From the NCBI RefSeq assembly GCF_000421485.1, contig NZ_ATXC01000001.1, positions 124,001 through 188,000 of the forward strand: a DNA stretch of 64,000 nucleotides, read 5' to 3'. The notes beneath the pieces are model-generated. The model saw only the letters and a program-made list of their open reading frames with translations. It ran no database searches and was not told the origin of the DNA. Shown here piece after piece: positions 1-64,000 of this stretch. Made by a program: the position numbers and the translations under genes. The first letter of the stretch is position 1; each line of letters opens with the position of its first letter. Source of the DNA: Desulfurobacterium sp. TC5-1 (GTDB taxonomy: Bacteria; Aquificota; Aquificia; Desulfurobacteriales; Desulfurobacteriaceae).

Positions 1-903
1 AGTCAGATTTTATCTTCGAAGGTAGAGATAGATGTTGGTAGATTGAATGGAACAGGTAGCGGTAATTTGATTTTCACGTTTCCCATGAAAGATATTGACG
101 GAACGATTATTGGTAATTTTAAGTTTTTTGAAGACATGCTTATCATCAGAATTTTTCAAAAAATGAATAAAACATTTATTTTTGTGATGATTATTCTTGT
201 TATCTGTTATGCAGGAGCTTTTTTATTTGTTTCTACAAGTATTAATAGGGCTATTAAAGAGACTTTTGGAAATATAACCGGCGCTTTAAAAAGGCTGTCT
301 GAAGGTGATTTTGGTGCCCTTGAAAAACTTGATAAATTCTGTTTGCGAAAGGATGAACTTGGCAATTTGACAAGAAATATCCAAAAAATAGCAGAGCAAC
401 TTTCTGTGAATCTTTCCACAGATCCTCTTACCGGTATATACAATAGACTCTATTTTTCCAAGAAGTTTGAAGAAGAGATAGAGAGGGCTAAGAGAATGAA
501 AAGGCCTCTCTCTTTTGTAATTTTTGATCTTGACGATTTTAAAAAGATAAACGATACTTACGGTCACGTTGCCGGTGATCTTGTCCTTAAAAGTTTTGCT
601 AAGGCGGTATCTTCTTCTGTTCGAAGTCTTGACACATTTGCAAGGATTGGAGGAGAAGAATTTGGGCTCATCCTGCCGGAGACTGATGTGAAAACAGCAG
701 TGCGGGTGGTTAACAGGATAAAAGAGAGATTTAAGAATGTTTATATACCTGAGATAGGTAAAAAAGTGAAGATTACTTTTAGTGCCGGTGTGGCGGGTTA
801 TAGAGAAGGTGACAACATGGATGCTCTTTTCCACAGGGCAGATGTAGCTCTTTACAGGGCAAAAGAAAATGGTAAGGATAGAGTGGAGATAGAAGAGGAG
901 TAG
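1..903 (+). CDS. Diguanylate cyclase with HAMP and GGDEF domains (5' end outside window)
   Basis: The frame is open from base 1, so the gene begins upstream; the TTG at 43 is only an internal codon. The visible part has the end of an extracytoplasmic sensor region, a membrane helix at about residues 59-81 counted from base 1, a HAMP linker, and a GGDEF domain in the last 165 residues. The catalytic signature is GGEEF, and an RSLD motif (RxxD, the product-inhibition I-site) lies five residues before it. The protein is therefore expected to make cyclic di-GMP and to be feedback-inhibited. The stop is one base from the atpZ start. The ligand sensed cannot be told because the sensor is truncated. 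Confidence 0.9.
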   Translation, partial: SQILSSKVEIDVGRLNGTGSGNLIFTFPMKDIDGTIIGNFKFFEDMLIIRIFQKMNKTFIFVMIILVICYAGAFLFVSTSINRAIKETFGNITGALKRLSEGDFGALEKLDKFCLRKDELGNLTRNIQKIAEQLSVNLSTDPLTGIYNRLYFSKKFEEEIERAKRMKRPLSFVIFDLDDFKKINDTYGHVAGDLVLKSFAKAVSSSVRSLDTFARIGGEEFGLILPETDVKTAVRVVNRIKERFKNVYIPEIGKKVKITFSAGVAGYREGDNMDALFHRADVALYRAKENGKDRVEIEEE

Positions 904-904
904 T

Positions 905-1153
905 ATGAAGAAAGAAAAGTTCAGAATAACGCAGCAGGATATAAAAGACGCCTCTCTCTCAACGGTGGGTTTAAGTTTCGTGTTTGCCGTGGCCATTGGT
1001 TTTTTTATTGGTTATTATCTTGATAAGTGGCTTAAAACATCTCCCTGGATGACAGTAATCTGGCTTCTTATTGGCCTTGCTGCAGGGTTTAAGAATATCT
1101 ATCTTGCCGTTAGAGAAGGATATGACAGGTATGATAATAGAAAAGATGTTTGA
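905..1153 (+). CDS. atpZ: AtpZ/AtpI-type ATP synthase accessory protein
   Basis: A protein of 82 residues with a charged N-terminus and two membrane helices, at about residues 18-40 and 47-68, the second containing WLLIGLAAGFKNIY. This is the layout of the small AtpZ (ATPase gene 1) family, which sits at the head of Fo operons and is linked to magnesium transport or c-ring assembly. The ribosome site GAGGAG lies in the last codons of the preceding cyclase gene. It is followed with overlap by atpI, atpB and atpE, which supports the call. Confidence 0.8.
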   Translation: MKKEKFRITQQDIKDASLSTVGLSFVFAVAIGFFIGYYLDKWLKTSPWMTVIWLLIGLAAGFKNIYLAVREGYDRYDNRKDV

Positions 1154-1541
1154 AAGATTATTCTTAAGATTATCCATTGTGGGTTTAGTTGGCTTACTAT
1201 TTTTTCTGATATGGAGGGGTTGGAAATTTGCCAATGCATTTTCTTTCATATACGGCTTTTCTGTGATAATGCTCGATTTTTTAATCCTTGCCCGTTTTTC
1301 GTCTTCTGTGGTCAAGAAAAGATCTATTAAAAAGACCATTACCTATGGCGGGATGTTTTTTAGATATTTTATTGTTTTTCCACTTCTTTATTTTGGCATT
1401 AGGGTTGCACCTGAGTTTATCTTTGCTATAATTAGCGGTGCTGTGTGGGCTAATTTAGCCTTCACAATAGTAATAACTACTCTATTAAAGGAGAGGAGCG
1501 GATGGAGCATGGAGGAGCACAACTCATCACATGGCCGGTAG
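1131..1541 (+). CDS. atpI: ATP synthase subunit I-like membrane protein
   Basis: A small hydrophobic protein of about 136 residues with four predicted membrane helices, located between atpZ and atpB where AtpI normally sits. AtpI helps assemble the c-ring. The ATG at 1131 is preceded by GAGAAGGA at a workable distance and overlaps the end of atpZ by 23 bases; an ATG at 1122 in the same frame is too close to that site. The last 40 bases overlap the start of atpB. The call rests on position and topology more than on conserved residues, which are few in this family. Confidence 0.7.
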   Translation: MIIEKMFERLFLRLSIVGLVGLLFFLIWRGWKFANAFSFIYGFSVIMLDFLILARFSSSVVKKRSIKKTITYGGMFFRYFIVFPLLYFGIRVAPEFIFAIISGAVWANLAFTIVITTLLKERSGWSMEEHNSSHGR

Positions 1542-2164
1542 TTTACTGGACATGGATTACCATGGCTTTTGTTATCATTATCTCTTACTTGGTTGCTAAG
1601 AACTTGAAGAAGTATCCCGGAAAGATTCAGTACCTCTTTGAAGCTTTTATAAGCTTTATAGCCGGTGTCCTTTCCGATGCTATTGATGAAGAGAGAGGAT
1701 TGGCGTTCCTGCCGCTTGTTGGTGGATTTGCTTTCTTTATTCTTTTTACAAACCTGGTTGGCCTTATTCCGGGAGCTCATCAGCCCACTTCAAATCTTAA
1801 TACTACGGTTGCCCTTGCTCTTATCTCATTTTTTGCCTACAACATTGTAGCAGTTAGAGAACATGGATTGTTTAATTATTTGAAGCATTTTGCAGGGCCT
1901 ATAAAGGCTCTTGCACCTTTAATGTTTCCTATTGAAGTAATTTCTCACATATCAAGGATTCTTTCTCTCTCTCTGCGTCTTTTCGGTAACATGTTCGGCG
2001 ATGAGATGATTGTGTGGGTTCTTCTCAAAATGGTACCTTTACTTGTGCCTGTTTTCGGTCTTGCTATTGTTTTTGGGAACAGTTTCCTTCAGGCTTACAT
2101 ATTCTGCATGCTGACAGTTGTTTACCTTTCTCTTGCAATACACTCCGAAGAGGAAGAGCACTAA
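1502..2164 (+). CDS. atpB: ATP synthase Fo subunit a
   Basis: The stator half-channel of the Fo motor, 220 residues and five or six membrane helices. The essential arginine is R159 in SLRLFGNMFGD, the family signature that faces the c-ring carboxylate; a glutamine at 197 lies in the last helix (FLQAYIF). The start follows AAAGGAGAGG and overlaps atpI. The protein is shorter than the E. coli version, as in many thermophiles. It is followed after 30 bases by atpE. Confidence 0.95.
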   Translation: MEHGGAQLITWPVVYWTWITMAFVIIISYLVAKNLKKYPGKIQYLFEAFISFIAGVLSDAIDEERGLAFLPLVGGFAFFILFTNLVGLIPGAHQPTSNLNTTVALALISFFAYNIVAVREHGLFNYLKHFAGPIKALAPLMFPIEVISHISRILSLSLRLFGNMFGDEMIVWVLLKMVPLLVPVFGLAIVFGNSFLQAYIFCMLTVVYLSLAIHSEEEEH

Positions 2165-2194
2165 TAGAACACTAAGAGGTTATGGAGGTAGGAC

Positions 2195-2518
2195 ATGAAA
2201 ATTAAGAAGGAAAGCCTTATCTATGCACTTTTCCTTCTGCTTGCAGGTGTTGTTCCTGCTATGGCTGGAGAAGGTGGTGCATCAGCTGCTTCAATTAAAG
2301 CCGCGGCAGCAATCGGTGCTGGCCTTGCTATCGGTGTAGGTGCGGCCGGTGCTGGTATTGGTCAGGGTCTTGGTCTTCAAGGGACTCAGGAGGCTATTGC
2401 AAGAAACCCTGGCGCAGCTGGAAGACTTACAACAAACATGTTTATCGGTCTTGCTCTTATTGAAGCTCTTGCTATTTATGCGCTCGTTATTGCACTCATT
2501 CTTCTCTTCGTGTTTTAA
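2195..2518 (+). CDS. atpE: ATP synthase Fo subunit c with cleavable N-terminal leader
   Basis: The rotor-ring proteolipid. Residues 1-24 look like a signal peptide ending PAMA, leaving a mature hairpin of about 83 residues; leaders on subunit c are uncommon. The ion-carrying carboxylate is E90 (LIEALAIY) and the first helix carries Q57 (GIGQG). Q57 occurs in sodium-type rings, but the residue after E90 is alanine instead of serine or threonine, which fits proton-type rings that keep the glutamine. A hairpin terminator follows at 2523, so atpF and the F1 genes are not next in this operon. Confidence 0.93.
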   Translation: MKIKKESLIYALFLLLAGVVPAMAGEGGASAASIKAAAAIGAGLAIGVGAAGAGIGQGLGLQGTQEAIARNPGAAGRLTTNMFIGLALIEALAIYALVIALILLFVF

Positions 2519-2522
2519 TATT

Positions 2523-2550
2523 GGGGCGGGCAGGAAGGCCCGCCTTTCCC
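2523..2550 (+). terminator. Hairpin terminator after atpE
   Basis: A 7-bp GC stem (GGCGGGC with GCCCGCC), extended by G-T pairs, around a six-base loop, followed by a short TTTCCC tail. It lies immediately after the atpE stop and just before the convergent end of the minus-strand zinc-ribbon gene. The T-run is weak, so termination may be partial. Confidence 0.6.
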
Positions 2551-2556
2551 ATAGAT

Positions 2557-3060
2557 TCAGTCTCTCTCCCACACAATCCTTGCAAACTTCTCGTTCTCGT
2601 TGTACTTAACCTCAAAATTTCCCTTAAAAGCGCTGTTGATTGCTTCTCCTATATGTCTTGCAAGATGTTCACTGGTAGTTGCTATTTCCATTGTTCCGTC
2701 GTTTTTTTCGTCCATCCAGAGTATTCTCTGGAGTGGCCTGAGTGCGGAAACATCCTCAACAATATTTCTGATTCTATTTAAGATTTCTTCCTTATGCTCT
2801 TTCAGAAAATTCCCTTTGAGAATTACTATTCCACCGGGATAGCGATCTCTTTTCCTCCTGCATGCGGGGCATAATGATTTGTTTACATCTTGTGGTAGTT
2901 TCTCTTTTAAGTCCTTTTTCCACTGCCACCTTCCATCTTTGAAGATAACACCACATTCAGGACACACTGTCGGTTCGGGATACTTCTGTCCTTCGTAGTA
3001 AGGATTTTCGCTTTCCCATGTGTACTCTTTTCTTGTTGCCGGAATGTAGCTGTGGCCCAT
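2557..3060 (-). CDS. BCAM0308-type zinc-ribbon protein, NMD3-like
   Basis: A protein of 167 residues with two zinc-ligand knuckles, CPECG at about 34-38 followed by GRWQW, and CPAC at about 64-67 followed by RRKRDRYPGG. The rest is an alpha/beta domain with HLARHIGEA. The pattern of two CxxC pairs, GRWxW and RDRYP matches a conserved family I know as BCAM0308 or NMD3-like; its biochemical role is not established. The start is preceded by GGAGG. It is a single gene, convergent with atpE and divergent from the NtrC-type regulator. Confidence 0.65.
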   Translation of the reverse strand: MGHSYIPATRKEYTWESENPYYEGQKYPEPTVCPECGVIFKDGRWQWKKDLKEKLPQDVNKSLCPACRRKRDRYPGGIVILKGNFLKEHKEEILNRIRNIVEDVSALRPLQRILWMDEKNDGTMEIATTSEHLARHIGEAINSAFKGNFEVKYNENEKFARIVWERD

Positions 3061-3122
3061 AAGTTACCTCCTTTTCCCCTTTTATTTTAAATATAGGGCG
3101 ACAGCTTTTCCATTGCACTTTC

Positions 3123-3150
3123 TTGCCTTTTCTTTTCATTAGGGTAAATT
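3123..3150 (+). promoter_or_regulatory. Candidate sigma-70-type promoter for the NtrC/kinase pair
   Basis: TTGCCT, 16-base spacer, TAAATT. The -10 ends 20 bases before the ATG at 3170, giving a short leader. Found by eye; the -35 has two mismatches to TTGACA. Confidence 0.4.
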
Positions 3151-3169
3151 AGATAAAAAGGGGTTATCT

Positions 3170-4477
3170 ATGGCGTGTAATGTTCTTGTCGTTGAAGATG
3201 ATAAGCTTCAAAGAGAGTTACTTGTCGATGTTTTAAAGGATAACGGTTTTAACGTTTTCTCTGCTACTTCCGCGGAAAGGGCAGAAGGAATTGTTAAAGA
3301 CGAAGACATGGATGTTGTTGTAACAGATGTCAGGCTTCCCGGAAAGTCTGGTATAGAATTTTTGAAGTCTGTGAAAAGAATTAAAGATGTTGAAGTTATC
3401 ATAATAACTGCGTTTTCAAATGTTGACGATGCGGTTAAAGCCATAAAACTGGGTGCTTTTCACTATTTAACAAAGCCTTATGATGTAGATGTTCTGGTGA
3501 ATCTGGTTAAAAAATGTTGTGAACTTTCCCGTCTAAAAAAAGCACCGCTCAGAAGGGAAGGTATTGTCTTTGCATCACCTGTTATGGAAAAAGTCCTTTC
3601 GACCGCTTCCCTTTTTGCGAAGGCTGATGCACCTGTTCTTATAACCGGTGAAAGTGGAACAGGAAAAGAGGTTGTGGCAAGGTACATACATGAGGAGAGC
3701 GGCAGGAAAGGCAGATTTGTACCTGTTAACTGTACTTCTATTCCTGAGAATCTTTTTGAAAGTGAGCTTTTCGGGTATGAGAAGGGGGCCTTTTCCGGTG
3801 CTACAAAGTCAAAGCCTGGACTTATAGAGGAAGCTGATGGAGGAACACTTTTTCTTGATGAAATAGGCGATTTGCCTCTTGCTCTTCAGGCGAAGCTTTT
3901 AAGGTTTCTTCAGGAAAGAGAGGTTAGGCGGGTTGGTGGTTTAGAAGCGAAAAAGGTTGATGTAAAAGTTGTTGCTGCAACAAATAGGAAGCTTGAAGAG
4001 CTTGTTAAAGAGGGGAAATTTCGGGAGGATCTCTTTTACAGGTTAAATGTTCTTCGCATAGAGGTACCGCCTTTACGTGAGAGAAAGGAAGATATCCTTG
4101 AGCTTGTAGGTTACTTTATTGATAGATTTTCCAGAAGATATGACAAGAAAATTTCACTTTCCCCTGAAGCTCTTGATGTTCTTTTAAGTTACGATTTTCC
4201 CGGTAATGTTAGGGAACTTGAGAATCTGTTACACAGGGCGGTTCTGGTTGCAGATGCTGAGGTGAGACCGGAACATTTGGGTATAAAAACGGAGAAATCT
4301 ACATTTTCATGTTTTCTTCCACCTGGAAAGAAACTTCCTGAGTATATTGAAGACATAGAGAAAGCTATTCTGATAAATGCCCTTGAGGAAGCGAATTTTG
4401 TTCAGACGAAAGCTGCAAAGATGCTTGGAATAGATGAGAAATCTTTAAGATACAAGCGGAAGAAGTATGGAATATAA
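3170..4477 (+). CDS. Sigma-54-dependent response regulator, NtrC family
   Basis: A protein of 435 residues with the full NtrC layout: receiver domain 1-115 with phospho-acceptor D53 (VVTDVRLPG) and K102; AAA+ domain about 132-370 with Walker A GESGTGKE at 160-167 and Walker B LFLDE near 227-231; Fis-type helix-turn-helix at about 395-435. The sigma-54 contact loop reads GAFSGA at 206-211 instead of the usual GAFTGA; serine is the mildest substitution there. It overlaps the next gene, a histidine kinase, by 11 bases, so the two form a two-component pair. The target promoters are not visible in this window. Confidence 0.93.
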   Translation: MACNVLVVEDDKLQRELLVDVLKDNGFNVFSATSAERAEGIVKDEDMDVVVTDVRLPGKSGIEFLKSVKRIKDVEVIIITAFSNVDDAVKAIKLGAFHYLTKPYDVDVLVNLVKKCCELSRLKKAPLRREGIVFASPVMEKVLSTASLFAKADAPVLITGESGTGKEVVARYIHEESGRKGRFVPVNCTSIPENLFESELFGYEKGAFSGATKSKPGLIEEADGGTLFLDEIGDLPLALQAKLLRFLQEREVRRVGGLEAKKVDVKVVAATNRKLEELVKEGKFREDLFYRLNVLRIEVPPLRERKEDILELVGYFIDRFSRRYDKKISLSPEALDVLLSYDFPGNVRELENLLHRAVLVADAEVRPEHLGIKTEKSTFSCFLPPGKKLPEYIEDIEKAILINALEEANFVQTKAAKMLGIDEKSLRYKRKKYGI

Positions 4478-5603
4478 AAGAGAAAAGCTTTATCTCATTG
4501 CTCCTTTACTGCTTACGGTGGTTATGATGGTTTTTTTCAGTTATAACTTTTACCGCCTCAGGGTTGAGTGGAACTCTTTCTTTCAAATGGCTATAACCAA
4601 CGAGGCAGACAGGATTGAATCGCTTGTAGAAAGTACGGTTGGTGGTGGCGGCGATCCTATTGAGGGACTCTCTTCGTACGTGGAACATTCTAAACTTTTG
4701 AAAGGTGTTAAGGTTGAGTTTGAGGGAAGAGAGATAGTTGTTCCCGGTTCAAATTTTAACGGTGCTCTTGAAGAGAAAGTGCTCGAGGCACCACCTTTCA
4801 GACTTCATCTATTCTTTGACACTTCTTACAGAAAGGAGATTAACAGGCATATACTCTTTCAGTTTCTTGCCGGTCTTGTTATAAATATTCTACTTCTGGC
4901 CGGCATAGCTTTCTCGCTGAGGCTTTACTTTTACCAGAGGCTTTCCTTTGACAGGGAGAAGCACGAGAAGGAGAGACTCAAAAGTGTATCAATAGCCATA
5001 TCATCTATACTCCATGAAGTTAAAAATGCTCTTAGCCGTTTAAATATGCTTGCTTACAGGATTAATAAAGAGTCGCCTTCAGAGTATGCAGAGCTTATGC
5101 AGAAAGAGGTTAGAAGGCTTGCCCTTTTTATGGAGGAGGCTTCAAAGATTAATAAGCCTATTACATTGAAGAAGGAAAAGATTTCACTTGAAAGGTTAAT
5201 TCTTGATGTGGTTTCCGAGTTTTCAGATATTGCAAAGGCGAAGGGGATAGATATTAGAGTCGATGTTGAAGATGTGCCGATTTTTGTTGATTGTGAGAAG
5301 TTTCTCATTGTTCTCAGAAATCTTATAAAAAATGCCATTGAAGCGGTTTCTGAGCAAAATGGAAAAAGAGTTGTTGAGATTAACGCTGAAAAAACTGATG
5401 GTATTTTGAAGATTTATGTCAGGGATAGTGGTGGTTCTCTTCCTGAAGAGCTTTTTAAACCGTTTAAAACGACAAAGAGTGGCGGATTTGGTCTTGGTCT
5501 TTACAGTTCACGAAGAATAGTTAGAGCTCACGGTGGTGACCTGAAAGCTTTCGTTAATGATGGCTGGACGGTTATGGAGATTGAACTTCCTTTGGAAGCG
5601 TGA
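4467..5603 (+). CDS. Membrane sensor histidine kinase, partner of the NtrC-type regulator
   Basis: A protein of 378 residues. Two membrane helices (about 9-28 and 132-156) flank a short periplasmic sensor of about 100 residues with no recognised fold. The H-box is ILHEVKNALSRL with H183, a form typical of NtrB/HydH-like kinases. The N-box is LRNLIKNAIEAV, and the glycine-rich box ends GGFGLGLYSS. The gene overlaps the regulator, which indicates translational coupling. The signal is unknown; stationary phase, nitrogen, zinc and flagellar control are all possible for this family. Confidence 0.9.
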   Translation: MEYKREKLYLIAPLLLTVVMMVFFSYNFYRLRVEWNSFFQMAITNEADRIESLVESTVGGGGDPIEGLSSYVEHSKLLKGVKVEFEGREIVVPGSNFNGALEEKVLEAPPFRLHLFFDTSYRKEINRHILFQFLAGLVINILLLAGIAFSLRLYFYQRLSFDREKHEKERLKSVSIAISSILHEVKNALSRLNMLAYRINKESPSEYAELMQKEVRRLALFMEEASKINKPITLKKEKISLERLILDVVSEFSDIAKAKGIDIRVDVEDVPIFVDCEKFLIVLRNLIKNAIEAVSEQNGKRVVEINAEKTDGILKIYVRDSGGSLPEELFKPFKTTKSGGFGLGLYSSRRIVRAHGGDLKAFVNDGWTVMEIELPLEA

Positions 5604-5630
5604 GGTGTTTGAAATTCCGGGAGATGTTAT

Positions 5631-5880
5631 AGTGTTCTAAATATTTCCAATGGTGTTTCCTCTGTTTTTAAGCCTGATAAACTTGCCGAAAGGGATGCAA
5701 TCCAAGGAGAGTCCCAAAAGCAACAGCTGTGTTTGTGTATAAGTGTTTATGTTTTCAGGTAGCTGTTGCAACCACAAGCTGCACATAAACGTTGAATACG
5801 ACAGGCTGTGCTCAAGAATTGCGCACTTCCTTGAAAATGCTCCCGACGAAAAAACGGCTAAAAATAAATTCCCAGATTAA
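5631..5880 (+). pseudogene. Possible decayed small gene, weakly FlgM-like
   Basis: Between the kinase stop and the convergent outer-membrane gene no intact gene is seen, but two protein-like pieces lie in different frames. One, from about 5631 to 5755, includes NISNGVSSVFKPDKLAERDA and has no ATG/GTG/TTG start. The other, 5749-5880, includes SRIAHFLENAPDEKTAKN and ends 23 bases inside the end of the neighbouring minus-strand gene. A KLAERDA-like middle and an IAxxLxxAPDxxT end recall the anti-sigma factor FlgM. The shift coincides with an inverted repeat at 5720-5769. The identification is a guess; non-coding sequence is the alternative. Confidence 0.25.
5720..5769. repeat. Perfect 9-bp inverted repeat with 32-base spacer
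   Basis: GCAACAGCT at 5720-5728 and AGCTGTTGC at 5761-5769. There is no T-run after either arm, so it is not a usual terminator. It lies in the 254-base convergent gap after the histidine kinase, within the possible decayed gene. It could fold as an RNA hairpin or mark a small inversion. Confidence 0.5.
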
Positions 5881-6670
5881 CGCCCGCTCCAAAGCACTCA
5901 ATCCTCACAGGTTCAACTCTAATTTTCACATATTGAGGAACTCCCGACGAAAGGGAAGATTGAACGTCAACAAGTTCAACCTCTCCGCCGCTCCACCGTC
6001 CGGTTATGTAGAATGCCTGAATTTCCCAGAAGGTTTTTCTTTTCCTGTTATACTTTCTGTATCTTGCATTGAGCATTAGCGCTTCAAACTTCGTTTCAAT
6101 AGATGTTGTCGTATCGGTATCTCCAAGGAAGCTCTGAATGTAGGGGTCAAGAAATTTCACTTTCTGCTTTCCACCTGAAATCTCTTTCCATGAAGGGAAG
6201 TAAACGGCCGAAATAGAAAAAGTTTTGTCCCAGTCTGCCCTAATCTCAAAGTATTGAGAAATTCCGTCCACCTCTCCCCAGTCAGCTATTCTTGTCGTTT
6301 CAACACCTGAAGTATCCGTAAAGTAAAAAGGCTTGTTCTTATACTCAAAACCGATTCCCCCGAAACCATATCCGAAGGCCAAAAATCTCTCTTCATATCT
6401 ACCTGAAAGCAGAAAGTATGTCCCGAGTCTCACACAGCCGCCGCTCCTGTGTTCCCCTCTGAACACTCCGGTAGGCTCAATGAGAATGCCGAAGACGTCA
6501 TCTTTATCAAAACCTTCAAGTCTCCAGCCAAGAACTGCTGCCGGGTAGCTGTCCCCGTCCGAAGGCATAAAAGCACCAGCTCCGAGATTGATAGAGGTCC
6601 TTACCTCTTTTGCAGAAGCAGGTAAGGAAAATAGCATGAAAACAATTAAAAAAACTATCACTTTTCTCAT
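5858..6670 (-). CDS. Predicted outer-membrane beta-barrel protein
   Basis: A protein of 270 residues with a clear signal peptide (hydrophobic core at about 4-17, cleavage after SLPASA) and then alternating aromatic/hydrophobic strands with Gly-rich turns (for example AFGYGFGGIGFEY). It ends in a phenylalanine (LGIYF), as outer-membrane barrels do for BAM recognition. I do not recognise a family. It is the last gene of the long minus-strand unit; the gap to tyrA is 42 bases. A frameshifted tyrA reading would overlap its ATG as ATGA. Function unknown; a small porin or surface protein is the reasonable range. Confidence 0.65.
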   Translation of the reverse strand: MRKVIVFLIVFMLFSLPASAKEVRTSINLGAGAFMPSDGDSYPAAVLGWRLEGFDKDDVFGILIEPTGVFRGEHRSGGCVRLGTYFLLSGRYEERFLAFGYGFGGIGFEYKNKPFYFTDTSGVETTRIADWGEVDGISQYFEIRADWDKTFSISAVYFPSWKEISGGKQKVKFLDPYIQSFLGDTDTTTSIETKFEALMLNARYRKYNRKRKTFWEIQAFYITGRWSGGEVELVDVQSSLSSGVPQYVKIRVEPVRIECFGAGVNLGIYF

Positions 6671-6712
6671 CTTCCACTTCTTCTTAATTCCTTTACAGTT
6701 GCTTCAAGTTCT

Positions 6713-7579
6713 TTAAGATATTCTATTTCTCTTCTTCCTTGCCGTTTCAAAAAAGGCTTTCAGGCTTTCTCTATCGTTTTCTTCTATAAGTTTTTCAACC
6801 CTAGTTAGAGATTTTTTGAATGTTTTTATGGCTTCTAAAACGTTTTCTCTGTTTTCCATGCATATATCACGCCACATTATTGGGTCGCTCATTGCGATTC
6901 TTGTGAAGTCTCTGAATCCACCGCCGGTAAACACAAACAGGTCTTCGTTTAACTGCTTTGAGAGGGTGTCTATCGCATCAACTATAGAGTATGCAACAAC
7001 GTGGGGAAGATGGCTGACAGATGCAAATATTTTATCGTGGTAGAAAGGATCCATCTCAATGACCATTGAGCCTAAATTGTGCCATAATCTTTTAATCTTT
7101 TCTTTCGCTTCCGGATCTGTGTTTTCTGTCGGTGTTAGGATAAACTTTGCACCTTTGAACAGATCTTCGACGCTGTTTTCAACGCCCGATTTTTCTGTTC
7201 CCGCTATTGGATGTCCACCTACAAATCGTGCAGCGTCTTTTAGTTCTTTTTCGCACATGTAGACCAGCTTTCCTTTTACACTTCCAAGGTCAGTTACAAT
7301 AATATCTTTTTTCGGATCGATTTTCTCTTTTATCGTTTTGAGGACACTCTTGTAAACACCAACAGGTGTTGCAATAGCTATAAGGTCTGCTTCACTCAAA
7401 ATGTTTCCGCTTATGTCTCCATCGTCTATTACGTTGAGTTTTTTTCCTTTTTCAATGGCTTCAGGATTAAGGTCAACAGCTGTTACCTTTCCCGGGAAAC
7501 CGTGCTTTTTGAGGTTAAGGGCGAAAGAACCGCCGATGAGTCCCAGTCCTATGATGGATATATGTTTAAAGTCCCACAT
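6713..7579 (-). CDS. tyrA: Prephenate dehydrogenase
   Basis: Oxidative decarboxylation of prephenate to 4-hydroxyphenylpyruvate in tyrosine synthesis. 288 residues: an N-terminal Rossmann fold with IIGLGLIGGSFAL for the nucleotide, then the helical dimerisation domain; GGHPIAGTEKSG and SHLPHVVAY are family signatures of TyrA. No ACT domain. The reading stops early in ARKKRNRIS; shifting frame by one base inside the A/G repeat near 6735 would extend it by about 20 residues to a stop overlapping the next gene. It starts one base after the class II aldolase stop. Confidence 0.93.
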   Translation of the reverse strand: MWDFKHISIIGLGLIGGSFALNLKKHGFPGKVTAVDLNPEAIEKGKKLNVIDDGDISGNILSEADLIAIATPVGVYKSVLKTIKEKIDPKKDIIVTDLGSVKGKLVYMCEKELKDAARFVGGHPIAGTEKSGVENSVEDLFKGAKFILTPTENTDPEAKEKIKRLWHNLGSMVIEMDPFYHDKIFASVSHLPHVVAYSIVDAIDTLSKQLNEDLFVFTGGGFRDFTRIAMSDPIMWRDICMENRENVLEAIKTFKKSLTRVEKLIEENDRESLKAFFETARKKRNRIS

Positions 7580-7580
7580 A

Positions 7581-8156
7581 CTATCTCTCCATTGACCTAA
7601 CTATAGATATTATCTTGCAGGAGTTCTCCACGGCAGAGAGGTATTTAAACGCCTCTTCAACTGTTCTGCCGGTTGAAAAAGGTCCGTGTGATTTTACAAT
7701 CGCAATTTTACACTTTTTTAGAAGTTCTGGTAACTTTTCAGCCACTTCATTAGAACTTATCACGGTTTTTGCAGATAGGACAGGAACAGTTCCCAGTAAA
7801 AATTTTACTTCTGAATCAAGAGGGACGATTTCATCTGTTGTTAGGGAAACTGCTACTGTGTATGGAGAGTGGGCGTGAACGATAGCTTTTACATCAGGCA
7901 GCTGCTTATAAATGTTTCTGTGAACTTTCAACTCTATTGATGCTTCTCTATCGAGTTCTTCGTTTGGTTCCGTAGTTGTAACAACAATATCATCTTCCGT
8001 AAGGCATCCAAGCATTTTCCCCGATTTTTTTATCAGTATGTATTCGTTGTATCTTGCACTTATGTTGCCACCGTGACTGTCTGTTAGTCCCATTTCAAAA
8101 ATCAATTTTCCAATTTTTATAATCTCTTCCTTCAGTTTTTTTATCTCGATTTCCAC
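7581..8156 (-). CDS. Class II aldolase/adducin-family protein
   Basis: A protein of 191 residues of the FucA/AraD/MtnB fold. The phosphate-binding region GGNISAR lies near residue 27, and the three zinc-ligand histidines are present in VHAHSPY (two) and KSHGPFSTG (one). The catalytic glutamate position is occupied (ASIELKVH). This supports an active zinc lyase on a sugar phosphate such as L-fuculose-1-phosphate, or an MtnB-like dehydratase. Substrate cannot be chosen from sequence, and the neighbours (holB, tyrA) do not help. Spacing to both neighbours is one base. Confidence 0.8.
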   Translation of the reverse strand: MEIEIKKLKEEIIKIGKLIFEMGLTDSHGGNISARYNEYILIKKSGKMLGCLTEDDIVVTTTEPNEELDREASIELKVHRNIYKQLPDVKAIVHAHSPYTVAVSLTTDEIVPLDSEVKFLLGTVPVLSAKTVISSNEVAEKLPELLKKCKIAIVKSHGPFSTGRTVEEAFKYLSAVENSCKIISIVRSMER

Positions 8157-8157
8157 G

Positions 8158-8976
8158 TTAACCTCCGTTTTCTACAACATTTATGAGAATCCACTCGATG
8201 ACGTTCCTTGGTCTGCCGTAGAATTTTAAAAATGTTCTTCCTTTTTCTAATGGTTCAAACCATTTCAGGAATATCTTCTTTTCGGATAAAAGCAGTTCTA
8301 ACGAGTCAATGAACAGTTCTGTTTCTTCTCTTGACATGGATGAAAAATTGGAAGAGAAACTGGTTATGTTCTCGCTGAGTTTTCGCTCTTTTAAAAGTTT
8401 AATAAGTTCAGCTATCAGTTCAGGCACTTTGCTGTTTGCAAGTGCTATGGCCCTGCCGGCACTGTTTCCGCATAATTTAATTACTCTTTCATCGTACTGA
8501 ACACCTAAACTTTCAAGCACTGTTTTTACCTGCTGTTCGGTCAGCTTCCCGAAGTGGAATATCTTGCACCTTGATCGGATTGTTGGAAGTAAATGGTTCT
8601 CGTTTGAGGTTATTAAAATTATTGTTGCATAAGAAGGAGGTTCTTCTAACGTTTTCAGAAGGGCGTTTGCAGCTTCTGTTCGCATAGTTTCGGCGTTATC
8701 TATAATCAAGACTTTTTTTGACGAGTACTGAGGCTTTTTAAAAAGCCATGAGGAAGAGTCTCTTATCTCGTCTATTGTTGGCGGTTTCTCTTCACCTACG
8801 ATTTTCACCTCAAATGGATTTCCGGTTAGAATCTTTGCCGTTTCAACTGCAATAAGCTTTTTCCCTATGCCTTTTGGTCCTGAGAAAAGAACCGATGATG
8901 GAAATGTATCTTTCTCAATTAATTCTTCAATTGTGTGGAGTTGACTTGTATGTCCGACAATCGTGTTAAATCCCAT
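8158..8976 (-). CDS. holB: DNA polymerase III subunit delta prime
   Basis: Clamp-loader subunit, 272 residues from the ATG at 8976 (an ATG at 8994 lies further upstream in frame). The P-loop GPKGIGKK lacks the usual Ser/Thr after GK, consistent with a delta-prime that does not hydrolyse ATP. IIDNAETM and ANALLKTLEEPP are conserved clamp-loader motifs, followed by the SRC motif (RSRCK). No four-cysteine zinc module is seen between Walker A and B, as in some deep-branching HolB proteins. It overlaps tmk by 11 bases, a common bacterial pairing. Confidence 0.87.
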   Translation of the reverse strand: MGFNTIVGHTSQLHTIEELIEKDTFPSSVLFSGPKGIGKKLIAVETAKILTGNPFEVKIVGEEKPPTIDEIRDSSSWLFKKPQYSSKKVLIIDNAETMRTEAANALLKTLEEPPSYATIILITSNENHLLPTIRSRCKIFHFGKLTEQQVKTVLESLGVQYDERVIKLCGNSAGRAIALANSKVPELIAELIKLLKERKLSENITSFSSNFSSMSREETELFIDSLELLLSEKKIFLKWFEPLEKGRTFLKFYGRPRNVIEWILINVVENGG

Positions 8977-9583
8977 TTTTGAGTCTTCTCTCAATGATCT
9001 GATGAATTTCGCTAAAAATTTCTACAGTTCTTTTCCTTCCGTCTATAATAACTATTCTTTCTGGATAGCGTTTAGCTATTTCTAAATAGCCTTTCCGTAC
9101 TTTTTCATGAAATTCAAAATTTTCTTTTTCTATTCTGTCCTGTTTTCTTCCTTTGATTCTTGAGAATCCAATTTCTACAGGAATATCTATCAGGAAAGTG
9201 ATATCAGGAGAAAGGCCTCCAGTCGCAAGCTGGTTTAGGTGTTCTATTTCCTCTATAGGGAGTTCCCTACCGTATCCCTGATATGCCAGCGTTGCGTCCG
9301 AAAATCTGTCAGATATAACTATTGCGCCGGATGCAAGGGCTGGTTTTATCAGGTTTTGAACGTGGAATGAACGGGCAGCCATATAAAGCATTAACTCTGC
9401 CATTTCAGGAAAGTTTTCTTCTCTTTCAGAGAGAATAAATTCTCTCAACTCTTCAGCTGCCGGTGTCCCACCTGGCTCTCTTGTTAACACAACTTCGTAT
9501 CCAGCATCGAGGAACCACTCGTGCAAGAGTTTCGCCTGAGTGCTTTTTCCAGAACCTTCTATTCCTTCAAACGTTATGAACAT
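8966..9583 (-). CDS. tmk: Thymidylate kinase
   Basis: Phosphorylates dTMP to dTDP. A full-length protein of 205 residues with P-loop FEGIEGSGKST at the N-terminus, the LTREPGGTPAAEE segment, and the DR motif in ISDRFSDATLAYQGYGR. The LID region contains GRKQDR. It is flanked by the HIT gene (9 bases away) and holB (overlapping), so the three are probably co-transcribed. Confidence 0.95.
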   Translation of the reverse strand: MFITFEGIEGSGKSTQAKLLHEWFLDAGYEVVLTREPGGTPAAEELREFILSEREENFPEMAELMLYMAARSFHVQNLIKPALASGAIVISDRFSDATLAYQGYGRELPIEEIEHLNQLATGGLSPDITFLIDIPVEIGFSRIKGRKQDRIEKENFEFHEKVRKGYLEIAKRYPERIVIIDGRKRTVEIFSEIHQIIERRLKNGI

Positions 9584-9592
9584 TTTTACCGC

Positions 9593-9934
9593 CTATTTGC
9601 ATATCATTGGACCAAGTGGCTTTCCGGCAAAAAGATGGAAGTGAATGTGATAAATTTCCTGTCCGCCGTCGCGGTTGCAGTTTACAAGTATCCTGTAACC
9701 TTTTTCGTCAAATCCCATCTCTTTTGCAATTTTCCTGGCTACTAAAAAGATATGACCTATCAGTTCCCTGTGGTTTTCTTCAAGGTCGTTGACGGTTGGT
9801 ATGTGTTCTTTTGGGATAATTAGAATGTGGACCGGTGCTTGAGGATTTATATCGTGAAAGGCCATAACTTTTTCATCTTCATAGACGATTTTTGCAGGAA
9901 TTTCCCTGTTTACAATCTTACAGAATATGCACAT
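9593..9934 (-). CDS. HIT-family (HinT-like) nucleotide hydrolase
   Basis: A protein of 113 residues beginning CIFCKIVNREIPA with the histidine triad HIHFHLFAGK near its end. HinT-type members hydrolyse adenosine phosphoramidates and similar nucleotides. The start context and length are normal for the family. It is packed between a lipoprotein gene (2 bases) and tmk (9 bases). Confidence 0.92.
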   Translation of the reverse strand: MCIFCKIVNREIPAKIVYEDEKVMAFHDINPQAPVHILIIPKEHIPTVNDLEENHRELIGHIFLVARKIAKEMGFDEKGYRILVNCNRDGGQEIYHIHFHLFAGKPLGPMICK

Positions 9935-9936
9935 CC

Positions 9937-10833
9937 CTACCTCCTTACAGCAGGTTTTGAGAGGGTAATGTTCCCTGCCTTATCAACGGCACCTATTCTG
10001 TAGGTACCGTTAAGACATCTCTTAAGCATGAATGTTAATCCTGTTGTTTTCCCGATGCATTTACCATTATAAAAAATTTTATAGTACTTTACATCTCTGG
10101 ATATTGACGGTTCCCATACAAGGTAGCACGCATGGTCTGTTATCAATATAGGATTTTCAGGAGGGGCTGGAGGTATATTGTCCTTGGGGATGACCTCTAT
10201 TACTTTTGTGAAGGGTCCTTTTATCTCGTTGTTGGCATATCGTGCACAGTAAAAATATTTTTTTCCGTTTTCCACCCTGCTGTCAGTAAAAAGATTACCT
10301 GATATTGTTTTAAAAGGTTTAATTATGTTGAAATGACCGGTGTCGGATTTAAAGATCTCTATAGTTTTGTACTTATGTTTTTTGAATTCAATTTTAACTA
10401 TTCTGTCTCCTGCTTTTACAGATTTTAAAGTAGGTGCTTCCTGAATAGGTGCTTTGATTATTCTGCATACAGGTTCAGAGAATTCGCCTATAAATTCTTT
10501 AAAAACAGCAGCAACCCGGAAGCATATCTTTGTATTTTGTTTTAGTGGTTTGTATTTGAAGTAGTTTTTGTTTGTTTCTACTGTACTGTGACCAAAATTT
10601 ATGTCTATGATGTATTTGATGTCCTTTTTTTCCTCTTTAGATATAGGTTCACCGTCTTCAAATTTTGCCGGGCTTTCCCAGTAAATTAAAGGCGTTGATA
10701 CTACCTGCTGGTAGTGGATTTTTGAAGGAGGTAGGGGATGAAAGTCTCTTGGAGGTAAAGGATTTCCTCTTCTTCCACATGTGCTGAACGAGGAAAGAAA
10801 AATAATAAAAATAAATGCTAAAATTTGCTTCAC
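9937..10833 (-). CDS. Lipoprotein with fibronectin type III-like domains
   Basis: The GTG at 10833 is preceded four bases away by AGGAGG and gives a 19-residue lipoprotein signal ending SSFSTC, followed by GRRGNPLPP, a short motif common after lipidated cysteines. An ATG at 10851 would give a less typical leader. The remainder (about 298 residues in all) has two or more Ig-like beta modules resembling FN3 (for example PPAPPENPILI and KYYKIFYNGKCIGKTTG). It is probably anchored in the outer membrane or periplasm. It follows the hybrid kinase gene directly; any functional link is unproven. Confidence 0.65.
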   Translation of the reverse strand: MKQILAFIFIIFLSSFSTCGRRGNPLPPRDFHPLPPSKIHYQQVVSTPLIYWESPAKFEDGEPISKEEKKDIKYIIDINFGHSTVETNKNYFKYKPLKQNTKICFRVAAVFKEFIGEFSEPVCRIIKAPIQEAPTLKSVKAGDRIVKIEFKKHKYKTIEIFKSDTGHFNIIKPFKTISGNLFTDSRVENGKKYFYCARYANNEIKGPFTKVIEVIPKDNIPPAPPENPILITDHACYLVWEPSISRDVKYYKIFYNGKCIGKTTGLTFMLKRCLNGTYRIGAVDKAGNITLSKPAVRR

Positions 10834-10847
10834 GGTACCTCCTAACA

Positions 10848-13073
10848 TCAATTCTTTGATTTCTTTTCCTTTGTCTGGATAAAAATTTCTTGAAGTTTTT
10901 TCACGTCTATCGGTTTTGTTATGTAGCCGTCAGCACCGTGCTTTTTGGCCTCTATTTCTGTGTCTTTATATGCGTCTGCCGTAAGCATGTATATGGGTGT
11001 TTTTATACCTGCCTTTCTCATCTTCTCAAGAGCTTCAAAGCCGTCCATAACAGGCATCTGCAGGTCGAGGAATATAACGTCATAATTATTCTTGACGGCT
11101 TTTTCATACGCTTCAGCTCCATTTTCTGCCATGTCTATATGTTTAATGTTAAAGTTCTTTTCAAGGATTTTCTGGAATAGTTTCCTGTTGATTGGTTCAT
11201 CTTCTGCTGCCAGTACTTTAAGGTTGGAAAAATTGTAGTGTTTTTTCAACTCAGTTGAAGAAAGCGAGGTTTCCTTTTCCTCTTCTGTCTTTTCTCTTCC
11301 CTTTTTCAATTTAAATGAAACATAGAAGGTGCTTCCCTTTCCGTATTCTGATTCAAACCAGATATCACCTCCCATAAGTTTAGCCAGTGTTTTAGATATG
11401 TATAAGCCAAGGCCAGTTCCTTTTATTCCCTGGGTTTCTTTTGTGCATACTCTTCCAAACGGTTTAAAAAGTTCTTTTTTTCTGTTTTGAGGTATTCCTG
11501 TATCTTTTACGTAAAAGATAATTTCAATACTCCCGTTAGTTTCTTTCATGTCCTTTATGCCTATTTCAACAAAACCTTTTTGAGTATATTTGCAGGCGTT
11601 TGATATCAGGTTGTAGAAAATTTGCTTTATACGCTTCTGGTCTCCTATGAAAAGTGTGTCAAACTGAGGAACTTTGCATTTTATTTCAAGTTCTGGATTC
11701 TTTTTGGTTGATGTTGATATGATGACGTCCTGAATAATGCGGTTAAGGTCAAATTCTTCTTCTTTGAGTTCTATCTGTCCGGTCTGAATTTTTGTTGTAT
11801 CAAGAAGATCTTCTATCAATTCAACAAGCTGGTGAGCAGAGAGTTCTGCGTTTTTGACGTATGATTCCTGCTCTTTGCTCAAATTTGTTTTGAGGAGAAG
11901 ATTTAGGAACCCTATGATTCCGTTAAGAGGAGTTCTGAGTTCGTGGGAAACTGAAGCGATAAATATTTTTTCATTATATGCGAATCTCTTGAATGCTTCA
12001 AGCAACTTGTTTATGTTTTTTGCAATTTCACCCATTTCTCCTGGAGTGTTTTCATCCATCCTCGTATCAAATTTTCCAACAGTTGCGTGGGAGAGAACTT
12101 TTTTGAGGTCATTTATGTTTTTATATATGTCATTGATGATGGTAAAGAAAAAGTAACCCAACACTGCAAGGAAACATATTAAAAATAGAAGTGCAAGAAT
12201 GAAGTTTGTTTTTGCTCTTTTTTCTATTTTTATGGCATTTTTAATTTCATATCTTGCTATTTTTTCTTCAAAATCTTTCAATTTTTCTATATATTTTGTT
12301 TCTATATTCCACCACTCCTGTGGGGATATGTCGGGTTTTTCTCCGTGTAAAACAGCCTCGATTGTGCGATAAACTTTTTGTCCTTCAGGCAATGCTCGTA
12401 TTTTTTTAAGCTCTGTTTCTATGTCCGGTGAAATGTGGGATGCTGATACTATACGCTTTTCATATATGGCCCTTTCTACATTTTTGATAAGATTTTCATC
12501 AAATCCTTTGAAAAGTCCAACACCTATATAAGCTCTTAGTTTTCCTTCTATATTTTTTAATCTGTCAAGAGGATAGATTAAATTTGAATATCTGGATGGT
12601 GCTTCCCTGTATTTAAAAAAGTCGTATAGGTTCTCTATGAGATTGCAATAATAGAGAAAGATTACATTGTAGTCCGGCGTTTTTTCAATTATTGCTTTCC
12701 GGAGCTTTTCAAGATTGGAAAGATCTTTATTTAACTTTTTTTCTATTTCTTTTGATATGGGGATTGAGGATTCGTTAAGTTTCTCTTGAAGTTTTACCAA
12801 TCTGGCGTCAAATATATTCCTTTCCTCATACATTTTGTTGCGAAAATATGTGTTATGGGAGGCGGCAAATATGGTTGACAGTCCTCTTTCTTTTTCTGCT
12901 TCATTTATGAAATCAATGAGATAAAGAGAAATTTGTGCATATTCAAGATTGTTTAAGCTTCTTTTGTATTCTTTATAACTGTAAAAAAGCATGTATGAGA
13001 AATTTATAAGAAAAGCAACAAGCGATACTGTCACGAGAAGCAGAAGTTTTGTTCTCAGAGATAGTTGCTTCAT
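10848..13073 (-). CDS. Hybrid sensor histidine kinase with NIT-like sensor
   Basis: A protein of 741 residues. TM1 lies at about 10-32, then a large helical periplasmic sensor containing EAEKERGLSTIF, which resembles the nitrate/nitrite-sensing NIT domain (the ERG-L-S signature). TM2 is at about 292-314, then HAMP, HisKA with H377 (SHELRTPLNG), an ATPase domain with NLISNACKY and KGTGLGLYIS, and a C-terminal receiver with D670 (FLDLQMPVMDG). It follows an HPt gene and an HD-GYP regulator, so a kinase to receiver to HPt to REC-HD-GYP phosphorelay is likely. The ligand is inferred only from the sensor motif. Confidence 0.88.
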   Translation of the reverse strand: MKQLSLRTKLLLLVTVSLVAFLINFSYMLFYSYKEYKRSLNNLEYAQISLYLIDFINEAEKERGLSTIFAASHNTYFRNKMYEERNIFDARLVKLQEKLNESSIPISKEIEKKLNKDLSNLEKLRKAIIEKTPDYNVIFLYYCNLIENLYDFFKYREAPSRYSNLIYPLDRLKNIEGKLRAYIGVGLFKGFDENLIKNVERAIYEKRIVSASHISPDIETELKKIRALPEGQKVYRTIEAVLHGEKPDISPQEWWNIETKYIEKLKDFEEKIARYEIKNAIKIEKRAKTNFILALLFLICFLAVLGYFFFTIINDIYKNINDLKKVLSHATVGKFDTRMDENTPGEMGEIAKNINKLLEAFKRFAYNEKIFIASVSHELRTPLNGIIGFLNLLLKTNLSKEQESYVKNAELSAHQLVELIEDLLDTTKIQTGQIELKEEEFDLNRIIQDVIISTSTKKNPELEIKCKVPQFDTLFIGDQKRIKQIFYNLISNACKYTQKGFVEIGIKDMKETNGSIEIIFYVKDTGIPQNRKKELFKPFGRVCTKETQGIKGTGLGLYISKTLAKLMGGDIWFESEYGKGSTFYVSFKLKKGREKTEEEKETSLSSTELKKHYNFSNLKVLAAEDEPINRKLFQKILEKNFNIKHIDMAENGAEAYEKAVKNNYDVIFLDLQMPVMDGFEALEKMRKAGIKTPIYMLTADAYKDTEIEAKKHGADGYITKPIDVKKLQEIFIQTKEKKSKN

Positions 13074-13078
13074 AACAG

Positions 13079-13417
13079 TTATCCTTTGAGTTTGTTTATC
13101 GCTTTTTTTACCTGTTCTTCAAGTTTTTCAAAGTTGTTATTATTTTCATACAATCTCTTGACTTTTCTGAATTCTTCGGCTTCTTCTTCCATTCCCATAT
13201 TAAGAAGTATTCCTTTAAGTGCATGAGTTATTTTTATCAGGGTGTCTGCGTTTTTCTCTTTTAAGGCTTTTTCTATTAAAAAAAGCTTGCTTTTGATAGA
13301 AGTTATTCCGTCTTCTATAAGTTCCTTTATGTCATCATTTTCAAATCCGAAATTTTCAAGATGCTTATAGGCTTTCTTCTTTATGTTTTCAATTATTTCT
13401 TCCTTGATTTGCATCAT
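13079..13417 (-). CDS. Stand-alone HPt phosphotransfer protein
   Basis: A protein of 112 residues that is almost all helix. The phospho-histidine is H65 in KITHALKGILLNMG, matching the HPt signature AHxLKGxxxNxG. The start is an ATG or the ATG directly after it, behind GGGAGG and overlapping the HD-GYP gene stop. Its position between a hybrid kinase and an HD-GYP response regulator suggests it carries phosphate between their receivers. Confidence 0.82.
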   Translation of the reverse strand: MMQIKEEIIENIKKKAYKHLENFGFENDDIKELIEDGITSIKSKLFLIEKALKEKNADTLIKITHALKGILLNMGMEEEAEEFRKVKRLYENNNNFEKLEEQVKKAINKLKG

Positions 13418-14499
13418 ACTGCCTCCCTCTCTTCTGTTTTTGAAAGAGTTTCGTAAATTTCCCTTACTTTTTTTTCGTTTTCAACAAATACATCTAACAA
13501 CTCAGGGTCGAAACTTTTGCCTCTTTCTGATTTTACGATTTCCATTGCTTCTTCAAACGAGAATGCTCTTTTGTAAGGTCTTACAGATGTCAAAGCGTCA
13601 AACACATCCGCAATAGCAGTTATTCTTGCTTCAAGTGGAATTTCCTTTTCCTTTAACCCTTCGGGATATCCCTTTCCGTTCCACTTTTCATGGTGATAGA
13701 GAGCAATTCTGGAGGCGAATTTGAGTAAAGGGATTTTTGTACCTTTTAGTATTTCAACACCATAAATTGTATGTTTTTTCATTATTTCCCACTCTTCCGG
13801 TGTTAGCTTTCCCTTTTTCCCTAAGATACTTTCAGGTATTGCTATTTTTCCTATGTCATGGAGTGGTGATGCCAGGTATATGTCTTCAATGAATTTTTTG
13901 TCACATCCATATTTTTCTGCTATCAATTTGCAGTACTCTGCTACTCTTTTAATGTGGTTTCCTGTAAATTGGTCTTTGTATTCTGTTGCTGCCGCTAAAC
14001 GGAATATAATTTCTTCTTCCCTTTCTCTGATTTCTTTTACTGCTTTGGCAACGGCATTTTCAAGGAGGAGAGTTTTGTCCTTAAGGAGGAGATAGTTTTC
14101 TATTAGCTTTATGTTGTTCATTATTCGTATTGGGAATTCCACTGGATCAACAGGTTTGACGGTGTAATCATTTGCACCAAGGAGAAGAGCTTTAACACGG
14201 GATTCTTTATCTTCGAGACTTGTTACCACAATGATTTTTAGCTCTTCCATGTTGTAGTTCTTTCTGGTTTCTCTGATAAGATCGTATCCACTTATTTCCG
14301 GCATCATTATGTCTGTTATTATCAGGTGAGGATGTTCTTTTTCTATTATTTTAAGAGCTTTTTGGGCAGATGTTGTGGCTTCGATGTGAAATGTAAATAT
14401 AGAGTAAACTTTATCTATTGCTTTTTCTACAAGTTTTTTCATGAGATTGATATTAAAAGGTTCGTCATCGACTATAAGGATTCTGATTGTTTTTTCCAT
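13414..14499 (-). CDS. Response regulator with HD-GYP cyclic di-GMP phosphodiesterase domain
   Basis: A protein of 361 residues. Receiver domain at 1-125 with D63 (ITDIMMPEISG), a helical linker, and an HD-GYP domain at about 160-350. The metal-ligand HD is in PLHDIGKIAIPESIL, further histidines are in KKHTIYGVEIL and LYHHEKWNGKGYPEGL, and the GYP triplet is intact. It should degrade cyclic di-GMP when activated by phosphorylation. It is the first gene of the long minus-strand unit, with a palindrome and candidate promoter just upstream. Confidence 0.92.
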   Translation of the reverse strand: MEKTIRILIVDDEPFNINLMKKLVEKAIDKVYSIFTFHIEATTSAQKALKIIEKEHPHLIITDIMMPEISGYDLIRETRKNYNMEELKIIVVTSLEDKESRVKALLLGANDYTVKPVDPVEFPIRIMNNIKLIENYLLLKDKTLLLENAVAKAVKEIREREEEIIFRLAAATEYKDQFTGNHIKRVAEYCKLIAEKYGCDKKFIEDIYLASPLHDIGKIAIPESILGKKGKLTPEEWEIMKKHTIYGVEILKGTKIPLLKFASRIALYHHEKWNGKGYPEGLKEKEIPLEARITAIADVFDALTSVRPYKRAFSFEEAMEIVKSERGKSFDPELLDVFVENEKKVREIYETLSKTEEREAV

Positions 14500-14522
14500 A
14501 TGTCAATCCTCACTCTTTATGG

Positions 14523-14538
14523 GTGAATGACCATTCAC
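14523..14538. promoter_or_regulatory. Candidate operator, perfect 16-bp inverted repeat
   Basis: GTGAATGACCATTCAC has 7-base arms around a 2-base centre. It lies 24 bases upstream of the HD-GYP start and just downstream of a candidate -10, where a repressor would block transcription. Its form, TGAATG-NN-CATTCA, resembles TetR-family operators. No matching regulator gene is in the window. Confidence 0.5.
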
Positions 14539-14543
14539 AGAAA

Positions 14544-14572
14544 AAATAATACTAATATTTTTGAATTGCAAC
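14544..14572 (-). promoter_or_regulatory. Candidate promoter of the ten-gene minus-strand unit
   Basis: On the minus strand TTGCAA is followed after 17 bases by TATTTT. The -10 lies a few bases before the palindrome at 14523-14538. The -10 is weak and the surroundings are very AT-rich, so other registers are possible. Confidence 0.3.
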
Positions 14573-14607
14573 TCTACGCATTTTTAAAAAATTTTTTATC
14601 TTATTAA

Positions 14608-15681
14608 TTACTGATTACCCGCTCTGTACCATATGTTGCACGCACCTTCACCGGAGACCATGCAGGGCCCTTTTGGTGTCCTTGGCGTACATACTTTACC
14701 GAATAGTTTACATTCTGATGGATACGCTTTGCCAAGGACAATTTTGTCACATATACATCCGGGTATCTTTTCCTCTTTTATCTCTGGCAGGTTGAATTTT
14801 ACTCTTGCATTAATGTTACTGTACTCCTTTTTGAGTTCCAATCCTGATTGTGGAATGTATCCAATTCCCCTCCAGTTTACATCTGCTTTTTCAAAATATT
14901 TGTACATCAGTTCAAGAGCCTTTTTATTCCCTTCGTCTCTTACTACTCCTTTGTAAACGTTTTCCAATTTTGGCTTTTCGTCTTTTATCTGTGCTAATAT
15001 TACTGCGAATGCAAGCAGAAGATTTTCCGGTTCAAATCCTGCTACTACCGTTGGTATTCCGTACTTTTCCGGAAATCTTTTCCACGCATTTGCACCGACT
15101 ATTGCCGAAACGTGTCCCGGAGCGACGAAGGCGTCAACGCCAACTTCACTATCCTTGACAAGGATTTCCATTATTTCTGGTGTAAGTTTTTGGGATGTGA
15201 GGATTGTTACATTTTCAGGCAGTCCCATCTCTATGAGTGCTGCTGTAGGTGCTGTTGTGGTTTCAAATCCTATTGAGAAGAATACAACGTTTTTATCAGG
15301 ATTTTCTTTTGCTATTTTAATGACTTCGTGTGGAGCGCTTATCATTTTGTAATGTTTACCTTCACTTCTTATGGAGCCTATTTTTGTAGGTACTCTTAGC
15401 ATGTCACCGTAGGTTAAAAGTATGGTGTCGTCTCTCTGTGATAGCTTTATGGCGTTGATTATGTCACTTTCTGAGCATACGCAGACAGGGCATCCAGGAC
15501 CGGGAACGAGTTCTATTGTTTCAGGCATAAGACTTCTCATACCGCTGAAAGTAATTGTATGTTCGTGAGAACCACAGACATTCATTATCTTTATTTTTCT
15601 ATCTCTTGGTGCGAGCTCGTGGATTAGATTTATGAGCTTTTCTGAATTATCGTAAACTTTAAGTACTTTCTCTATGTTCAT
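14608..15681 (-). CDS. hypD: Hydrogenase maturation protein HypD
   Basis: Scaffold iron-sulfur protein for building the Fe(CN)2CO unit of [NiFe]-hydrogenases with HypC. The ATG at 15681 follows AGGAGG and gives 357 residues; a longer frame upstream is less likely. Signature motifs are present: NVCGSHEHT, GPGCPVCVC, GFETTT, and the C-terminal cysteine set CICDKIVLGKAYPSEC to GACNIWYRAG that binds the 4Fe-4S cluster. The other hyp genes are not in this window, so hypD is separate here. It matches the sulfhydrogenase-type genes at 62-64 kb. Confidence 0.95.
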   Translation of the reverse strand: MNIEKVLKVYDNSEKLINLIHELAPRDRKIKIMNVCGSHEHTITFSGMRSLMPETIELVPGPGCPVCVCSESDIINAIKLSQRDDTILLTYGDMLRVPTKIGSIRSEGKHYKMISAPHEVIKIAKENPDKNVVFFSIGFETTTAPTAALIEMGLPENVTILTSQKLTPEIMEILVKDSEVGVDAFVAPGHVSAIVGANAWKRFPEKYGIPTVVAGFEPENLLLAFAVILAQIKDEKPKLENVYKGVVRDEGNKKALELMYKYFEKADVNWRGIGYIPQSGLELKKEYSNINARVKFNLPEIKEEKIPGCICDKIVLGKAYPSECKLFGKVCTPRTPKGPCMVSGEGACNIWYRAGNQ

Positions 15682-15709
15682 ACACACCTCCTCATTCTGG
15701 CTAAAAAGG

Positions 15710-15718
15710 ATTTTAACA
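15710..15718 (-). promoter_or_regulatory. Candidate extended -10 promoter for hypD
   Basis: On the minus strand TGTTAAAAT gives an extended -10 (TGn then TAAAAT), 28 bases before the hypD start. No good -35 is seen at the right distance. Confidence 0.35.
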
Positions 15719-15733
15719 TACATGTTTCTTTTC

Positions 15734-15762
15734 TTGGATTTGAACCGATATTGTCGTAAAAT
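15734..15762 (+). promoter_or_regulatory. Candidate promoter for the ymdB-folD operon
   Basis: TTGGAT, 17-base spacer, TAAAAT, ending 29 bases before the TTG start at 15792. It lies in the short divergent region shared with hypD. Confidence 0.45.
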
Positions 15763-15791
15763 TCCTTTAATTTCTGCTTCGGGAGTTTACT

Positions 15792-16598
15792 TTGTCGTCA
15801 GTGTTAAAGGTTGCTTTTCTTGGAGATGTTTCTGGAAGACCTGGTAGAAGAGCACTTCAGCTCTGGCTGGAAGAAAATAGAGGAAAGTATGATCTGTGTA
15901 TTGTTAATGGTGAGAATGCCGCAGCCGGTTTTGGTATAACAGAAAAGATAGTGAAAGCATTCCTCTCTCAGGGTGTAGATGTTATTACAATGGGAAACCA
16001 CACCTGGGACAAAAAGGAGATCTTTAATTTTATAGAGGATTATCCGCTACTCCGCCCCTTAAACTATCCAGAGGGTACTCCAGGAAAAGGTTTAATCAGA
16101 TTGAAGATTAAAGATGTTACAGTAACGGTAGTTAATCTTATGGGTAGGATTTATGTGGAGTGTCTTGATAATCCTTTTAGGGTTTTTGATGCCGTTCACT
16201 CTCGATTTCCTGAAGACCTTTTTATCGTGGATTTTCACGCAGAAGCAACATCTGAAAAGCAGGCGTTTGGTTATTATGTTGATGGAAGGGCCTGTGCCGT
16301 TTTAGGAACTCATACTCATGTGCAGACTGCTGATTTAAGACTGCTGCCTGAAGGAACCCTTTACATAACCGATGCTGGAATGTGCGGTGCGGTAGATTCT
16401 GTTATAGGGATGGATTTGAAAGAGAGCATTGATAGGTTTATTAAACAACTTCCAGTCCGTTTTAAGGTACCTGATAAACCTTCAAAGATTCAGGTATGCG
16501 GTGTTTCTTTTAATGTAGATGTAGAAAGCAGAAAAGTAATTTCTTTTGAAAGGATACAAAAAATTTATATAAGAGGTGAGGATGGCAACTATTCTTGA
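15792..16598 (+). CDS. ymdB: YmdB-family metallophosphoesterase
   Basis: A protein of 268 residues of the TIGR00282 family, dimetal phosphodiesterases with reported activity on 2',3'-cyclic nucleotides. Motifs: GDVSGRPGR, NGENAAAGFGIT, GNHTWDKKE, DFHAEATSEKQA and GTHTHVQTAD, which together supply the metal ligands. The TTG start at 15792 is six bases after GGGAG; a GTG at 15801 is the alternative. The last 17 bases overlap folD. Confidence 0.9.
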   Translation: MSSVLKVAFLGDVSGRPGRRALQLWLEENRGKYDLCIVNGENAAAGFGITEKIVKAFLSQGVDVITMGNHTWDKKEIFNFIEDYPLLRPLNYPEGTPGKGLIRLKIKDVTVTVVNLMGRIYVECLDNPFRVFDAVHSRFPEDLFIVDFHAEATSEKQAFGYYVDGRACAVLGTHTHVQTADLRLLPEGTLYITDAGMCGAVDSVIGMDLKESIDRFIKQLPVRFKVPDKPSKIQVCGVSFNVDVESRKVISFERIQKIYIRGEDGNYS

Positions 16599-17439
16599 TG
16601 GAAAGACACTTGCTGCAAAGATTAAAGAGGAATTGAAGGAAGAGGTGTCTGTTTTAAAAGGAAGGGTTGGTCGTGCACCAACTTTAGCTGTGGTACTTAT
16701 TGGTGATGATCCGGCAAGCCAGATTTATGTAAGGAATAAAGAGAGAACCTGTGAGGAGATAGGTGTAACATCTATAGGTATAAGGAAACCTGCTTCAATT
16801 TCTCAAGAAGAGCTTGAGGAGATAGTGAAAACTTTGAATGAACAAGAGGATGTTGACGGAATTTTAGTTCAGCTTCCTCTTCCTGAACATCTTGATTCTC
16901 AGAGAATAATTAATCTTATTGACCCTGCTAAGGATGTTGATGGTTTTCATCCTGTAAACATGGGAAAAGTTGTTCTGGGGCTTTTTGATGAAGGACTTAT
17001 GCCGTGCACTCCTTACGGTGTTATGAAGATATTCGAAGCTTACGGTATAGAGCTTGAAGGAAAGAATGCTGTTATGGTTGGTCACAGTAATATTGTAGGT
17101 AAACCTCTTGCAAATATGATGATAAATAAAAATGCTACTGTATCTGTCTGCCATGTATATACAAAAGATTTGAAAAGTTACACGATGAATGCTGATATTC
17201 TCTGTGTTGCAACAGGGGTTCCGCACCTTATAAAGTCTGATATGGTAAAGGAAGGCGCTGTAGTTATTGATATTGGTATAAGCAGAGTCGGCGGAAAAAT
17301 TGTAGGTGATGTTGATTTTGAGAATGTGAAAGAAAAAGTTTCTGCAATTACACCTGTTCCAGGTGGTGTTGGTCCCATGACAATAGCCATGTTGATGTAT
17401 AATACAGTTAAAGCGTTTAAATTAAGAGAGGGAATTTGA
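16582..17439 (+). CDS. folD: Bifunctional methylenetetrahydrofolate dehydrogenase/cyclohydrolase
   Basis: Interconverts 5,10-methylene- and 10-formyl-tetrahydrofolate. 285 residues from the ATG at 16582, which follows AGAGGTGAGG; an in-frame GTG at 16576 is part of that site. Conserved segments are YVRNKERTCEEIG with the catalytic lysine, VDGILVQLPLPEH, KDVDGFHPVNMG, GHSNIVGKPLANM and PVPGGVGPMT. Its TGA overlaps the TTG start of the ferredoxin gene. Confidence 0.96.
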   Translation: MATILDGKTLAAKIKEELKEEVSVLKGRVGRAPTLAVVLIGDDPASQIYVRNKERTCEEIGVTSIGIRKPASISQEELEEIVKTLNEQEDVDGILVQLPLPEHLDSQRIINLIDPAKDVDGFHPVNMGKVVLGLFDEGLMPCTPYGVMKIFEAYGIELEGKNAVMVGHSNIVGKPLANMMINKNATVSVCHVYTKDLKSYTMNADILCVATGVPHLIKSDMVKEGAVVIDIGISRVGGKIVGDVDFENVKEKVSAITPVPGGVGPMTIAMLMYNTVKAFKLREGI

Positions 17440-17630
17440 AAAATATACCTTATATTCATGTTGAGCTTTGCACCGGTTGTGGCATTTGTGTTGATGTTTG
17501 TCCTGTGGATGTTTTCGAAATGAGTGATGTAGGAAAGGCAGTTGTTGAGTATCCTGATAGGTGTATGGCGTGTCGGATATGTGAAGAGAACTGTCCCACC
17601 GATGCAATAGAGATTAAAGTTCTTGAATGA
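17436..17630 (+). CDS. Ferredoxin with two 4Fe-4S clusters
   Basis: A protein of 64 residues with two complete CxxCxxCxxxCP motifs, CTGCGICVDVCP and CMACRICEENCP. It starts at TTG 17436, overlapping the folD stop by four bases. It is likely a soluble low-potential electron carrier or a small subunit for a partner elsewhere. No oxidoreductase sits next to it. Confidence 0.88.
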   Translation: MKNIPYIHVELCTGCGICVDVCPVDVFEMSDVGKAVVEYPDRCMACRICEENCPTDAIEIKVLE

Positions 17631-17693
17631 CTAAATGACTATTTCCTTCCGGTGTGTTAAATTTAATTTTAGAATTTTTCGGAGGATAGGTTA

Positions 17694-17999
17694 ATGACGT
17701 TTAAACAGCTTCTTTATTCCATTTTTATTGCGGCTATTGTAATAGCTGTTTCTCTCTTTGCACTTTCAAACTTTCAGGACGTTAATGTTGTGATTCCTTT
17801 TGTCGGTGCCTACAAAACAAAGTTATTCATGCTGATAATTATTTCATATATAGCCGGATTTCTAACTGCAGCTTTCCTATCTCTTCTAACAAGGCTTTTT
17901 TCTATTTCTTTCAGGAGAGGGAAAAAGAGTGAGAATAGATCAGTTTCTGAAACTTTCAAGGATAATAAAGAGGAGAAATCAGGCGAAGATACTGTGTGA
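17694..17999 (+). CDS. LapA-domain (DUF1049) membrane protein
   Basis: A protein of 101 residues with two membrane helices (about 8-27 and 43-67) joined by a short segment containing VNVVIPF, the pattern of LapA/YciS proteins, which in E. coli act with LapB in lipopolysaccharide control. The charged C-terminal tail is encoded in DNA that also encodes the start of the S4-domain protein in another frame (71-base overlap). Confidence 0.7.
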   Translation: MTFKQLLYSIFIAAIVIAVSLFALSNFQDVNVVIPFVGAYKTKLFMLIIISYIAGFLTAAFLSLLTRLFSISFRRGKKSENRSVSETFKDNKEEKSGEDTV

Positions 18000-18216
18000 T
18001 GAAGGTGTTGTAAGGGTGAACGGTAGCGTTGTTAAAGCTTCAAAAGATGTAAAAGAGGGGGATGTCGTAGAAATAGATACTGTTAATAGGTACTTAAAAT
18101 TTAGAATTGATGCCGTTCCTGCCGGGAAAAACGTTTCCAAAAAGATGGCACGTGAATTAATAACAATAATTGAAGATAAGAAAAAATCTATATCAGATAT
18201 TATTGACCTTATTTGA
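17929..18216 (+). CDS. S4-domain RNA-binding protein (RqcP/Hsp15-like)
   Basis: A protein of 95 residues with an S4 domain over most of its length: RIDQFLKLSRIIKRR, the CDEGVVRVNG turn, and GDVVEID. Small S4 proteins of this type bind stalled 50S subunits with peptidyl-tRNA (RqcP, Hsp15). The GTG start at 17929 follows AGGAGAGGG and lies inside the lapA gene. Confidence 0.82.
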   Translation: MRIDQFLKLSRIIKRRNQAKILCDEGVVRVNGSVVKASKDVKEGDVVEIDTVNRYLKFRIDAVPAGKNVSKKMARELITIIEDKKKSISDIIDLI

Positions 18217-18240
18217 ACCTTTCTCAGAGTGTTGTAAAAT
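18213..18240 (+). promoter_or_regulatory. Candidate promoter for the acyl ligase gene
   Basis: TTGAAC, 16-base spacer, TAAAAT, about 40 bases before the ATG at 18281. The -35 begins within the last codons of the S4-domain gene. Confidence 0.45.
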
Positions 18241-18280
18241 AAAGCGTCTTCTAAATACTTTTTGTTGTGGAGGTCTGTTA

Positions 18281-19855
18281 ATGTTTCTTGAGAGAGTAGT
18301 TGATAATCTTGACAAGAAAGCAGATAGGGTGATTCTTATTGGCAAGAAAGACGGTAAGTATATCCCTTTAACATTTAAAGATCTTAAAAAGAGGATCTCT
18401 GTGATTCAGGATAACTTACCTGAATTAAATGAGGAGGATAGAGTTGTTATCTTTATGGAAAATTCGCCCTTATGGATTGCTTCGCTGTTTGCCATTATGT
18501 TTAAAGGAGGTATTGCTGTTCCTGCAGATTATCTACTTTCCGAGAAAGAGCTTTTCAATATATTCAGGGATTCTCAGCCCCGTTACATAATTACCTCTTC
18601 TGCCAATAAGGAAAAGGTAAGGGCGGCTGTCAGGAAGCTTGGTTATCACCCTTCGATTGTAATTGTTGATAATCTTTCCTTCGAGGAAGAAAAGCCTTTA
18701 ACAGTTAAAATTCCAGACATTGAAGAAGTTGCCGTTATTCTTTACACATCAGGAACAACTGGAAATCCAAAGGGTGTGATGCTTACCTATAAAAATCTTA
18801 ATCACAATATTGAAGGAATAGAAGATACTGGTGTTTTGAGAGATGATGACCGTTTTGCAGCAATTTTACCTTTTCATCATACATATCCGTTGCTTGTTAC
18901 GGCACTGCTTCCTGTTGTTGAAGGTCTTCCGGTTGCTTTCATAGAGAAGTTGACACCTAACGATATTTTATCCACGATTAGAGACCAGAATGTAACTATA
19001 ATGGTTGGTGTTCCGAAGTTATATCAGGTTATCTACCATAACATTATGGTTGAGATAGGTAAGCTTTCGGGACCCAAGAAAAAATTAGTTAATTCAGCTT
19101 TGAAATTATTCCGTAAAGTTGGTGTAAAGAAGCTTCAAAAAGCGGTATTTAAGGAAGTTCACAGAAAGATAGGTCCGTCTCTAAGGTTTATGATTTCAGG
19201 AGGTGCCAAGCTGAACGTTGAAGTTGCTAAAGGCCTGGAGGCTTTGGGCTTTAATGTTCTTGAAGGATACGGTCTTACGGAAACGTCTCCTCTTGTTTCT
19301 GTTAACAGGCCTGATAAGAAAAAAATAGGTTCTGCAGGTCCTCCGATTAAAGGTGTTGAGGTGAAAATAGTCAACGGTGAAATTGCCGTGAAGGGTGACA
19401 ACGTTATGAAAGGTTACTATAACCGTCCTGAAGAGACGGAAGCGGTTATAAGAGATGGCTGGTTTTATACGGGGGATTTAGGCTTTATAGATGATGACGG
19501 TTTTATTCACATTACAGGTCGTGCGAAGGATGTAATTGTTCTTGATAACGGTAAAAATGTCTATCCTGAAGATATTGAGAATGAGGTTTTTAAAAGCAAT
19601 TACATTCTTGAAGTTGGCGTTTTTGAGGACGGAGGTGTCATAAAGGCAATTATTCGTCCAGACTTTGAACTTTTGATAGAAGAGGGAATAGAAGACATTC
19701 ATGAGTTTATAAAGCAGGAGATTAAAAAGACCACGAGACATCTTCAGTCTTATAAGAAGATAAAGGAATTTAAGATAACTGATAGGGAACTGCCGAGAAC
19801 CAGAATAGGAAAGTTGAGGAGGTTTATGCTTCCTGACATGTATAAAGAGATTTAA
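18281..19855 (+). CDS. AMP-dependent acyl-CoA/acyl-ACP synthetase
   Basis: A protein of 524 residues of the ANL adenylating superfamily, closest in layout to long-chain fatty acid ligases. The P-loop is LYTSGTTGNPKGVM, then LPFHHTYPL, EGYGLTETSPL, DGWFYTGDLG and the hinge GRAKDVIVLDNGKNVYPEDIE. PRTRIGKLRR contains the C-terminal catalytic lysine. The ATG at 18281 follows GGAGG; a longer upstream frame runs through the S4 gene end and is rejected. Acyl chain length and acceptor cannot be read. Its stop is one base from the 3' end of the opposing tRNA gene. Confidence 0.85.
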   Translation: MFLERVVDNLDKKADRVILIGKKDGKYIPLTFKDLKKRISVIQDNLPELNEEDRVVIFMENSPLWIASLFAIMFKGGIAVPADYLLSEKELFNIFRDSQPRYIITSSANKEKVRAAVRKLGYHPSIVIVDNLSFEEEKPLTVKIPDIEEVAVILYTSGTTGNPKGVMLTYKNLNHNIEGIEDTGVLRDDDRFAAILPFHHTYPLLVTALLPVVEGLPVAFIEKLTPNDILSTIRDQNVTIMVGVPKLYQVIYHNIMVEIGKLSGPKKKLVNSALKLFRKVGVKKLQKAVFKEVHRKIGPSLRFMISGGAKLNVEVAKGLEALGFNVLEGYGLTETSPLVSVNRPDKKKIGSAGPPIKGVEVKIVNGEIAVKGDNVMKGYYNRPEETEAVIRDGWFYTGDLGFIDDDGFIHITGRAKDVIVLDNGKNVYPEDIENEVFKSNYILEVGVFEDGGVIKAIIRPDFELLIEEGIEDIHEFIKQEIKKTTRHLQSYKKIKEFKITDRELPRTRIGKLRRFMLPDMYKEI

Positions 19856-19856
19856 G

Positions 19857-19931
19857 TGGTAGGACCGAGGGGTTTCGAACCCCTGACCTCCACCGCGTCA
19901 AGGTGGCGCTCTCCCGCTGAGCTACGGTCCT
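19857..19931 (-). tRNA. tRNA-Val, anticodon GAC
   Basis: A cloverleaf of 75 bases including an encoded CCA. The acceptor arms AGGACCG and CGGTCCT pair fully. The D arm is GCTC-GAGC, the anticodon stem CCACC-GGTGG holds loop TTGACGC with anticodon GAC (valine), and the T arm AGGGG-CCCCT has loop TTCGAAA. The gene is on the minus strand and its CCA end almost touches the stop codon of the plus-strand acyl ligase gene. Confidence 0.96.
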
Positions 19932-19946
19932 ACATGACAATGCTAA

Positions 19947-19974
19947 AATATAGCCCCAATCTTTTCTGTTGCAA
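19947..19974 (-). promoter_or_regulatory. Promoter of tRNA-Val
   Basis: On the minus strand TTGCAA, 16-base spacer, TATATT. Transcription would start about nine bases before the mature 5' end, which suits a tRNA with a short leader. Confidence 0.55.
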
Positions 19975-19983
19975 GTCTTTTTA

Positions 19984-20991
19984 TCACTGTGCGTAACTGT
20001 GAAGTCCTGGCAGAATGAGATTTACACCGTAGTATGTGAATATAACGCACAGGAATCCGATGATTGTAAAGTAAGCAAGGGGTTTTCCGGAAAGACCTTT
20101 GATATATCTTGCATGCAGGTATGCTGAATACACAAGCCACGTAATCAATGACCATGTCTCTTTTGGATCCCAGGACCAGTAACCGCCCCAGGCATATTTA
20201 GCCCATACGGCACCCAATATGATACCAATTGTCAGGAATACGAATCCAACAGCTGCGGATTGATACATGATGTCTTCAAGCGTTTCAATTGAAGGAAGAT
20301 ATTTTGAATATTTGCTTTTGTTAAGCCATATGAGGAATAGCGTAAACAGTCCTGCTGCAACTACCGATATTGCCAAAAACATCAGTATGTTTGTTCTGTA
20401 GGCAGAATAGACAATGAAAAATACGGTGAAGACAGTTGTAAGAAATACAACAGCCCAGTCGGTTCTGTTTGCATCTTCCCTTTTTGCAAAATATGCGAAT
20501 GCCACACCTGCACTAACTGCAAAACCGGCGTATCCGATAAAGGTTGTAACAACGTGGAAGAGCAACCAGTTGCTCTGGAGAGCAGGAACGAGCGGCTGGG
20601 CTTCTGGATTAAATCCTAAGATTTGTGTTGAAGCTTCCGAAATTACTGCTATGGGAAGAACAAACATCCCAAAGATTTTGTTCTTGTACTTCTTTTCAAA
20701 AATGAGGTAGATGATTACTATTGACCACCCAAAGAGCATCAGTGATTCGTACATGTTTGTGAAGGGTGCGTACTTGTAAAAGGCAAGCCAGTCACTTACC
20801 ATGTTTAGCTTTGCTTTCTCCATGCCTCTTACCACAAATGCAGCACCTTGAACTCCAACACCTAAAATTGAAAGGTAGGTGGCAATCTTGCCGGCTGTTT
20901 CCGATTTTGAAAATGCATGGATTGTGTAGAAAACAGAAGCGGCAAGAAAAATCACCATTCCAATGTTAAAGAGCTGGACAGAATTAATCAT
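19984..20991 (-). CDS. ccsA: Cytochrome c assembly protein CcsA/CcsB (heme handling)
   Basis: A System II cytochrome c synthase half, 335 residues with about eight membrane helices. The tryptophan-rich WWD motif that holds heme is WGGYWSWDPKETWSLITW near residue 270, and conserved histidines flank it. It overlaps resB by eight bases; the two form the heme exporter/ligase. The multiheme cytochrome at 54.2 kb is a plausible client. Confidence 0.92.
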   Translation of the reverse strand: MINSVQLFNIGMVIFLAASVFYTIHAFSKSETAGKIATYLSILGVGVQGAAFVVRGMEKAKLNMVSDWLAFYKYAPFTNMYESLMLFGWSIVIIYLIFEKKYKNKIFGMFVLPIAVISEASTQILGFNPEAQPLVPALQSNWLLFHVVTTFIGYAGFAVSAGVAFAYFAKREDANRTDWAVVFLTTVFTVFFIVYSAYRTNILMFLAISVVAAGLFTLFLIWLNKSKYSKYLPSIETLEDIMYQSAAVGFVFLTIGIILGAVWAKYAWGGYWSWDPKETWSLITWLVYSAYLHARYIKGLSGKPLAYFTIIGFLCVIFTYYGVNLILPGLHSYAQ

Positions 20992-22345
20992 GGTTTTCCT
21001 CCTTAGGGGCTAAAATATTGCAGTATGAAGACTTAAGAACCCCTAAGATTTTATCCATATCTTTTTCTAAAGACTCAAAACCTTTATTTGTTCTTCCCGC
21101 GATTACGATGTTTACTTTGCCTTCTTTTATCTGCTTTATCCTTGCCAGGATTCTTTTATGAGGAATAAAGAAGGCAACGAACAGGCCTATTACCATTATC
21201 GTGCTTCCCACCCATACAACCCAGGTTCCCGGGTCGTAGGATACCTGGAGTCCGGTGTAATAAGCCATGTCAGCACCACCTATCGCTACAAACTGTCCGG
21301 TTTGGGGAATTCTATACCACTGACCTGACACCATTTTCGCCTGGGCTATGGTTTCACCTTTTTTGGTAATCAGATTGACAAATATAAAACGTCCGTCCAT
21401 CGCAACAGGTGATAGGTAGTATTCAGTTCCATCTTTCCCCTTTCCGATATAGAAAGGTTGCCCCAGCGCGTCTATAATAGGTTCTTCTTTAGCATTTTCT
21501 GTTTTTTTTCTAAAGAAATAGATTCTTCCTTTCCCGTAATTTGCCTGATAAAAATATATGCCTCTGTACGACAACGGTGTGTTGACCACAATTTTTTGTT
21601 TTTTTACTGTTTTACCTTTTTCTATTACTTCAAGGTCGCTTATGTAGGCTTTTGGCATTCCGGACGGATAAAAATCTATTGTGAATTTGTCACATTTGAT
21701 GTCAAATGGAAGTTCTATAATTTTTCCGTTTCCAAATAGTGTTACAAGGTTGCTTTCAGAACCTTCGGCAAGATTCATATATCCTCTATATCCAAAAATA
21801 GCGGTTAATAGACCACCTATAAGAACTATTAAAATACCTGCATGAACAATATAAACGCCGAATCTTGCAAAAACGTGTTTATCTGCGAACACGTATCTTG
21901 TATTTTCTTCATCTGAAGGAACCTTTTCAGGTTTATATCCCATCTGTTTAAGGATTGCAGTCAACTTTTCTGCTACTTCGTCAGAGTTGCCGGCTGAGAG
22001 AGTTAATCTGTGAACGAGTTTGTAAGCGTTTTCAGCTCCTTCTTTTAATTTCTTTTTCGGGTGTTTAGCAATCTTCCATATTTTAGGGAGACGTTCTATG
22101 GAACAGACTGTAAGGTTAATTGCAAGTAGAACAAGGAGCAGGATATACCACCAGGAATGGTAAACGTCAGTAAACCCCAAAAATTTAAATATTTTGTAGG
22201 TTACCTCACCATATTCTCTTAAATATTTATCCGGGTTCTGTTGCTGTTCGACAATTGTTCCTATGATGGATGTTACGGCAAGGGAGAGCAGGATTATTAT
22301 GGCAACCTTTACTGAACTGAAGAGTTTGTATAGCGATTTGAGCAT
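20984..22345 (-). CDS. resB: Cytochrome c biogenesis protein ResB/Ccs1
   Basis: A protein of 453 residues with three N-terminal membrane helices (about 11-30, 65-83, 165-185), a long periplasmic domain and a fourth helix near 380-400 (WVVWVGSTIMVIG). The N-terminal segment VTSIIGTIVEQQ and the helix with LLLVLLAINLTVCSI are typical of Ccs1. It works with CcsA to attach heme to CXXCH motifs in the periplasm. It is first in the pair, with 37 bases to the amidohydrolase end. Confidence 0.9.
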   Translation of the reverse strand: MLKSLYKLFSSVKVAIIILLSLAVTSIIGTIVEQQQNPDKYLREYGEVTYKIFKFLGFTDVYHSWWYILLLVLLAINLTVCSIERLPKIWKIAKHPKKKLKEGAENAYKLVHRLTLSAGNSDEVAEKLTAILKQMGYKPEKVPSDEENTRYVFADKHVFARFGVYIVHAGILIVLIGGLLTAIFGYRGYMNLAEGSESNLVTLFGNGKIIELPFDIKCDKFTIDFYPSGMPKAYISDLEVIEKGKTVKKQKIVVNTPLSYRGIYFYQANYGKGRIYFFRKKTENAKEEPIIDALGQPFYIGKGKDGTEYYLSPVAMDGRFIFVNLITKKGETIAQAKMVSGQWYRIPQTGQFVAIGGADMAYYTGLQVSYDPGTWVVWVGSTIMVIGLFVAFFIPHKRILARIKQIKEGKVNIVIAGRTNKGFESLEKDMDKILGVLKSSYCNILAPKEENHD

Positions 22346-22382
22346 TAAATCCTCCGCTGTCTGTATTCATCGCTAATGATTT

Positions 22383-23540
22383 TCAATTATCGGAAAACTG
22401 CCTAAGAGAATTTAACACTTTTTCGCCTTTCAAGTCAAATGCGTTTACCTTAATATCATCCATAAGGAGAGCTGTGAGGGGATCACTGATCCGTTTTTCT
22501 GTTGTGATGGCGGTAAGTATGCCGCTCCTCCTGTAGTCACTTTCAATGTTTAAAACTTTTGCCCCACCTATTGTTGCGGCTTTTAAAAGTTTTTTGATGT
22601 TGACTTTTCCTTCCGTTTTTATGTATGTTGTTTTTATCTCTGAAATCATCGATAGAGAGGTGTTGGAGCTGAGTCCATCCGTGCCCATTGCCAGTTTTTC
22701 GTAGTCTATCAAAAACTCAACGTCAGGAAAGCCCGTTTTGAGAAAAATGTTGCTTCTTGGACAGATTACAATGCCACACCCTTTTTCCATGAGTTTTTCT
22801 AACTCTTTTCTTGAGAGATTTGTACAGTGAACGGCAATAAGCAAAGGCGTGAGTACACCTATCTTTTCGAGGTACGTTATAATATTTTCTGCGTACACAT
22901 TTTCAAACCGCTTTCTGCCTATTGTAGGGTATATGAGGGTTTCAAACAGGTTGGGTTCACCTCTTACAAATTTCTGTTCCTCTGCCGTTTCTCCTACGTG
23001 CATCTGGTAAAGAGTTCCATACTTTAAAGATTTTTTCACAGCTTTTTTCATTGTTTCTACGGAAGTTGAATATACTGCATGAATGGATAGTGGCGGTTCT
23101 GCATTTTCGTTGAAGAATTTTCCAAGGATTTCGTTAAAGACGATGCCGTTTTGAACGATGTTTCGTGAAACACCAAACGATGAAATGTCACCAAAAAAGC
23201 TCGTTCCCCATTTTTCTGAAAGTTCTATACCTCTATTTACACCATTTTTTATCTCTTCTTTGTCAAGTTTCTGTCTGTTTGATATTATCCATAAAAGCCA
23301 ATCAAAGAAAGACTCTATCTTTGAAGGCTCAAAATCCATAAGAGAGAGTTCAAGATGTGTGTGCGCATTTACAAAAGATGGAATAATTATAGTATTTGCA
23401 AGTTTTAATTTTTCGTGAAACTCACCTTCTGGTTCATATCTTAAAAAATCAATTTTACCGTTGTGAAATACAAGCCATCCGTCCTTTATGATGTTCATGT
23501 CAAAATCAATTATGTAATCAGCACCAAGAGCTTTTCTCAC
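22383..23540 (-). CDS. Amidohydrolase, probable aminofutalosine deaminase family
   Basis: A protein of 385 residues of the metal-dependent deaminase/chlorohydrolase superfamily. Metal motif NAHTHLELSLMDFEPS, then the histidine in MHVGETAEEQ, AVHCTNLS, and the aspartate in MGTDGLSSNTSLSMISEI. The TDGLSSN-SLS segment and spacing resemble the Helicobacter/Campylobacter-type enzyme that deaminates aminodeoxyfutalosine in menaquinone synthesis. The family is sure, the substrate is inferred. The gene overlaps the nucleotidyltransferase by four bases. Confidence 0.75.
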   Translation of the reverse strand: MRKALGADYIIDFDMNIIKDGWLVFHNGKIDFLRYEPEGEFHEKLKLANTIIIPSFVNAHTHLELSLMDFEPSKIESFFDWLLWIISNRQKLDKEEIKNGVNRGIELSEKWGTSFFGDISSFGVSRNIVQNGIVFNEILGKFFNENAEPPLSIHAVYSTSVETMKKAVKKSLKYGTLYQMHVGETAEEQKFVRGEPNLFETLIYPTIGRKRFENVYAENIITYLEKIGVLTPLLIAVHCTNLSRKELEKLMEKGCGIVICPRSNIFLKTGFPDVEFLIDYEKLAMGTDGLSSNTSLSMISEIKTTYIKTEGKVNIKKLLKAATIGGAKVLNIESDYRRSGILTAITTEKRISDPLTALLMDDIKVNAFDLKGEKVLNSLRQFSDN

Positions 23541-24919
23541 GGTGAGAAACCTTTTATAATTTTTTCTGCTTCATCTTTTGTCTTAATAAGTCCTAAAGCC
23601 TGGAATTCAAGCAGTTTTTCCTTTATTTTACCTACAGCTTTTCCTTCGTTCAAGCCTTTTATTTCCATAATCTCTTTTCCTGAAAGGAGCGGTTTCAGGT
23701 TTTTTACCTTTAAGTAGAAATTTATTACTTTTTCATTTAAAAACCAGATGAATTCTTCTGAGATTTTTTCCATTTTTTCAGAAGTAGCTTTGAAATCGGC
23801 GATGCTGTGAACGGCAATTAGAGGTAGTAGATTACCTGCTTCTTTAATGAATCTGTACGTTGCTTTTTGGGTAAGTTTTCTTTCTTTAAAAAGTTGAAAC
23901 AGAAAAAAAGGTCTTAGATGTAATTTTATAATTTTTTTCACTGCGGAAGCGGTTTTTTTCCCAAATCCAAGGTATAAAAGTCTCTTTTCGGCCAATTCTC
24001 CACCTACTTTGTCGTGGTTGTAAAATGTTAAATAGCAGTTTTTTTTCTTTACTGTGATGGGTTTGCCTATGTCATGTAAAAGGGCGGTTAAAATTAGCAG
24101 TTCTCTTCCGGATAAGCTGCCTGAAAAACGAGCGTTTTCTATTTCTTTAACAATTTTTGGGTTTAGCGTTTCTGGCTTGTTTAAAATGGTGCAGATGTAT
24201 TCAACTGTTTTCATTGTATGGGTTATCAAAGAGTACTGATGTAAGCCTGATGGTGGGATTTTCTCTTCTTCTGCCAGTTCTGGAAAGAGGATATAAAGAA
24301 CATTAAGTTTTCTCATGTCTATAAAGGCTTTGTATGCTTCTTTTATTTTAGTGATTTTTATAAGTTCTTCTCTCACTCTTTCAACAGGTTCTCTTTCCAA
24401 TAATTTGCCGTATTTGTACGTACCTTTTATAAACCCTTCGGAGTATGAGAATCTGAATCTGTTTTTGATCCTTATCCCTCTCAGGATTCTGACAGGATCT
24501 TTCTGGAGAGAAGAAAAGGATACGGGTTTAAGTATTTTTGATGATATGTCTTTTAATCCGCCTGAGGGGTCAATGATTTTTTTATCTTTCAGACTGTAAG
24601 CGATGGCATTAATTGTAAAGTCTCTTGATAGGAGATCTTCTTCAAGGGTTTTCTGAATTTCCGTTATGTCAATTCTGGTGTTGTCAAGATAAAGAGTAAA
24701 TACAGGTTTTTCCTTAGTATAAAGGAAGCCTTTTTGTCCGGTTGATTTTTGTATGCAGTCAACGGTTTTATTAAGTGGAGATGAAACAACGATATCTATG
24801 TCTTTTAGTTCCTTTTCACCTAAAAGGGAATCTCTTACTGCACCGCCGACAACGTATCCGTTCCTGATACAGGATAAGATTTCTTTAATCTTCTCTTCAA
24901 CTCTATGGAGTTTTTCCAT
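23537..24919 (-). CDS. CCA-type tRNA nucleotidyltransferase with HD domain
   Basis: A protein of 460 residues of the class II polymerase-beta family. GGAVRDSLLGEKELKDIDIVV has the GG motif and the metal-binding DxD; RDFTINAIAY and EPVERVREEL are the flexible-loop and nucleotide-template motifs. An HD domain (LLHDIGKP) follows at about 285-390. In Aquifex the CC- and A-adding activities are on separate proteins; whether this is one of a split pair or a full CCA enzyme cannot be decided by eye. Confidence 0.85.
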   Translation of the reverse strand: MEKLHRVEEKIKEILSCIRNGYVVGGAVRDSLLGEKELKDIDIVVSSPLNKTVDCIQKSTGQKGFLYTKEKPVFTLYLDNTRIDITEIQKTLEEDLLSRDFTINAIAYSLKDKKIIDPSGGLKDISSKILKPVSFSSLQKDPVRILRGIRIKNRFRFSYSEGFIKGTYKYGKLLEREPVERVREELIKITKIKEAYKAFIDMRKLNVLYILFPELAEEEKIPPSGLHQYSLITHTMKTVEYICTILNKPETLNPKIVKEIENARFSGSLSGRELLILTALLHDIGKPITVKKKNCYLTFYNHDKVGGELAEKRLLYLGFGKKTASAVKKIIKLHLRPFFLFQLFKERKLTQKATYRFIKEAGNLLPLIAVHSIADFKATSEKMEKISEEFIWFLNEKVINFYLKVKNLKPLLSGKEIMEIKGLNEGKAVGKIKEKLLEFQALGLIKTKDEAEKIIKGFSP

Positions 24920-24986
24920 TTTCTCTCCACCTTTAGAGTAAGATGATATTATAAGCCTGAATCGTTATGGTAGAGAGGTTAAAGTT

Positions 24987-25658
24987 ATGATTCTTGTGGA
25001 AGTTAACAATTTGAAGAAAGTTTACGAAACTGAAAGTGATAGAGTAGAGGCACTAAAGGGTGTCAACCTTAAGTTAAATAAGGGTGAATTTGCCCTGATA
25101 ATGGGAGCTTCAGGTTCGGGGAAAAGTACGCTTCTTCATATACTTGGAACTCTCGATAGACCCACTTTAGGGACTGTACTTTATAGGGGTAAAGATCTAT
25201 TTTCACTTGATGAGAGAGAGCTTGCACTTTTCAGGAATAGAAATTTGGGATTTGTATTTCAATTTCACTATTTGATAATGGAGTTTACCCTTATTGAGAA
25301 TGTGATGGCTCCTCTTTTAATTGGTGGTGTAGATGTTGACGAGGCGAGGGAAAAGGCTGTTGAGATGTTGAAAATGGTCGGTTTGGGACATAGATTAACT
25401 CATAAACCGTTCGAGATATCTGGCGGTGAGCAACAGAGAACAGCAATTGCCCGTGCTCTTGTTAACTCTCCGGAACTTGTTCTTGCCGATGAACCTACTG
25501 GGAACCTTGATTCAAAAACTTCAGAATCTGTTCTTTCTCTTATGGCTGAACTTAACAGAGAAACTGGAACTACTTTTTTCATTGCCACCCATAATCATGA
25601 GCTGGAAAAATTTGCCGACAGAATATACTTTATAAAAGACGGTGTTATTAATATTTAA
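24987..25658 (+). CDS. ABC transporter ATPase of the LolD/MacB type
   Basis: A protein of 223 residues with Walker [10 protein letters not shown], the Q-loop [11 protein letters not shown], signature ISGGEQQR, Walker [13 protein letters not shown] and the switch histidine in THNHELE. The [11 protein letters not shown] segment is typical of LolD, which powers release of outer-membrane lipoproteins, or of related MacB/FtsE ATPases. No permease is adjacent; the next gene is clpC. The permease must be encoded elsewhere. Confidence 0.85.
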
Positions 25659-25669
25659 GAGAGGTGTAT

Positions 25670-28132
25670 ATGTTTGAGAAGTTTACAAAAAAAGCAAGAC
25701 AAATTGTAATAAAAGCGAAGGAAGAGGCAGTCGTTTTAAGAACACCTTATCTTGGAACGGAACATTTACTCCTTGTTTTACTGAAGGAGGACGAAATTGT
25801 TAATCAGATAATCAGCAAGTATAACATTTCAAAGATTCGTATCCAGGAAATGGTAATTCATCAAATTCAACCTTCCCCGGAAGAGGTGGATGTTAATACC
25901 ATTGCTTTTACTACAGAGGCAAGACGTGCTCTTGAACAGGCAGTTGAAGAGGCGAAAATACTTGGCCATGCTTATGTCGGACCGGAGCACATATTTATAG
26001 GTCTTGCAAAAGAAAGGCTTGGTCTTGCAGGTAGAATTTTAAGAAGTTACGGCCTTGATCATTATACGCTCCGTAGGGAGGTAACGGCCATACTTAAAGG
26101 TATTCTTGGCAGAGCAAAGACATCAAGAAAATCCAGCACACCTAATCTCGACAAGTACGGAAGAGATTTAACAAAACTTGCCGAGGAAGGAACTCTTGAT
26201 CCTGTTATTGGTCGTGACAAGGAGATAGAGAGAGTAATTCACATTCTTGCGAGAAGACGTAAAAACAATCCTGTTTTGATAGGTGAACCAGGTGTTGGAA
26301 AAACGGCAATAGTTGAAGGATTGGCTATAAGAATAGCTGAAGGAGGTGTTCCGGAAAAGCTGAAGGATAAAAGAATCGTTTCTCTTGACATGGCTTCTCT
26401 TATTGCTGGAACCAAATACAGGGGACAGTTTGAAGAGCGCTTAAAGGCAGTTGTTAAGGAACTTGAAAACAATAAGGATGTAATTCTTTTCATCGATGAA
26501 CTTCATACACTGGTTGGTGCTGGTGCTGCTGAAGGTTCTATGGATGCTTCAAACATTCTAAAGCCTTCCCTTTCAAGGGGCGAAATACAGGTTATAGGTG
26601 CTACTACTCTTGATGAATATAGAAAATACATAGAGAAAGACGGTGCACTGGAAAGAAGATTTCAGCCTGTTTTAGTTGAAGAGCCTTCAATGGAAGAGAC
26701 GGTTGAGATTTTAAAAGGTTTGAAGCCGAAATTTGAAGAATTCCACAACGTGAAGATAACCGATGAGGCGATAGAAAGGGCTGTTAAGTTAGCAGTTCGT
26801 TACATAAATGATAGGAAACTTCCCGATAAGGCTATAGATATTATTGACGAAGCCGGTGCAAAAGCTCAGTTGAGAGTGGGAACAAAGCCTGCAGAAATAA
26901 AGAAAATAGAAGAGAGGTTGCAGGCGATAAAAGCCCTCAAAGAGGAAGCTCTTGCAATGGCTGAGTATGAGAAGGCTCACGAATACAAGCAGGAGGAGAT
27001 GAAGTTAACTGCCGAGCTTGAAGAGTTAAATAAGAAATGGCTCGTTTCCCGTAAGAGTGAGAAGCCTGTAGTAGATGTTCTTGAAATAGAAGAGATTGTA
27101 GCACTCTGGACAGGTATCCCGGTTAATCAGATACATGAAGCTGAAAGGGAAAAACTACTAAGGCTTGAATCTGAGCTTCATAAAAGGGTGGTTGGTCAGG
27201 AAGAAGCTGTCAGTGCAGTTGCGCGAGCCATAAAACGTTCAAGACTCGGCATCAGGACTAACCTTAACAGGCCTATAGGTGCTTTCCTCTTCCTTGGACC
27301 GACAGGTGTTGGTAAGACAGAACTTGCTAAAACACTTGCAGAAGTTTTATTTGGTGATGAGAAAGCGATGGTTAGAATTGATATGTCTGAATATATGGAG
27401 AAGCACACTGTTTCAAGACTTATAGGTGCGCCTCCGGGATATGTTGGTTATGAAGAGGGTGGTCAGCTTACAGAGATTGTAAGGAGGAAGCCGTACAGCG
27501 TTATTCTCCTTGACGAGATAGAAAAAGCCCATCCAGACGTTCTTAACATACTGCTCCAGATAATGGAAGACGGTCGATTGACGGACGGTCTTGGTAGAAC
27601 AGTTTCTTTCACAAATACGATACTTATAATGACTTCAAACCTTGGTGCAAAGCACCTTGTTTCCGCTCAAAAAGGTCTTGGCTTTGATACAGGCACAGAA
27701 GAAGATATGGAAAGAAAGGCTTTTGAGAGAATGAAATCTTTTGTTATGGATGAAGTGAAGAGATACTTTAAACCTGAGTTTATAAACAGGCTTGATGAGA
27801 TAGTTGTTTTCCATCCTCTTACAAGGGAAGATGTTAAAGAGATTGTCAGGAAGCAGGTTGATAGGCTCAATGAAGAGTTGAAAGAGAGGAATCTAAAAGT
27901 TCATGTTACCAATAAGTTTGTAAATTACATCGTTGATAGGGAGTTCCGTAAAGAGTATGGGGCAAGAACCATAAGAAGAGCTATTCAATCTTTAATAGAG
28001 GACAGGTTAACAGACGAAATTCTTTCTGGAAGGTTCCTTGAAGGTGGTGAAGTGGTATTTGATGTAACACCTAAAGGAAAGATAAGTGTGAGAGAGAAGA
28101 AGAAGAAGAGAGCAACAGCACAGATAAGGTGA
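25670..28132 (+). CDS. clpC: ClpC-type AAA+ unfoldase
   Basis: A hexameric ATPase that feeds substrates to ClpP, 820 residues from the ATG at 25670 behind GAGAGG (an in-frame GTG lies six bases earlier). Clp N-repeats occupy 1-140; the first AAA+ domain has GEPGVGKTA; a middle region with a UVR-like helix ([14 protein letters not shown]) marks ClpC and not ClpB; the second AAA+ has GPTGVGKTE, ending with the D2-small domain. No mcsA/mcsB or ctsR lies nearby, so control differs from Bacillus. Confidence 0.93.
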
Positions 28133-28136
28133 TTTT

Positions 28137-29387
28137 ATGAGGTTATTGAACTTCCTGCTGTTGATTTTTCTTTCTCTTGTTTTTGCCTCATGTGGCGGTT
28201 CTCCAGATTCTGCCGTTTATCCTTTTGCTGAAAGGTTTGGTGTTGGAATTCCACCGGGTGGAAATGATTTCTACGGTGTAAATGGAACCGTTGTTTGGGT
28301 GGAACTTGAGAATTACATACTAAACAAAACAGGAGAAATAGACTATTACCGCACAAATGTTAGGGATTACAATGAAACGGCTTTTGAACACTTGCAGAGG
28401 GAGATTTCGGATGTCAGGTATCTTGTTTATTGGGTTACGAAAGATTGGAATTCTGAATGGATAAACACCTCTCTCTTACAGGAAGCTATGGATGGAGGAA
28501 AAATTCCTGTTTTTATGTTCTGGTACTTCGGTGATTCTCTCGATGTTATGCCTACGCAATCGGACATCGATGCTTACTATGCAAAAGTTAATCAGTTGAA
28601 AGACTTTCTTTCAAAGCTAAGAGGGATAAAACTTGTGGCTGTTGAGCCAGAGTTTAACAAAGGGGTTGTTGAAACCCATCAGAGTGAATTTGCGGGAATT
28701 TTTGAGAAAGCTATAGATATATTAAAGTCCGTTCCTGATACCTACTGCGGTCTCATTCTCACTGACACTGGTAGCCGGAGCGGTGTTTATCCAAAGTGCG
28801 GTTACGCAACATGTTCCCTTGGTGATAAGTATGAGTGGAGCCGATTTGACGATTTAATTTATCAGTTAAAAGATAAGATTGATTTTATTGGATTTCAGGA
28901 GATGCTTTCTCAGTTTACGAGGGATCCTGAAAACCCTTCTGCTGTAAAGGTTTATAATTACGACACACTTGGTCTTAAAGATATAAGACGGAGAATAATA
29001 AACTTCGCCGATTTTCTCTATGGTAAGTGGCAGAAACCTGTAATGTTAGGTTATACAACAGTTGCTACAGGTACGTGGAACGATACCAACGGTAATGGAA
29101 CCATAGATGATGGTGAGTATGATCCTCAGGGATGGAATTCAGTTGCAGAGGAAGTTTATCTGCAGATTTTCGGAAATAAAACGGAGCTTTTCAATCATCA
29201 TATATTTATGGAAGGTTTGATGGCGGTTTTTGACAATCCCCATCACGATCTTAACGGTTATCAGTTTTTCCTTAACAACGAGTATCACATTGGAATAGTA
29301 ATAAGCAATACTACAGACGGGAGTTTCGACTCTCACATAGACGGAGATATTTCGTTTAAGGTGGATCTGGATTCTATCTTCCATTAG
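28137..29387 (+). CDS. Secreted lipoprotein, glycan-hydrolase-like, with EF-hand-type loop
   Basis: A protein of 416 residues. Lipoprotein signal with lipobox VFASC at about 14-18. The body alternates hydrophobic strands and helices in a TIM-barrel-like way, with acidic residues at strand ends (VAVEPEFNK, IDFIGFQEML), suggesting a glycoside-hydrolase-like fold. DTNGNGTIDDGE at 316-327 is a canonical EF-hand loop (ligands D316, N318, N320, D324, E327), so calcium binding is likely. I do not recognise the family. It starts four bases after clpC and its end overlaps the end of the exopolysaccharide operon by 14 bases. Confidence 0.6.
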   Translation: MRLLNFLLLIFLSLVFASCGGSPDSAVYPFAERFGVGIPPGGNDFYGVNGTVVWVELENYILNKTGEIDYYRTNVRDYNETAFEHLQREISDVRYLVYWVTKDWNSEWINTSLLQEAMDGGKIPVFMFWYFGDSLDVMPTQSDIDAYYAKVNQLKDFLSKLRGIKLVAVEPEFNKGVVETHQSEFAGIFEKAIDILKSVPDTYCGLILTDTGSRSGVYPKCGYATCSLGDKYEWSRFDDLIYQLKDKIDFIGFQEMLSQFTRDPENPSAVKVYNYDTLGLKDIRRRIINFADFLYGKWQKPVMLGYTTVATGTWNDTNGNGTIDDGEYDPQGWNSVAEEVYLQIFGNKTELFNHHIFMEGLMAVFDNPHHDLNGYQFFLNNEYHIGIVISNTTDGSFDSHIDGDISFKVDLDSIFH

Positions 29388-31155
29388 AAGCTAACGTTAA
29401 GTAGAAGATTTGTGAAGAGGCTGGTTTAATTTCTTTAAGTGTAATGTCCGTGTATGTCTGGTAGTTCTTTACCTCTGGAGAGGGCTGACCGACTATCTCT
29501 GACACTGCTTTTACCACGGATATACCCTTTTTGTTCCAGAAAATTCTAACCTTCATTTTTTTTACCGTTTCTGGATTCCTGTTTACGATTTTAAGGGAAG
29601 CTGCTTTTCCGTTAGATGATATAGTCAGTTTGGTATTTAATCCGTAAAAAAGTCTAACTTTTTCCGCTATCTTTTTGCAGGTTGTAAAGGTTGTATTTTT
29701 AGATTTCTCTATGAATGATGATAAAAGGGATTGTTCTTTAAGTCCAATTTCTGTGTGAAGGGAGAGTATATACACGCTATTTAGGGTATGGATAAAGGAT
29801 TCTTCTTTCAGGAATTCCTCTGCTGATAGCTTGTTAGATTTTATCGTGAAGTAAAAATCGTCATTTCCATTTCTTGGTATAACTACAATACCATTTTTCA
29901 TATGTGGATAGATTGACGTCTTTTCTGCGGAGGACAGGAGATATCTGTAATCGGTCTTTTTCAGGAGTTCTGTCAGATGTTCCGGAATACTTTCTTCCGG
30001 TGGTCGAAAACCTGTTACCTTTTTTCCTGATAATTTTTCCAAAATTTCTTTTGATTTTTTTAATCCTGTTTCTATATCTGCAATTTTTAGCTTTGTTAAT
30101 GGTATGTGTTCCGTGAAGTGGGAGCCAATTTCAATATTTTTTGATTTTAGCAAATTGGATGAAACTCTGTTTGCTAAAGATGACAGAATAAAAGCTGTCC
30201 CTTTTATTCTGAATTTTCTCAGCGTATTTTCGAAATGTTTAAGATTTTCTATTTCATATTCGGCATCAGTTTCTATTACTGTAGGATTTTCTATGTCTAT
30301 AAACGGGAATGGGACGGCTATACTTTTTTCTGATAGAAAGTTATAGATGTTTTTTAGAAGAGTCATAAAGTATTTATCCTGTCCTTTTATATCTTTCAGG
30401 CTATAGTACGGGAATGTTGTGTAGACAAAGCTGCCGTTTCCGTAAAATCCGTAAAACATCAGCGGGGTTGTTCCAATCGTTTTGTGCGGTAGCATACTCC
30501 ATGAACATGGAAGTAGACTTGAACGGGCTTGAGCGCTTGAAAATAAGGGCATTGGATCGTATAGAACTATTTCGGCCCGTTTTCCATGGAGAGAAAAGGT
30601 TATAGGGTTAAGGATTTTAGGAGCCACAAAAATTTTTTCTCCCGGAGAAAAGATGTTTTTAAATTTTGCATCGCTAAATTCCTCAATTATCGGTTTAACT
30701 TTGTTGAAATTTTCGTCATAGAACCCGGAAAACCATGTTATTAAAATGTGTCCGCCATTTTTAAGGTATTCCTTTAGTGCCTTTCTATGTTCCTTGCTTA
30801 TGGAGGGGGAATCTATAACAAAAACGATGGGATAGTTTTTTAGATCTTCTATCTTAATAATGTCGGATTTGATGTTTAGCTTCAGTAGGTCTTCTTTTAC
30901 TTCAGAGAGTCTGTTTTTGTACTTTGTTTTTGATGATACTTTTGAATACCAGTTTTGACTTTCGTTCAGAAATAGAATTCCTACTTTACGGTTTTGTCTA
31001 TGGCCTATAGGTATGCTTCCCCTTACTCCAAGGAGATTATATACAACTACGGTGCTGCTTATGGAAAACATGAATACTACAAGTAGAGCGGATGGGAGGT
31101 AAAAGATGCTAAAGATCCTTTCTTTTAAAGAAGATGTATTTTTTTCCCGATTCAA
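29374..31155 (-). CDS. Membrane-anchored polysaccharide deacetylase (NodB fold)
   Basis: A protein of 593 residues: one N-terminal membrane helix (about 18-42), an alpha/beta domain to about 280 with an ITWFSGF segment resembling a glutamine-amidotransferase-like fold, then a NodB-type barrel with D297 (VIETDAEYE), the metal pair H346 and H350 (GSHFTEH) and RPPEE at 384-388, and a C-terminal beta domain. The motifs are variant but keep the Asp-His-His metal set. The TTG start follows GAGGAGG by six bases inside the upstream small gene. As the last gene of the locus it probably trims acetyl groups from an exported polysaccharide. Confidence 0.72.
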   Translation of the reverse strand: MNREKNTSSLKERIFSIFYLPSALLVVFMFSISSTVVVYNLLGVRGSIPIGHRQNRKVGILFLNESQNWYSKVSSKTKYKNRLSEVKEDLLKLNIKSDIIKIEDLKNYPIVFVIDSPSISKEHRKALKEYLKNGGHILITWFSGFYDENFNKVKPIIEEFSDAKFKNIFSPGEKIFVAPKILNPITFSLHGKRAEIVLYDPMPLFSSAQARSSLLPCSWSMLPHKTIGTTPLMFYGFYGNGSFVYTTFPYYSLKDIKGQDKYFMTLLKNIYNFLSEKSIAVPFPFIDIENPTVIETDAEYEIENLKHFENTLRKFRIKGTAFILSSLANRVSSNLLKSKNIEIGSHFTEHIPLTKLKIADIETGLKKSKEILEKLSGKKVTGFRPPEESIPEHLTELLKKTDYRYLLSSAEKTSIYPHMKNGIVVIPRNGNDDFYFTIKSNKLSAEEFLKEESFIHTLNSVYILSLHTEIGLKEQSLLSSFIEKSKNTTFTTCKKIAEKVRLFYGLNTKLTISSNGKAASLKIVNRNPETVKKMKVRIFWNKKGISVVKAVSEIVGQPSPEVKNYQTYTDITLKEIKPASSQIFYLTLASNGR

Positions 31156-31297
31156 GAAGAACCTCCTCGTAGGTTATGCTCTCTTTACCGCTCTTTGCTC
31201 CCCTTGCTTTAAATGCGAAGTAGGAAAGGACACCCAGGATGAGGGTTAGAATTATGAGAAACAGTATGACCAGGGCGGTAAAGGCAACAATGTCCAT
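31109..31297 (-). CDS. Small one-helix membrane protein of the exopolysaccharide locus
   Basis: A protein of 62 residues with a single membrane helix at about 5-30 and a basic, acidic-mixed cytoplasmic tail. It lies between the GT2 synthase (one-base overlap) and the deacetylase (47-base overlap). Position and topology recall the PgaD/HmsS partner of PgaC synthases, but it has one helix, not two, and no clear sequence match. Function inferred from context only. Confidence 0.55.
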   Translation of the reverse strand: MDIVAFTALVILFLIILTLILGVLSYFAFKARGAKSGKESITYEEVLLESGKKYIFFKRKDL

Positions 31298-32610
31298 TAT
31301 ATCTTCCCCTTCCTTTCAAGTTTTCCCCAGCTCATTTCAAGGTTGAACCATTCTTCTATCGTTGCAAAAACCTTTACGATGTTTAAAAACGTAATGTAGA
31401 AAATTCTGTATGCCGGTACGTACAACATGTATCTAAGGCTTTCTCCTGTAAATATAAGACAGAAAAGTGCGGCGGCACCGTCTATGATTGTAAGCAGAAC
31501 CCACCAGTTCACAATGGTCCACGAGAGGCCGTAAGTGGCTGCTATAAATATCAGAAATATGTTGGCGAATATGTCCATGAAAGGCCACCAGATGCCTTCC
31601 AGCTGCATATACCAGAGTGTAAAGGATGCAATTGGATTTTCTTTAAAGTTCCACAACAAGTGTGAATGCTTTCTGATTGACTGTAATATTCCCCTTGTCC
31701 ATCTGTATCTCTGTTTTATCAAAGGTATAACTTCTTCAGGTGCTTCTGTCCACGCCATTGCGTCTGGCTCGTAGTCTATCTTGAATCCTGCCGTTATCAG
31801 CTTTAACGTTAAGTCACAGTCTTCTGCAAAGGTATCACTGTCGTAATATCCTACTTTTTTTAAGGCATCCTTTTTGAACATTCCTATAGGTCCGGGAATT
31901 ATGTTTACGGCTCTCATAAAACCCTGGCCACTCCTTGACATGTTAAGCCCTTCTATGTACTCTAACTGTTGAAGTTTGGTAAGTATTTTATCGGCGTTTG
32001 ACACTTTTACAGCACCGGCAACGGCAGCAACATGGGGATCTTTAAAATGTCTTACCATTTTCTTTAGAACATCTCTTTCCAGTTTTGAGTCTGCATCAAC
32101 ACACATTACAATGTTGTAGGTGGCTCTTTCTATTCCATAGTTGAGAGCTCTTGCCTTTCCGCCGTTTTTCTTTTTGAAGACTCTTACAGTTACATTGCCG
32201 TAGTTTTTTGCCATGCTGCTTGCTATATGGTAGGTTTTGTCTTTCGAGCCGTCGTCAATGACGATTACTTCGTACTTTGGATAGTCTAACTTTATAAGGG
32301 ATAATAGAGACTGTCTTATCGTTACTTCTTCGTTGTACGCAGGGACTATTATTGAGATGCCCGGATAAAAGTCTTTTCCTTCCAGAGCCGTTTTTGCCGT
32401 AGAATATCCGTTCAGGAAGGAAAGCCACAGGAATCCGAGGTACCTCATAACGATGAGCGTTAGAAAAGAAATCAGAATAATACTTCCTATTTTCATTACG
32501 ACGCTTGTGAATTGATAAAAAAGGTGTTCAGTTATCAAAAAATTGATGGCAAGAATAGATGCAAAAAACAGGAGCGTGCCAGCAGCAACAGCGATCTTTT
32601 TAAAATCCAT
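31297..32610 (-). CDS. Processive family-2 glycosyltransferase, PgaC/HmsR/IcaA-like
   Basis: An inner-membrane polysaccharide synthase of 437 residues. Two N-terminal helices (about 7-27, 39-62), GT-A domain with IVIDDGS (D119/D120), DAD at 172-174, catalytic FAED (E263/D264) and QRYRW at 300-304, the signature of processive beta-glycan synthases, then helices near 325-415. NGGKARALNYG is shared with poly-N-acetylglucosamine synthases. With the neighbouring NodB protein this favours an amino-sugar polymer. No PilZ domain is fused, so any cyclic di-GMP control must come from a partner. Confidence 0.88.
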   Translation of the reverse strand: MDFKKIAVAAGTLLFFASILAINFLITEHLFYQFTSVVMKIGSIILISFLTLIVMRYLGFLWLSFLNGYSTAKTALEGKDFYPGISIIVPAYNEEVTIRQSLLSLIKLDYPKYEVIVIDDGSKDKTYHIASSMAKNYGNVTVRVFKKKNGGKARALNYGIERATYNIVMCVDADSKLERDVLKKMVRHFKDPHVAAVAGAVKVSNADKILTKLQQLEYIEGLNMSRSGQGFMRAVNIIPGPIGMFKKDALKKVGYYDSDTFAEDCDLTLKLITAGFKIDYEPDAMAWTEAPEEVIPLIKQRYRWTRGILQSIRKHSHLLWNFKENPIASFTLWYMQLEGIWWPFMDIFANIFLIFIAATYGLSWTIVNWWVLLTIIDGAAALFCLIFTGESLRYMLYVPAYRIFYITFLNIVKVFATIEEWFNLEMSWGKLERKGKI

Positions 32611-35600
32611 TAACCATCACCTCGCAGGTTAAATACCAGTATCTGCTTTCGGATAGGGTAGTAACTCTTAAGTTGCTGAATGTTAGTTTAGCATTCCACC
32701 GTTTCTGTCTGGCTTTTAAGGTTATCTCGCCAAGCATAAGTTTTTCTTTAAATGAATACCCGACATCAACTTCCGGTTCTATTTTCAATCCTCCGTATAA
32801 AATAGTCTTTTTTAGTCCTATCAGGGTACTGTCAAAAAAGTGTGGTGAGTAGTATTCCTCTGTTTCCTTTGAATCTGCCATATACCAGCCTTTGAGAACT
32901 GGTGAGATGCTATTCTTACTGTCGGCTAACAGGAATTGAAAAATTGTGGAGATGTTACCGTCGTTTATGTATCCTGTCTTGATTTCACCCCACAGTTCTT
33001 TATTACTTGCCTTTCTATACAGGGTTCCTTTTACAAAGGTTCCAATTCTGTTTTTTTCTGCTGCTGTCGTTGATAGTCTCTCTTTTGCTATCGATTCTTG
33101 AAGCAGGGAAACGGTTAGACCATTTTCTTTATTGAAATAGGTTATGAATGGATAGATGTTTTTATAGTAGTTTGAGATATCAATTGTTAATCCGTACCAA
33201 AATGTGGAGTTGATTATTTTACCTGAGACTTCAAATCCGGTAAATGTGCCGTTGTTTTTTAGATAGTATCCTTCTATTCTGCCTGAGAGGTTATCTTTCG
33301 CCAATCTGTATCCTGCCGTGAAAAAACTTACACTGTTTGAGTCAAACAAACTGTTTCCGTAGAACTGGCCTTTTATCTTTTCTGATTCCTGCTTTTCCTG
33401 TTGGCCAATCTTTCCAGTGGGAACTTCGGGTATATTTAGAGTAAGGTTGTCTAATAATGATAGTTTTAAGCTAAATCTATCTATCAACTTTTCATCTAAC
33501 TCAATTTTTTGTTGTTCTATTTTAGGATTATTTTTTTCTGAGATTTTGTGAGTTGCATTTTCTCTGGTCTTGGACTTCTGATTCTCTATTGTCTTTAACA
33601 ACCTCTTTGCTTCTCCTATAATTTTGTCCAGATCGTATTTTTTCTGGGCTTTCTGCCATGTCTCTTTTACGATAAGGAACTTTTTCGGTGCAATTTCTTC
33701 TAATACAAGTGTCTTTAGTCCTTCGTCTGAATGGGTTGGAGATGAATACTGCTGCCAGAATTGAATTTTATATTTATTATCTGCCTTTGATTTAAGTTCA
33801 ATGTTACTGATATTAACTTTTATGTAGCTATTTTCTCTGAAGAGGTTTTTCTTCTTCCATATCCAGTACGGTGTTTTTACACTCTTTGCGTAGAAAGAGA
33901 CATATTTTTCAAAGTTCTTCTCTTCCCAGGCTTTCTTCCATTGATTAAGAAATGCGAGTATAGTTTCAGGTGGTTGTAGAGCTACAATTCTTTTAAGTAT
34001 TTTTTTCGCTTCTTCCTTTTTCCCACTATTTGCCAGACAGCGGCCGTAATGGAAAAGTACCTCTATGTCATTTCTGTACCAGCTAAGGAGAAACCACTCT
34101 GCAGCAGCTTCTTCGTAGTTTCCGAGAATTTCTAAAGTTTTCGCGAGACCGTATATGGCTTTTGGGTCTTCCGGATAGAAGGTTAAATATTTCTCGTAGG
34201 CTTTTGCCGCTTCCTTAATAAAGCCACCGTTTTCGAGTCTTTCTGCTAACTCTTTCCATTTTTCTATCTCTGTGTTTTTGCCAGTGGTTTCTACTGATTG
34301 TTGTTCCATTTTAAATCTTGGTGTTTCTGATAATATTTTTGCTTTCAGGTTAATCGCTTTTCTATTGTTGGGATCCGTTTTAATGATCTCTTCTAATACC
34401 TGGAGTGCAGCTTTTGGGAATCCTGCCCAGTAGTAGTTTTTAGCGAGAATAAGTTTTGCCTTACTCGTGTTAATCTTATTCGCATAGAATTCGAGGTATG
34501 AAAAGCCTTTCTGGTAATTCCCAAGTTTTATATAGATTTCGCCTATATCTCTAAAAACATTGATGTCTTCAGGGTTTAATTCTGAATATTTTAAGTAGTA
34601 TTTAAGTGCCTTTTTGTACTTTCCTATTTTAAGGTATATATCGCCTATCCGCCTGTAGTAGTACGGTTTAGGTTCTTTCTTTATTAGATTCAGGTATTTT
34701 TTAAGAACAGGTTTGAAATTTCCTGTAAGTAGCATTATTTCTTCTTTTATCTCTTCATCATCAGGATTTTCCCTTTGTGCCATTTTGAAGTATTGGAGGG
34801 CTTTGTCTTCTGCGTTTTGCCATAGGTACAGATATCCAAAGAGTTTGTGTACTTCTGCTTTTTCCTGTTCTGTTAATTCTGGCATTTTCTCTATATTTTT
34901 AAGGAGCTTTCTTGCCTTATCAAATTCAGAATTCCATTCAAGAAGCCGAATTTTCATTAATAGGTAGGATAGTTTTTTGGTTTTTTTGAATAGGCGGTCG
35001 TACAATTCTTCTGCTTCGTCAAGTTTTCCTGACCATGAGAGATATTTGGCAAGTGTTACAAGTGCCTCTTCACTGTTGGGATGCTTTTGGAGATAACTTT
35101 TAAGTAGTTTTATTGCTTCTTCTTTTTTGCCGGACGTGTAGAGAAGGTAGGTAAGTTGTAGGCAGTTTTTCCATGTTGGATTTTTGGAGTACGCATTCAT
35201 AAGTTGTTTAATGAGTTTTTCTCTTTTTTCTTCTATCTTTTTAAAAAGTTCTTTCCATGTGTTTCCTGGAAATTTTCTTTTCGCAACAAGAAGAAGTTGT
35301 TCTGCTTTTTCAAGTTCACCGTAATTAAGGAGTGTTTCAAATGCAAGTTTATAGCTCTGTCCATCGGGGTAATACTTTAGTAAGAGATTCATATATTTCT
35401 TTGAGCAATCGTAATTTCCCGCCCAATTACATATTTTCAGTTTTAGTTCTATATAGTTTCTATCTTTTTTGTTTTTGTATTCCTCTAAGATGTCTTCGGC
35501 TTCTTTTAGATGATTACTCCATGCAAGGGCCATGGCAAGTTTTATGATGTTGCTCTGTTTTAATTTTAAATTAAGTTCTTTGTGAACTTTATAGAGCAAT

Positions 35601-35932
35601 AGTGCATCTTTGTACGACTGTTTTTCCCAGAGTTTTTCAGTGGCCTCGTTTATTTCTGGTTTGATATTTATTTTCCTACACATATCAGTGAATTCTTTAA
35701 GAAGTTTTAACCGTTCTTTTATTCCTGTTTCTTTAACAAGGGAAGGATTCCGTTTTTCTGCTAATATTATGAGGCGTGTCGCGTTTGTTATATCCATTTT
35801 CATTATGCTTTTATTTGCTCTGAGCAAGATAAGTTTGGTGTCATTTTGAAGCTTACCTGTTGCGTTTGGAGTTCCAGCTTTTGCCTGTGTACAGAGAAGC
35901 AGAACTATTGTTATAAGGATGTTTTTAAGCAT
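32600..35932 (-). CDS. TPR, NTF2-like and beta-barrel exporter (PgaA/HmsH-like)
   Basis: A protein of 1110 residues from the ATG at 35932 behind GGAGG; the upstream in-frame start is rejected because it buries the signal peptide. Signal at 1-19, then about 600 residues of tetratricopeptide-like helical pairs. At about 655-760 there is a segment (KKAWEEKNFEKYVSFYAKS) resembling the NTF2-like/Cds6 domain. A linker and a strand-rich C-terminal region at about 854-1110 with aromatic alternation, ending in Phe, look like an outer-membrane barrel. Layout matches PgaA/HmsH exporters except for the NTF2-like insert. It overlaps the upstream gene by eight bases. Confidence 0.75.
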   Translation of the reverse strand: MLKNILITIVLLLCTQAKAGTPNATGKLQNDTKLILLRANKSIMKMDITNATRLIILAEKRNPSLVKETGIKERLKLLKEFTDMCRKINIKPEINEATEKLWEKQSYKDALLLYKVHKELNLKLKQSNIIKLAMALAWSNHLKEAEDILEEYKNKKDRNYIELKLKICNWAGNYDCSKKYMNLLLKYYPDGQSYKLAFETLLNYGELEKAEQLLLVAKRKFPGNTWKELFKKIEEKREKLIKQLMNAYSKNPTWKNCLQLTYLLYTSGKKEEAIKLLKSYLQKHPNSEEALVTLAKYLSWSGKLDEAEELYDRLFKKTKKLSYLLMKIRLLEWNSEFDKARKLLKNIEKMPELTEQEKAEVHKLFGYLYLWQNAEDKALQYFKMAQRENPDDEEIKEEIMLLTGNFKPVLKKYLNLIKKEPKPYYYRRIGDIYLKIGKYKKALKYYLKYSELNPEDINVFRDIGEIYIKLGNYQKGFSYLEFYANKINTSKAKLILAKNYYWAGFPKAALQVLEEIIKTDPNNRKAINLKAKILSETPRFKMEQQSVETTGKNTEIEKWKELAERLENGGFIKEAAKAYEKYLTFYPEDPKAIYGLAKTLEILGNYEEAAAEWFLLSWYRNDIEVLFHYGRCLANSGKKEEAKKILKRIVALQPPETILAFLNQWKKAWEEKNFEKYVSFYAKSVKTPYWIWKKKNLFRENSYIKVNISNIELKSKADNKYKIQFWQQYSSPTHSDEGLKTLVLEEIAPKKFLIVKETWQKAQKKYDLDKIIGEAKRLLKTIENQKSKTRENATHKISEKNNPKIEQQKIELDEKLIDRFSLKLSLLDNLTLNIPEVPTGKIGQQEKQESEKIKGQFYGNSLFDSNSVSFFTAGYRLAKDNLSGRIEGYYLKNNGTFTGFEVSGKIINSTFWYGLTIDISNYYKNIYPFITYFNKENGLTVSLLQESIAKERLSTTAAEKNRIGTFVKGTLYRKASNKELWGEIKTGYINDGNISTIFQFLLADSKNSISPVLKGWYMADSKETEEYYSPHFFDSTLIGLKKTILYGGLKIEPEVDVGYSFKEKLMLGEITLKARQKRWNAKLTFSNLRVTTLSESRYWYLTCEVMVNGF

Positions 35933-37271
35933 CCTTTTCCCTCCAGAAAAGGTCAACAGCGTCAGTACTTTCGATAAGTTCGATTTCATTTGCGTATGTT
36001 TTGAATCTATTAAAAAGTATTTCTGCCTGCACTTTCCACATATCGTAGGCTATAACATGAATTTTTCCTTCTTTTACAAATACTTTATCTGTGTCTCTTA
36101 AAAATTCGGCCAATTTTTTTGAGTCAACTCTTTCATTTGTTTTAAATACAAAGTAACTAAAGAAAAGTCTATGGTTAAGAAGCGTGTTTACGGTTTCTTT
36201 AATTTCCTTTAGAGATGAGCAGGCTATTTTATTGTTCTTAAAGACTTCACCGTAGTGGTTTGCTACATATCTTGAAAGTAATCCCTCTATGGTTCCTGTG
36301 TATTCTTCAGTTGAAAAAGGAACAGAAAAGGTCAGGCACCCCAATTTGGATGCCTGACTTCTTTCCATATTTTTCAAAAATACCGGCGATATGTATATAA
36401 TCGGAAATTTAAGATTTTTGTTTTCTTTAAGCTTGCATATAGAAAAATCGTTCTGTTTACTGAACGGATAGTATATTGTTATGTCGTATTCTGAGGATAT
36501 TTTCAAAAGTGCCTCTTCAGGTGTCTTGGCGGTTTCAAGTTTACAGTTTTTTGAAAGGATATACCGATGTAATTTAATAATGTATTCATCAGAGCTAATA
36601 AGAAGGATATTTGCCGGTTTATCTTTTGTATTTGAGAATGTTTCTATGAGCGTTATGCCTTTTTTTTCTTTGTCTATGGAAGCCCTGTAGATTGTAAGCT
36701 CAAAAGAACGAGTCTGTTTTTTGTGTATTTTGAAGCTTCCTTCTTTTTCCTCCTCAACTATTAACGATAAGTCAAAGAGTTCTATTAAGAATGGAGCTTC
36801 AGGCCTACTCTCTATGTTTTTTGTGGAGCGTCTAAAGGAAACGACCAGTTTGGAATTGATGGATAGCCTATCTGTTAAAAATTTAACAAAGTCAGAGATG
36901 TATAGTTCTTCACCTGGTGAAAATAGAGTATCAAGCCTTACAAAATAGATGATATCTGGTCTTGTTTCGTTGACAATCTTCTCAAGTTCTATCTTTAAAA
37001 AGTCAATGCCATACATACTTTTGAGTTTTGTAAAATCTTCTACTGTAAAGAACAGGGTTAAGTTTCCAAGCTTTTCTTTATCTATTCCAAGGGTTTCTGA
37101 TAAATTTTCAACGGTGGGTATTACAATTTCTTCAGGGAAGTTGAGAAATACAGTAATCTTCTTTCCTTCCTTGATACATGAAAGAATAAACAGAAAGTTT
37201 GCCACTATAGAGCCGGGAGCTTTGTCCTCTATTATTACTCTTTTTGCGTCTTCAAATATTTTGCACAGCAT
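35925..37271 (-). CDS. Putative cyclic di-GMP receptor, BcsE-like three-domain protein
   Basis: A soluble protein of 448 residues. Residues 1-175 look like a RecA/KaiC-like fold without a P-loop (KAPGSIVANF where Walker A would be). Residues 219-320 read as a receiver-like domain (NILLISSDEY, FPIIYIS) without a convincing phospho-site. Residues 355-445 resemble a degenerate GGDEF: RDTD at 392-395 sits where the I-site RxxD lies, and EGKIH replaces GGDEF five residues later. This order parallels BcsE and recalls PelD. First gene of the exopolysaccharide unit, start behind GGGAG. Domain calls are by eye; receptor function is inferred. Confidence 0.55.
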   Translation of the reverse strand: MLCKIFEDAKRVIIEDKAPGSIVANFLFILSCIKEGKKITVFLNFPEEIVIPTVENLSETLGIDKEKLGNLTLFFTVEDFTKLKSMYGIDFLKIELEKIVNETRPDIIYFVRLDTLFSPGEELYISDFVKFLTDRLSINSKLVVSFRRSTKNIESRPEAPFLIELFDLSLIVEEEKEGSFKIHKKQTRSFELTIYRASIDKEKKGITLIETFSNTKDKPANILLISSDEYIIKLHRYILSKNCKLETAKTPEEALLKISSEYDITIYYPFSKQNDFSICKLKENKNLKFPIIYISPVFLKNMERSQASKLGCLTFSVPFSTEEYTGTIEGLLSRYVANHYGEVFKNNKIACSSLKEIKETVNTLLNHRLFFSYFVFKTNERVDSKKLAEFLRDTDKVFVKEGKIHVIAYDMWKVQAEILFNRFKTYANEIELIESTDAVDLFWREKDA

Positions 37272-37744
37272 GTATTACTCCCGGTTTTAAAAATTTGTTA
37301 ATGCTGATTAATAAGTTTATCATAATTTATGAAGGATTTTTAAAGCTTAGGATTTGAATGACAGCCATCTTTCTAAAGAATATCTGCTTATAATGTTAAA
37401 GGAAGGTAATTTGCCCGGTAAGGGTGTTATTATTAATGGTGCTATTTGAAGAAAAATTGTTGACAAACATTGAAATTTTACACCACTACTGGCAAAAGCT
37501 GGATATACGTAGTTTAACTCCTTGGATTTTGCAACTAAATCTGTTTTTGTGATTTATAAAATGCGGTTAAATGATTGTTTAGCTTCAGTATTTGTTTTTC
37601 ACTGTGTGGATTATTGCTTTTTCTGTAGAATATTTTGCGATAGCCTGCAAAATACATCTGAGGAGTTTTTTAAGGTAGTGTGTTTGCACTGTTGCTGTAA
37701 TGTTAAAATTTAAGATAATTCCTGCGTGTTATTACGGAGAGGCT
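37272..37744. other. 473-base AT-rich divergent intergenic region, no supported gene
   Basis: This separates the exopolysaccharide operon (minus) from the rsmE operon (plus). Only short frames occur, for example 37436-37552 and 37522-37713; neither has a convincing ribosome site or a recognisable product. I see no riboswitch signature for cyclic di-GMP, no clear -35/-10 pair for the minus operon and no repeat. A TTGACA at 37460 has no -10 at the right distance. Its length suggests it carries control sites for the exopolysaccharide operon. Confidence 0.5.
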
Positions 37745-38464
37745 ATGAGAAGATTTAAAGTTGATGGTATAAAGGGTAATGTTGCCTATTTGAGGGGTCA
37801 GGAAGCAAGGCATGTTTTGAAGGTTTTGAGGCTTCGTCCTGGTGACGAGATTGTTATCTTTGACGGGAGCGGTAAAGAATATCTTGCTGTTATAGAGGCT
37901 TCATCTACTCAGTCAGTGCGGCTTAAAGTTCTTGAAGAGATAACCATAAACAGGGAAAGTCCTTTAAAAACAAAGCTTTTTATGGGGCTTACAAACAGAC
38001 TTCAAAAGTTTGAGCTTGCACTTCAAAAAGCGACGGAGCTTGGTGTTACGGAAATTGTTCCTGTGATATGTCAGCGTTCTGCTTTTGGTGAGAAAGTTAA
38101 AGATTGGAGCGGGAAATTGAGGCGCTGGAATGAGATTGTTTTAAATGCTTCAAAACAGTGTGGACGGGCTGTTATTCCACCTGTTAAAGAACCTGTTAAG
38201 CTTCGTGATGTTGAAGATAATTCTGATTTAAGGTTTGTTCTCTGGGAAAGAGGTGGAAGAAGTTTTGAGAGTTTTTCCGATGTGACTGCAACTTCTGTTT
38301 CCCTTGTCGTAGGTCCTGAAGGAGGACTTGACGAAAAAGAGGTTGACTTTTTAAAAGATAGAGGTTTTCACGTTATTCACCTTGGAAAGAGAATACTCAG
38401 GGCGGAAACAGCTGCTATTGTAGGACTTGCTCTTGTTCAGTATATATGGGGAGACCTTAAGTAG
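37745..38464 (+). CDS. rsmE: 16S rRNA m3U1498 methyltransferase
   Basis: A SPOUT-class methyltransferase of 239 residues. The ATG at 37745 follows GGAGAGG and gives the normal N-terminus (MRRFKVDG, then the PUA-like [18 protein letters not shown]). The knot region is conserved: [16 protein letters not shown] and [18 protein letters not shown]. It leads an eleven-gene plus-strand run with tight spacing. Confidence 0.93.
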
Positions 38465-38466
38465 GT

Positions 38467-39018
38467 ATGAAGAATCAGGAGGTTTTGAATTTAAATTTTA
38501 ACGGTAGAAAAGTAGTGGTTGTTTATGGTGATATTACAGAGGAGAGAGTTGATGCTGTTGTAAATCCTGCCAATTCCTCTTTGAAGCACGGTGGTGGAGT
38601 TGCAGGAGCTATCGTCAGAAAGGGTGGAAAGATTATTCAGGAGGAAAGCAACAGAATAGGCTATCTTCCAGTTGGAAAAGCGGTTGCTACAACGGCTGGA
38701 AATCTTCCTTGCCGCTTTGTTATCCATACTGTTGGTCCTATCTGGGGTGAGGGTAATGAGGAGCAGAAGTTAAGGAGTGCTGTCAGGTCTGTTCTTGATC
38801 TTGCTTCGGATTTGGGTCTTTCGTCAATCTCTATTCCCGCCATAAGCACGGGGATCTTTGGATATCCAAAGAGGGAAGGCGTTTCTGTCATAGTTGATGA
38901 GGTTTTCAGATGGCTTTCTGATAATCCTCTTGCGCCTTTGAAAGAGATAAGATTTATTTCAATAGATAGAGAAACGATAAATCTGTTTGAAGAAGCAGTT
39001 ACAGATAGAAAAATTTAG
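38467..39018 (+). CDS. Macro-domain ADP-ribose-binding protein
   Basis: A protein of 183 residues, a single macro domain. [25 protein letters not shown] holds the adenine-contact aspartate and the asparagine, GGGVAGAI the diphosphate loop, and [10 protein letters not shown] the second loop. Such proteins deacetylate O-acetyl-ADP-ribose or remove ADP-ribose from proteins. It starts two bases after rsmE. Specific substrate unknown. Confidence 0.92.
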
Positions 39019-39057
39019 TTTAAAATAACCTCTAAATTAAAATCTGGAGAGTTAACC

Positions 39058-40275
39058 ATGCCGAACTTTCAGTTTGCACGTATTGATAGGCTTCCCCCTT
39101 ATGTTTTTGCTGTTGTTAACGATTTAAAGACGAAGTTAAGGCGAGCGGGGGAAGATATTGTTGACCTTGGTATGGGCAATCCTGATCTTCCCACACCAAA
39201 ACATATTGTTGATAAATTGTGTGAAGCTGCAAGGAATCCACGTAACCATAGATATTCACAAACGAAAGGCCTCTTTAAATTGAGAGAGGCACTTGCCCTC
39301 TGGTACAAGAGAAAGTACGACGTTGAGCTTGACCCGGAAACTGAGGTTATAACGACTATTGGTTCAAAAGAAGGGCTTGCACATCTTGCACTGACCCTGG
39401 TCAATCCTGGCGATGTTGTCATGGTGCCGACTCCTGCCTATCCTATTCATCCTTACTCTTTCATTATTGCAGGTGGTGATGTTAGAAGCATTCCACTTCT
39501 TACTGATGACGGATTCGATGAAGATGCTTTTTTAGAGTCTATTATAAAAGCTTACAAGGAAAGCTGGCCAAGGCCAAAAGTTCTGCTTCTAAACTTTCCC
39601 CACAATCCGACGACAGCCTGCGTTGATATAAAGTTTTTTGAAAAAATTGTTGATTTTGCCAAGGAAAATAACCTTCTACTTATCCAGGATCTTGCCTATT
39701 CTGAAATCTCTTTTGATGGATATGTTCCGCCAAGTATTTTTCAAGTTAAAGGAGCAAAAGATGTTGCGGTAGAGTTCTATTCTCTTTCCAAAACTTACTC
39801 TATGGCAGGCTGGAGGGTCGGCTTTGCCGCCGGTAATAAAGATGTTATACATGCCCTTTATAGAATGAAGAGTTACCTTGATTACGGGATGTTTCAGCCG
39901 ATTCAGATTGCAGCTATTATTGCTCTTAAAGGCGATCAATCTTGTGTTGAAGAGTACAGAAAGATATATGAAAGGCGTAGAGATGTCCTTGTTAATGGTT
40001 TAAACCGTATAGGTTGGCACGTTGAAAAACCAAAGGCTACGATGTTTGTTTGGGCAAAAATTCCTGAAAAGTTTCGTTCTATGGGCTCTCTTGAGTTTTC
40101 AAAGATGCTTCTACTGGATGGAAAGGTTGCCGTGTCACCCGGTATCGGTTTTGGCGAGTATGGTGATGAGTATGTCAGGCTTGCTCTTGTTGAGAATGAA
40201 CTGAGAATTAAGCAAGCTGTGAGAGGTATCAAGAGAGCCTTTGAAAAGTACGGACTCAGAAATATCAACGTTTAG
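39058..40275 (+). CDS. Class I aminotransferase, AlaC-like
   Basis: A PLP enzyme of 405 residues. [12 protein letters not shown] is the fold-type I N-terminal motif; PLP lysine in [28 protein letters not shown] and the arginine in [13 protein letters not shown] bind the substrate carboxylate. The N-terminus [15 protein letters not shown] is typical of the AlaC/YfdZ glutamate-pyruvate group; LL-diaminopimelate or aspartate aminotransferase cannot be excluded. It precedes hom by nine bases, an arrangement found where these genes serve aspartate-family amino acid synthesis. Confidence 0.88.
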
Positions 40276-40284
40276 GGGTAGAGT

Positions 40285-41565
40285 ATGGATTCTGTTAAGG
40301 TTGGAGTGATTGGCTGTGGAACTGTTGGTTCCGGTGTGGTAAGGATACTTCTTGAAAATGGAGATATTATTGAGGAGAGAACCGGAAGGAAGATAGAGCT
40401 TTCTATGGTTGCAGATAGAGACGTTGAGAAGGTAAAAAAGCTTGGAGTTCCGGAGGAACTTGTTGTTAATGATGGTTTTGCAGTCGTTGAATCTGATGTT
40501 GATATAGTTGTTGAGCTTATCGGTGGCACCACCGTTGCAAAGGATATTGTTGAGGGTGCTTTAAAGACTGGAAAGCACGTTGTCAGTGCAAATAAAGCGC
40601 TGTTTGCTTCTTTCGGAAAGGAGCTTTTTTCTATTGCTGCTGAAAATGGCGTTTCGATACGGTTTGAGGCAAGTGTAGGTGGGGGTATTCCTGTTATAAA
40701 GGCACTTAACGAAGGTCTGATTGCAAATAGAATAGAAAAAATCCTTGGAATTATAAATGGAACAGCAAACTTTATCCTTACAGAGATGACCACAAAGGGA
40801 ATTTCTTTTGAGGAGGCATTGAGAGTTGCCGGTGATAAAGGATATGCGGAGGCTGATCCTTCTCTTGATGTTGATGGCATAGATGCAGCACATAAGATAG
40901 CAATTCTTGCCTCCATAGCTTACGGTGGCTGGGTGACGATAGATGATGTTTATGTTAAAGGTATAAGGGATATAACACCTCTTGATATAGATTTTGCTCA
41001 TGAGTTTGGGTACAGGATAAAGCTCCTTGCAGTTGCAAAACCGGACAATGGAAAAGTTGAAGTCAGGGTGCATCCGGCCATGCTTCCGGAGAATCACATT
41101 CTTTCGTCGGTTGATGGTGTTTTTAATGCCTGTTTAATAGAAGGAGATTTTGTTGGTCCAACTCTCTATTACGGCATGGGTGCCGGTCAAAAGCCTACCG
41201 CAAGTGCCGTTGTTGCGGATATTGCTGACATAGCCTGTGGTAGGGGAAGCAGTATTCCCGTTTCACTTTTAAAGAAAGATGCAAAAATACCTGTTAAAAG
41301 GCCCGGTGAGTTTGTTTCAAGTTTTTACTTGAGGTTTACGGCTGTTGATAAACCGGGCGTTCTTGCAAAGATTTCAAGCATTTTGGGGAAATTTGACATA
41401 AGTATAAAGATGGCTCTGCAAAAGAGTATAGAGTTTAATGGTGGTGTTCCCGTTGTTATGACCACTCACGAGGCTTCTTTTGAAACGGTAAAGGCGGCAA
41501 TTTCTGAGATTGATGAGCTTGATGTTATAGTGAAGCCAACATTCTTGTGTATGATAGAAGAGTAA
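40285..41565 (+). CDS. hom: Homoserine dehydrogenase
   Basis: Reduces aspartate semialdehyde to homoserine on the way to threonine and methionine. 426 residues: Rossmann domain with GVIGCGTVGSGVV, the catalytic domain with ASVGGGIPVIKALNEGL, NGTANFILTEM and GYAEADPSLDVDGIDAAHK, and a C-terminal ACT domain (TAVDKPGVLAKISSILGKF) expected to bind an effector such as threonine. The 3' end runs up to the queE start. Confidence 0.95.
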   Translation: MDSVKVGVIGCGTVGSGVVRILLENGDIIEERTGRKIELSMVADRDVEKVKKLGVPEELVVNDGFAVVESDVDIVVELIGGTTVAKDIVEGALKTGKHVVSANKALFASFGKELFSIAAENGVSIRFEASVGGGIPVIKALNEGLIANRIEKILGIINGTANFILTEMTTKGISFEEALRVAGDKGYAEADPSLDVDGIDAAHKIAILASIAYGGWVTIDDVYVKGIRDITPLDIDFAHEFGYRIKLLAVAKPDNGKVEVRVHPAMLPENHILSSVDGVFNACLIEGDFVGPTLYYGMGAGQKPTASAVVADIADIACGRGSSIPVSLLKKDAKIPVKRPGEFVSSFYLRFTAVDKPGVLAKISSILGKFDISIKMALQKSIEFNGGVPVVMTTHEASFETVKAAISEIDELDVIVKPTFLCMIEE

Positions 41566-41570
41566 ATTCG

Positions 41571-42239
41571 ATGAAAGTTTACGAGATATTTCCTTCCGTT
41601 CAGGGTGAGGGAGCCGATGTCGGGCTTGTTGCCTCTTTTATTCGCTTTGCCGGTTGTCCTTTAAATTGTCGTTACTGTGATACGCGGGAAGCTCGTGTTT
41701 TGAGGGAGGAACTTTCCCCTGAAGAGATAATTAGAAGACTTAAAAGCATAGGTATTCCTGATATTGTGGTTACCGGTGGAGAGCCTCTCGCACAGAAGGG
41801 AATAGCTGATTTCCTGTTTAAACTCTCTTCTGCAGAATGGGTCAGGAAAATTTTTGTTGAGACCAGCGGTGTGTTTTTTAAGTCCGACATATTTACTCGA
41901 AAGGTTTATGTGAACATTTCACCAAAACCGCCGTCCATGGGTTTAACCTTTTCTCTAAAGTCTGTTGAAAGTTTCATTTCAGATTTTGCCGACAGGGTGC
42001 AGATTAAATTTTTGGTTCTCACCGAAGAGGATTTATCCTGGTCTCTTAAGTTTATACGAAAGCATAGAAACTTTTTCTTAGAAAAAGGTATTGTATTTCA
42101 ACCGATAGAACTTCCCTGTGAAGAGTATGCTGTTACGGTTAAAAGAGTGATAGAGCTTATTATGAGAGAAAAATTCCTGATTTCAGAGTTTAACGTTAAG
42201 GTTATTCCTCAGATTCACAAGCTGGTGGGAATAAAATGA
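41571..42239 (+). CDS. queE: 7-carboxy-7-deazaguanine synthase, radical SAM
   Basis: Radical SAM enzyme of queuosine-precursor synthesis, 222 residues from the ATG at 41571, which restores the typical KVYEIFPSVQGEG start. The cluster motif is CPLNCRYCDT (CxxxCxxC), and VTGGEPLAQKG is the GGEP motif. The frame could begin earlier at a GTG within hom, but that adds residues not found in the family. The stop overlaps waaA by four bases (ATGA). The other que genes are not in the window. Confidence 0.9.
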   Translation: MKVYEIFPSVQGEGADVGLVASFIRFAGCPLNCRYCDTREARVLREELSPEEIIRRLKSIGIPDIVVTGGEPLAQKGIADFLFKLSSAEWVRKIFVETSGVFFKSDIFTRKVYVNISPKPPSMGLTFSLKSVESFISDFADRVQIKFLVLTEEDLSWSLKFIRKHRNFFLEKGIVFQPIELPCEEYAVTVKRVIELIMREKFLISEFNVKVIPQIHKLVGIK

Positions 42240-43432
42240 GATGTGGTCTTTTTCTTTATAACTTTCTTTACAGTTTTTCTCTTCCAGTTCTTTTAACAGC
42301 AGCTAAAATTATTTCTAAAAAGAGGGGCGGTTTTTCTGTTAAGAGACGTTTTTCTTCTTTCCCGTCTAACATTGATGGCAGGGATACCTGGATTCACTGT
42401 GCAAGTATCGGTGAGGTCAATTCGGCAAGGCCTCTTATAGAGCGATTGAGGGATAGGGCAGTTGTCACAACCTTTACCGATTATGGTGCAGATAGGGCTT
42501 CAAAAATTTTTCCGGATGTTCCTGTCCATGTGATTCCCCCGGACGTTAAGCCTTTTACAGACTATTTTGTTAAGCGACTTGGCGTGAAAAAGTTGCTAAT
42601 TTATGAAACTGAAGTGTGGCCTTCCCTTTTAACTTCAGCCCTTGAACAGGGGGTAGAGATCTACTTTGTTAGCGGAAAGATAACGGAAAGAAGCTTTTCT
42701 CTCTATAAACGGTTTTCGTTTCTTTTAAGTGATATTTTCAGGTCTTCTGTTTTTCTTGCCAGAACGCAGGAAGATGCTGAAAAAGCACAAAAACTTGGAT
42801 TTTTTGATGTTAAAGTTGTTGGAGATTTAAAGTTTGATAGTGTAAGGGCGCCTGAGCCTGTTGAAGTCAGTATAGGAAGTCGGTATCCCATTGTTGTCTG
42901 GGGAAGTACACACGAAGGTGAGGAGGAGCTTGCAGGAGAGGTTCACAGGAAATTAAAAAAATTGTTTCCAGAGATTTTAACGGTTGTTGTGCCAAGACAC
43001 ATTGGAAGAGCTGAAAACCTTATATCGCTTCTTCCCGGAAGATCTGTTTTAAGGACACAGTCTGCTAAAGTACCGTCTGATGTGGACTTTTACATTGTGG
43101 ATACCGTTGGTGAGCTTCCCGGTTTTTACAGTATTGCCGATGTTGCCGTTATAGGTGGAACATTTAATGAGAGGATTGGCGGGCACAATCCTTTAGAGCC
43201 TATGGTTTCCGCCATTCCTGTTATTGTAGGACCTTACTATTCCCACTTTCGTGATGTGATTTCAAAAGTTAAGGAATGTATTATCTTTGCATCTTCTGAA
43301 AATCTTTTTGATAAAATTAGCCTGTTGCTTAATAACGATGAGTTTAGATATCGCATTGGCCTTTGTGGTAAAAAGCTTTTAGAAAGAGAAAAAGGCGTTA
43401 CTGAAAGAATTTTGAAAGAGGTTTTTGCTTGA
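42236..43432 (+). CDS. waaA: Kdo transferase
   Basis: Adds 3-deoxy-manno-octulosonate to the lipid A precursor. 398 residues, an N-terminal hydrophobic anchor and two GT-B half domains. Family motifs: ASIGEVNSARPLI, YETEVWPSLL, and GGHNPLEPMVSAIPVIVGPYY with the nucleotide-sugar site. Start overlaps queE, end overlaps lpxK, both by four bases. Whether it adds one or two Kdo residues cannot be read. Confidence 0.94.
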   Translation: MRCGLFLYNFLYSFSLPVLLTAAKIISKKRGGFSVKRRFSSFPSNIDGRDTWIHCASIGEVNSARPLIERLRDRAVVTTFTDYGADRASKIFPDVPVHVIPPDVKPFTDYFVKRLGVKKLLIYETEVWPSLLTSALEQGVEIYFVSGKITERSFSLYKRFSFLLSDIFRSSVFLARTQEDAEKAQKLGFFDVKVVGDLKFDSVRAPEPVEVSIGSRYPIVVWGSTHEGEEELAGEVHRKLKKLFPEILTVVVPRHIGRAENLISLLPGRSVLRTQSAKVPSDVDFYIVDTVGELPGFYSIADVAVIGGTFNERIGGHNPLEPMVSAIPVIVGPYYSHFRDVISKVKECIIFASSENLFDKISLLLNNDEFRYRIGLCGKKLLEREKGVTERILKEVFA

Positions 43433-44538
43433 GGCTTGAGGAAATCAGAAGAAAGGTTTTTAAAAGAGAAAAAGGATGGATTTTACTGTATCCTGTTTTC
43501 TATATCCTGTCCAGGATTTACTGTTTTATCTCTTCCGCAAGGGCAGATCTTTACCGGAACGGAATTTTAACAAAAGTCGTTCCACCAATTCCCGTTATAT
43601 CTGTTGGAAACATAGTTGCCGGCGGTGCGGGAAAAACACCCCTCGTGGAGTTCATATACAGAATGCTTGAGGATATTGGCTTTTCCCCTGTAATTGTTAT
43701 GAGGGGGTACGGCGGCAGCGAGAGGGGTCCTCTGTTTGCCTCTGAAAATGCCGATAGGTTTGGTGATGAAGCGGCAATCTTTGTTAGGAGAGGTTTTAGA
43801 GTAGTTGTCAGCAAGGATAGATTAAAAGGGATAGATTTTGCCGTCGAGAAAGGTGCCAATATTGCTGTTCTTGATGATGGATTTCAGCAGTTAAAAATAG
43901 AAGCCACTGTTAATATTGTTGTCGTTGATCCTTTTAATCCGTTCGGCGGCAATCACTGTCTTCCTCTTGGCACGTTGAGGGAACCGGTTTCGGCCCTTGA
44001 AAGGGCACACTGTTTTGTTCTTTCCCGGTCAAATCTTGCTTCCGTTGAAAAGGTGAACTCAATTGAGCTTTATTTAAAGACTTTTAGAAAACCTGTTTTC
44101 AGAGCCCATCAAATGTTCAAAAACTGGCTGGATGAGAATTTTTCAGAAACATCACCGCCGCCAAAGGATATTAACGCTTTCTGCGGTATAGGAAATCCTG
44201 AGCAGTTTGTTGAAATGCTTAAAGTCGAAGGATTTGATGTTGAAAGAGTCTTTGCTTTTCCTGACCATTATGTTTATACCGATGATGATATTGAAAAATT
44301 ACGTAAATATCCTAACCTTGTTACGACGGAAAAGGATGCTGTAAAGCTAAAGGGAAGGTTGCCTTTCAAGTTTCCCGTCTTAAATGTTGAGGTTTTCGGG
44401 CTTAAGGAGTTTATCGTTAACAGGATTAAGAACGTTGAAAAGCATGAGGAAAAGGATGAACAAAAAGCTTTCTTACCGGATGGAGTATCTGCTTCTCAGA
44501 TTGCTGAAGGAAAAGTTTTTAAGGAAATTTTCCCGTGA
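43429..44538 (+). CDS. lpxK: Tetraacyldisaccharide 4'-kinase
   Basis: Phosphorylates the lipid A disaccharide at position 4'. The P-loop is VGNIVAGGAGKTPLVEF; RGYGG, DDGFQQ and TTEKDAVK are conserved LpxK segments. TTG start at 43429 overlapping waaA. At 369 residues it is longer than usual; the last 27 residues are encoded in DNA shared with the next gene (83-base overlap) and do not look conserved, so the normal stop may have been lost. Confidence 0.93.
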   Translation: MRLEEIRRKVFKREKGWILLYPVFYILSRIYCFISSARADLYRNGILTKVVPPIPVISVGNIVAGGAGKTPLVEFIYRMLEDIGFSPVIVMRGYGGSERGPLFASENADRFGDEAAIFVRRGFRVVVSKDRLKGIDFAVEKGANIAVLDDGFQQLKIEATVNIVVVDPFNPFGGNHCLPLGTLREPVSALERAHCFVLSRSNLASVEKVNSIELYLKTFRKPVFRAHQMFKNWLDENFSETSPPPKDINAFCGIGNPEQFVEMLKVEGFDVERVFAFPDHYVYTDDDIEKLRKYPNLVTTEKDAVKLKGRLPFKFPVLNVEVFGLKEFIVNRIKNVEKHEEKDEQKAFLPDGVSASQIAEGKVFKEIFP

Positions 44539-45343
44539 TAGAGCTTTAAGCATTGCAGATTCTTTGGCTTCTTTTTTCTATTCTTATCCCCGCGTCAAAA
44601 AGGTTTCAGAGGAGAATCTCAGGTTCGTGGGAATGCCAGTTTCTGTTGGGAAGGAAGCTTTTAAAACCTTCGTAAAGTGCAGTGTTGACTTTTTCCGTTC
44701 CGAAAACTATTCGTTTAAGTTTCTTGATTCTATTCTTTCTTTGAGAAAGGAGAGCACCATCTCTATGGATGAACTTATCGCCCTTGATGGTGGAATACTT
44801 CTTACCGCCCATATTGGCAATTGGGAGCTTCTTGGTGGCTGGTTTTCCCACGTTAGCAGGGGAAGATTGTCAGTCGTTGCCAAGCCTTTAAAAAACCTTT
44901 ATGTGAATGAGATGGTAAACACCATAAGAAACCACTGGAACATAAAGGTTATTCCTACTGGAAATGTCATTGAAATAATAAAGGATTTAAAAAGGAAGCG
45001 CTTTATAGGTATTTTGCTTGACCAACGTCCAAAGGAAAAGGACGGTGTGCTTGTTAGGTTTTTAGGGAGAGACACCTTTGTTAATAAAGGTGCAGCTGTT
45101 TTAAGCGTTAAAACCGGTAAGCCTGTAATTCCAGCCTTTTGCTATATGGAGCCGGATAACAGTTATACGTTTGAGGTACATAAACCTATTTATCCAGAAG
45201 GTAGAAGTGTTGAGGAGCTTACGAAAGTTTATTCGGATTGGATAGAGATGGCGGTTAAAAAGAGGCCAGAGCAGTGGTTCTGGAGCCATAGAAGATGGAG
45301 CAATTCGCCGGAGTTTAAAAAATGGAAAGAGAAAAACCTCTGA
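44456..45343 (+). CDS. LpxL/HtrB-family lipid A acyltransferase
   Basis: A protein of 295 residues from the ATG at 44456, which is preceded by AGGAAAAGG; an ATG at 44444 and a longer frame exist. The catalytic HX4E motif is HIGNWELLGGW, then DQRPKEKDGV and FVNKGAAVLSVKTGKPVIPAF, the usual LpxL blocks, and WFWSHRRW near the end. It adds a secondary acyl chain to lipid A in the inner membrane. Neighbours waaA and lpxK support the pathway. Its last 22 bases overlap miaA. Confidence 0.88.
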   Translation: MNKKLSYRMEYLLLRLLKEKFLRKFSRDRALSIADSLASFFYSYPRVKKVSEENLRFVGMPVSVGKEAFKTFVKCSVDFFRSENYSFKFLDSILSLRKESTISMDELIALDGGILLTAHIGNWELLGGWFSHVSRGRLSVVAKPLKNLYVNEMVNTIRNHWNIKVIPTGNVIEIIKDLKRKRFIGILLDQRPKEKDGVLVRFLGRDTFVNKGAAVLSVKTGKPVIPAFCYMEPDNSYTFEVHKPIYPEGRSVEELTKVYSDWIEMAVKKRPEQWFWSHRRWSNSPEFKKWKEKNL

Positions 45344-46236
45344 TTGTTATAACGGGACCGACCGCTGCAGGAAAGACCGATTTCTCTATAAAGCTTGCAA
45401 AGGCTATTGGTGGAGAGATAATCAGTGCCGATTCTATGCAGGTTTACAGAGAGCTTGATATCGGGACAGATAAGATTTCAAGGGACAAGATGGATGGCAT
45501 TCCCCATTACCTTATAGATGTTCTCCGCCCCGATGAGTATTTTTCTGTTGCGGACTTTGTGAGGGAGGCTGATAAGGCCATAAGGGAAATAAGGTCAAGG
45601 GGGAAGTTTCCGTTGATTGTTGGAGGCACTGGATTTTATATACGGGCGCTTCTTTTCGGTCTTTCACCTGTTCCTTCGGCAGATGAAAAGGTGAGAAAGA
45701 AGCTGAGTAAATTTTCAACGGAGGAACTTTACAGCCGTTTAAAGAAGATAGACCCTGAATATGCTTTAAAAATTCACAGCACCGACAGGAAGCGGATTGT
45801 AAGGGCTTTGGAGGTTTACGAACTTACAGGGAAACCCCTTTCATCGTTTAAACTTCCAGAAAAGCCTCGTTACGACTTTTACGGTTATTTTCTCTACCGT
45901 AACAGGGACGAACTTTACAGGCGGATAAATGACAGGGTTGATTCCCAGATTGAGAGGGGACTTATTGAAGAGGCTAAAAAGTTACTCTCTTATGGAAAAG
46001 ATATAACTGCTTTTCAGGCTCTTGGCTATAAAGAGATGTTGCCCTATATTGAAGGAAAAGTTTCGCTTGAAGAAGCTGTCAGGAATCTTAAAAGGCGGAC
46101 GCGGCAGTTTGCAAAGAGACAGTTTACCTGGTTCAGAAAAGAGAAAGGCTTTAAATGGATTAATCTTTCTGAAGTGCAGGAAGAAGAAGTAATTAATATC
46201 ATAAAGAGTGATTTAAATAAGGGAGGCGCTTTATGA
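45322..46236 (+). CDS. miaA: tRNA dimethylallyltransferase
   Basis: Modifies A37 of tRNAs reading UNN codons. 304 residues with P-loop ITGPTAAGKTDFS, ADSMQVYRELDIGTDK, GGTGFYIRALLFGL and QALGYKEMLPYIEG, all family signatures. It precedes hfq and hflX in the same order as in many Proteobacteria (miaA-hfq-hflX), here with overlap of four bases to hfq. Confidence 0.96.
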   Translation: MEREKPLIVITGPTAAGKTDFSIKLAKAIGGEIISADSMQVYRELDIGTDKISRDKMDGIPHYLIDVLRPDEYFSVADFVREADKAIREIRSRGKFPLIVGGTGFYIRALLFGLSPVPSADEKVRKKLSKFSTEELYSRLKKIDPEYALKIHSTDRKRIVRALEVYELTGKPLSSFKLPEKPRYDFYGYFLYRNRDELYRRINDRVDSQIERGLIEEAKKLLSYGKDITAFQALGYKEMLPYIEGKVSLEEAVRNLKRRTRQFAKRQFTWFRKEKGFKWINLSEVQEEEVINIIKSDLNKGGAL

Positions 46237-46451
46237 ATGCCGTTAAGGTTCAGGATGCTTTTTTAAACAGGTTAAGGAAAGAGAGAATTCCGGTAAGTGT
46301 TTTCCTTGCCAGGGGAACGAGACTACAGGGTGTTATCACCTACTTTGATCAGTTTACCATTATTCTTGAAGAAGGGGACAGTCAGCAACTTGTTTATAAA
46401 CATTCAATTGCAACGATAGTACCATCAAGACCCGTTAAAAATCTCTTTTAA
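46233..46451 (+). CDS. hfq: RNA chaperone Hfq
   Basis: A protein of 72 residues with both Sm motifs: VQDAFLNRLRKERIPVSVFL and GVITYFDQFTIIL, and the Sm2 signature YKHSIATIVPS (usually YKHAISTI). No long C-terminal tail. The ring binds small RNAs and A-rich mRNA. It sits between miaA and hflX, overlapping the first and eight bases from the second. Confidence 0.95.
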   Translation: MNAVKVQDAFLNRLRKERIPVSVFLARGTRLQGVITYFDQFTIILEEGDSQQLVYKHSIATIVPSRPVKNLF

Positions 46452-46459
46452 GAAGGTGA

Positions 46460-47554
46460 GTGGATATAGAAAAGGTCATACTGCTTTCTGTTATCAGACA
46501 CGGTGAACAGGCGGATATTGAAGAACTGTCCGGCCTTGTAGAGGCTTTAGGCTACAGGGTTGTAGATTCTGTTGTCCAGCGCCGCCGGTCGTTTGTTCCT
46601 TCTACCTACGCGGGAAAAGGGAAAATAGAGGAGTTAAAAAGGCTTGCAGAAGAAAAAGATGCCTCTCTTATCGTTGCTTACCACAACCTTTCACCTTCTC
46701 AGGTGAGAAACATAGAAAGAATTACCGGTTTAAAAGTTAGGGACAGGACCGAGATTATCCTTGAGATTTTTGCCGAGAGGGCAAGGACCAAAGAGGCAAA
46801 GATTCAGGTTGAATTGGCAAAGTGCTACCATCAGCTTTCAAGGTTGAGAGGGAAAGGTAAGGAACTTTCAAGGCTTGGCGGTGGGATAGGGACAAGGGGA
46901 CCTGGAGAAACGATATTGGAAACAGAGTCAAGAGCTATAAGGCAGAGGGTTCATTTCCTTAAAAGGGAGATAGAAAAATACTCAAAGAGGCGTTCTCTCT
47001 TTACCGAAAGGCGGAAAAGGAGTGGTCTTGTAACCGTTGCAGTAGCAGGCTATACGAATGTTGGAAAATCAACTCTTGTTAGAAGACTTACAGGGGAAGA
47101 GGTATTTATAAAAGATATTCCTTTTGCTACGCTTGATACGAGAACAGGCAGGATTTTCCTTAAAAGTATAAATAAAAAGGTTCTTATCACAGATACTGTT
47201 GGATTTATAAAGGATATTCCCCACGAGTTGATAGCTTCTTTCAAGGCCACTCTTCAGGAAGTGACAAACTCAAACATTGTTGTGGTTGTTTACGATATCA
47301 CATCTTCCAATCTTGAAAGTGAGTCAGATGCAGTTGAAAACATACTGAAAGAGATAGGAGCATCTGAAAAACCAAGAATAACAGTTTTTAACAAGATAGA
47401 CCTTGTTGAAGGTGATGAAGAAACGTTCAGATTGATAGTTGCTGGAAGGGTAAAAAGGTGTGAAAACCCCGTTTTTCTATCTGCAAAGACGGGAGAGGGT
47501 GTTGGCCGTTTTCTTAAAAAGATAGAAAAGATGATTAAAAATCTATCTTTTTAA
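46460..47554 (+). CDS. hflX: Ribosome-associated GTPase HflX
   Basis: A protein of 364 residues. N-terminal HflX domain with RRSFVPSTYAGKGKIEEL, a coiled helical linker with LSRLGGGIGTRGPGE, then the G domain: GYTNVGKSTLVRRLTG, DTVGFIKDIP, NKID and SAKTGEG. It splits or rescues stalled ribosomes. The GTG start at 46460 follows AGAAGGTGA. Its end overlaps the convergent small gene at 47543 by 12 bases. Confidence 0.94.
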   Translation: MDIEKVILLSVIRHGEQADIEELSGLVEALGYRVVDSVVQRRRSFVPSTYAGKGKIEELKRLAEEKDASLIVAYHNLSPSQVRNIERITGLKVRDRTEIILEIFAERARTKEAKIQVELAKCYHQLSRLRGKGKELSRLGGGIGTRGPGETILETESRAIRQRVHFLKREIEKYSKRRSLFTERRKRSGLVTVAVAGYTNVGKSTLVRRLTGEEVFIKDIPFATLDTRTGRIFLKSINKKVLITDTVGFIKDIPHELIASFKATLQEVTNSNIVVVVYDITSSNLESESDAVENILKEIGASEKPRITVFNKIDLVEGDEETFRLIVAGRVKRCENPVFLSAKTGEGVGRFLKKIEKMIKNLSF

Positions 47555-47944
47555 AAGTTCGTTCCACTCTTTTCTGAGAGAGTCTCTTATGTCCATGTAG
47601 TCCTTACCTTCTCTGTAAGCCTCTTCTATCTTTTTTGAAAATACCTTTTCATAGAACTCTTTTCCCATTCTTTCCACGATCTTTTCATCAAATTCGGCAG
47701 GTGATGCCATCTTCCGCCACCATGGTGTACCTTCATGTTTCTCTATGTATTCTCTTGTTGCTCCTCTGTACTTTGTTCTGTGTCCGTAAAATTTTCTCGC
47801 TGCTACCACTTCTGCAACGGCAAGACCGTAAGATTTTGCATCTTCAGGATCAAGTTTCAACTCCTTAATGCCTTTAATCCTGTTCCACTCTGCAAATATG
47901 TCGAACCTTCTTATGGGTGCTTTTGGCTTTATCGTTGTTTCCAT
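47543..47944 (-). CDS. Hypothetical protein, charged and helical
   Basis: A protein of 133 residues, rich in Lys, Arg and Glu, without signal or membrane segments. It opens KPKAPIRRFDIFAEWNRIKG, which looks conserved, and includes GATREYIEKHEGTPWWRKM. I do not recognise a family. Codon use resembles the neighbours. It is a single gene, convergent with hflX and divergent from ybaB, with 137 bases to the latter's start. It is cytoplasmic by composition. Confidence 0.7.
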   Translation of the reverse strand: METTIKPKAPIRRFDIFAEWNRIKGIKELKLDPEDAKSYGLAVAEVVAARKFYGHRTKYRGATREYIEKHEGTPWWRKMASPAEFDEKIVERMGKEFYEKVFSKKIEEAYREGKDYMDIRDSLRKEWNELLKR

Positions 47945-48081
47945 GACATTTTCTCCAGCATTTCTTGTTTAAAATAAATATAGTGAAAAAACGGTTCTTC
48001 CTGCACTTTTTCCTTGTGAAGTTTTTACAAATTTTTTACAATTAGAGTGCGCTTATTTTATTGAGAACGGGAGGTTTTTTA

Positions 48082-48411
48082 ATGTTTAAAGGTGGTATGG
48101 GTAACATGGGTAATCTTATGAAGATGGCCAGGCAGCTGCAGAAGCAGGCTGAAAAGATGAAGAAAGAGATTGAGGAGATGGAGTTTAAGGGCAGCGCTGG
48201 TGGTGTTGTTGAAGTTACTGTTAAAGGCACCGGAAGGCTTGTTAGTGTTGAAATTTCGCCTGAAGTTGTTAAAGATGGTGATGTTGAGATGCTTGGAGAT
48301 ATGATTGTTGTTGCTGCAAATCAGGCTATTGATAAGGCCAACGAAACGATGGAAAAAGAGATGAAGAAAATTACAGGCGGCCTTGGAATAGATCTTGGAG
48401 GTCTGTTTTGA
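48082..48411 (+). CDS. YbaB/EbfC nucleoid-associated protein
   Basis: A protein of 109 residues from the ATG at 48082, which follows GGGAGG; the TTG at 48061 is rejected. It begins with Gly-Met-rich FKGGMGNMGNLMKMARQLQKQ, then KEIEEMEFKGSAGGVVEVTVKGTG, the family core. Dimeric DNA-binding protein commonly encoded next to recR, as here (four-base overlap). Confidence 0.93.
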   Translation: MFKGGMGNMGNLMKMARQLQKQAEKMKKEIEEMEFKGSAGGVVEVTVKGTGRLVSVEISPEVVKDGDVEMLGDMIVVAANQAIDKANETMEKEMKKITGGLGIDLGGLF

Positions 48412-49013
48412 TATATCCTGAAACTCTCGGGATAGTTGTTGAGTTTTTAGCTTCCGTTCCTGGAATAAGCGAAAGGGCTGCGGAAAGGGCAGTGCTTTCA
48501 CTATCTAAGCTTCCAGAGAATGATAAACTTCGGATTGTTAATGCTTTAAAAGAATTAGACAGGTTGAAATCCTGTCGGGAGTGTGGCCTTCCCTCTATGA
48601 CAGATTTATGTTCTATCTGTTCAGATGATGGCAGAAATAAGTCTGTTATCTGTGTTGTAGAACAGCCAAGGGATGCTGTTTCCATTGAGAAGCTTGGGGA
48701 ATTTAAGGGTGTCTATCACGTTTTGGGTGGTGTTATTTCTCCCCTTGAAAATATCGGTCCTGACGATATCAGAATAAGGGAACTTTTCGGCAGGATAAAG
48801 AAACACAACGTTAAAGAGGTAATAATAGCTCTTAATCCTACCGTTGAAGGTGAAGCAACCGCGAAGTTTATAATAGATAGGCTTACCGGAAAAAATATTA
48901 AAATATATCGTATAGCTTATGGAATACCTTACGGTGGAACTATAGATATGGCTGATGAGCTTACGTTAAAACGTTCATTTGAGGATATGAAACTTATAAC
49001 CGGAGGAGACTGA
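48408..49013 (+). CDS. recR: Recombination mediator RecR
   Basis: A protein of 201 residues with the usual order: helix-hairpin-helix SVPGISERAAERAV, zinc finger CRECGLPSMTDLCSIC, TOPRIM domain with CVVEQPRDAVSIE and HVLGGVISPLENIGPDDIRI, and the C-terminal GGTIDMADELTLKRSF. It loads RecA with RecFO. TTG start overlapping ybaB; its last base is the first of porG. Confidence 0.95.
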   Translation: MIYPETLGIVVEFLASVPGISERAAERAVLSLSKLPENDKLRIVNALKELDRLKSCRECGLPSMTDLCSICSDDGRNKSVICVVEQPRDAVSIEKLGEFKGVYHVLGGVISPLENIGPDDIRIRELFGRIKKHNVKEVIIALNPTVEGEATAKFIIDRLTGKNIKIYRIAYGIPYGGTIDMADELTLKRSFEDMKLITGGD

Positions 49014-49579
49014 TGATAGAAATCAGATGGCACGCCAGAGGTGGTCAGGGAGCGGTAACCGCTTCAAAAATCCTTGCAAGTTCTGCTATTAGAGAAGGCA
49101 AGTATGCCCAAAGTGCTCCAGATTACGGTGCTGAAAGGGCAGGTGCACCTTTAAGAAGTTTCAACAGAGTTTCTGAAAATCCAATCACGCTCCACTGTCT
49201 TGTTCTGCATCCAGACATTGTAGTGGTTGTTGACCCTACACTTTTAAAAACAGTTCCAATACTTGAAGGAACTTCTGAGGATGCAGTGCTTGTTATAAAT
49301 ACCGATAAAACTCCTCAAGAAATAAGAAGCATGCTCAACATAGAGGGAAGAAAAATCTTCACTGTTAACGCAAGTGCAATTGCAATGGAAGAGTTTGGAA
49401 AGCCCTTCATGAACGTTCCCATGCTCGGGGCACTTGTTAAGGTCATTCAGAATCTCGTTTCTCTTGATAGTGTTAAAGAGGATATTAAAGCCACTTTTGG
49501 TAAAAAAGTCTCAAAGGAGCTTCTTGAGGCTAACCTCAGAGCCCTTGAGAGAGCTTACAAGGAGGTAAAAGGAGAATGA
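49013..49579 (+). CDS. porG: Pyruvate:ferredoxin oxidoreductase gamma subunit
   Basis: A protein of 188 residues starting IEIRWHARGGQGAVTASKILA, the gamma-domain hallmark, with PDYGAERAGAPLRSFNR that contacts CoA. It is the first of four genes in order gamma-delta-alpha-beta, the four-subunit layout of archaeal and deep-branching bacterial POR. In an autotroph using the reductive TCA cycle the enzyme works as pyruvate synthase. Confidence 0.93.
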   Translation: MIEIRWHARGGQGAVTASKILASSAIREGKYAQSAPDYGAERAGAPLRSFNRVSENPITLHCLVLHPDIVVVVDPTLLKTVPILEGTSEDAVLVINTDKTPQEIRSMLNIEGRKIFTVNASAIAMEEFGKPFMNVPMLGALVKVIQNLVSLDSVKEDIKATFGKKVSKELLEANLRALERAYKEVKGE

Positions 49580-49890
49580 AAGGCTGGAAAGATTTAGAGA
49601 TAGGTGCTCTTATAACAGAGCCTGGAAACAGTGCTGAGTATAAAACAGGCGAATGGCGTGCCTGGAGACCGGTTTTCAACAGAGAAAACTGTATAGACTG
49701 CATGATTTGTTGGGTTTTCTGTCCGGATAGCTCAATTATTGTTAAAGATAAGAAGGTGGTTGGTATAGATTATGACCACTGCAAAGGTTGTGGTATTTGT
49801 GCTCATGAGTGTCCTAAGAGCAAGGGAGATGATGAGTCTAAGAAGGCGCTTGTAATGAAACCGGAATATCTGTTTCGTGAGGAGGACTAA
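49576..49890 (+). CDS. porD: Pyruvate:ferredoxin oxidoreductase delta (ferredoxin) subunit
   Basis: A protein of 104 residues with a typical N-terminal extension and two 4Fe-4S motifs, CIDCMICWVFCPDSSI and CKGCGICAHECPKSKG. It passes electrons between the beta-subunit cluster and external ferredoxin. It overlaps porG by four bases and lies two bases before porA. Confidence 0.93.
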   Translation: MKGWKDLEIGALITEPGNSAEYKTGEWRAWRPVFNRENCIDCMICWVFCPDSSIIVKDKKVVGIDYDHCKGCGICAHECPKSKGDDESKKALVMKPEYLFREED

Positions 49891-49892
49891 TT

Positions 49893-51098
49893 ATGGCGGT
49901 TACGATAATTGAAGAGAGAAAAGTTGTTCCCTATTCAGGTAACATGGCGGCAGCTGAAGCTTTAAGGCAGATAAACCCTGATGTTGTTGCAGCGTATCCT
50001 ATTACACCTCAGACTGAGATGATGCACTTTTTTGCAGACTTTGTGGCAAATGGCCTTGTAGATACTGAATTTATTACGGTTGAAAGTGAACACAGTGCCC
50101 TTTCTGCGGTTGTTGGTGCAGCAGCAGCTGGTGCCAGAGCTATGACTGCAACAGCAGGTCCCGGCCTTGCGCTTATGTGGGAAATTTTAGGGGTTGCTTC
50201 AGGAATGAGACTTCCTGCGGTTATTGCCCTTGTAAATAGGGCTCTCTCCTCGCCTATTAACATTCACGGTGACCATTCTGATATGATGGGTGCAAGGGAC
50301 CAGGGATGGATTATCCTTGTTTCTGAAAATGCTGAAGAAGAGTACGACAACCTTATTCAGGCCGTTAAGATTGCCGAAGATAAGAGAGTCAGACTGCCTG
50401 TTATGGTTGGTATGGACGGGTTTATCATTTCTCATTCTATAGAGGGTGTTTCCCTTCTTAAAGACGAAGAGGTGAGAGAGTTTGTTGGTACTCAGAGCAT
50501 GTTCCATTCATTACTTGATGTTGAACATCCGACAACTCATGGTGCTATTGCTATGTCCGATTCCTACATGGAATTTAAGCGTCAGCAGAGAGAAGCCATG
50601 ATGAATGCCTACAAAGTAATCAGAGAGGTTGGAGAAGAGTTTGCCGCACTCAGAGGCAAAAAGTACGAACACATTGAAGCATACAAGACAGAAGATGCTG
50701 AGTATATTCTTATAGTAATGGGTTCTGCAGCGGGTACTGCTAAGTACGTCGTTGACAGAATGAGAGAGAAAGGTGAAAAGGTAGGAATTATAAAAATCAG
50801 AACCTTCAGGCCCTTTCCTTATTATGATCTTGCTGATGCAATTGTAGCTTCAAACGCAAAGGCTATTGGTGTTATGGATAGAGCAGAAACCTTTGGCGGA
50901 TACAGCGGCCCTCTCTTTGAGGAAGTCTGCACAGCCCTTTACACAAGAAACAGGTTCTATCCTATTGCGGGTCTTATCTACGGACTTGGTGGAAGAGACT
51001 GCAACATAAACCATATAGAAGAGGCGTTTGACGTTGTTAAGAGGAAGGCAGCAGGTGAAGAAGTTCCCCCTGTAACCTATCTCAATTTGAGAGTATAA
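49893..51098 (+). CDS. porA: Pyruvate:ferredoxin oxidoreductase alpha subunit
   Basis: A protein of 401 residues. AAYPITPQTEM, the ESEHSALSAVVGAAAAGARA block, and NRALSSPINIHGDHSD, whose form is that of pyruvate enzymes and not of 2-oxoglutarate enzymes. Domain II and a C-terminal domain ending GGRDCNINHIEEAF follow. The start follows a GAGGAGG-like site. Together with porB it forms the thiamine diphosphate site. Confidence 0.93.
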   Translation: MAVTIIEERKVVPYSGNMAAAEALRQINPDVVAAYPITPQTEMMHFFADFVANGLVDTEFITVESEHSALSAVVGAAAAGARAMTATAGPGLALMWEILGVASGMRLPAVIALVNRALSSPINIHGDHSDMMGARDQGWIILVSENAEEEYDNLIQAVKIAEDKRVRLPVMVGMDGFIISHSIEGVSLLKDEEVREFVGTQSMFHSLLDVEHPTTHGAIAMSDSYMEFKRQQREAMMNAYKVIREVGEEFAALRGKKYEHIEAYKTEDAEYILIVMGSAAGTAKYVVDRMREKGEKVGIIKIRTFRPFPYYDLADAIVASNAKAIGVMDRAETFGGYSGPLFEEVCTALYTRNRFYPIAGLIYGLGGRDCNINHIEEAFDVVKRKAAGEEVPPVTYLNLRV

Positions 51099-51116
51099 TA
51101 ACTGATGGAGGAAATA

Positions 51117-52103
51117 ATGGCACAGGTATCAGATAAACCGAAGTTTGTTACAAAAGGAGAGATAAAGGTTCCACCTCTTAGAGATTTAACCGATTTAAGG
51201 GAAGGTATAGCTCCGGGACACAGGTTATGTACCGGTTGTGTTGCCGGAATAATCCTTAGGCAGATGTTTATGGCTGCAGAGGCTGCTGGCTACACGCTCA
51301 TAATAGCAAACGCCACCGGTTGTGTTGAAGTTTGCACATCTATCTATCCTCATACTTCATGGAAGGTTCCATGGATTCACAACGCTTTTGAAAACGCAGC
51401 CGCTACCATTTCAGGTGTTGAAGCTGCCTACAAGTCACTCAAAAGAAAGGGAATGGTTCCTTCAGATAAGAAGGTGAAGTTTGTTGCTTTAGGTGGTGAT
51501 GGAGGAACTTACGACATTGGTTTCCAGTCCCTTTCTGGTGCTATGGAGAGGGGACACGATTTTATCTACGTATGCTACGATAATGAAGCTTATATGAACA
51601 CTGGTATTCAGCGTTCGAGTGCAACACCAAGGCACGCTTCAACAACCACTCAGCCGGCAGGAAAAGTTATGGCGGGTAAACCTCAGCCAAAGAAGTGGAT
51701 GCCGGAGATAGCTGCAGCTCATGGTATTCCATATGTTGCTCAGGCAGCACCTTCACATTTTAACGATTTTATGCGAAAATTTATGAAAGCGTTAAACACC
51801 AAGGGGCCGTCTTATCTGAATGTTTTCTGTACCTGCCCGAGAGGTTGGAGGGCAAAAGAGGAGGAGGGAATTTTGATATCAAAGCTCGCTGTAGAAACCA
51901 ACTATTGGCCTCTTTTTGAAGTTGAAGATGGTAAGTGGAAAATAAATTACAAACCAAAGGAGAGAAAGCCGATAGAGGAGTTCCTCAAGAAGCAGGGAAG
52001 GTTTAAACATATGTTTAAGCCGGGAAATGAGTATCTTATAAGAGAGCTTCAGGAAGACGTTGATAAACGGTGGGAAAGGCTTCTTAAACTTGAGCAGTTA
52101 TAA
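51117..52103 (+). CDS. porB: Pyruvate:ferredoxin oxidoreductase beta subunit
   Basis: A protein of 328 residues from the ATG at 51117 (GGAGG precedes it; an ATG at 51105 is four codons upstream). RLCTGCVAGIILRQM and ATGCVEVCTS carry cluster cysteines; GGDGGTYDIGFQS and YDNEAYMNTGIQRS form the thiamine diphosphate motif; TTQPAGKVMAGKPQPK and PEIAAAHGIPYVAQA are family blocks; a further cysteine is in CTCPRGWR. An MglB-like gene follows 11 bases later. Confidence 0.93.
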   Translation: MAQVSDKPKFVTKGEIKVPPLRDLTDLREGIAPGHRLCTGCVAGIILRQMFMAAEAAGYTLIIANATGCVEVCTSIYPHTSWKVPWIHNAFENAAATISGVEAAYKSLKRKGMVPSDKKVKFVALGGDGGTYDIGFQSLSGAMERGHDFIYVCYDNEAYMNTGIQRSSATPRHASTTTQPAGKVMAGKPQPKKWMPEIAAAHGIPYVAQAAPSHFNDFMRKFMKALNTKGPSYLNVFCTCPRGWRAKEEEGILISKLAVETNYWPLFEVEDGKWKINYKPKERKPIEEFLKKQGRFKHMFKPGNEYLIRELQEDVDKRWERLLKLEQL

Positions 52104-52114
52104 GGAGAGAAAAA

Positions 52115-52588
52115 GTGTTAAGCATCAGACCCGAAGAGGATAAAAGGCTCAGAGAGATTCTTACAGCTCTGTGTGAAGAAAGTAGAGCGAAAGTTGTATT
52201 TTTGATAGACAAGGCGGGTCAGCTTATAAGCCGGAGTGATGCTCCGGCTTATACTTCAAACGATATTACGTTTGCATCGCTTACCGCTGGTAACGTTGCA
52301 GCTTCTGAAGCACTTTCAAAGTTACTTGGTGATAAAACCTTGAATCATGCTTTTACGGAAACAGAAGATGAAGGTATTTATATGTCTCTTCTTGATGGAA
52401 AGTTAATTCTTGTAATAATTTTTGAAAAGTTTGCTTCAAATTTAGGTATAATTCGTGTTAAATTGAAAAAATATAGGCCTATTCTTGAGGAAATAATACG
52501 CAAAATAGAGAGAAAATCTAAGCAGGAAGAGCAGATAGGTAAAGAGATTAACTTCGAAGACATAGATATTGACGATTTATTTGAATAA
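52115..52588 (+). CDS. mglB: MglB-like roadblock/LC7 protein
   Basis: A protein of 157 residues. Residues about 10-125 have the roadblock fold pattern (KVVFLIDKAGQLISRSD, ITFASLTAGNVAASEAL, GIYMSLLDGKLILVIIF), matching MglB, the GTPase-activating partner of MglA. An acidic, helical tail ends DIDIDDLFE. GTG start behind AAGGAGAG. It is 19 bases before the MglA gene. In Myxococcus and Thermus the pair sets cell polarity and pilus or gliding direction. Confidence 0.85.
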   Translation: MLSIRPEEDKRLREILTALCEESRAKVVFLIDKAGQLISRSDAPAYTSNDITFASLTAGNVAASEALSKLLGDKTLNHAFTETEDEGIYMSLLDGKLILVIIFEKFASNLGIIRVKLKKYRPILEEIIRKIERKSKQEEQIGKEINFEDIDIDDLFE

Positions 52589-52607
52589 AGGAAGGCGGAG
52601 ACAGTAA

Positions 52608-53189
52608 ATGCCACTAATAAATTTTGCGACCAAAGAGATTAACTGTAAAATTGTTTATTACGGACCGGGATTGAGTGGTAAAACAGCAAATATTAAGTGG
52701 ATTTATGACCATATAAGACCGGAAAACAAAGGTGAACTGATTACCCTTGCCACGGAGACAGAGAGAACGCTTTTTTTTGATTTTGTTCCGATAGAGGTTG
52801 CCACTGTTAAAGGTTTTAAGGTCAGATTTCATCTTTACACGACGCCAGGGCAGATTATTTACAAGATAAGTAGAAAGCTTATTTTGAAAGGTGTTGATGG
52901 GATTGTTTTTGTTGCCGATTCTCAGGAAGAGAGACACGATGCTAATCTTGATACACTTGATGATATGCTTAACAATATGAAGGAGCTTGGAATTAAGTTT
53001 GAGGAGACGCCACTTGTTTTTCAATATAACAAAAGAGATCTGCCCAACATCTTGCCTGTAGAGGTTTTGAGGAGGGATTTGAATAGGTGGAACTATCCTG
53101 ACTTTGAAGCTATTGCTATTAGAGGTGTTGGTGTTATAGAGACCTTCAAAGAGATAACGAAGCTTGTCGTTCAAAAATTGAAGAAATGA
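52608..53189 (+). CDS. mglA: MglA-like small Ras-family GTPase
   Basis: A protein of 193 residues. P-loop VYYGPGLSGKTANI, the MglA-specific TETERTLFFDFVP switch region, TTPGQIIYKISRKLILKGVDG and the YNKRDLPN base-recognition motif. A bacterial polarity switch that acts with MglB. The stop overlaps the bioB ATG by four bases. No gliding-motor genes are nearby; the pilin-like protein at 60.5 kb is a conceivable client. Confidence 0.93.
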   Translation: MPLINFATKEINCKIVYYGPGLSGKTANIKWIYDHIRPENKGELITLATETERTLFFDFVPIEVATVKGFKVRFHLYTTPGQIIYKISRKLILKGVDGIVFVADSQEERHDANLDTLDDMLNNMKELGIKFEETPLVFQYNKRDLPNILPVEVLRRDLNRWNYPDFEAIAIRGVGVIETFKEITKLVVQKLKK

Positions 53190-54121
53190 AATTGACGGTT
53201 AGAGATATTTTCAAACTAAAGGCTGAAGAAGTTTTCTCTATCTTCTCTGATGTTTTTAAAATAAAGCTTTCCTTTTCAGGCCGCTTTATTGAGACCTGTG
53301 CTATCTTAAATGCAAAGAGTGGAAAGTGTCCTTCTGACTGTAAGTTTTGTGCCCAATCGAAAGAGAGTAAGGCTAACATAAAGATATATCCTCTCCTATC
53401 TGAGAAAGAGATGTACGATGCTGCTGTTTCAATGCTTTCAAAAGGTGTTGATAGATTCAGTTTTGTGTGCAGTGGTATAAAACCTACAAAAGAAGAGATT
53501 AAAAGAATAGGAAATGTTGCTGAAAGGATAAAAGCGGACTTTCCATCTGCTAAGTTATGTGCCTCTTTAGGTCAGCTTGATAGAGAGGCACTTATCTATC
53601 TAAAGGAAAGTGGAATTGACAGGTACCATCACAACCTTGAAACTTCAAAGGAATTCTACCCTTACGTTTCATCTGTTCAAAAGTGGGAAGATAGATATGG
53701 AACGGTAGCAAGGGCTAAGGAGATCGGTTTTTCTGTTTGTAGTGGGGGTATTTTTGGACTCGGGGAATCGTCGGAGGATATCCTTTCTCTATTAAGCTCT
53801 TTAAAGGAACTGGAAGTTGATTCTATACCATTAAATTTTCTTTATCCTATAAAAGGCACTAAATTTGAGTATAATAATTTCTTGACACCTCTTAAAGTTT
53901 TGCGGATAATTTTCGGTATAAGGGTATTTTTCCCTGACACTGTTATTCGTATATGTGGAGGTCGGGAGTACAATCTTGGCGAGCTGCAGTCTTTTGCAGT
54001 TGCGGTTGTAGATGGTCTTATGGTAGGGAATTATCTTACTACGAAGGGAAGAGTTTTAAAGGATGACGCTATGCTTATCAGAGATTTAGGACTTGTTAGT
54101 GGTCTAAAAAATCTTGCTTGA
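53186..54121 (+). CDS. bioB: Biotin synthase, radical SAM
   Basis: Inserts sulfur into dethiobiotin. 311 residues; radical SAM motif CPSDCKFCAQS with the 4Fe-4S cysteines; YHHNLETSKEFYP, CSGGIFGLGES and PLNFLYPIKGT are BioB blocks. The arginine ligand of the 2Fe-2S cluster lies in VIRICGGRE. No other bio genes are adjacent. Confidence 0.93.
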   Translation: MKLTVRDIFKLKAEEVFSIFSDVFKIKLSFSGRFIETCAILNAKSGKCPSDCKFCAQSKESKANIKIYPLLSEKEMYDAAVSMLSKGVDRFSFVCSGIKPTKEEIKRIGNVAERIKADFPSAKLCASLGQLDREALIYLKESGIDRYHHNLETSKEFYPYVSSVQKWEDRYGTVARAKEIGFSVCSGGIFGLGESSEDILSLLSSLKELEVDSIPLNFLYPIKGTKFEYNNFLTPLKVLRIIFGIRVFFPDTVIRICGGREYNLGELQSFAVAVVDGLMVGNYLTTKGRVLKDDAMLIRDLGLVSGLKNLA

Positions 54122-54153
54122 TTGTGATAAAATGAGGATGCATCTCTAAGTTG

Positions 54154-54162
54154 TGCTATAAT
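54154..54162 (+). promoter_or_regulatory. Extended -10 promoter for the multiheme cytochrome
   Basis: TGCTATAAT is a perfect extended -10 (TGn-TATAAT). The region 17 bases upstream has no good -35, as expected for this class. It lies 73 bases before the cytochrome ATG. Confidence 0.55.
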
Positions 54163-54167
54163 TTGCA

Positions 54168-54186
54168 TGTTTAGTAAACAAGTTTA
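54168..54186. promoter_or_regulatory. Alternating half-site array GTTTA/TAAAC downstream of the cytochrome promoter
   Basis: TGTTTAGTAAACA is a perfect 13-base inverted repeat with one central G; it is followed after AA by a further GTTTA, making TAAAC-AA-GTTTA a second inverted repeat. The three half-sites begin six bases after the -10, at the expected transcription start, where a bound regulator would block initiation. No regulator is adjacent. Confidence 0.4.
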
Positions 54187-54235
54187 TTAGAAGTTTTTGA
54201 ATATATGTAACTAAAACAGGACAGGGAGTAGAAGA

Positions 54236-55015
54236 ATGAGGATAGGGAGAGTTTTAGTAGCCTTCATGATTGGTATGGTGATGGGGGGAAGTGCCTCTCT
54301 TGCGGCTGAGTGTGGTGGAAAAGGTTATACGGGCACAGATAGTTCTTATTGTTTAAAGTGTCATAAGCCTTGTGTAACCTCTGTTCTCTGTAAAGGTGAA
54401 CCTAAAGAGTGTGTTCATGTTCCATCATCTTTTCCCCTTGCTAACGGTCAGGTTACATGCGTTACCTGCCACGATATGAGTGGAAAAGAGTCAGATATGT
54501 TTCTTAGAGGTAACGTTGCAAAGAATCAAGCGCTTTCTTTTTGTTTAAACTGCCACAGTAAGGAGTGTTATGCAAAGTTTAATCCTCACGAAGGTATGTG
54601 GCTTTATTCGGGTAAGAAGCTAAGGCAGACGTGTGCTTACTGTCATGGAAAGGATAATTCGGCGGATCCAAGGAAGGTTTGTGTTGGATGCCACACCAAA
54701 AATCCACATCCCGGTGCTCTTGAGCACGTAGGACAGAAGTGTGAAGTTGCAAATCTTCCATCAGTTAATGGAAGAATCCATTGTATTACATGTCACAATC
54801 CACACCCGACTTCATTTGACAAACACGAAGGTAAACTTCTATCAGGAGTTGGGGAAGAGGTGGCAAAGGCAGACTTTGAAGCCACACTCAAAACCATTTC
54901 ATTCAGGAATCTTGAACATGTTGAGTTTAAGAATGATCCCCGTCAGCTTATGAGGATGGAGACGGAAAATGGAAAACTTTGTTTAAACTGTCATAAAGAT
55001 ATTCCGAATAACTGA
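54236..55015 (+). CDS. Periplasmic seven-heme c-type cytochrome
   Basis: A protein of 259 residues with an N-terminal signal ending near ASLAA. Seven CXXCH motifs: CLKCH, CVTCH, CLNCH, CAYCH, CVGCH, CITCH and a second CLNCH. Several extra histidines and the doubled HNPHP, CxxCH-x-P pattern suggest the doubled-CXXCH/NapC-nitrite reductase-like group. ATG follows GGGAG. It is flanked by its own promoter and a strong terminator, so it is transcribed alone. Likely a periplasmic electron carrier; partner unknown. Confidence 0.88.
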   Translation: MRIGRVLVAFMIGMVMGGSASLAAECGGKGYTGTDSSYCLKCHKPCVTSVLCKGEPKECVHVPSSFPLANGQVTCVTCHDMSGKESDMFLRGNVAKNQALSFCLNCHSKECYAKFNPHEGMWLYSGKKLRQTCAYCHGKDNSADPRKVCVGCHTKNPHPGALEHVGQKCEVANLPSVNGRIHCITCHNPHPTSFDKHEGKLLSGVGEEVAKADFEATLKTISFRNLEHVEFKNDPRQLMRMETENGKLCLNCHKDIPNN

Positions 55016-55033
55016 AGGTGTTTTTAGCTTTAT

Positions 55034-55066
55034 AAAAGCCCGCTTTAAAGCGGGCTTTTTCTTTTT
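55034..55066 (+). terminator. Strong rho-independent terminator after the cytochrome gene
   Basis: A fully self-complementary GCCCGCTTTAAAGCGGGC core, flanked by A4 and T5, then CTTTTTT. The stem is up to 12 bp with a tight loop. It separates the cytochrome from secD. Confidence 0.9.
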
Positions 55067-55090
55067 TGCTAACAGATTTAACGGAAACCG

Positions 55091-55098
55091 TGTATAAT
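55091..55098 (+). promoter_or_regulatory. Candidate promoter for the secD-secF-lptF-lptG unit
   Basis: TGTATAAT carries a perfect TATAAT at 55093-55098 directly after the cytochrome terminator, 36 bases before the secD ATG. No clear -35 at 16-18 bases. Confidence 0.45.
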
Positions 55099-55134
55099 AA
55101 GTCCTTGATTTTAGCCGTACTGTGGGAGTGAGAT

Positions 55135-56673
55135 ATGAAAAATTTGAAGTGGAGAATACTGGTTATTTTTGCAGTTCTTTTATGTGCTGTTTATGTTAGC
55201 TTAACTAAAAAGGTGAATCTTGGACTTGACCTTCAGGGCGGAACACACCTTGTTCTCCAGGTTGATACAGAGAAAGCACTTGAAGATGAAACCTCTTCGT
55301 ATATGAGGGAAATAAAAACGTTGCTTCAAAAGGAGAATATTCCTGTTCTTGATATTAAAAGAGAAGGTACTTCTATTTCAATTGAATTACTTGATGCTGA
55401 TAAGGTTTCTCAGGCTGAGAAGTTATTAAGTAAAGATTATGGAGACATATTTGATATTAAAGAAGCAGGTAATTCTACAATAAAACTTTCAATGAAAAAT
55501 TCTTATAAACAGAAAGAAGTTGATAGACTTTGTAATCAGGCGCTTGAAACGATAAGAAACAGAATTGACGAGCTTGGCGTTGCTGAGCCAGTTATTGTGA
55601 GGAGCGGTAAAGACAGGATAATAGTTGAACTTCCAGGTGTTAAAAATCCAGATAGGGCTAAAAAGATACTTGGACGGGTTGCAAAGCTTGAGTTTAAACA
55701 GGTTATTGATGTTGCACCTTCAAAAGAGGAGCTTTTAAAGAAGCTTGGCGGAAAGGTTCCGTCTGATGAACAAATCCTTGTTCAGGAGATTAAGAAAAAC
55801 GGTAAAGTTGTTAACAGGATGTATTATCTTGTGAAAAGAGAACCTATCCTGACGGGTGCTTATTTGAAAGATGCCTATCCGAGTGTTGATGAATACAACA
55901 TGCCGGCCGTAAGTTTTGAACTTAAGAGTCAGGGTGCAAAGATTTTTGAGCAATATACAGCTTCTCACATAGGAACAAGACTTGCTATTGTTCTTGATAA
56001 TAAGGTTCAATCAGCACCTGTTATCCGTTCTCAGATTGGCGGAAGGGGTCAAATAACAGGACAGTTTACGTATCAAGAAGCAAAAGATCTCGCTATTGTT
56101 TTAAGGGCCGGTGCACTTCCTGCACCTGTAAAGATTATAGAGGAGACTACCATAGGACCATCTCTCGGTCATGAATCTATCTCTAAAGGTATTAAATCTG
56201 CTATCGCTGGTTTAGTAATTGTTATGGTGTTTATGGTAGTTTATTATAAGTTTTCTGGTTTTGTAGCCGATGTTGCTCTTATGATGAATGTTATTCTTCT
56301 GTGGGCTCTTCTTGCACTTCTCGGGGCAACGCTGACACTTCCAGGTATAGCAGGTTACATCCTGACAATAGGTATGTCTGTTGACGCTAACGTTATTATT
56401 TTTGAGCGTATAAGAGAGGAGCTAAAGAAAGGCCGTTCCCTTATATCTGCTGTTGAGGTTGGATTTTCTTCTGCCTGGGGTACAATTCTTGATGCCAATG
56501 TAACAACACTTGCCTCTGCGGCAGTTCTTTTCCAGTTTGGAACAGGGCCGATTAAAGGTTTTGCCGTAACACTTTCACTTGGTATTCTCTGCAGCATGTT
56601 TACTGCTGTTTTTGTTACAAAAGTTATTCTTGATGTAATAGTTAAATACAAACCTCAACTTTTTAGCATCTAA
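55135..56673 (+). CDS. secD: Protein translocase subunit SecD
   Basis: An inner-membrane protein of 512 residues that uses the proton-motive force to help export. TM1 at about 7-24, then DLQGGTHLVLQV, the P1 periplasmic head, and five helices from about 355 onward. SIGMSVDANVIIFERIREEL is the conserved D4-D6 block. Fourteen bases before secF. Confidence 0.95.
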   Translation: MKNLKWRILVIFAVLLCAVYVSLTKKVNLGLDLQGGTHLVLQVDTEKALEDETSSYMREIKTLLQKENIPVLDIKREGTSISIELLDADKVSQAEKLLSKDYGDIFDIKEAGNSTIKLSMKNSYKQKEVDRLCNQALETIRNRIDELGVAEPVIVRSGKDRIIVELPGVKNPDRAKKILGRVAKLEFKQVIDVAPSKEELLKKLGGKVPSDEQILVQEIKKNGKVVNRMYYLVKREPILTGAYLKDAYPSVDEYNMPAVSFELKSQGAKIFEQYTASHIGTRLAIVLDNKVQSAPVIRSQIGGRGQITGQFTYQEAKDLAIVLRAGALPAPVKIIEETTIGPSLGHESISKGIKSAIAGLVIVMVFMVVYYKFSGFVADVALMMNVILLWALLALLGATLTLPGIAGYILTIGMSVDANVIIFERIREELKKGRSLISAVEVGFSSAWGTILDANVTTLASAAVLFQFGTGPIKGFAVTLSLGILCSMFTAVFVTKVILDVIVKYKPQLFSI

Positions 56674-56686
56674 GGAGTAAAAAAGT

Positions 56687-57568
56687 ATGGAAAGAGAGTT
56701 TGATTTTATAGGAAAGAGATATATAGCTTATGCGATTTCCCTTCTTTTGATTGTAGGAACCTGGGTTTATGGTCTTTATAAGGGGCCTCGTTTTGGTATT
56801 GACTTTACCGGTGGTGTTTTGGTTCAGGTAAAAGTTGAAGGGAGTGTGAATGCCGAAAAATTGCGGGAAATTTTCAAGAAAACGGATATAGGAAACGGTA
56901 TAACGGTTCAGCAGATTCAAACGGGAAATGAGTACATTTTGAAAGTTCCTGCTGCCAATAATGTTAACCGTATTGTTGAAGAAATAAAGACAACGTTGAC
57001 AGGTAAACTTAAAGATAAAGTTCAGATTTTGAGAGTTGAGATGATAGGTCCTGCGGTGGGAAAAGAATTGAAAGAAAAAGGACTGCTGGCGGTTCTTTAT
57101 TCATTTATTGCCATTCTGATATATGTAGCATGGAGATTTGAACCGGTTTTTGCCGTTACCTCTGTTTTAGCCCTTTTTCACGATGCTCTTATTACTGTAG
57201 GTTTTCTTATGGTTACAGGAAGAGAATTTAATCTTCCTGTTGTTGCTGCTATCCTTACGGTCATAGGTTATTCTATCAATGATACGATTGTTGTCTTTGA
57301 CAGAATAAGGGAAAATATGCAAATATATAAAAATTCAAAGCCTTTTGAAGAGCTTGTAAATGAGAGCATTAATCAAACCCTTTCAAGAACAATAATAACT
57401 TCTCTTACGACATTCTTTGTTGTTCTCTGTCTCTTTTTGTTTGGCGGTAGTACTATAAATAACTTTTCATTCGCACTTCTTGTCGGAATCATAACAGGTA
57501 CCTATTCATCTATATTTATAGCAAGTTCCCTTGTTGTTGATTGGTACAGGATAAGAAAGAGGAAATGA
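56687..57568 (+). CDS. secF: Protein translocase subunit SecF
   Basis: A protein of 293 residues with six helices. GIDFTGGVLVQV follows TM1; IGYSINDTIVVFDRIREN is the conserved membrane motif with the functional aspartate. The stop overlaps the lptF start by four bases (ATGA). Confidence 0.95.
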   Translation: MEREFDFIGKRYIAYAISLLLIVGTWVYGLYKGPRFGIDFTGGVLVQVKVEGSVNAEKLREIFKKTDIGNGITVQQIQTGNEYILKVPAANNVNRIVEEIKTTLTGKLKDKVQILRVEMIGPAVGKELKEKGLLAVLYSFIAILIYVAWRFEPVFAVTSVLALFHDALITVGFLMVTGREFNLPVVAAILTVIGYSINDTIVVFDRIRENMQIYKNSKPFEELVNESINQTLSRTIITSLTTFFVVLCLFLFGGSTINNFSFALLVGIITGTYSSIFIASSLVVDWYRIRKRK

Positions 57569-58626
57569 AGGTTCTGCATAGGTATGTTTTAAAAGAGATT
57601 TTACGTCTTTTTTTACTGCTCTTCGTCGTGTTTATTTTGATAGTGATTATGAACCGTGCCTCTTTTATAGCTGAAACGGTACTTGGATACGGGATACCTG
57701 TTTCTTCTCTCTTTGTTATTCTCTTTAAAATGGTGCCTTCATTTTTGGGCCTTCTGATACCTATGTCTCTAACATTTGCCGTTTTGATAACTTTCTTCCT
57801 TATGAGCGGTAGAAACGAAATAGTAGCGATGAAAGCTTGCGGTATAAGTGTAGCGGAACTGCTTAGGCCAATCTTTTTGATTTCCTCTATTCTTACATTA
57901 ATCAGTTTTGTCTCTGTTATGTTTGTGATGCCGGCCAGTAATGTGTCTATAAAAAAGCAGATACAGGAACTTGTCAGAAAGAAGCTTTCGTTGAGTATAA
58001 CACCCGGCAGTTTCACTTCAAATTTTCCCGGTGTAACGTTTTATGCAGAGAAAGTTTTTCCTGAAAGAGGGATTCTTGGAGATTTTATGGTTTCTGTTAA
58101 TAGAAAAAATGAAAAAATAACAATCTTTGCCAGTTATGGCAGGATAAGGACAGAGAATGGGACGGTATATCTTGATATTAAAGACGGTGTTGGGCAGTTT
58201 CTTGACTGGAATAGACCTCAAAATTTAAAGCTTCTCCGTTTTAAATCATACACGCTTATTGTTTACAGATTTGCAGGTGGTGAGTCGTTTTCCTCATCAA
58301 AGTATTTAAATATGTTTGCTCTGTTAAACAGATGGCGTCTTGATGATAAAGTGGAGTTTTTTAAAAGGCTATCAATAGCTTTAACGCCTCTAATTATGGG
58401 ACTTTTATCATTTACGATAGCTGCTTCAATACCGAGAGGTTCTATAGGGACGGCGGTTCTTCTTGGGCTATTTATGATAGTTTCCTATTATGTTTTATAT
58501 ACTGTTGCCAAGAAAGTGGCAATAAAGTCGGGACTTTTCGCTCTGCCTCTTGCCGTTGATTTTATATTCGCTTTTATGTTTTTTGTGTTTCACCGCAGAG
58601 TTGTTTCGGAAACTTATGTAAAGTAG
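57565..58626 (+). CDS. lptF: LptF/LptG-family lipopolysaccharide export permease (first copy)
   Basis: A protein of 353 residues from the ATG at 57565 (an earlier in-frame GTG lies in secF). Three N-terminal helices, a periplasmic beta-jellyroll-like domain (about 125-260, SFTSNFPGVTFYAEKVF) and three C-terminal helices, the layout of the YjgP/YjgQ family. FAVLITFFLMSGRNEIVAMKACG is the cytoplasmic coupling-helix region that meets the ATPase LptB. Paired with a second homologue just downstream. LptB is not in the window. Confidence 0.87.
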   Translation: MKVLHRYVLKEILRLFLLLFVVFILIVIMNRASFIAETVLGYGIPVSSLFVILFKMVPSFLGLLIPMSLTFAVLITFFLMSGRNEIVAMKACGISVAELLRPIFLISSILTLISFVSVMFVMPASNVSIKKQIQELVRKKLSLSITPGSFTSNFPGVTFYAEKVFPERGILGDFMVSVNRKNEKITIFASYGRIRTENGTVYLDIKDGVGQFLDWNRPQNLKLLRFKSYTLIVYRFAGGESFSSSKYLNMFALLNRWRLDDKVEFFKRLSIALTPLIMGLLSFTIAASIPRGSIGTAVLLGLFMIVSYYVLYTVAKKVAIKSGLFALPLAVDFIFAFMFFVFHRRVVSETYVK

Positions 58627-58633
58627 GTGGTGA

Positions 58634-59692
58634 ATGTTTAAGAGGTTAGATGTTTATGCTTTTAAAAGGGTGTTGAAATACTTTTTGCTTGTCTTTTCTG
58701 TTCTTATTATTCTTTTTCTTATTATAGATTTTGTGGGCAGGGTGGATCAGGCTGGCGGAGGTCATTTGAAAGATGTTCTTCTTTTGGTTTTGTCGAGACT
58801 TCCTATTTATACCGTTAGAATGCTTCCTGTAGCTGTTCTCGTTTCTGTCATGGTTACCGTTGCCGATTTTTCATCAACAAGTGAGCTTCTTGTAATTAAA
58901 TCTTTAGGAATAAGTCTTTACAGATTTTCTCTTCCATTTATCGTTTTTTCTTTTATAGTTTCAGTTTTTGCTTTTTCTGTTGAGGAGGTGGTCGTTCCTG
59001 CCGCTGCAAAGGTGGAAAAGCAGCTTCTGATAAGTTCTGGGAAGAGAAAACCGCTAATTATTGGAGCACAGATATGGAGTAAGCTGGATGATAAGTTTAT
59101 CTCTATTGAGAAATTAAATTTTGCTGACGGTGAAGGGAAGCATTTCTCTATGATTAAATTAAACTCTGATTTTAAGCCTGTAGTCAGGACAGATGCTTTA
59201 GGTATTAAATATTTGGGCAACAACGAGTGGATGCTAAAAGATGTTTATGTGAGAGATTTTTCAAAAAATTTGTTCCATTACTTTGAAGAATTGAAGGTTA
59301 ATTTGAAAATTTCACTTAAGGGTCTGAAGGTCTATTCTGCTGATCCGGAAAAGATGGAACTCTTTTCTCTTATCAGGATGATAAAGCATCTTAAGGCTCT
59401 TGGTTACAACATTACTACCTATGAGGTGGAACTTTACAACAAAATAGCTCTACCTCTTGTTTCCATTGTAGTTGCTTTGATAGGCATTCCACTTGGTGCT
59501 TTTAACCCCCGGAATCAAAAGGGGTATACGGCGGCTGTTGCCATTGGTATTACAGTTTTAATGTGGATTACAATTTCATTTTTTAACAGTCTTGGCAAAA
59601 GTGGTGTTCTACCTCCTCTGTATGCCAGCTTTGCTCCAGAGGCTATATTCTTTTCCCTGGGTCTGATACTCTTTTCAAGGAGCCATACTTGA
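58634..59692 (+). CDS. lptG: LptF/LptG-family lipopolysaccharide export permease (second copy)
   Basis: A protein of 352 residues with the same layout as its neighbour. Coupling region VADFSSTSELLVIKSLGIS; C-terminal helices with PLVSIVVALIGIPLGAFNPRN. Start behind GTAGGTGGTGA, seven bases after lptF. Which of the pair is F and which G is assigned by order and sequence flavour, not proven. Its last base overlaps the nfi start. Confidence 0.87.
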   Translation: MFKRLDVYAFKRVLKYFLLVFSVLIILFLIIDFVGRVDQAGGGHLKDVLLLVLSRLPIYTVRMLPVAVLVSVMVTVADFSSTSELLVIKSLGISLYRFSLPFIVFSFIVSVFAFSVEEVVVPAAAKVEKQLLISSGKRKPLIIGAQIWSKLDDKFISIEKLNFADGEGKHFSMIKLNSDFKPVVRTDALGIKYLGNNEWMLKDVYVRDFSKNLFHYFEELKVNLKISLKGLKVYSADPEKMELFSLIRMIKHLKALGYNITTYEVELYNKIALPLVSIVVALIGIPLGAFNPRNQKGYTAAVAIGITVLMWITISFFNSLGKSGVLPPLYASFAPEAIFFSLGLILFSRSHT

Positions 59693-60354
59693 TGTTTGAT
59701 TTTAAAAGGGCAGCTTACGCACAGAAGATTTTAAGAAGGCAAATAAAGTTATGTCCTCTTAAAAAGCCCGTGAAGTTGGTTGGGGGATGTGATCTCACCT
59801 TCCTGAATCCCTTTAAAACGCCAACGACAGGTATAGCTGCTTTTGTTATTTTGAGATATCCAGAGCTTGAGGTTGTGGAAAGAGTGTATGCGATAGGTGA
59901 AGTTAATATTCCGTATGTTCCTGGATTTTTAGCTTTTAGAGAGATACCTCTTCTTTTGAAGACTTTTCGCATGATAAAAGAAAAACCGGATGTTGTTATT
60001 GTTGATGGTCACGGTATCGTTCATCCAAGAGGTCTTGGAATTGCTGCCCATCTTGGTGTTGTACTCGGTGTGCCGGCAGTTGGGTGTGCAAAGAAACCTC
60101 TCTTTGGTGTGTTTAAATTTCCAGGCGAAAAAAAGGGGGATTTTACTTATATTTATGATAAATACAGTGATAAAAAATTGGGTGTGGTTTTAAGAACGAA
60201 GGACAAAGTTAAACCTGTTTATGTTTCACCTGGTAATTTAATTGATATTGAAGGTGCCCGAAATCTTGTTCTTTCATCTATTACTAAATACAGATTACCG
60301 GAACCAACTCGTCTTGCTCACAATTTTCTTAAAGAGATCAGGCAAAAATTTTAA
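59692..60354 (+). CDS. nfi: Endonuclease V
   Basis: Cuts DNA one base 3' of deaminated bases such as inosine, useful at high temperature. 220 residues; ATG at 59692 after AAGGAG. Active-site aspartate in VGGCDLTF, glutamate in FREIPLLL, and DGHGIVHPRGLGIAAHLG with further metal ligands, then VGCAKKPL, all as in the Thermotoga enzyme. Confidence 0.93.
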   Translation: MFDFKRAAYAQKILRRQIKLCPLKKPVKLVGGCDLTFLNPFKTPTTGIAAFVILRYPELEVVERVYAIGEVNIPYVPGFLAFREIPLLLKTFRMIKEKPDVVIVDGHGIVHPRGLGIAAHLGVVLGVPAVGCAKKPLFGVFKFPGEKKGDFTYIYDKYSDKKLGVVLRTKDKVKPVYVSPGNLIDIEGARNLVLSSITKYRLPEPTRLAHNFLKEIRQKF

Positions 60355-60476
60355 GTCGGAACCAATTTAAATTTTATTAATAATCAAAATATTAAACTTA
60401 TATAACGCCATCTTGTAATTTTAAACTAATGATATAAATTATTCTTATTAGAAAAAGCAGGTTGGAGGAGGATTTT
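60355..60476. other. AT-rich leader before the pilin-like gene
   Basis: This stretch of 122 bases is very AT-rich (for example TTATATAAC, GATATAAAT). It probably holds the promoter of the pilin-like gene, but several -10-like sequences occur and none has a convincing -35, so no site is assigned. No small gene is seen. Confidence 0.35.
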
Positions 60477-62087
60477 ATGGAGAAAAAACGGGAAGGGATT
60501 GTTTTAGTTACCGTTTTAGGGGTTATTGCTGTTTTGTCTGTTGCAGGTGGAATTGCAGGTTATGTCATTACTAAAGAAACCAAGGGTACAAGGACGACGA
60601 AAGATGCACAGCAGGCATTACTTGCTGCTGAGGCAGGTGCTCAAAGAGCCATATCCCGTATTAAATGGGAAGGGAACTTTTCTGCCTTTTCTGGAAGTTT
60701 AGGTAATTCAGGTTACAATGTCTCGGTAGTTTATAATCAGACGACGGGAAAAGGAGAGATTATTGCGACCGGTGCCTTTAACAGTGCCAGCAGGCGTGTT
60801 GTTGTGAATTTCTGGACTTCGGGGGCATTTTCTTCGTTTGCTGCAAAAGATAATTTCACGATGGATTATCTTTCAATGGATGAACCTTTCCCCGATATTA
60901 CCTCTTTCAGGACGGGTGGACAGTTTAAAACTTCTCCAGGTAACAGTCTTGAATTTAACGGGACGGCCTATAACGCCACTTTTATCTCTAAGTCGCCCAC
61001 GCTTGGGGAAAATGTTACTCTTAAACCTTTTACAGGTGGTGCTTCTGTTCCATTTGTTCCTTCAGTTACAGATACGGTGTTTAATTCGGGAACCTGTGAT
61101 TATACGGATGTGACGAGAGTGCAGGGAGATAAGGTTTATTTTTCAAATGGAACTTCTTTGACTTTTACAGATATAACCGGAGATGGGACAGTTGTTCTGT
61201 GTAATACCAACGGAGGTATAGAGTCTAACGGGATAAGTTATACAGGTGACCCTGTGGTGGTTTACGCTAAAGATGACATAGATATTACAGGTAGCCAAGG
61301 TCATAGATTTAGGGGAGGTGAAACAGAAGTTACCTATGTTTCCCTTGATGGTGATATAAAGGTGGATGAACAGATACGTCTTGGTTGTGGTCACTGGAAG
61401 AGAAGTGGTAACAGGACAGCTGGATTGATAGCACTTAATGGTGATGTTGAGTTAAACGCTCCGATAAATATAAGAGGCAAAGGGTACGATTACAATGTTC
61501 TTATCTACGCGGGTGGGAACATTACTGGAAGTCCGTCAAATTCTACTTTGAGGAGAGGAGGTCATGGTGGCTGCATGGGTAATGCCCTGATAAATGTGAT
61601 GGAAAAGAACTGCGGCAGCTGGGGTTCTTCAAATGTAACAAATGGGAATATAATGATAGCTGCTAAAGGCGCTATAGACCTTGGTGATTGGAATGTTCTT
61701 TCTCTTTCTCATAAAGGGGGAAGAGGAGGAAGTATATCTGAAAACATTAATCTTCTGCTATGGTCAAATGGTGACATGAATCTTGGTTCTCTTGATCTTG
61801 AGGTTTCTTCAAGAGGTGGACACGGAAGGCGCTGGCTTGCGGAGAACGGTAATCTTGTTACGCTCGGTATATTGACGGGTGGTAAGTTAAATGTAGGGGA
61901 TCTAATACTAAGCGGAGCTGTTGCCGGTATTTCCGAAGAGGAAATTGACAAGTGGATTGCTCTTCTTTCAAACGGAACAGCTGCAACGGATGATCCGGAA
62001 CTTTACCTTCTTGAGCAGTTTGCAGACCAGCTTCAGAACGGTGTTGGAAAATATGATTTAATTATAGGTAATTGGAAGTATTATTGA
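60477..62087 (+). CDS. Pilin-like (PilX-type) secreted protein with Gly-rich beta-solenoid
   Basis: A protein of 536 residues from the ATG at 60477 behind GGAGGAGG. The N-terminus EKKREGIVLVTVLGVIAVLSV resembles a type IV prepilin leader (cut after Gly), though the usual Glu at +5 is absent, as in PilX-like minor pilins. Helix to about 60, then mostly beta sequence with repeating strand-turn units (GDIKVDEQIRL, GDVELNAPINI, GAIDLGDWNVL, GDMNLGSLDLEV) and inserts RRGGHGGCMGN, KGGRGGS, SRGGHGRRW. Suggests a pilus-tip or surface protein. No homologue recognised. Isolated gene with its own terminator. Confidence 0.6.
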   Translation: MEKKREGIVLVTVLGVIAVLSVAGGIAGYVITKETKGTRTTKDAQQALLAAEAGAQRAISRIKWEGNFSAFSGSLGNSGYNVSVVYNQTTGKGEIIATGAFNSASRRVVVNFWTSGAFSSFAAKDNFTMDYLSMDEPFPDITSFRTGGQFKTSPGNSLEFNGTAYNATFISKSPTLGENVTLKPFTGGASVPFVPSVTDTVFNSGTCDYTDVTRVQGDKVYFSNGTSLTFTDITGDGTVVLCNTNGGIESNGISYTGDPVVVYAKDDIDITGSQGHRFRGGETEVTYVSLDGDIKVDEQIRLGCGHWKRSGNRTAGLIALNGDVELNAPINIRGKGYDYNVLIYAGGNITGSPSNSTLRRGGHGGCMGNALINVMEKNCGSWGSSNVTNGNIMIAAKGAIDLGDWNVLSLSHKGGRGGSISENINLLLWSNGDMNLGSLDLEVSSRGGHGRRWLAENGNLVTLGILTGGKLNVGDLILSGAVAGISEEEIDKWIALLSNGTAATDDPELYLLEQFADQLQNGVGKYDLIIGNWKYY

Positions 62088-62110
62088 TGGTTGATACAGT
62101 TTTTTCATAA

Positions 62111-62145
62111 TGCGGCAACCCTCTGGTTGTCGCATTTTTATTTTG
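62111..62145 (+). terminator. Rho-independent terminator after the pilin-like gene
   Basis: An 11-bp stem (ATGCGGCAACC with GGTTGTCGCAT, one G-T pair) around CTCT, followed by TTTTATTTTG. A clear terminator 24 bases after the stop. Confidence 0.9.
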
Positions 62146-62200
62146 TTTCTTAATAACTCGTGTAATCTTTAATGTTTTCAGTAATATTATTTATCAATTC

Positions 62201-62229
62201 TTGACATAATATCAAAATTTCCTTATACT
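62201..62229 (+). promoter_or_regulatory. Strong sigma-70 promoter for the sulfhydrogenase-type operon
   Basis: TTGACA (full consensus), 17-base spacer, TATACT (one mismatch). Transcription would start about 25 bases before the start codon. TTGACATAATATCAA at 62201-62215 is also an imperfect inverted repeat (TTGAyAT-A-ATrTCAA), close to but one base longer than FNR/CRP-family sites, overlapping the -35. Confidence 0.75.
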
Positions 62230-62262
62230 AACTGTGTCTCAATTCCCCAACAGGAGGGTATG

Positions 62263-63351
62263 ATGAACTTTCAGCTTGAAAAGGCGAAAATCCTTCCGAA
62301 GGAAAACCTTTCACCATTTTTAGAAGGGGTCAGGCAGTTCGGAAGGCTCATTGCGCCGGTAAAAAAGAAAGAGAAGTATGTCTTCTCTGAAATTGATGAT
62401 GTCTCAAAGGTGGAAACGGACTATGTCAGGACGATTCTGCCACCCAAGAAGTTTATCCTCGGATATTTGAGGGAGCGGTTTGAGTACAGTCCTGAAAAAA
62501 TGGAATTTGTTGAAAACTTTAAGCCGCAGCCTCAGGTAATTTTCGGGGTGCACTCCTGCGATCTTCACGGTATCGCCATTCTTGATGCGGTATACCTTAA
62601 GGGTGAAAATCCTGATCCACGCTATCTTGCGGCAAGAAAAGAGACCATTTTGATAGGTATTTCCTGTGTTCCGGATGATGATTGCTTCTGTATCTCTACC
62701 GGAACAGCTTTTCCTGATGGTACCAGCTGGGACCTTTTCTTTACCGATATTGGAGATAGCTACTTTGTTTCCATAGGAAGTGTTAAAGGTGATGAGATTA
62801 TCCACTCTTTAGATTCTCTGTTTAGGGATATTTCTAAAAAGGAGCTTTCTCTCTATAAAAAGGTTACTGCAGAGAAAAAACACCTGTTTAAGGAAAAGAA
62901 TATTCCTGATCTTGAAAGAATTACTCAGGTTATTGAGCTTGAGTATGATTCTGAGATCTGGGAAGAAGAGGCAGAGAGGTGTTTTAGCTGCGGTACATGT
63001 ACAAATACCTGTCCAACCTGTTTCTGTTACACCAGCGTTGATATGCCTTCAATAGATGGAAAGGTGGTTACGCGGATAGAGTTTATAACTTCCTGTCAGT
63101 ATCCATACTATTCTCTTGTTGCAGGTGGACACAGGTTCCATGAAAACACTAAGGAGCGCTTCAGGAACCGCTACTATCACAAGTTTGTCGGTTATCCTTA
63201 TCAGATTGAAAGGTTTGGGTGTGTCGGTTGTGGTAGATGTCAGCATGAATGTCCTGCAGGTATAAGAATTGTTGATACACTTAAAAAACTGAGAGGAGCG
63301 GGAGATGAAGAAGAGTTTGGAAAAGTTACTAACGATATCCACAGTGCATGA
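62263..63351 (+). CDS. Sulfhydrogenase beta-subunit-type iron-sulfur protein
   Basis: A protein of 362 residues; the ATG at 62263 is five bases after AGGAGG, better than the adjacent ATG at 62260. Residues 1-200 match the family seen in HydB/ShyB and AsrA (FGVHSCDLHGIAILDAVYL, RKETILIGISC); two 4Fe-4S motifs follow, CFSCGTCTNTCPTCFCY and CVGCGRCQHECPAGI. It links a flavin subunit to a hydrogenase or reductase core. The next gene, overlapping by 47 bases, is the flavin subunit. The catalytic subunits would be downstream, outside the window. Confidence 0.85.
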   Translation: MNFQLEKAKILPKENLSPFLEGVRQFGRLIAPVKKKEKYVFSEIDDVSKVETDYVRTILPPKKFILGYLRERFEYSPEKMEFVENFKPQPQVIFGVHSCDLHGIAILDAVYLKGENPDPRYLAARKETILIGISCVPDDDCFCISTGTAFPDGTSWDLFFTDIGDSYFVSIGSVKGDEIIHSLDSLFRDISKKELSLYKKVTAEKKHLFKEKNIPDLERITQVIELEYDSEIWEEEAERCFSCGTCTNTCPTCFCYTSVDMPSIDGKVVTRIEFITSCQYPYYSLVAGGHRFHENTKERFRNRYYHKFVGYPYQIERFGCVGCGRCQHECPAGIRIVDTLKKLRGAGDEEEFGKVTNDIHSA

Positions 63352-64000
63352 TCCTTTTAAACCTCAAAAGGTCAGGATTACAGATATAGAGGATCTTGCA
63401 CCTGATCATAAGAAGTTTTCCTTTGTGTTTGTTGAAGAGGAACTTAACGAGAAGTGGAGTCACAAGCCAGGTCAGTTTGTTATGTTAACTGTTCCAAAGG
63501 CCGGTGAGATTCCGATTTCTATTTGTTCTTCACCTACCAGAAAGGGAACTATAGAACTGACTGTAAGAAAAGTTGGAAGAAAAACGGAAGTTCTTCACAG
63601 CATGAAGTGTGGTGACATTTTAGGTTTGAGAGGTCCTTATGGCAATTCTTTCCCTGTTGACCTTATGGAAGGTCACAACGTTCTGATTATTGCCGGTGGT
63701 CTTGGTATGGCACCACTTCGTTCCCTTGTCTGGTACATCCTGGACAAGAGGGAGAAGTACAAAGAGGTTTATCTGCTTTACGGAACAAGAAACTATGAAG
63801 CGGTTCTTTATAAGGATGAGCTTAGAAGATTAAATGAGAGAGATGATATTAAGTGTCTCTACATACTTGATAGGGTGGAAACGGAAGAGGATAAAGCCTG
63901 GACAGAAAGAGAAGGACTTATTACCTCTTTAATTTCAGAGGTTAAACTTGATCCTGCCGATACTTATGTGGCCGTTTGTGGACCACCTGTGGCCTATAGA
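63305..64000 (+). CDS. FAD/NAD(P)-binding electron-transfer subunit, sulfhydrogenase gamma type (3' end outside window)
   Basis: 232 codons are visible with no stop before the window edge. The ATG at 63305 follows GGAGCGGGAG and lies inside the beta-subunit gene. FAD-binding barrel with ISICSSPTRKG (the RxYS-like block in altered form), then a nucleotide domain with IIAGGLGMAPLRSLVWY and YGTRNYEAVLYKDEL, and CGPPVAYR at the edge. This is the HydG/ShyC/AsrB-like family related to PyrK. The C-terminal 2Fe-2S cysteines expected for the family would lie beyond the window. Confidence 0.87.
   Translation, partial: MKKSLEKLLTISTVHDPFKPQKVRITDIEDLAPDHKKFSFVFVEEELNEKWSHKPGQFVMLTVPKAGEIPISICSSPTRKGTIELTVRKVGRKTEVLHSMKCGDILGLRGPYGNSFPVDLMEGHNVLIIAGGLGMAPLRSLVWYILDKREKYKEVYLLYGTRNYEAVLYKDELRRLNERDDIKCLYILDRVETEEDKAWTEREGLITSLISEVKLDPADTYVAVCGPPVAYR

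Follow-up and report, generated by a model that had tools for sequence, protein, structure and literature searches.

A recurrent exopolysaccharide locus with a putative BcsE-like cyclic di-GMP receptor in Desulfurobacterium sp. TC5-1

Results

Gene content of the locus

The 64,000-nucleotide stretch of DNA analysed here (the window) comes from the 1.65 Mb genome of Desulfurobacterium sp. TC5-1 and carries an exopolysaccharide locus of 9.6 kb with exactly six genes, set between clpC and rsmE (Table 1). Open reading frames bear out the five overlapping minus-strand genes of the original prediction, in the order receptor-like protein, TPR-barrel exporter, GT2 synthase, small membrane protein and deacetylase. 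The sixth, convergent gene is also part of the exopolysaccharide set, being homologous to the gene found after that of the deacetylase in Campylobacterota. By gene content the locus has no cellulose synthase genes and no BcsR or BcsQ. A search for known RNA families found none in 24000-42000, and hence no known c-di-GMP riboswitch there. The window also encodes, at 418-882 on the plus strand, one of the 16 GGDEF domains of the genome, a canonical one. Our literature search, limited to open-licence papers, found no description of this exopolysaccharide system.

Table 1. Features of the exopolysaccharide island, in window coordinates
Feature	Position	Strand	Basis
Island between clpC (end 28132) and rsmE (start 37700)	28133..37699		clpC and rsmE adjoin in five relatives
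Exopolysaccharide genes (n=5)	29374-37271	-	Gene order
BcsE-like putative c-di-GMP receptor, 448 aa	35925..37271	-	Orthologue profile, predicted structure, motifs
Receptor domains: degenerate RecA/KaiC-like, residues 1-~210; degenerate receiver, ~218-335; degenerate GGDEF, ~350-440			
I-site motif R392-D-T-D395	36087..36098	-	R and D invariant, 12 orthologues
Position of the second BcsE c-di-GMP motif, receiver domain: K300-N-M-E303	36363..36374	-	Profile alignment
Exporter: signal peptide, TPR repeats, NTF2-like Cds6_C, probable C-terminal beta-barrel	32600..35932	-	Pfam, orthologues
Membrane GT2 synthase, PgaC/IcaA-like	31297..32610	-	NCBIfam, alignment, orthologue identity
62-aa single-helix membrane protein	31109..31297	-	Orthologue profile, E 3.4e-16
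Membrane-anchored deacetylase, TTG start	29374..31155	-	Pfam, motif alignment
Putative secreted lipoprotein glycosidase, convergent	28137..29387	+	Profile E 8.2e-30, phmmer matches in 8 loci

Synthase, exporter, small protein and modifying enzymes

The GT2 is the only glycosyltransferase of the locus and has the motifs of a processive enzyme (D120, D172/D174, ED263-264 and QRYRW 300-304). Its best family is NCBIfam PgaC_IcaA, with 223 bits, under the 422-bit cut-off, and its identity to its orthologues is 45-57%. When the products were compared as single sequences with BcsE, PgaA, PgaB, BcsF, PgaD and PgaC using HHalign, only the GT2 and PgaC matched. The exporter most likely starts at the ATG at 35932, which gives 1110 aa, a signal-peptide-like N-terminus (MLKNILITIVLLLCTQAKA) and an 8-nt overlap with the receptor gene. 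It is matched by Pfam TPR families and by Cds6_C, and its Campylobacterota orthologue has a weak match to PgaA. The Cds6_C (NTF2-like) domain lies between the TPR region and the barrel (residues 677-776, window 33662-33961); to our knowledge PgaA, PelB and BcsC do not normally have it.

The small membrane protein had been predicted to have one helix and 49 residues. The topology holds; the length does not, since the frame is open past the start of the deacetylase gene, which it overlaps, so that the gene has 62 codons. The protein consists of one helix, a basic stretch and a cytosolic tail ending in a conserved YEEVL...YIFF, and is encoded between the GT2 and the deacetylase in all 32 loci inspected (see below). 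Single-sequence HHalign found no similarity to BcsF, and an assignment as PgaD was rejected on size and topology (one helix and 62 aa versus two helices and 137 aa). Its topology resembles that of BcsF, and the role of a BcsF-like anchor suits it better than that of PgaD. BcsF, a single-pass dimer, recruits BcsE by lending a strand of its cytosolic tail to the NTPase-like domain (PMC11470070), and we propose the same role for the 62-aa protein.

These features bear on a rival explanation of the locus, namely an ordinary Pga-type system in which c-di-GMP acts on the synthase and a small partner, as in PgaC/PgaD, and the receptor-like protein is a ligand-free scaffold or the remnant of an ATPase. 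The nearness of the GT2 to PgaC/IcaA speaks for such a system; the lack of a PgaD, in whose place stands this 62-aa, one-helix partner, speaks against it. With the receptor evidence presented below, we think this explanation unlikely.

The deacetylase gene has a TTG start (31155) preceded by GAGGAGG, and its product combines a GH42M-like (beta-galactosidase-trimerisation-like) domain at residues 57-151 with a NodB domain at 303-405. Its motifs include HxxxH (346-350), FRPP (383-386) and LSLHTE; among the residues that define CE4/NodB enzymes, D297, H346/H350, RPP 384-386 and H467 are invariant in 12 sequences, and motif 1 is unusual (ETDAEY). HxxxH, RPP and LSxH are intact in the window and in Campylobacterota. 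An assignment as PgaB was rejected, as the protein has no hydrolase domain. Its arrangement recalls PelA, in which a mixed alpha/beta domain accompanies the deacetylase part (PMC12022489). The sixth gene has no family match in Pfam or NCBIfam; PEFN and FQEM motifs suggest that its product is a putative secreted glycosidase.

Domain architecture of the receptor

On its own, the 448-residue protein has no match in Pfam or NCBIfam, and a direct Pfam search returned no BcsE, GGDEF or receiver domain. We therefore relied on an alignment of 12 receptors, the window protein and 11 from Campylobacterota, with a mean pairwise identity of 29%. For none of the 12 did the BcsE family give a Pfam match at E up to 10, or one in NCBIfam. 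Pfam recognises KaiC in one member and Response_reg in three, and the 12-receptor profile matches the receiver structure PDB 1mvo (E 1.8e-9). A Walker-A-like motif ending in GK is present in ten of the 12 and lost in the window protein and that of L034.

Structure prediction without an alignment was uninformative (pLDDT 39). AlphaFold2 with the 12-receptor alignment gave a model of middling confidence (pLDDT 77, pTM 0.55), with pLDDT near 85-92 for the greater part of the C-terminal domain, where residues 371-437 are modelled as b-a-b-b-a-b, the GGDEF core minus its first helix. The GGDEF-like C-terminal fold on which the original prediction had been staked is thus present in the predicted structure and, together with the receiver profile match and the KaiC and Response_reg members, upholds the proposed architecture of RecA-like, receiver-like and degenerate GGDEF domains. 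Compared with 350,542 PDB chains, the model had its best fold match in E. coli BcsE (9fp0_E, E 1.2e-11); 9fo7_E and 9fnn_E, also BcsE, were further matches, and the remaining top list was almost all KaiC. Whole-chain TM-scores were low (0.29), as would follow from a different packing of the three domains, and the match is accordingly read as one of domain order and fold, not as a superposition.

A profile of the 12 receptors was also aligned with six BcsE sequences in HHalign, using 200 column-shuffled decoys. The alignment runs collinearly from profile position 93 to position 437, which agrees with the BcsE domain order claimed at the outset for this protein. The degenerate GGDEF domain scored 25.2 (P 0.0006; decoy maximum 16.7) and the receiver-like and GGDEF domains together 27.2 (P 0.004; decoy maximum 22.1), values that 0 of 200 decoys reached in either case. 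HHalign's own probability for BcsE was low (3-28%), and the likeness is visible only from profile to profile.

The RxxD motifs

Exactly five columns are invariant among the 12 receptors (D167, I266, E329, R392 and D395), and two of them are the arginine and aspartate of the RDTD motif at residues 392-395, which the original prediction had already singled out. Between these two stand DT, KE, EK, NH, NN, QN, MH, ER, ST, TH, KH and KY, and middle residues so free to vary are the behaviour of an RxxD I-site. Conservation among homologues had been set beforehand as a test of this motif, and with R and D in 12 of 12 receptors a chance occurrence of RDTD was rejected. Its predicted place at an I-site is borne out by the profile alignments, in which R392-D395 falls on R415TGD of BcsE and on the I-sites of the active cyclases of the same genome (IRDSDLAFRYGGEEF versus LRDTDKVFVKEGKIH). 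An ordinary Pga-type system would leave this invariance, over 12 highly diverged receptors, unexplained.

The receiver-domain RxxD of the family is likewise in register, on R306ATD of BcsE. It is kept in the 11 other receptors, and K300/E303 is a conservative change in the window protein. The two motifs of E. coli BcsE together hold an intercalated c-di-GMP dimer, with an affinity of about 2.5 uM with the first motif alone and about 140 nM with both (PMC11470070). With K300/E303 at the second site, a weaker affinity would be expected for the window receptor and, as its Walker A has been lost as well, it may lie below that of BcsE.

Distribution of the gene set

Single-sequence scans for the synthase and the receptor found no close relatives within the genus, the family or the phylum, and it took a search with aligned distant GT2s to reach orthologous operons. 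The first orthologous GT2s (52-53% identity) came from a Campylobacterales MAG (L034) and a Chlorobiaceae-labelled MAG (L035), and the same gene set surrounds the GT2 in both. A model built from the three GT2s, those two and that of the window, then had matches in 11 of 397 sampled Campylobacterota genomes and 83 of 391 from the Chlorobi-group class of L035, and at E 1e-60 the GT2 model matched 1 of 136 Aquificota genomes. These genome counts rest on the GT2 match; gene order was inspected in 32 loci (30 fetched, L034 and L035).

The order GT2, small protein, deacetylase occurs in all 32, and in most the receptor and exporter genes precede the GT2 in that order; in L034 these two are swapped. 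A receptor was found in 11 of 11 Campylobacterota loci and 18 of 21 from the Chlorobi-group class, the remaining three (L173, L187 and L188) having no recognisable one. The five-gene order proposed for a search of other genomes thus recurs in both groups. The likeness to Pga/Hms systems first given to the last four genes is to be qualified: the set is a recurrent system of its own rather than a Pga operon plus an extra gene.

Several neighbouring genes deserve mention. In Campylobacterota loci a gene for a histidine kinase with TPR repeats stands immediately upstream of the receptor gene (L160:1837-3669), and after the operon of the Chlorobi-group class come large PAS hybrid kinase-like genes. 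GH9 genes lie upstream in that class (L035:1520-3172, L170:2148-3812) and a GH8 gene downstream of the operon in L034 (L034:6973-8172), hinting at beta-1,4-linked polymers.

Were the signal phosphorylation of the receiver domain, it could come from such histidine kinases adjoining the operon in other phyla, as with the gene just upstream of the receptor in L160 (HATPase_c, 81 bits) or the PAS-containing hybrid kinase-like gene of the Chlorobi-group class. We consider this very improbable. The phospho-acceptor aspartate is replaced in nearly all receptors, mostly by Tyr-Asn, and the window protein lacks the conserved lysine; in the Chlorobi-group class, where the hybrid kinases occur, the receptor has no receiver domain, and in the window the operon has no neighbouring kinase gene.

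Contrast between the two receptor clades

When the two receptor clades were aligned together, the C-termini of the shorter one were misplaced; each clade was therefore aligned by itself. The receptor of the Chlorobi-group class joins a KaiC domain (Pfam KaiC, 83 bits), its Walker A intact, to a degenerate GGDEF domain; it has no receiver domain, and DKKD or similar replaces RxxD. For an ordinary Pga-type system this is a favourable point, as these receptors are KaiC-like ATPases without the RxxD arginine. Their genomes are poor in GGDEF domains: there are 16 in the window genome and 9-48 in the 11 Campylobacterota carriers, versus one weak match (best E 6e-8 to 3e-18) in each of 20 genomes of this class (G137, G770 and others). 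RxxD thus occurs where canonical cyclases occur, a correlation that rests on two clades and so possibly on one evolutionary event.

The deacetylase orthologues of the class (L169-L188) have lost their catalytic motifs, with no HxxxH and no RPP, and a deacetylase-like pseudo-enzyme is thus kept class-wide in an exopolysaccharide operon. Given these losses and the cellulase-type GH9 gene upstream, the polymer of this class may differ. The gene set is thus present there in altered form.

History of the island

clpC and rsmE are direct neighbours in two congeners and in three further genera of the family. Between these two genes, the congener G001 retains a 32-codon remnant resembling the end of the sixth gene (L205:6844-6930; 53% identity, E 5e-4), so that the island was probably in the common ancestor with the window genome and was lost in G001. 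The window GT2 is nearer to those of Campylobacterota (up to 57% identity) than to those of the Chlorobi-group class, which makes exchange with Campylobacterota likely, in either direction; the tree near the window branch is weakly supported. On these comparisons, the best reading is a laterally inherited, self-contained and transferable island.

Discussion

We consider it likely, on the strength of gene order, domain architecture and motif conservation, that the locus encodes a distinct exopolysaccharide system of the synthase-dependent type, with a BcsE/BcsF-like c-di-GMP module as its gate. The hybrid character first proposed for it, a BcsE-type receptor among Pga-like genes, is supported by the locus content and the BcsE domain order. 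The 62-aa protein would tether the receptor to the inner membrane, and a strand from its cytosolic tail would join the NTPase-like domain, as in the BcsF-BcsE pair. The degenerate GGDEF domain would bind dimeric c-di-GMP through R392 and D395, with the receiver domain closing over the dimer, and the membrane-held receptor, its state so changed, would free the GT2 to polymerise processively. The product, probably a poly-N-acetylated hexosamine, would be partly deacetylated in the periplasm and leave through the TPR-barrel exporter.

Alternatively, the degenerate GGDEF domain might bind c-di-GMP but act on a target other than the synthase, such as transcription or a partner enzyme, for instance the deacetylase. 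In favour of this, E. coli BcsE has also been credited, as a proposal, with regulating polymer modification and with binding Nus factors (PMC8461298, PMC7439463); the transfer of the receptor together with the synthase, and the conserved small membrane protein encoded beside the GT2 gene, point instead to a membrane complex, and we regard a target other than the synthase as quite improbable.

More speculatively, the family may show the origin of BcsE. A KaiC-type ATPase, a dead cyclase domain and a one-helix anchor would have come together first in a mobile exopolysaccharide system, with lineages that use c-di-GMP keeping or gaining RxxD and losing ATP binding, others keeping the ATPase, and the BcsE of cellulose operons being a proteobacterial offshoot. 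This scenario is possible but doubtful.

The known exopolysaccharide systems gain a recurrent member in this locus, whose clades with and without c-di-GMP offer a natural contrast. Small orthologues from a probable thermophile would also be material for structural work on how a receptor switches a synthase.

Among known systems, the TackOD1 proteins of other Aquificota (L004:1423-3939, L005:1435-3956) likewise have a GGDEF-derived domain encoded beside a GT2 synthase: their degenerate C-terminal GGDEF (RKCD or RKSD, then NESL) comes just before the GT2 gene, possibly another c-di-GMP-related form of GT2 control. They differ in having TackOD1 instead of the NTPase-like and receiver-like domains and a GT2 only 34% identical, with no adjoining deacetylase or exporter within the stretch examined. 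The Pel system shares a degenerate GGDEF receptor with RxxD (PelD), a large TPR exporter (PelB) and a deacetylase joined to a flavodoxin/GH42M-like domain (PelA); here, however, there is no PelF-type GT4, no PelG and no GH166 domain in the deacetylase, and the receptor is soluble, without GAF or four helices. PgaABCD/IcaADBC, which make PNAG, have in common with the locus the nearest relatives of its GT2, a TPR-barrel exporter and a deacetylase, but the gene order differs, PgaD is absent, a soluble receptor and the small protein are additional, and the deacetylase has an extra N-terminal domain and no PgaB hydrolase domain.

BcsE has been described from the cellulose operons of Proteobacteria, with BcsR and BcsQ as partners. 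With BcsE-BcsF of type II (E. coli-type) cellulose secretion, the receptor shares the order of its three domains, the I-site RxxD on the degenerate GGDEF domain and the best PDB fold match, the receptor family shares the second RxxD on the receiver-like domain, and in both a short single-pass membrane protein with a cytosolic tail is the companion. Unlike BcsE-BcsF, the locus lies outside a cellulose operon, without BcsA, B, R, Q or G, its receptor is matched by no Pfam BcsE model and has K and E at the second site, and some members of the family keep a KaiC-like Walker A. That the architecture and binding motifs of BcsE occur in distant phyla, in a system for another polymer, suggests that c-di-GMP control by a soluble receptor with RecA-like, receiver-like and degenerate GGDEF domains is a portable module.
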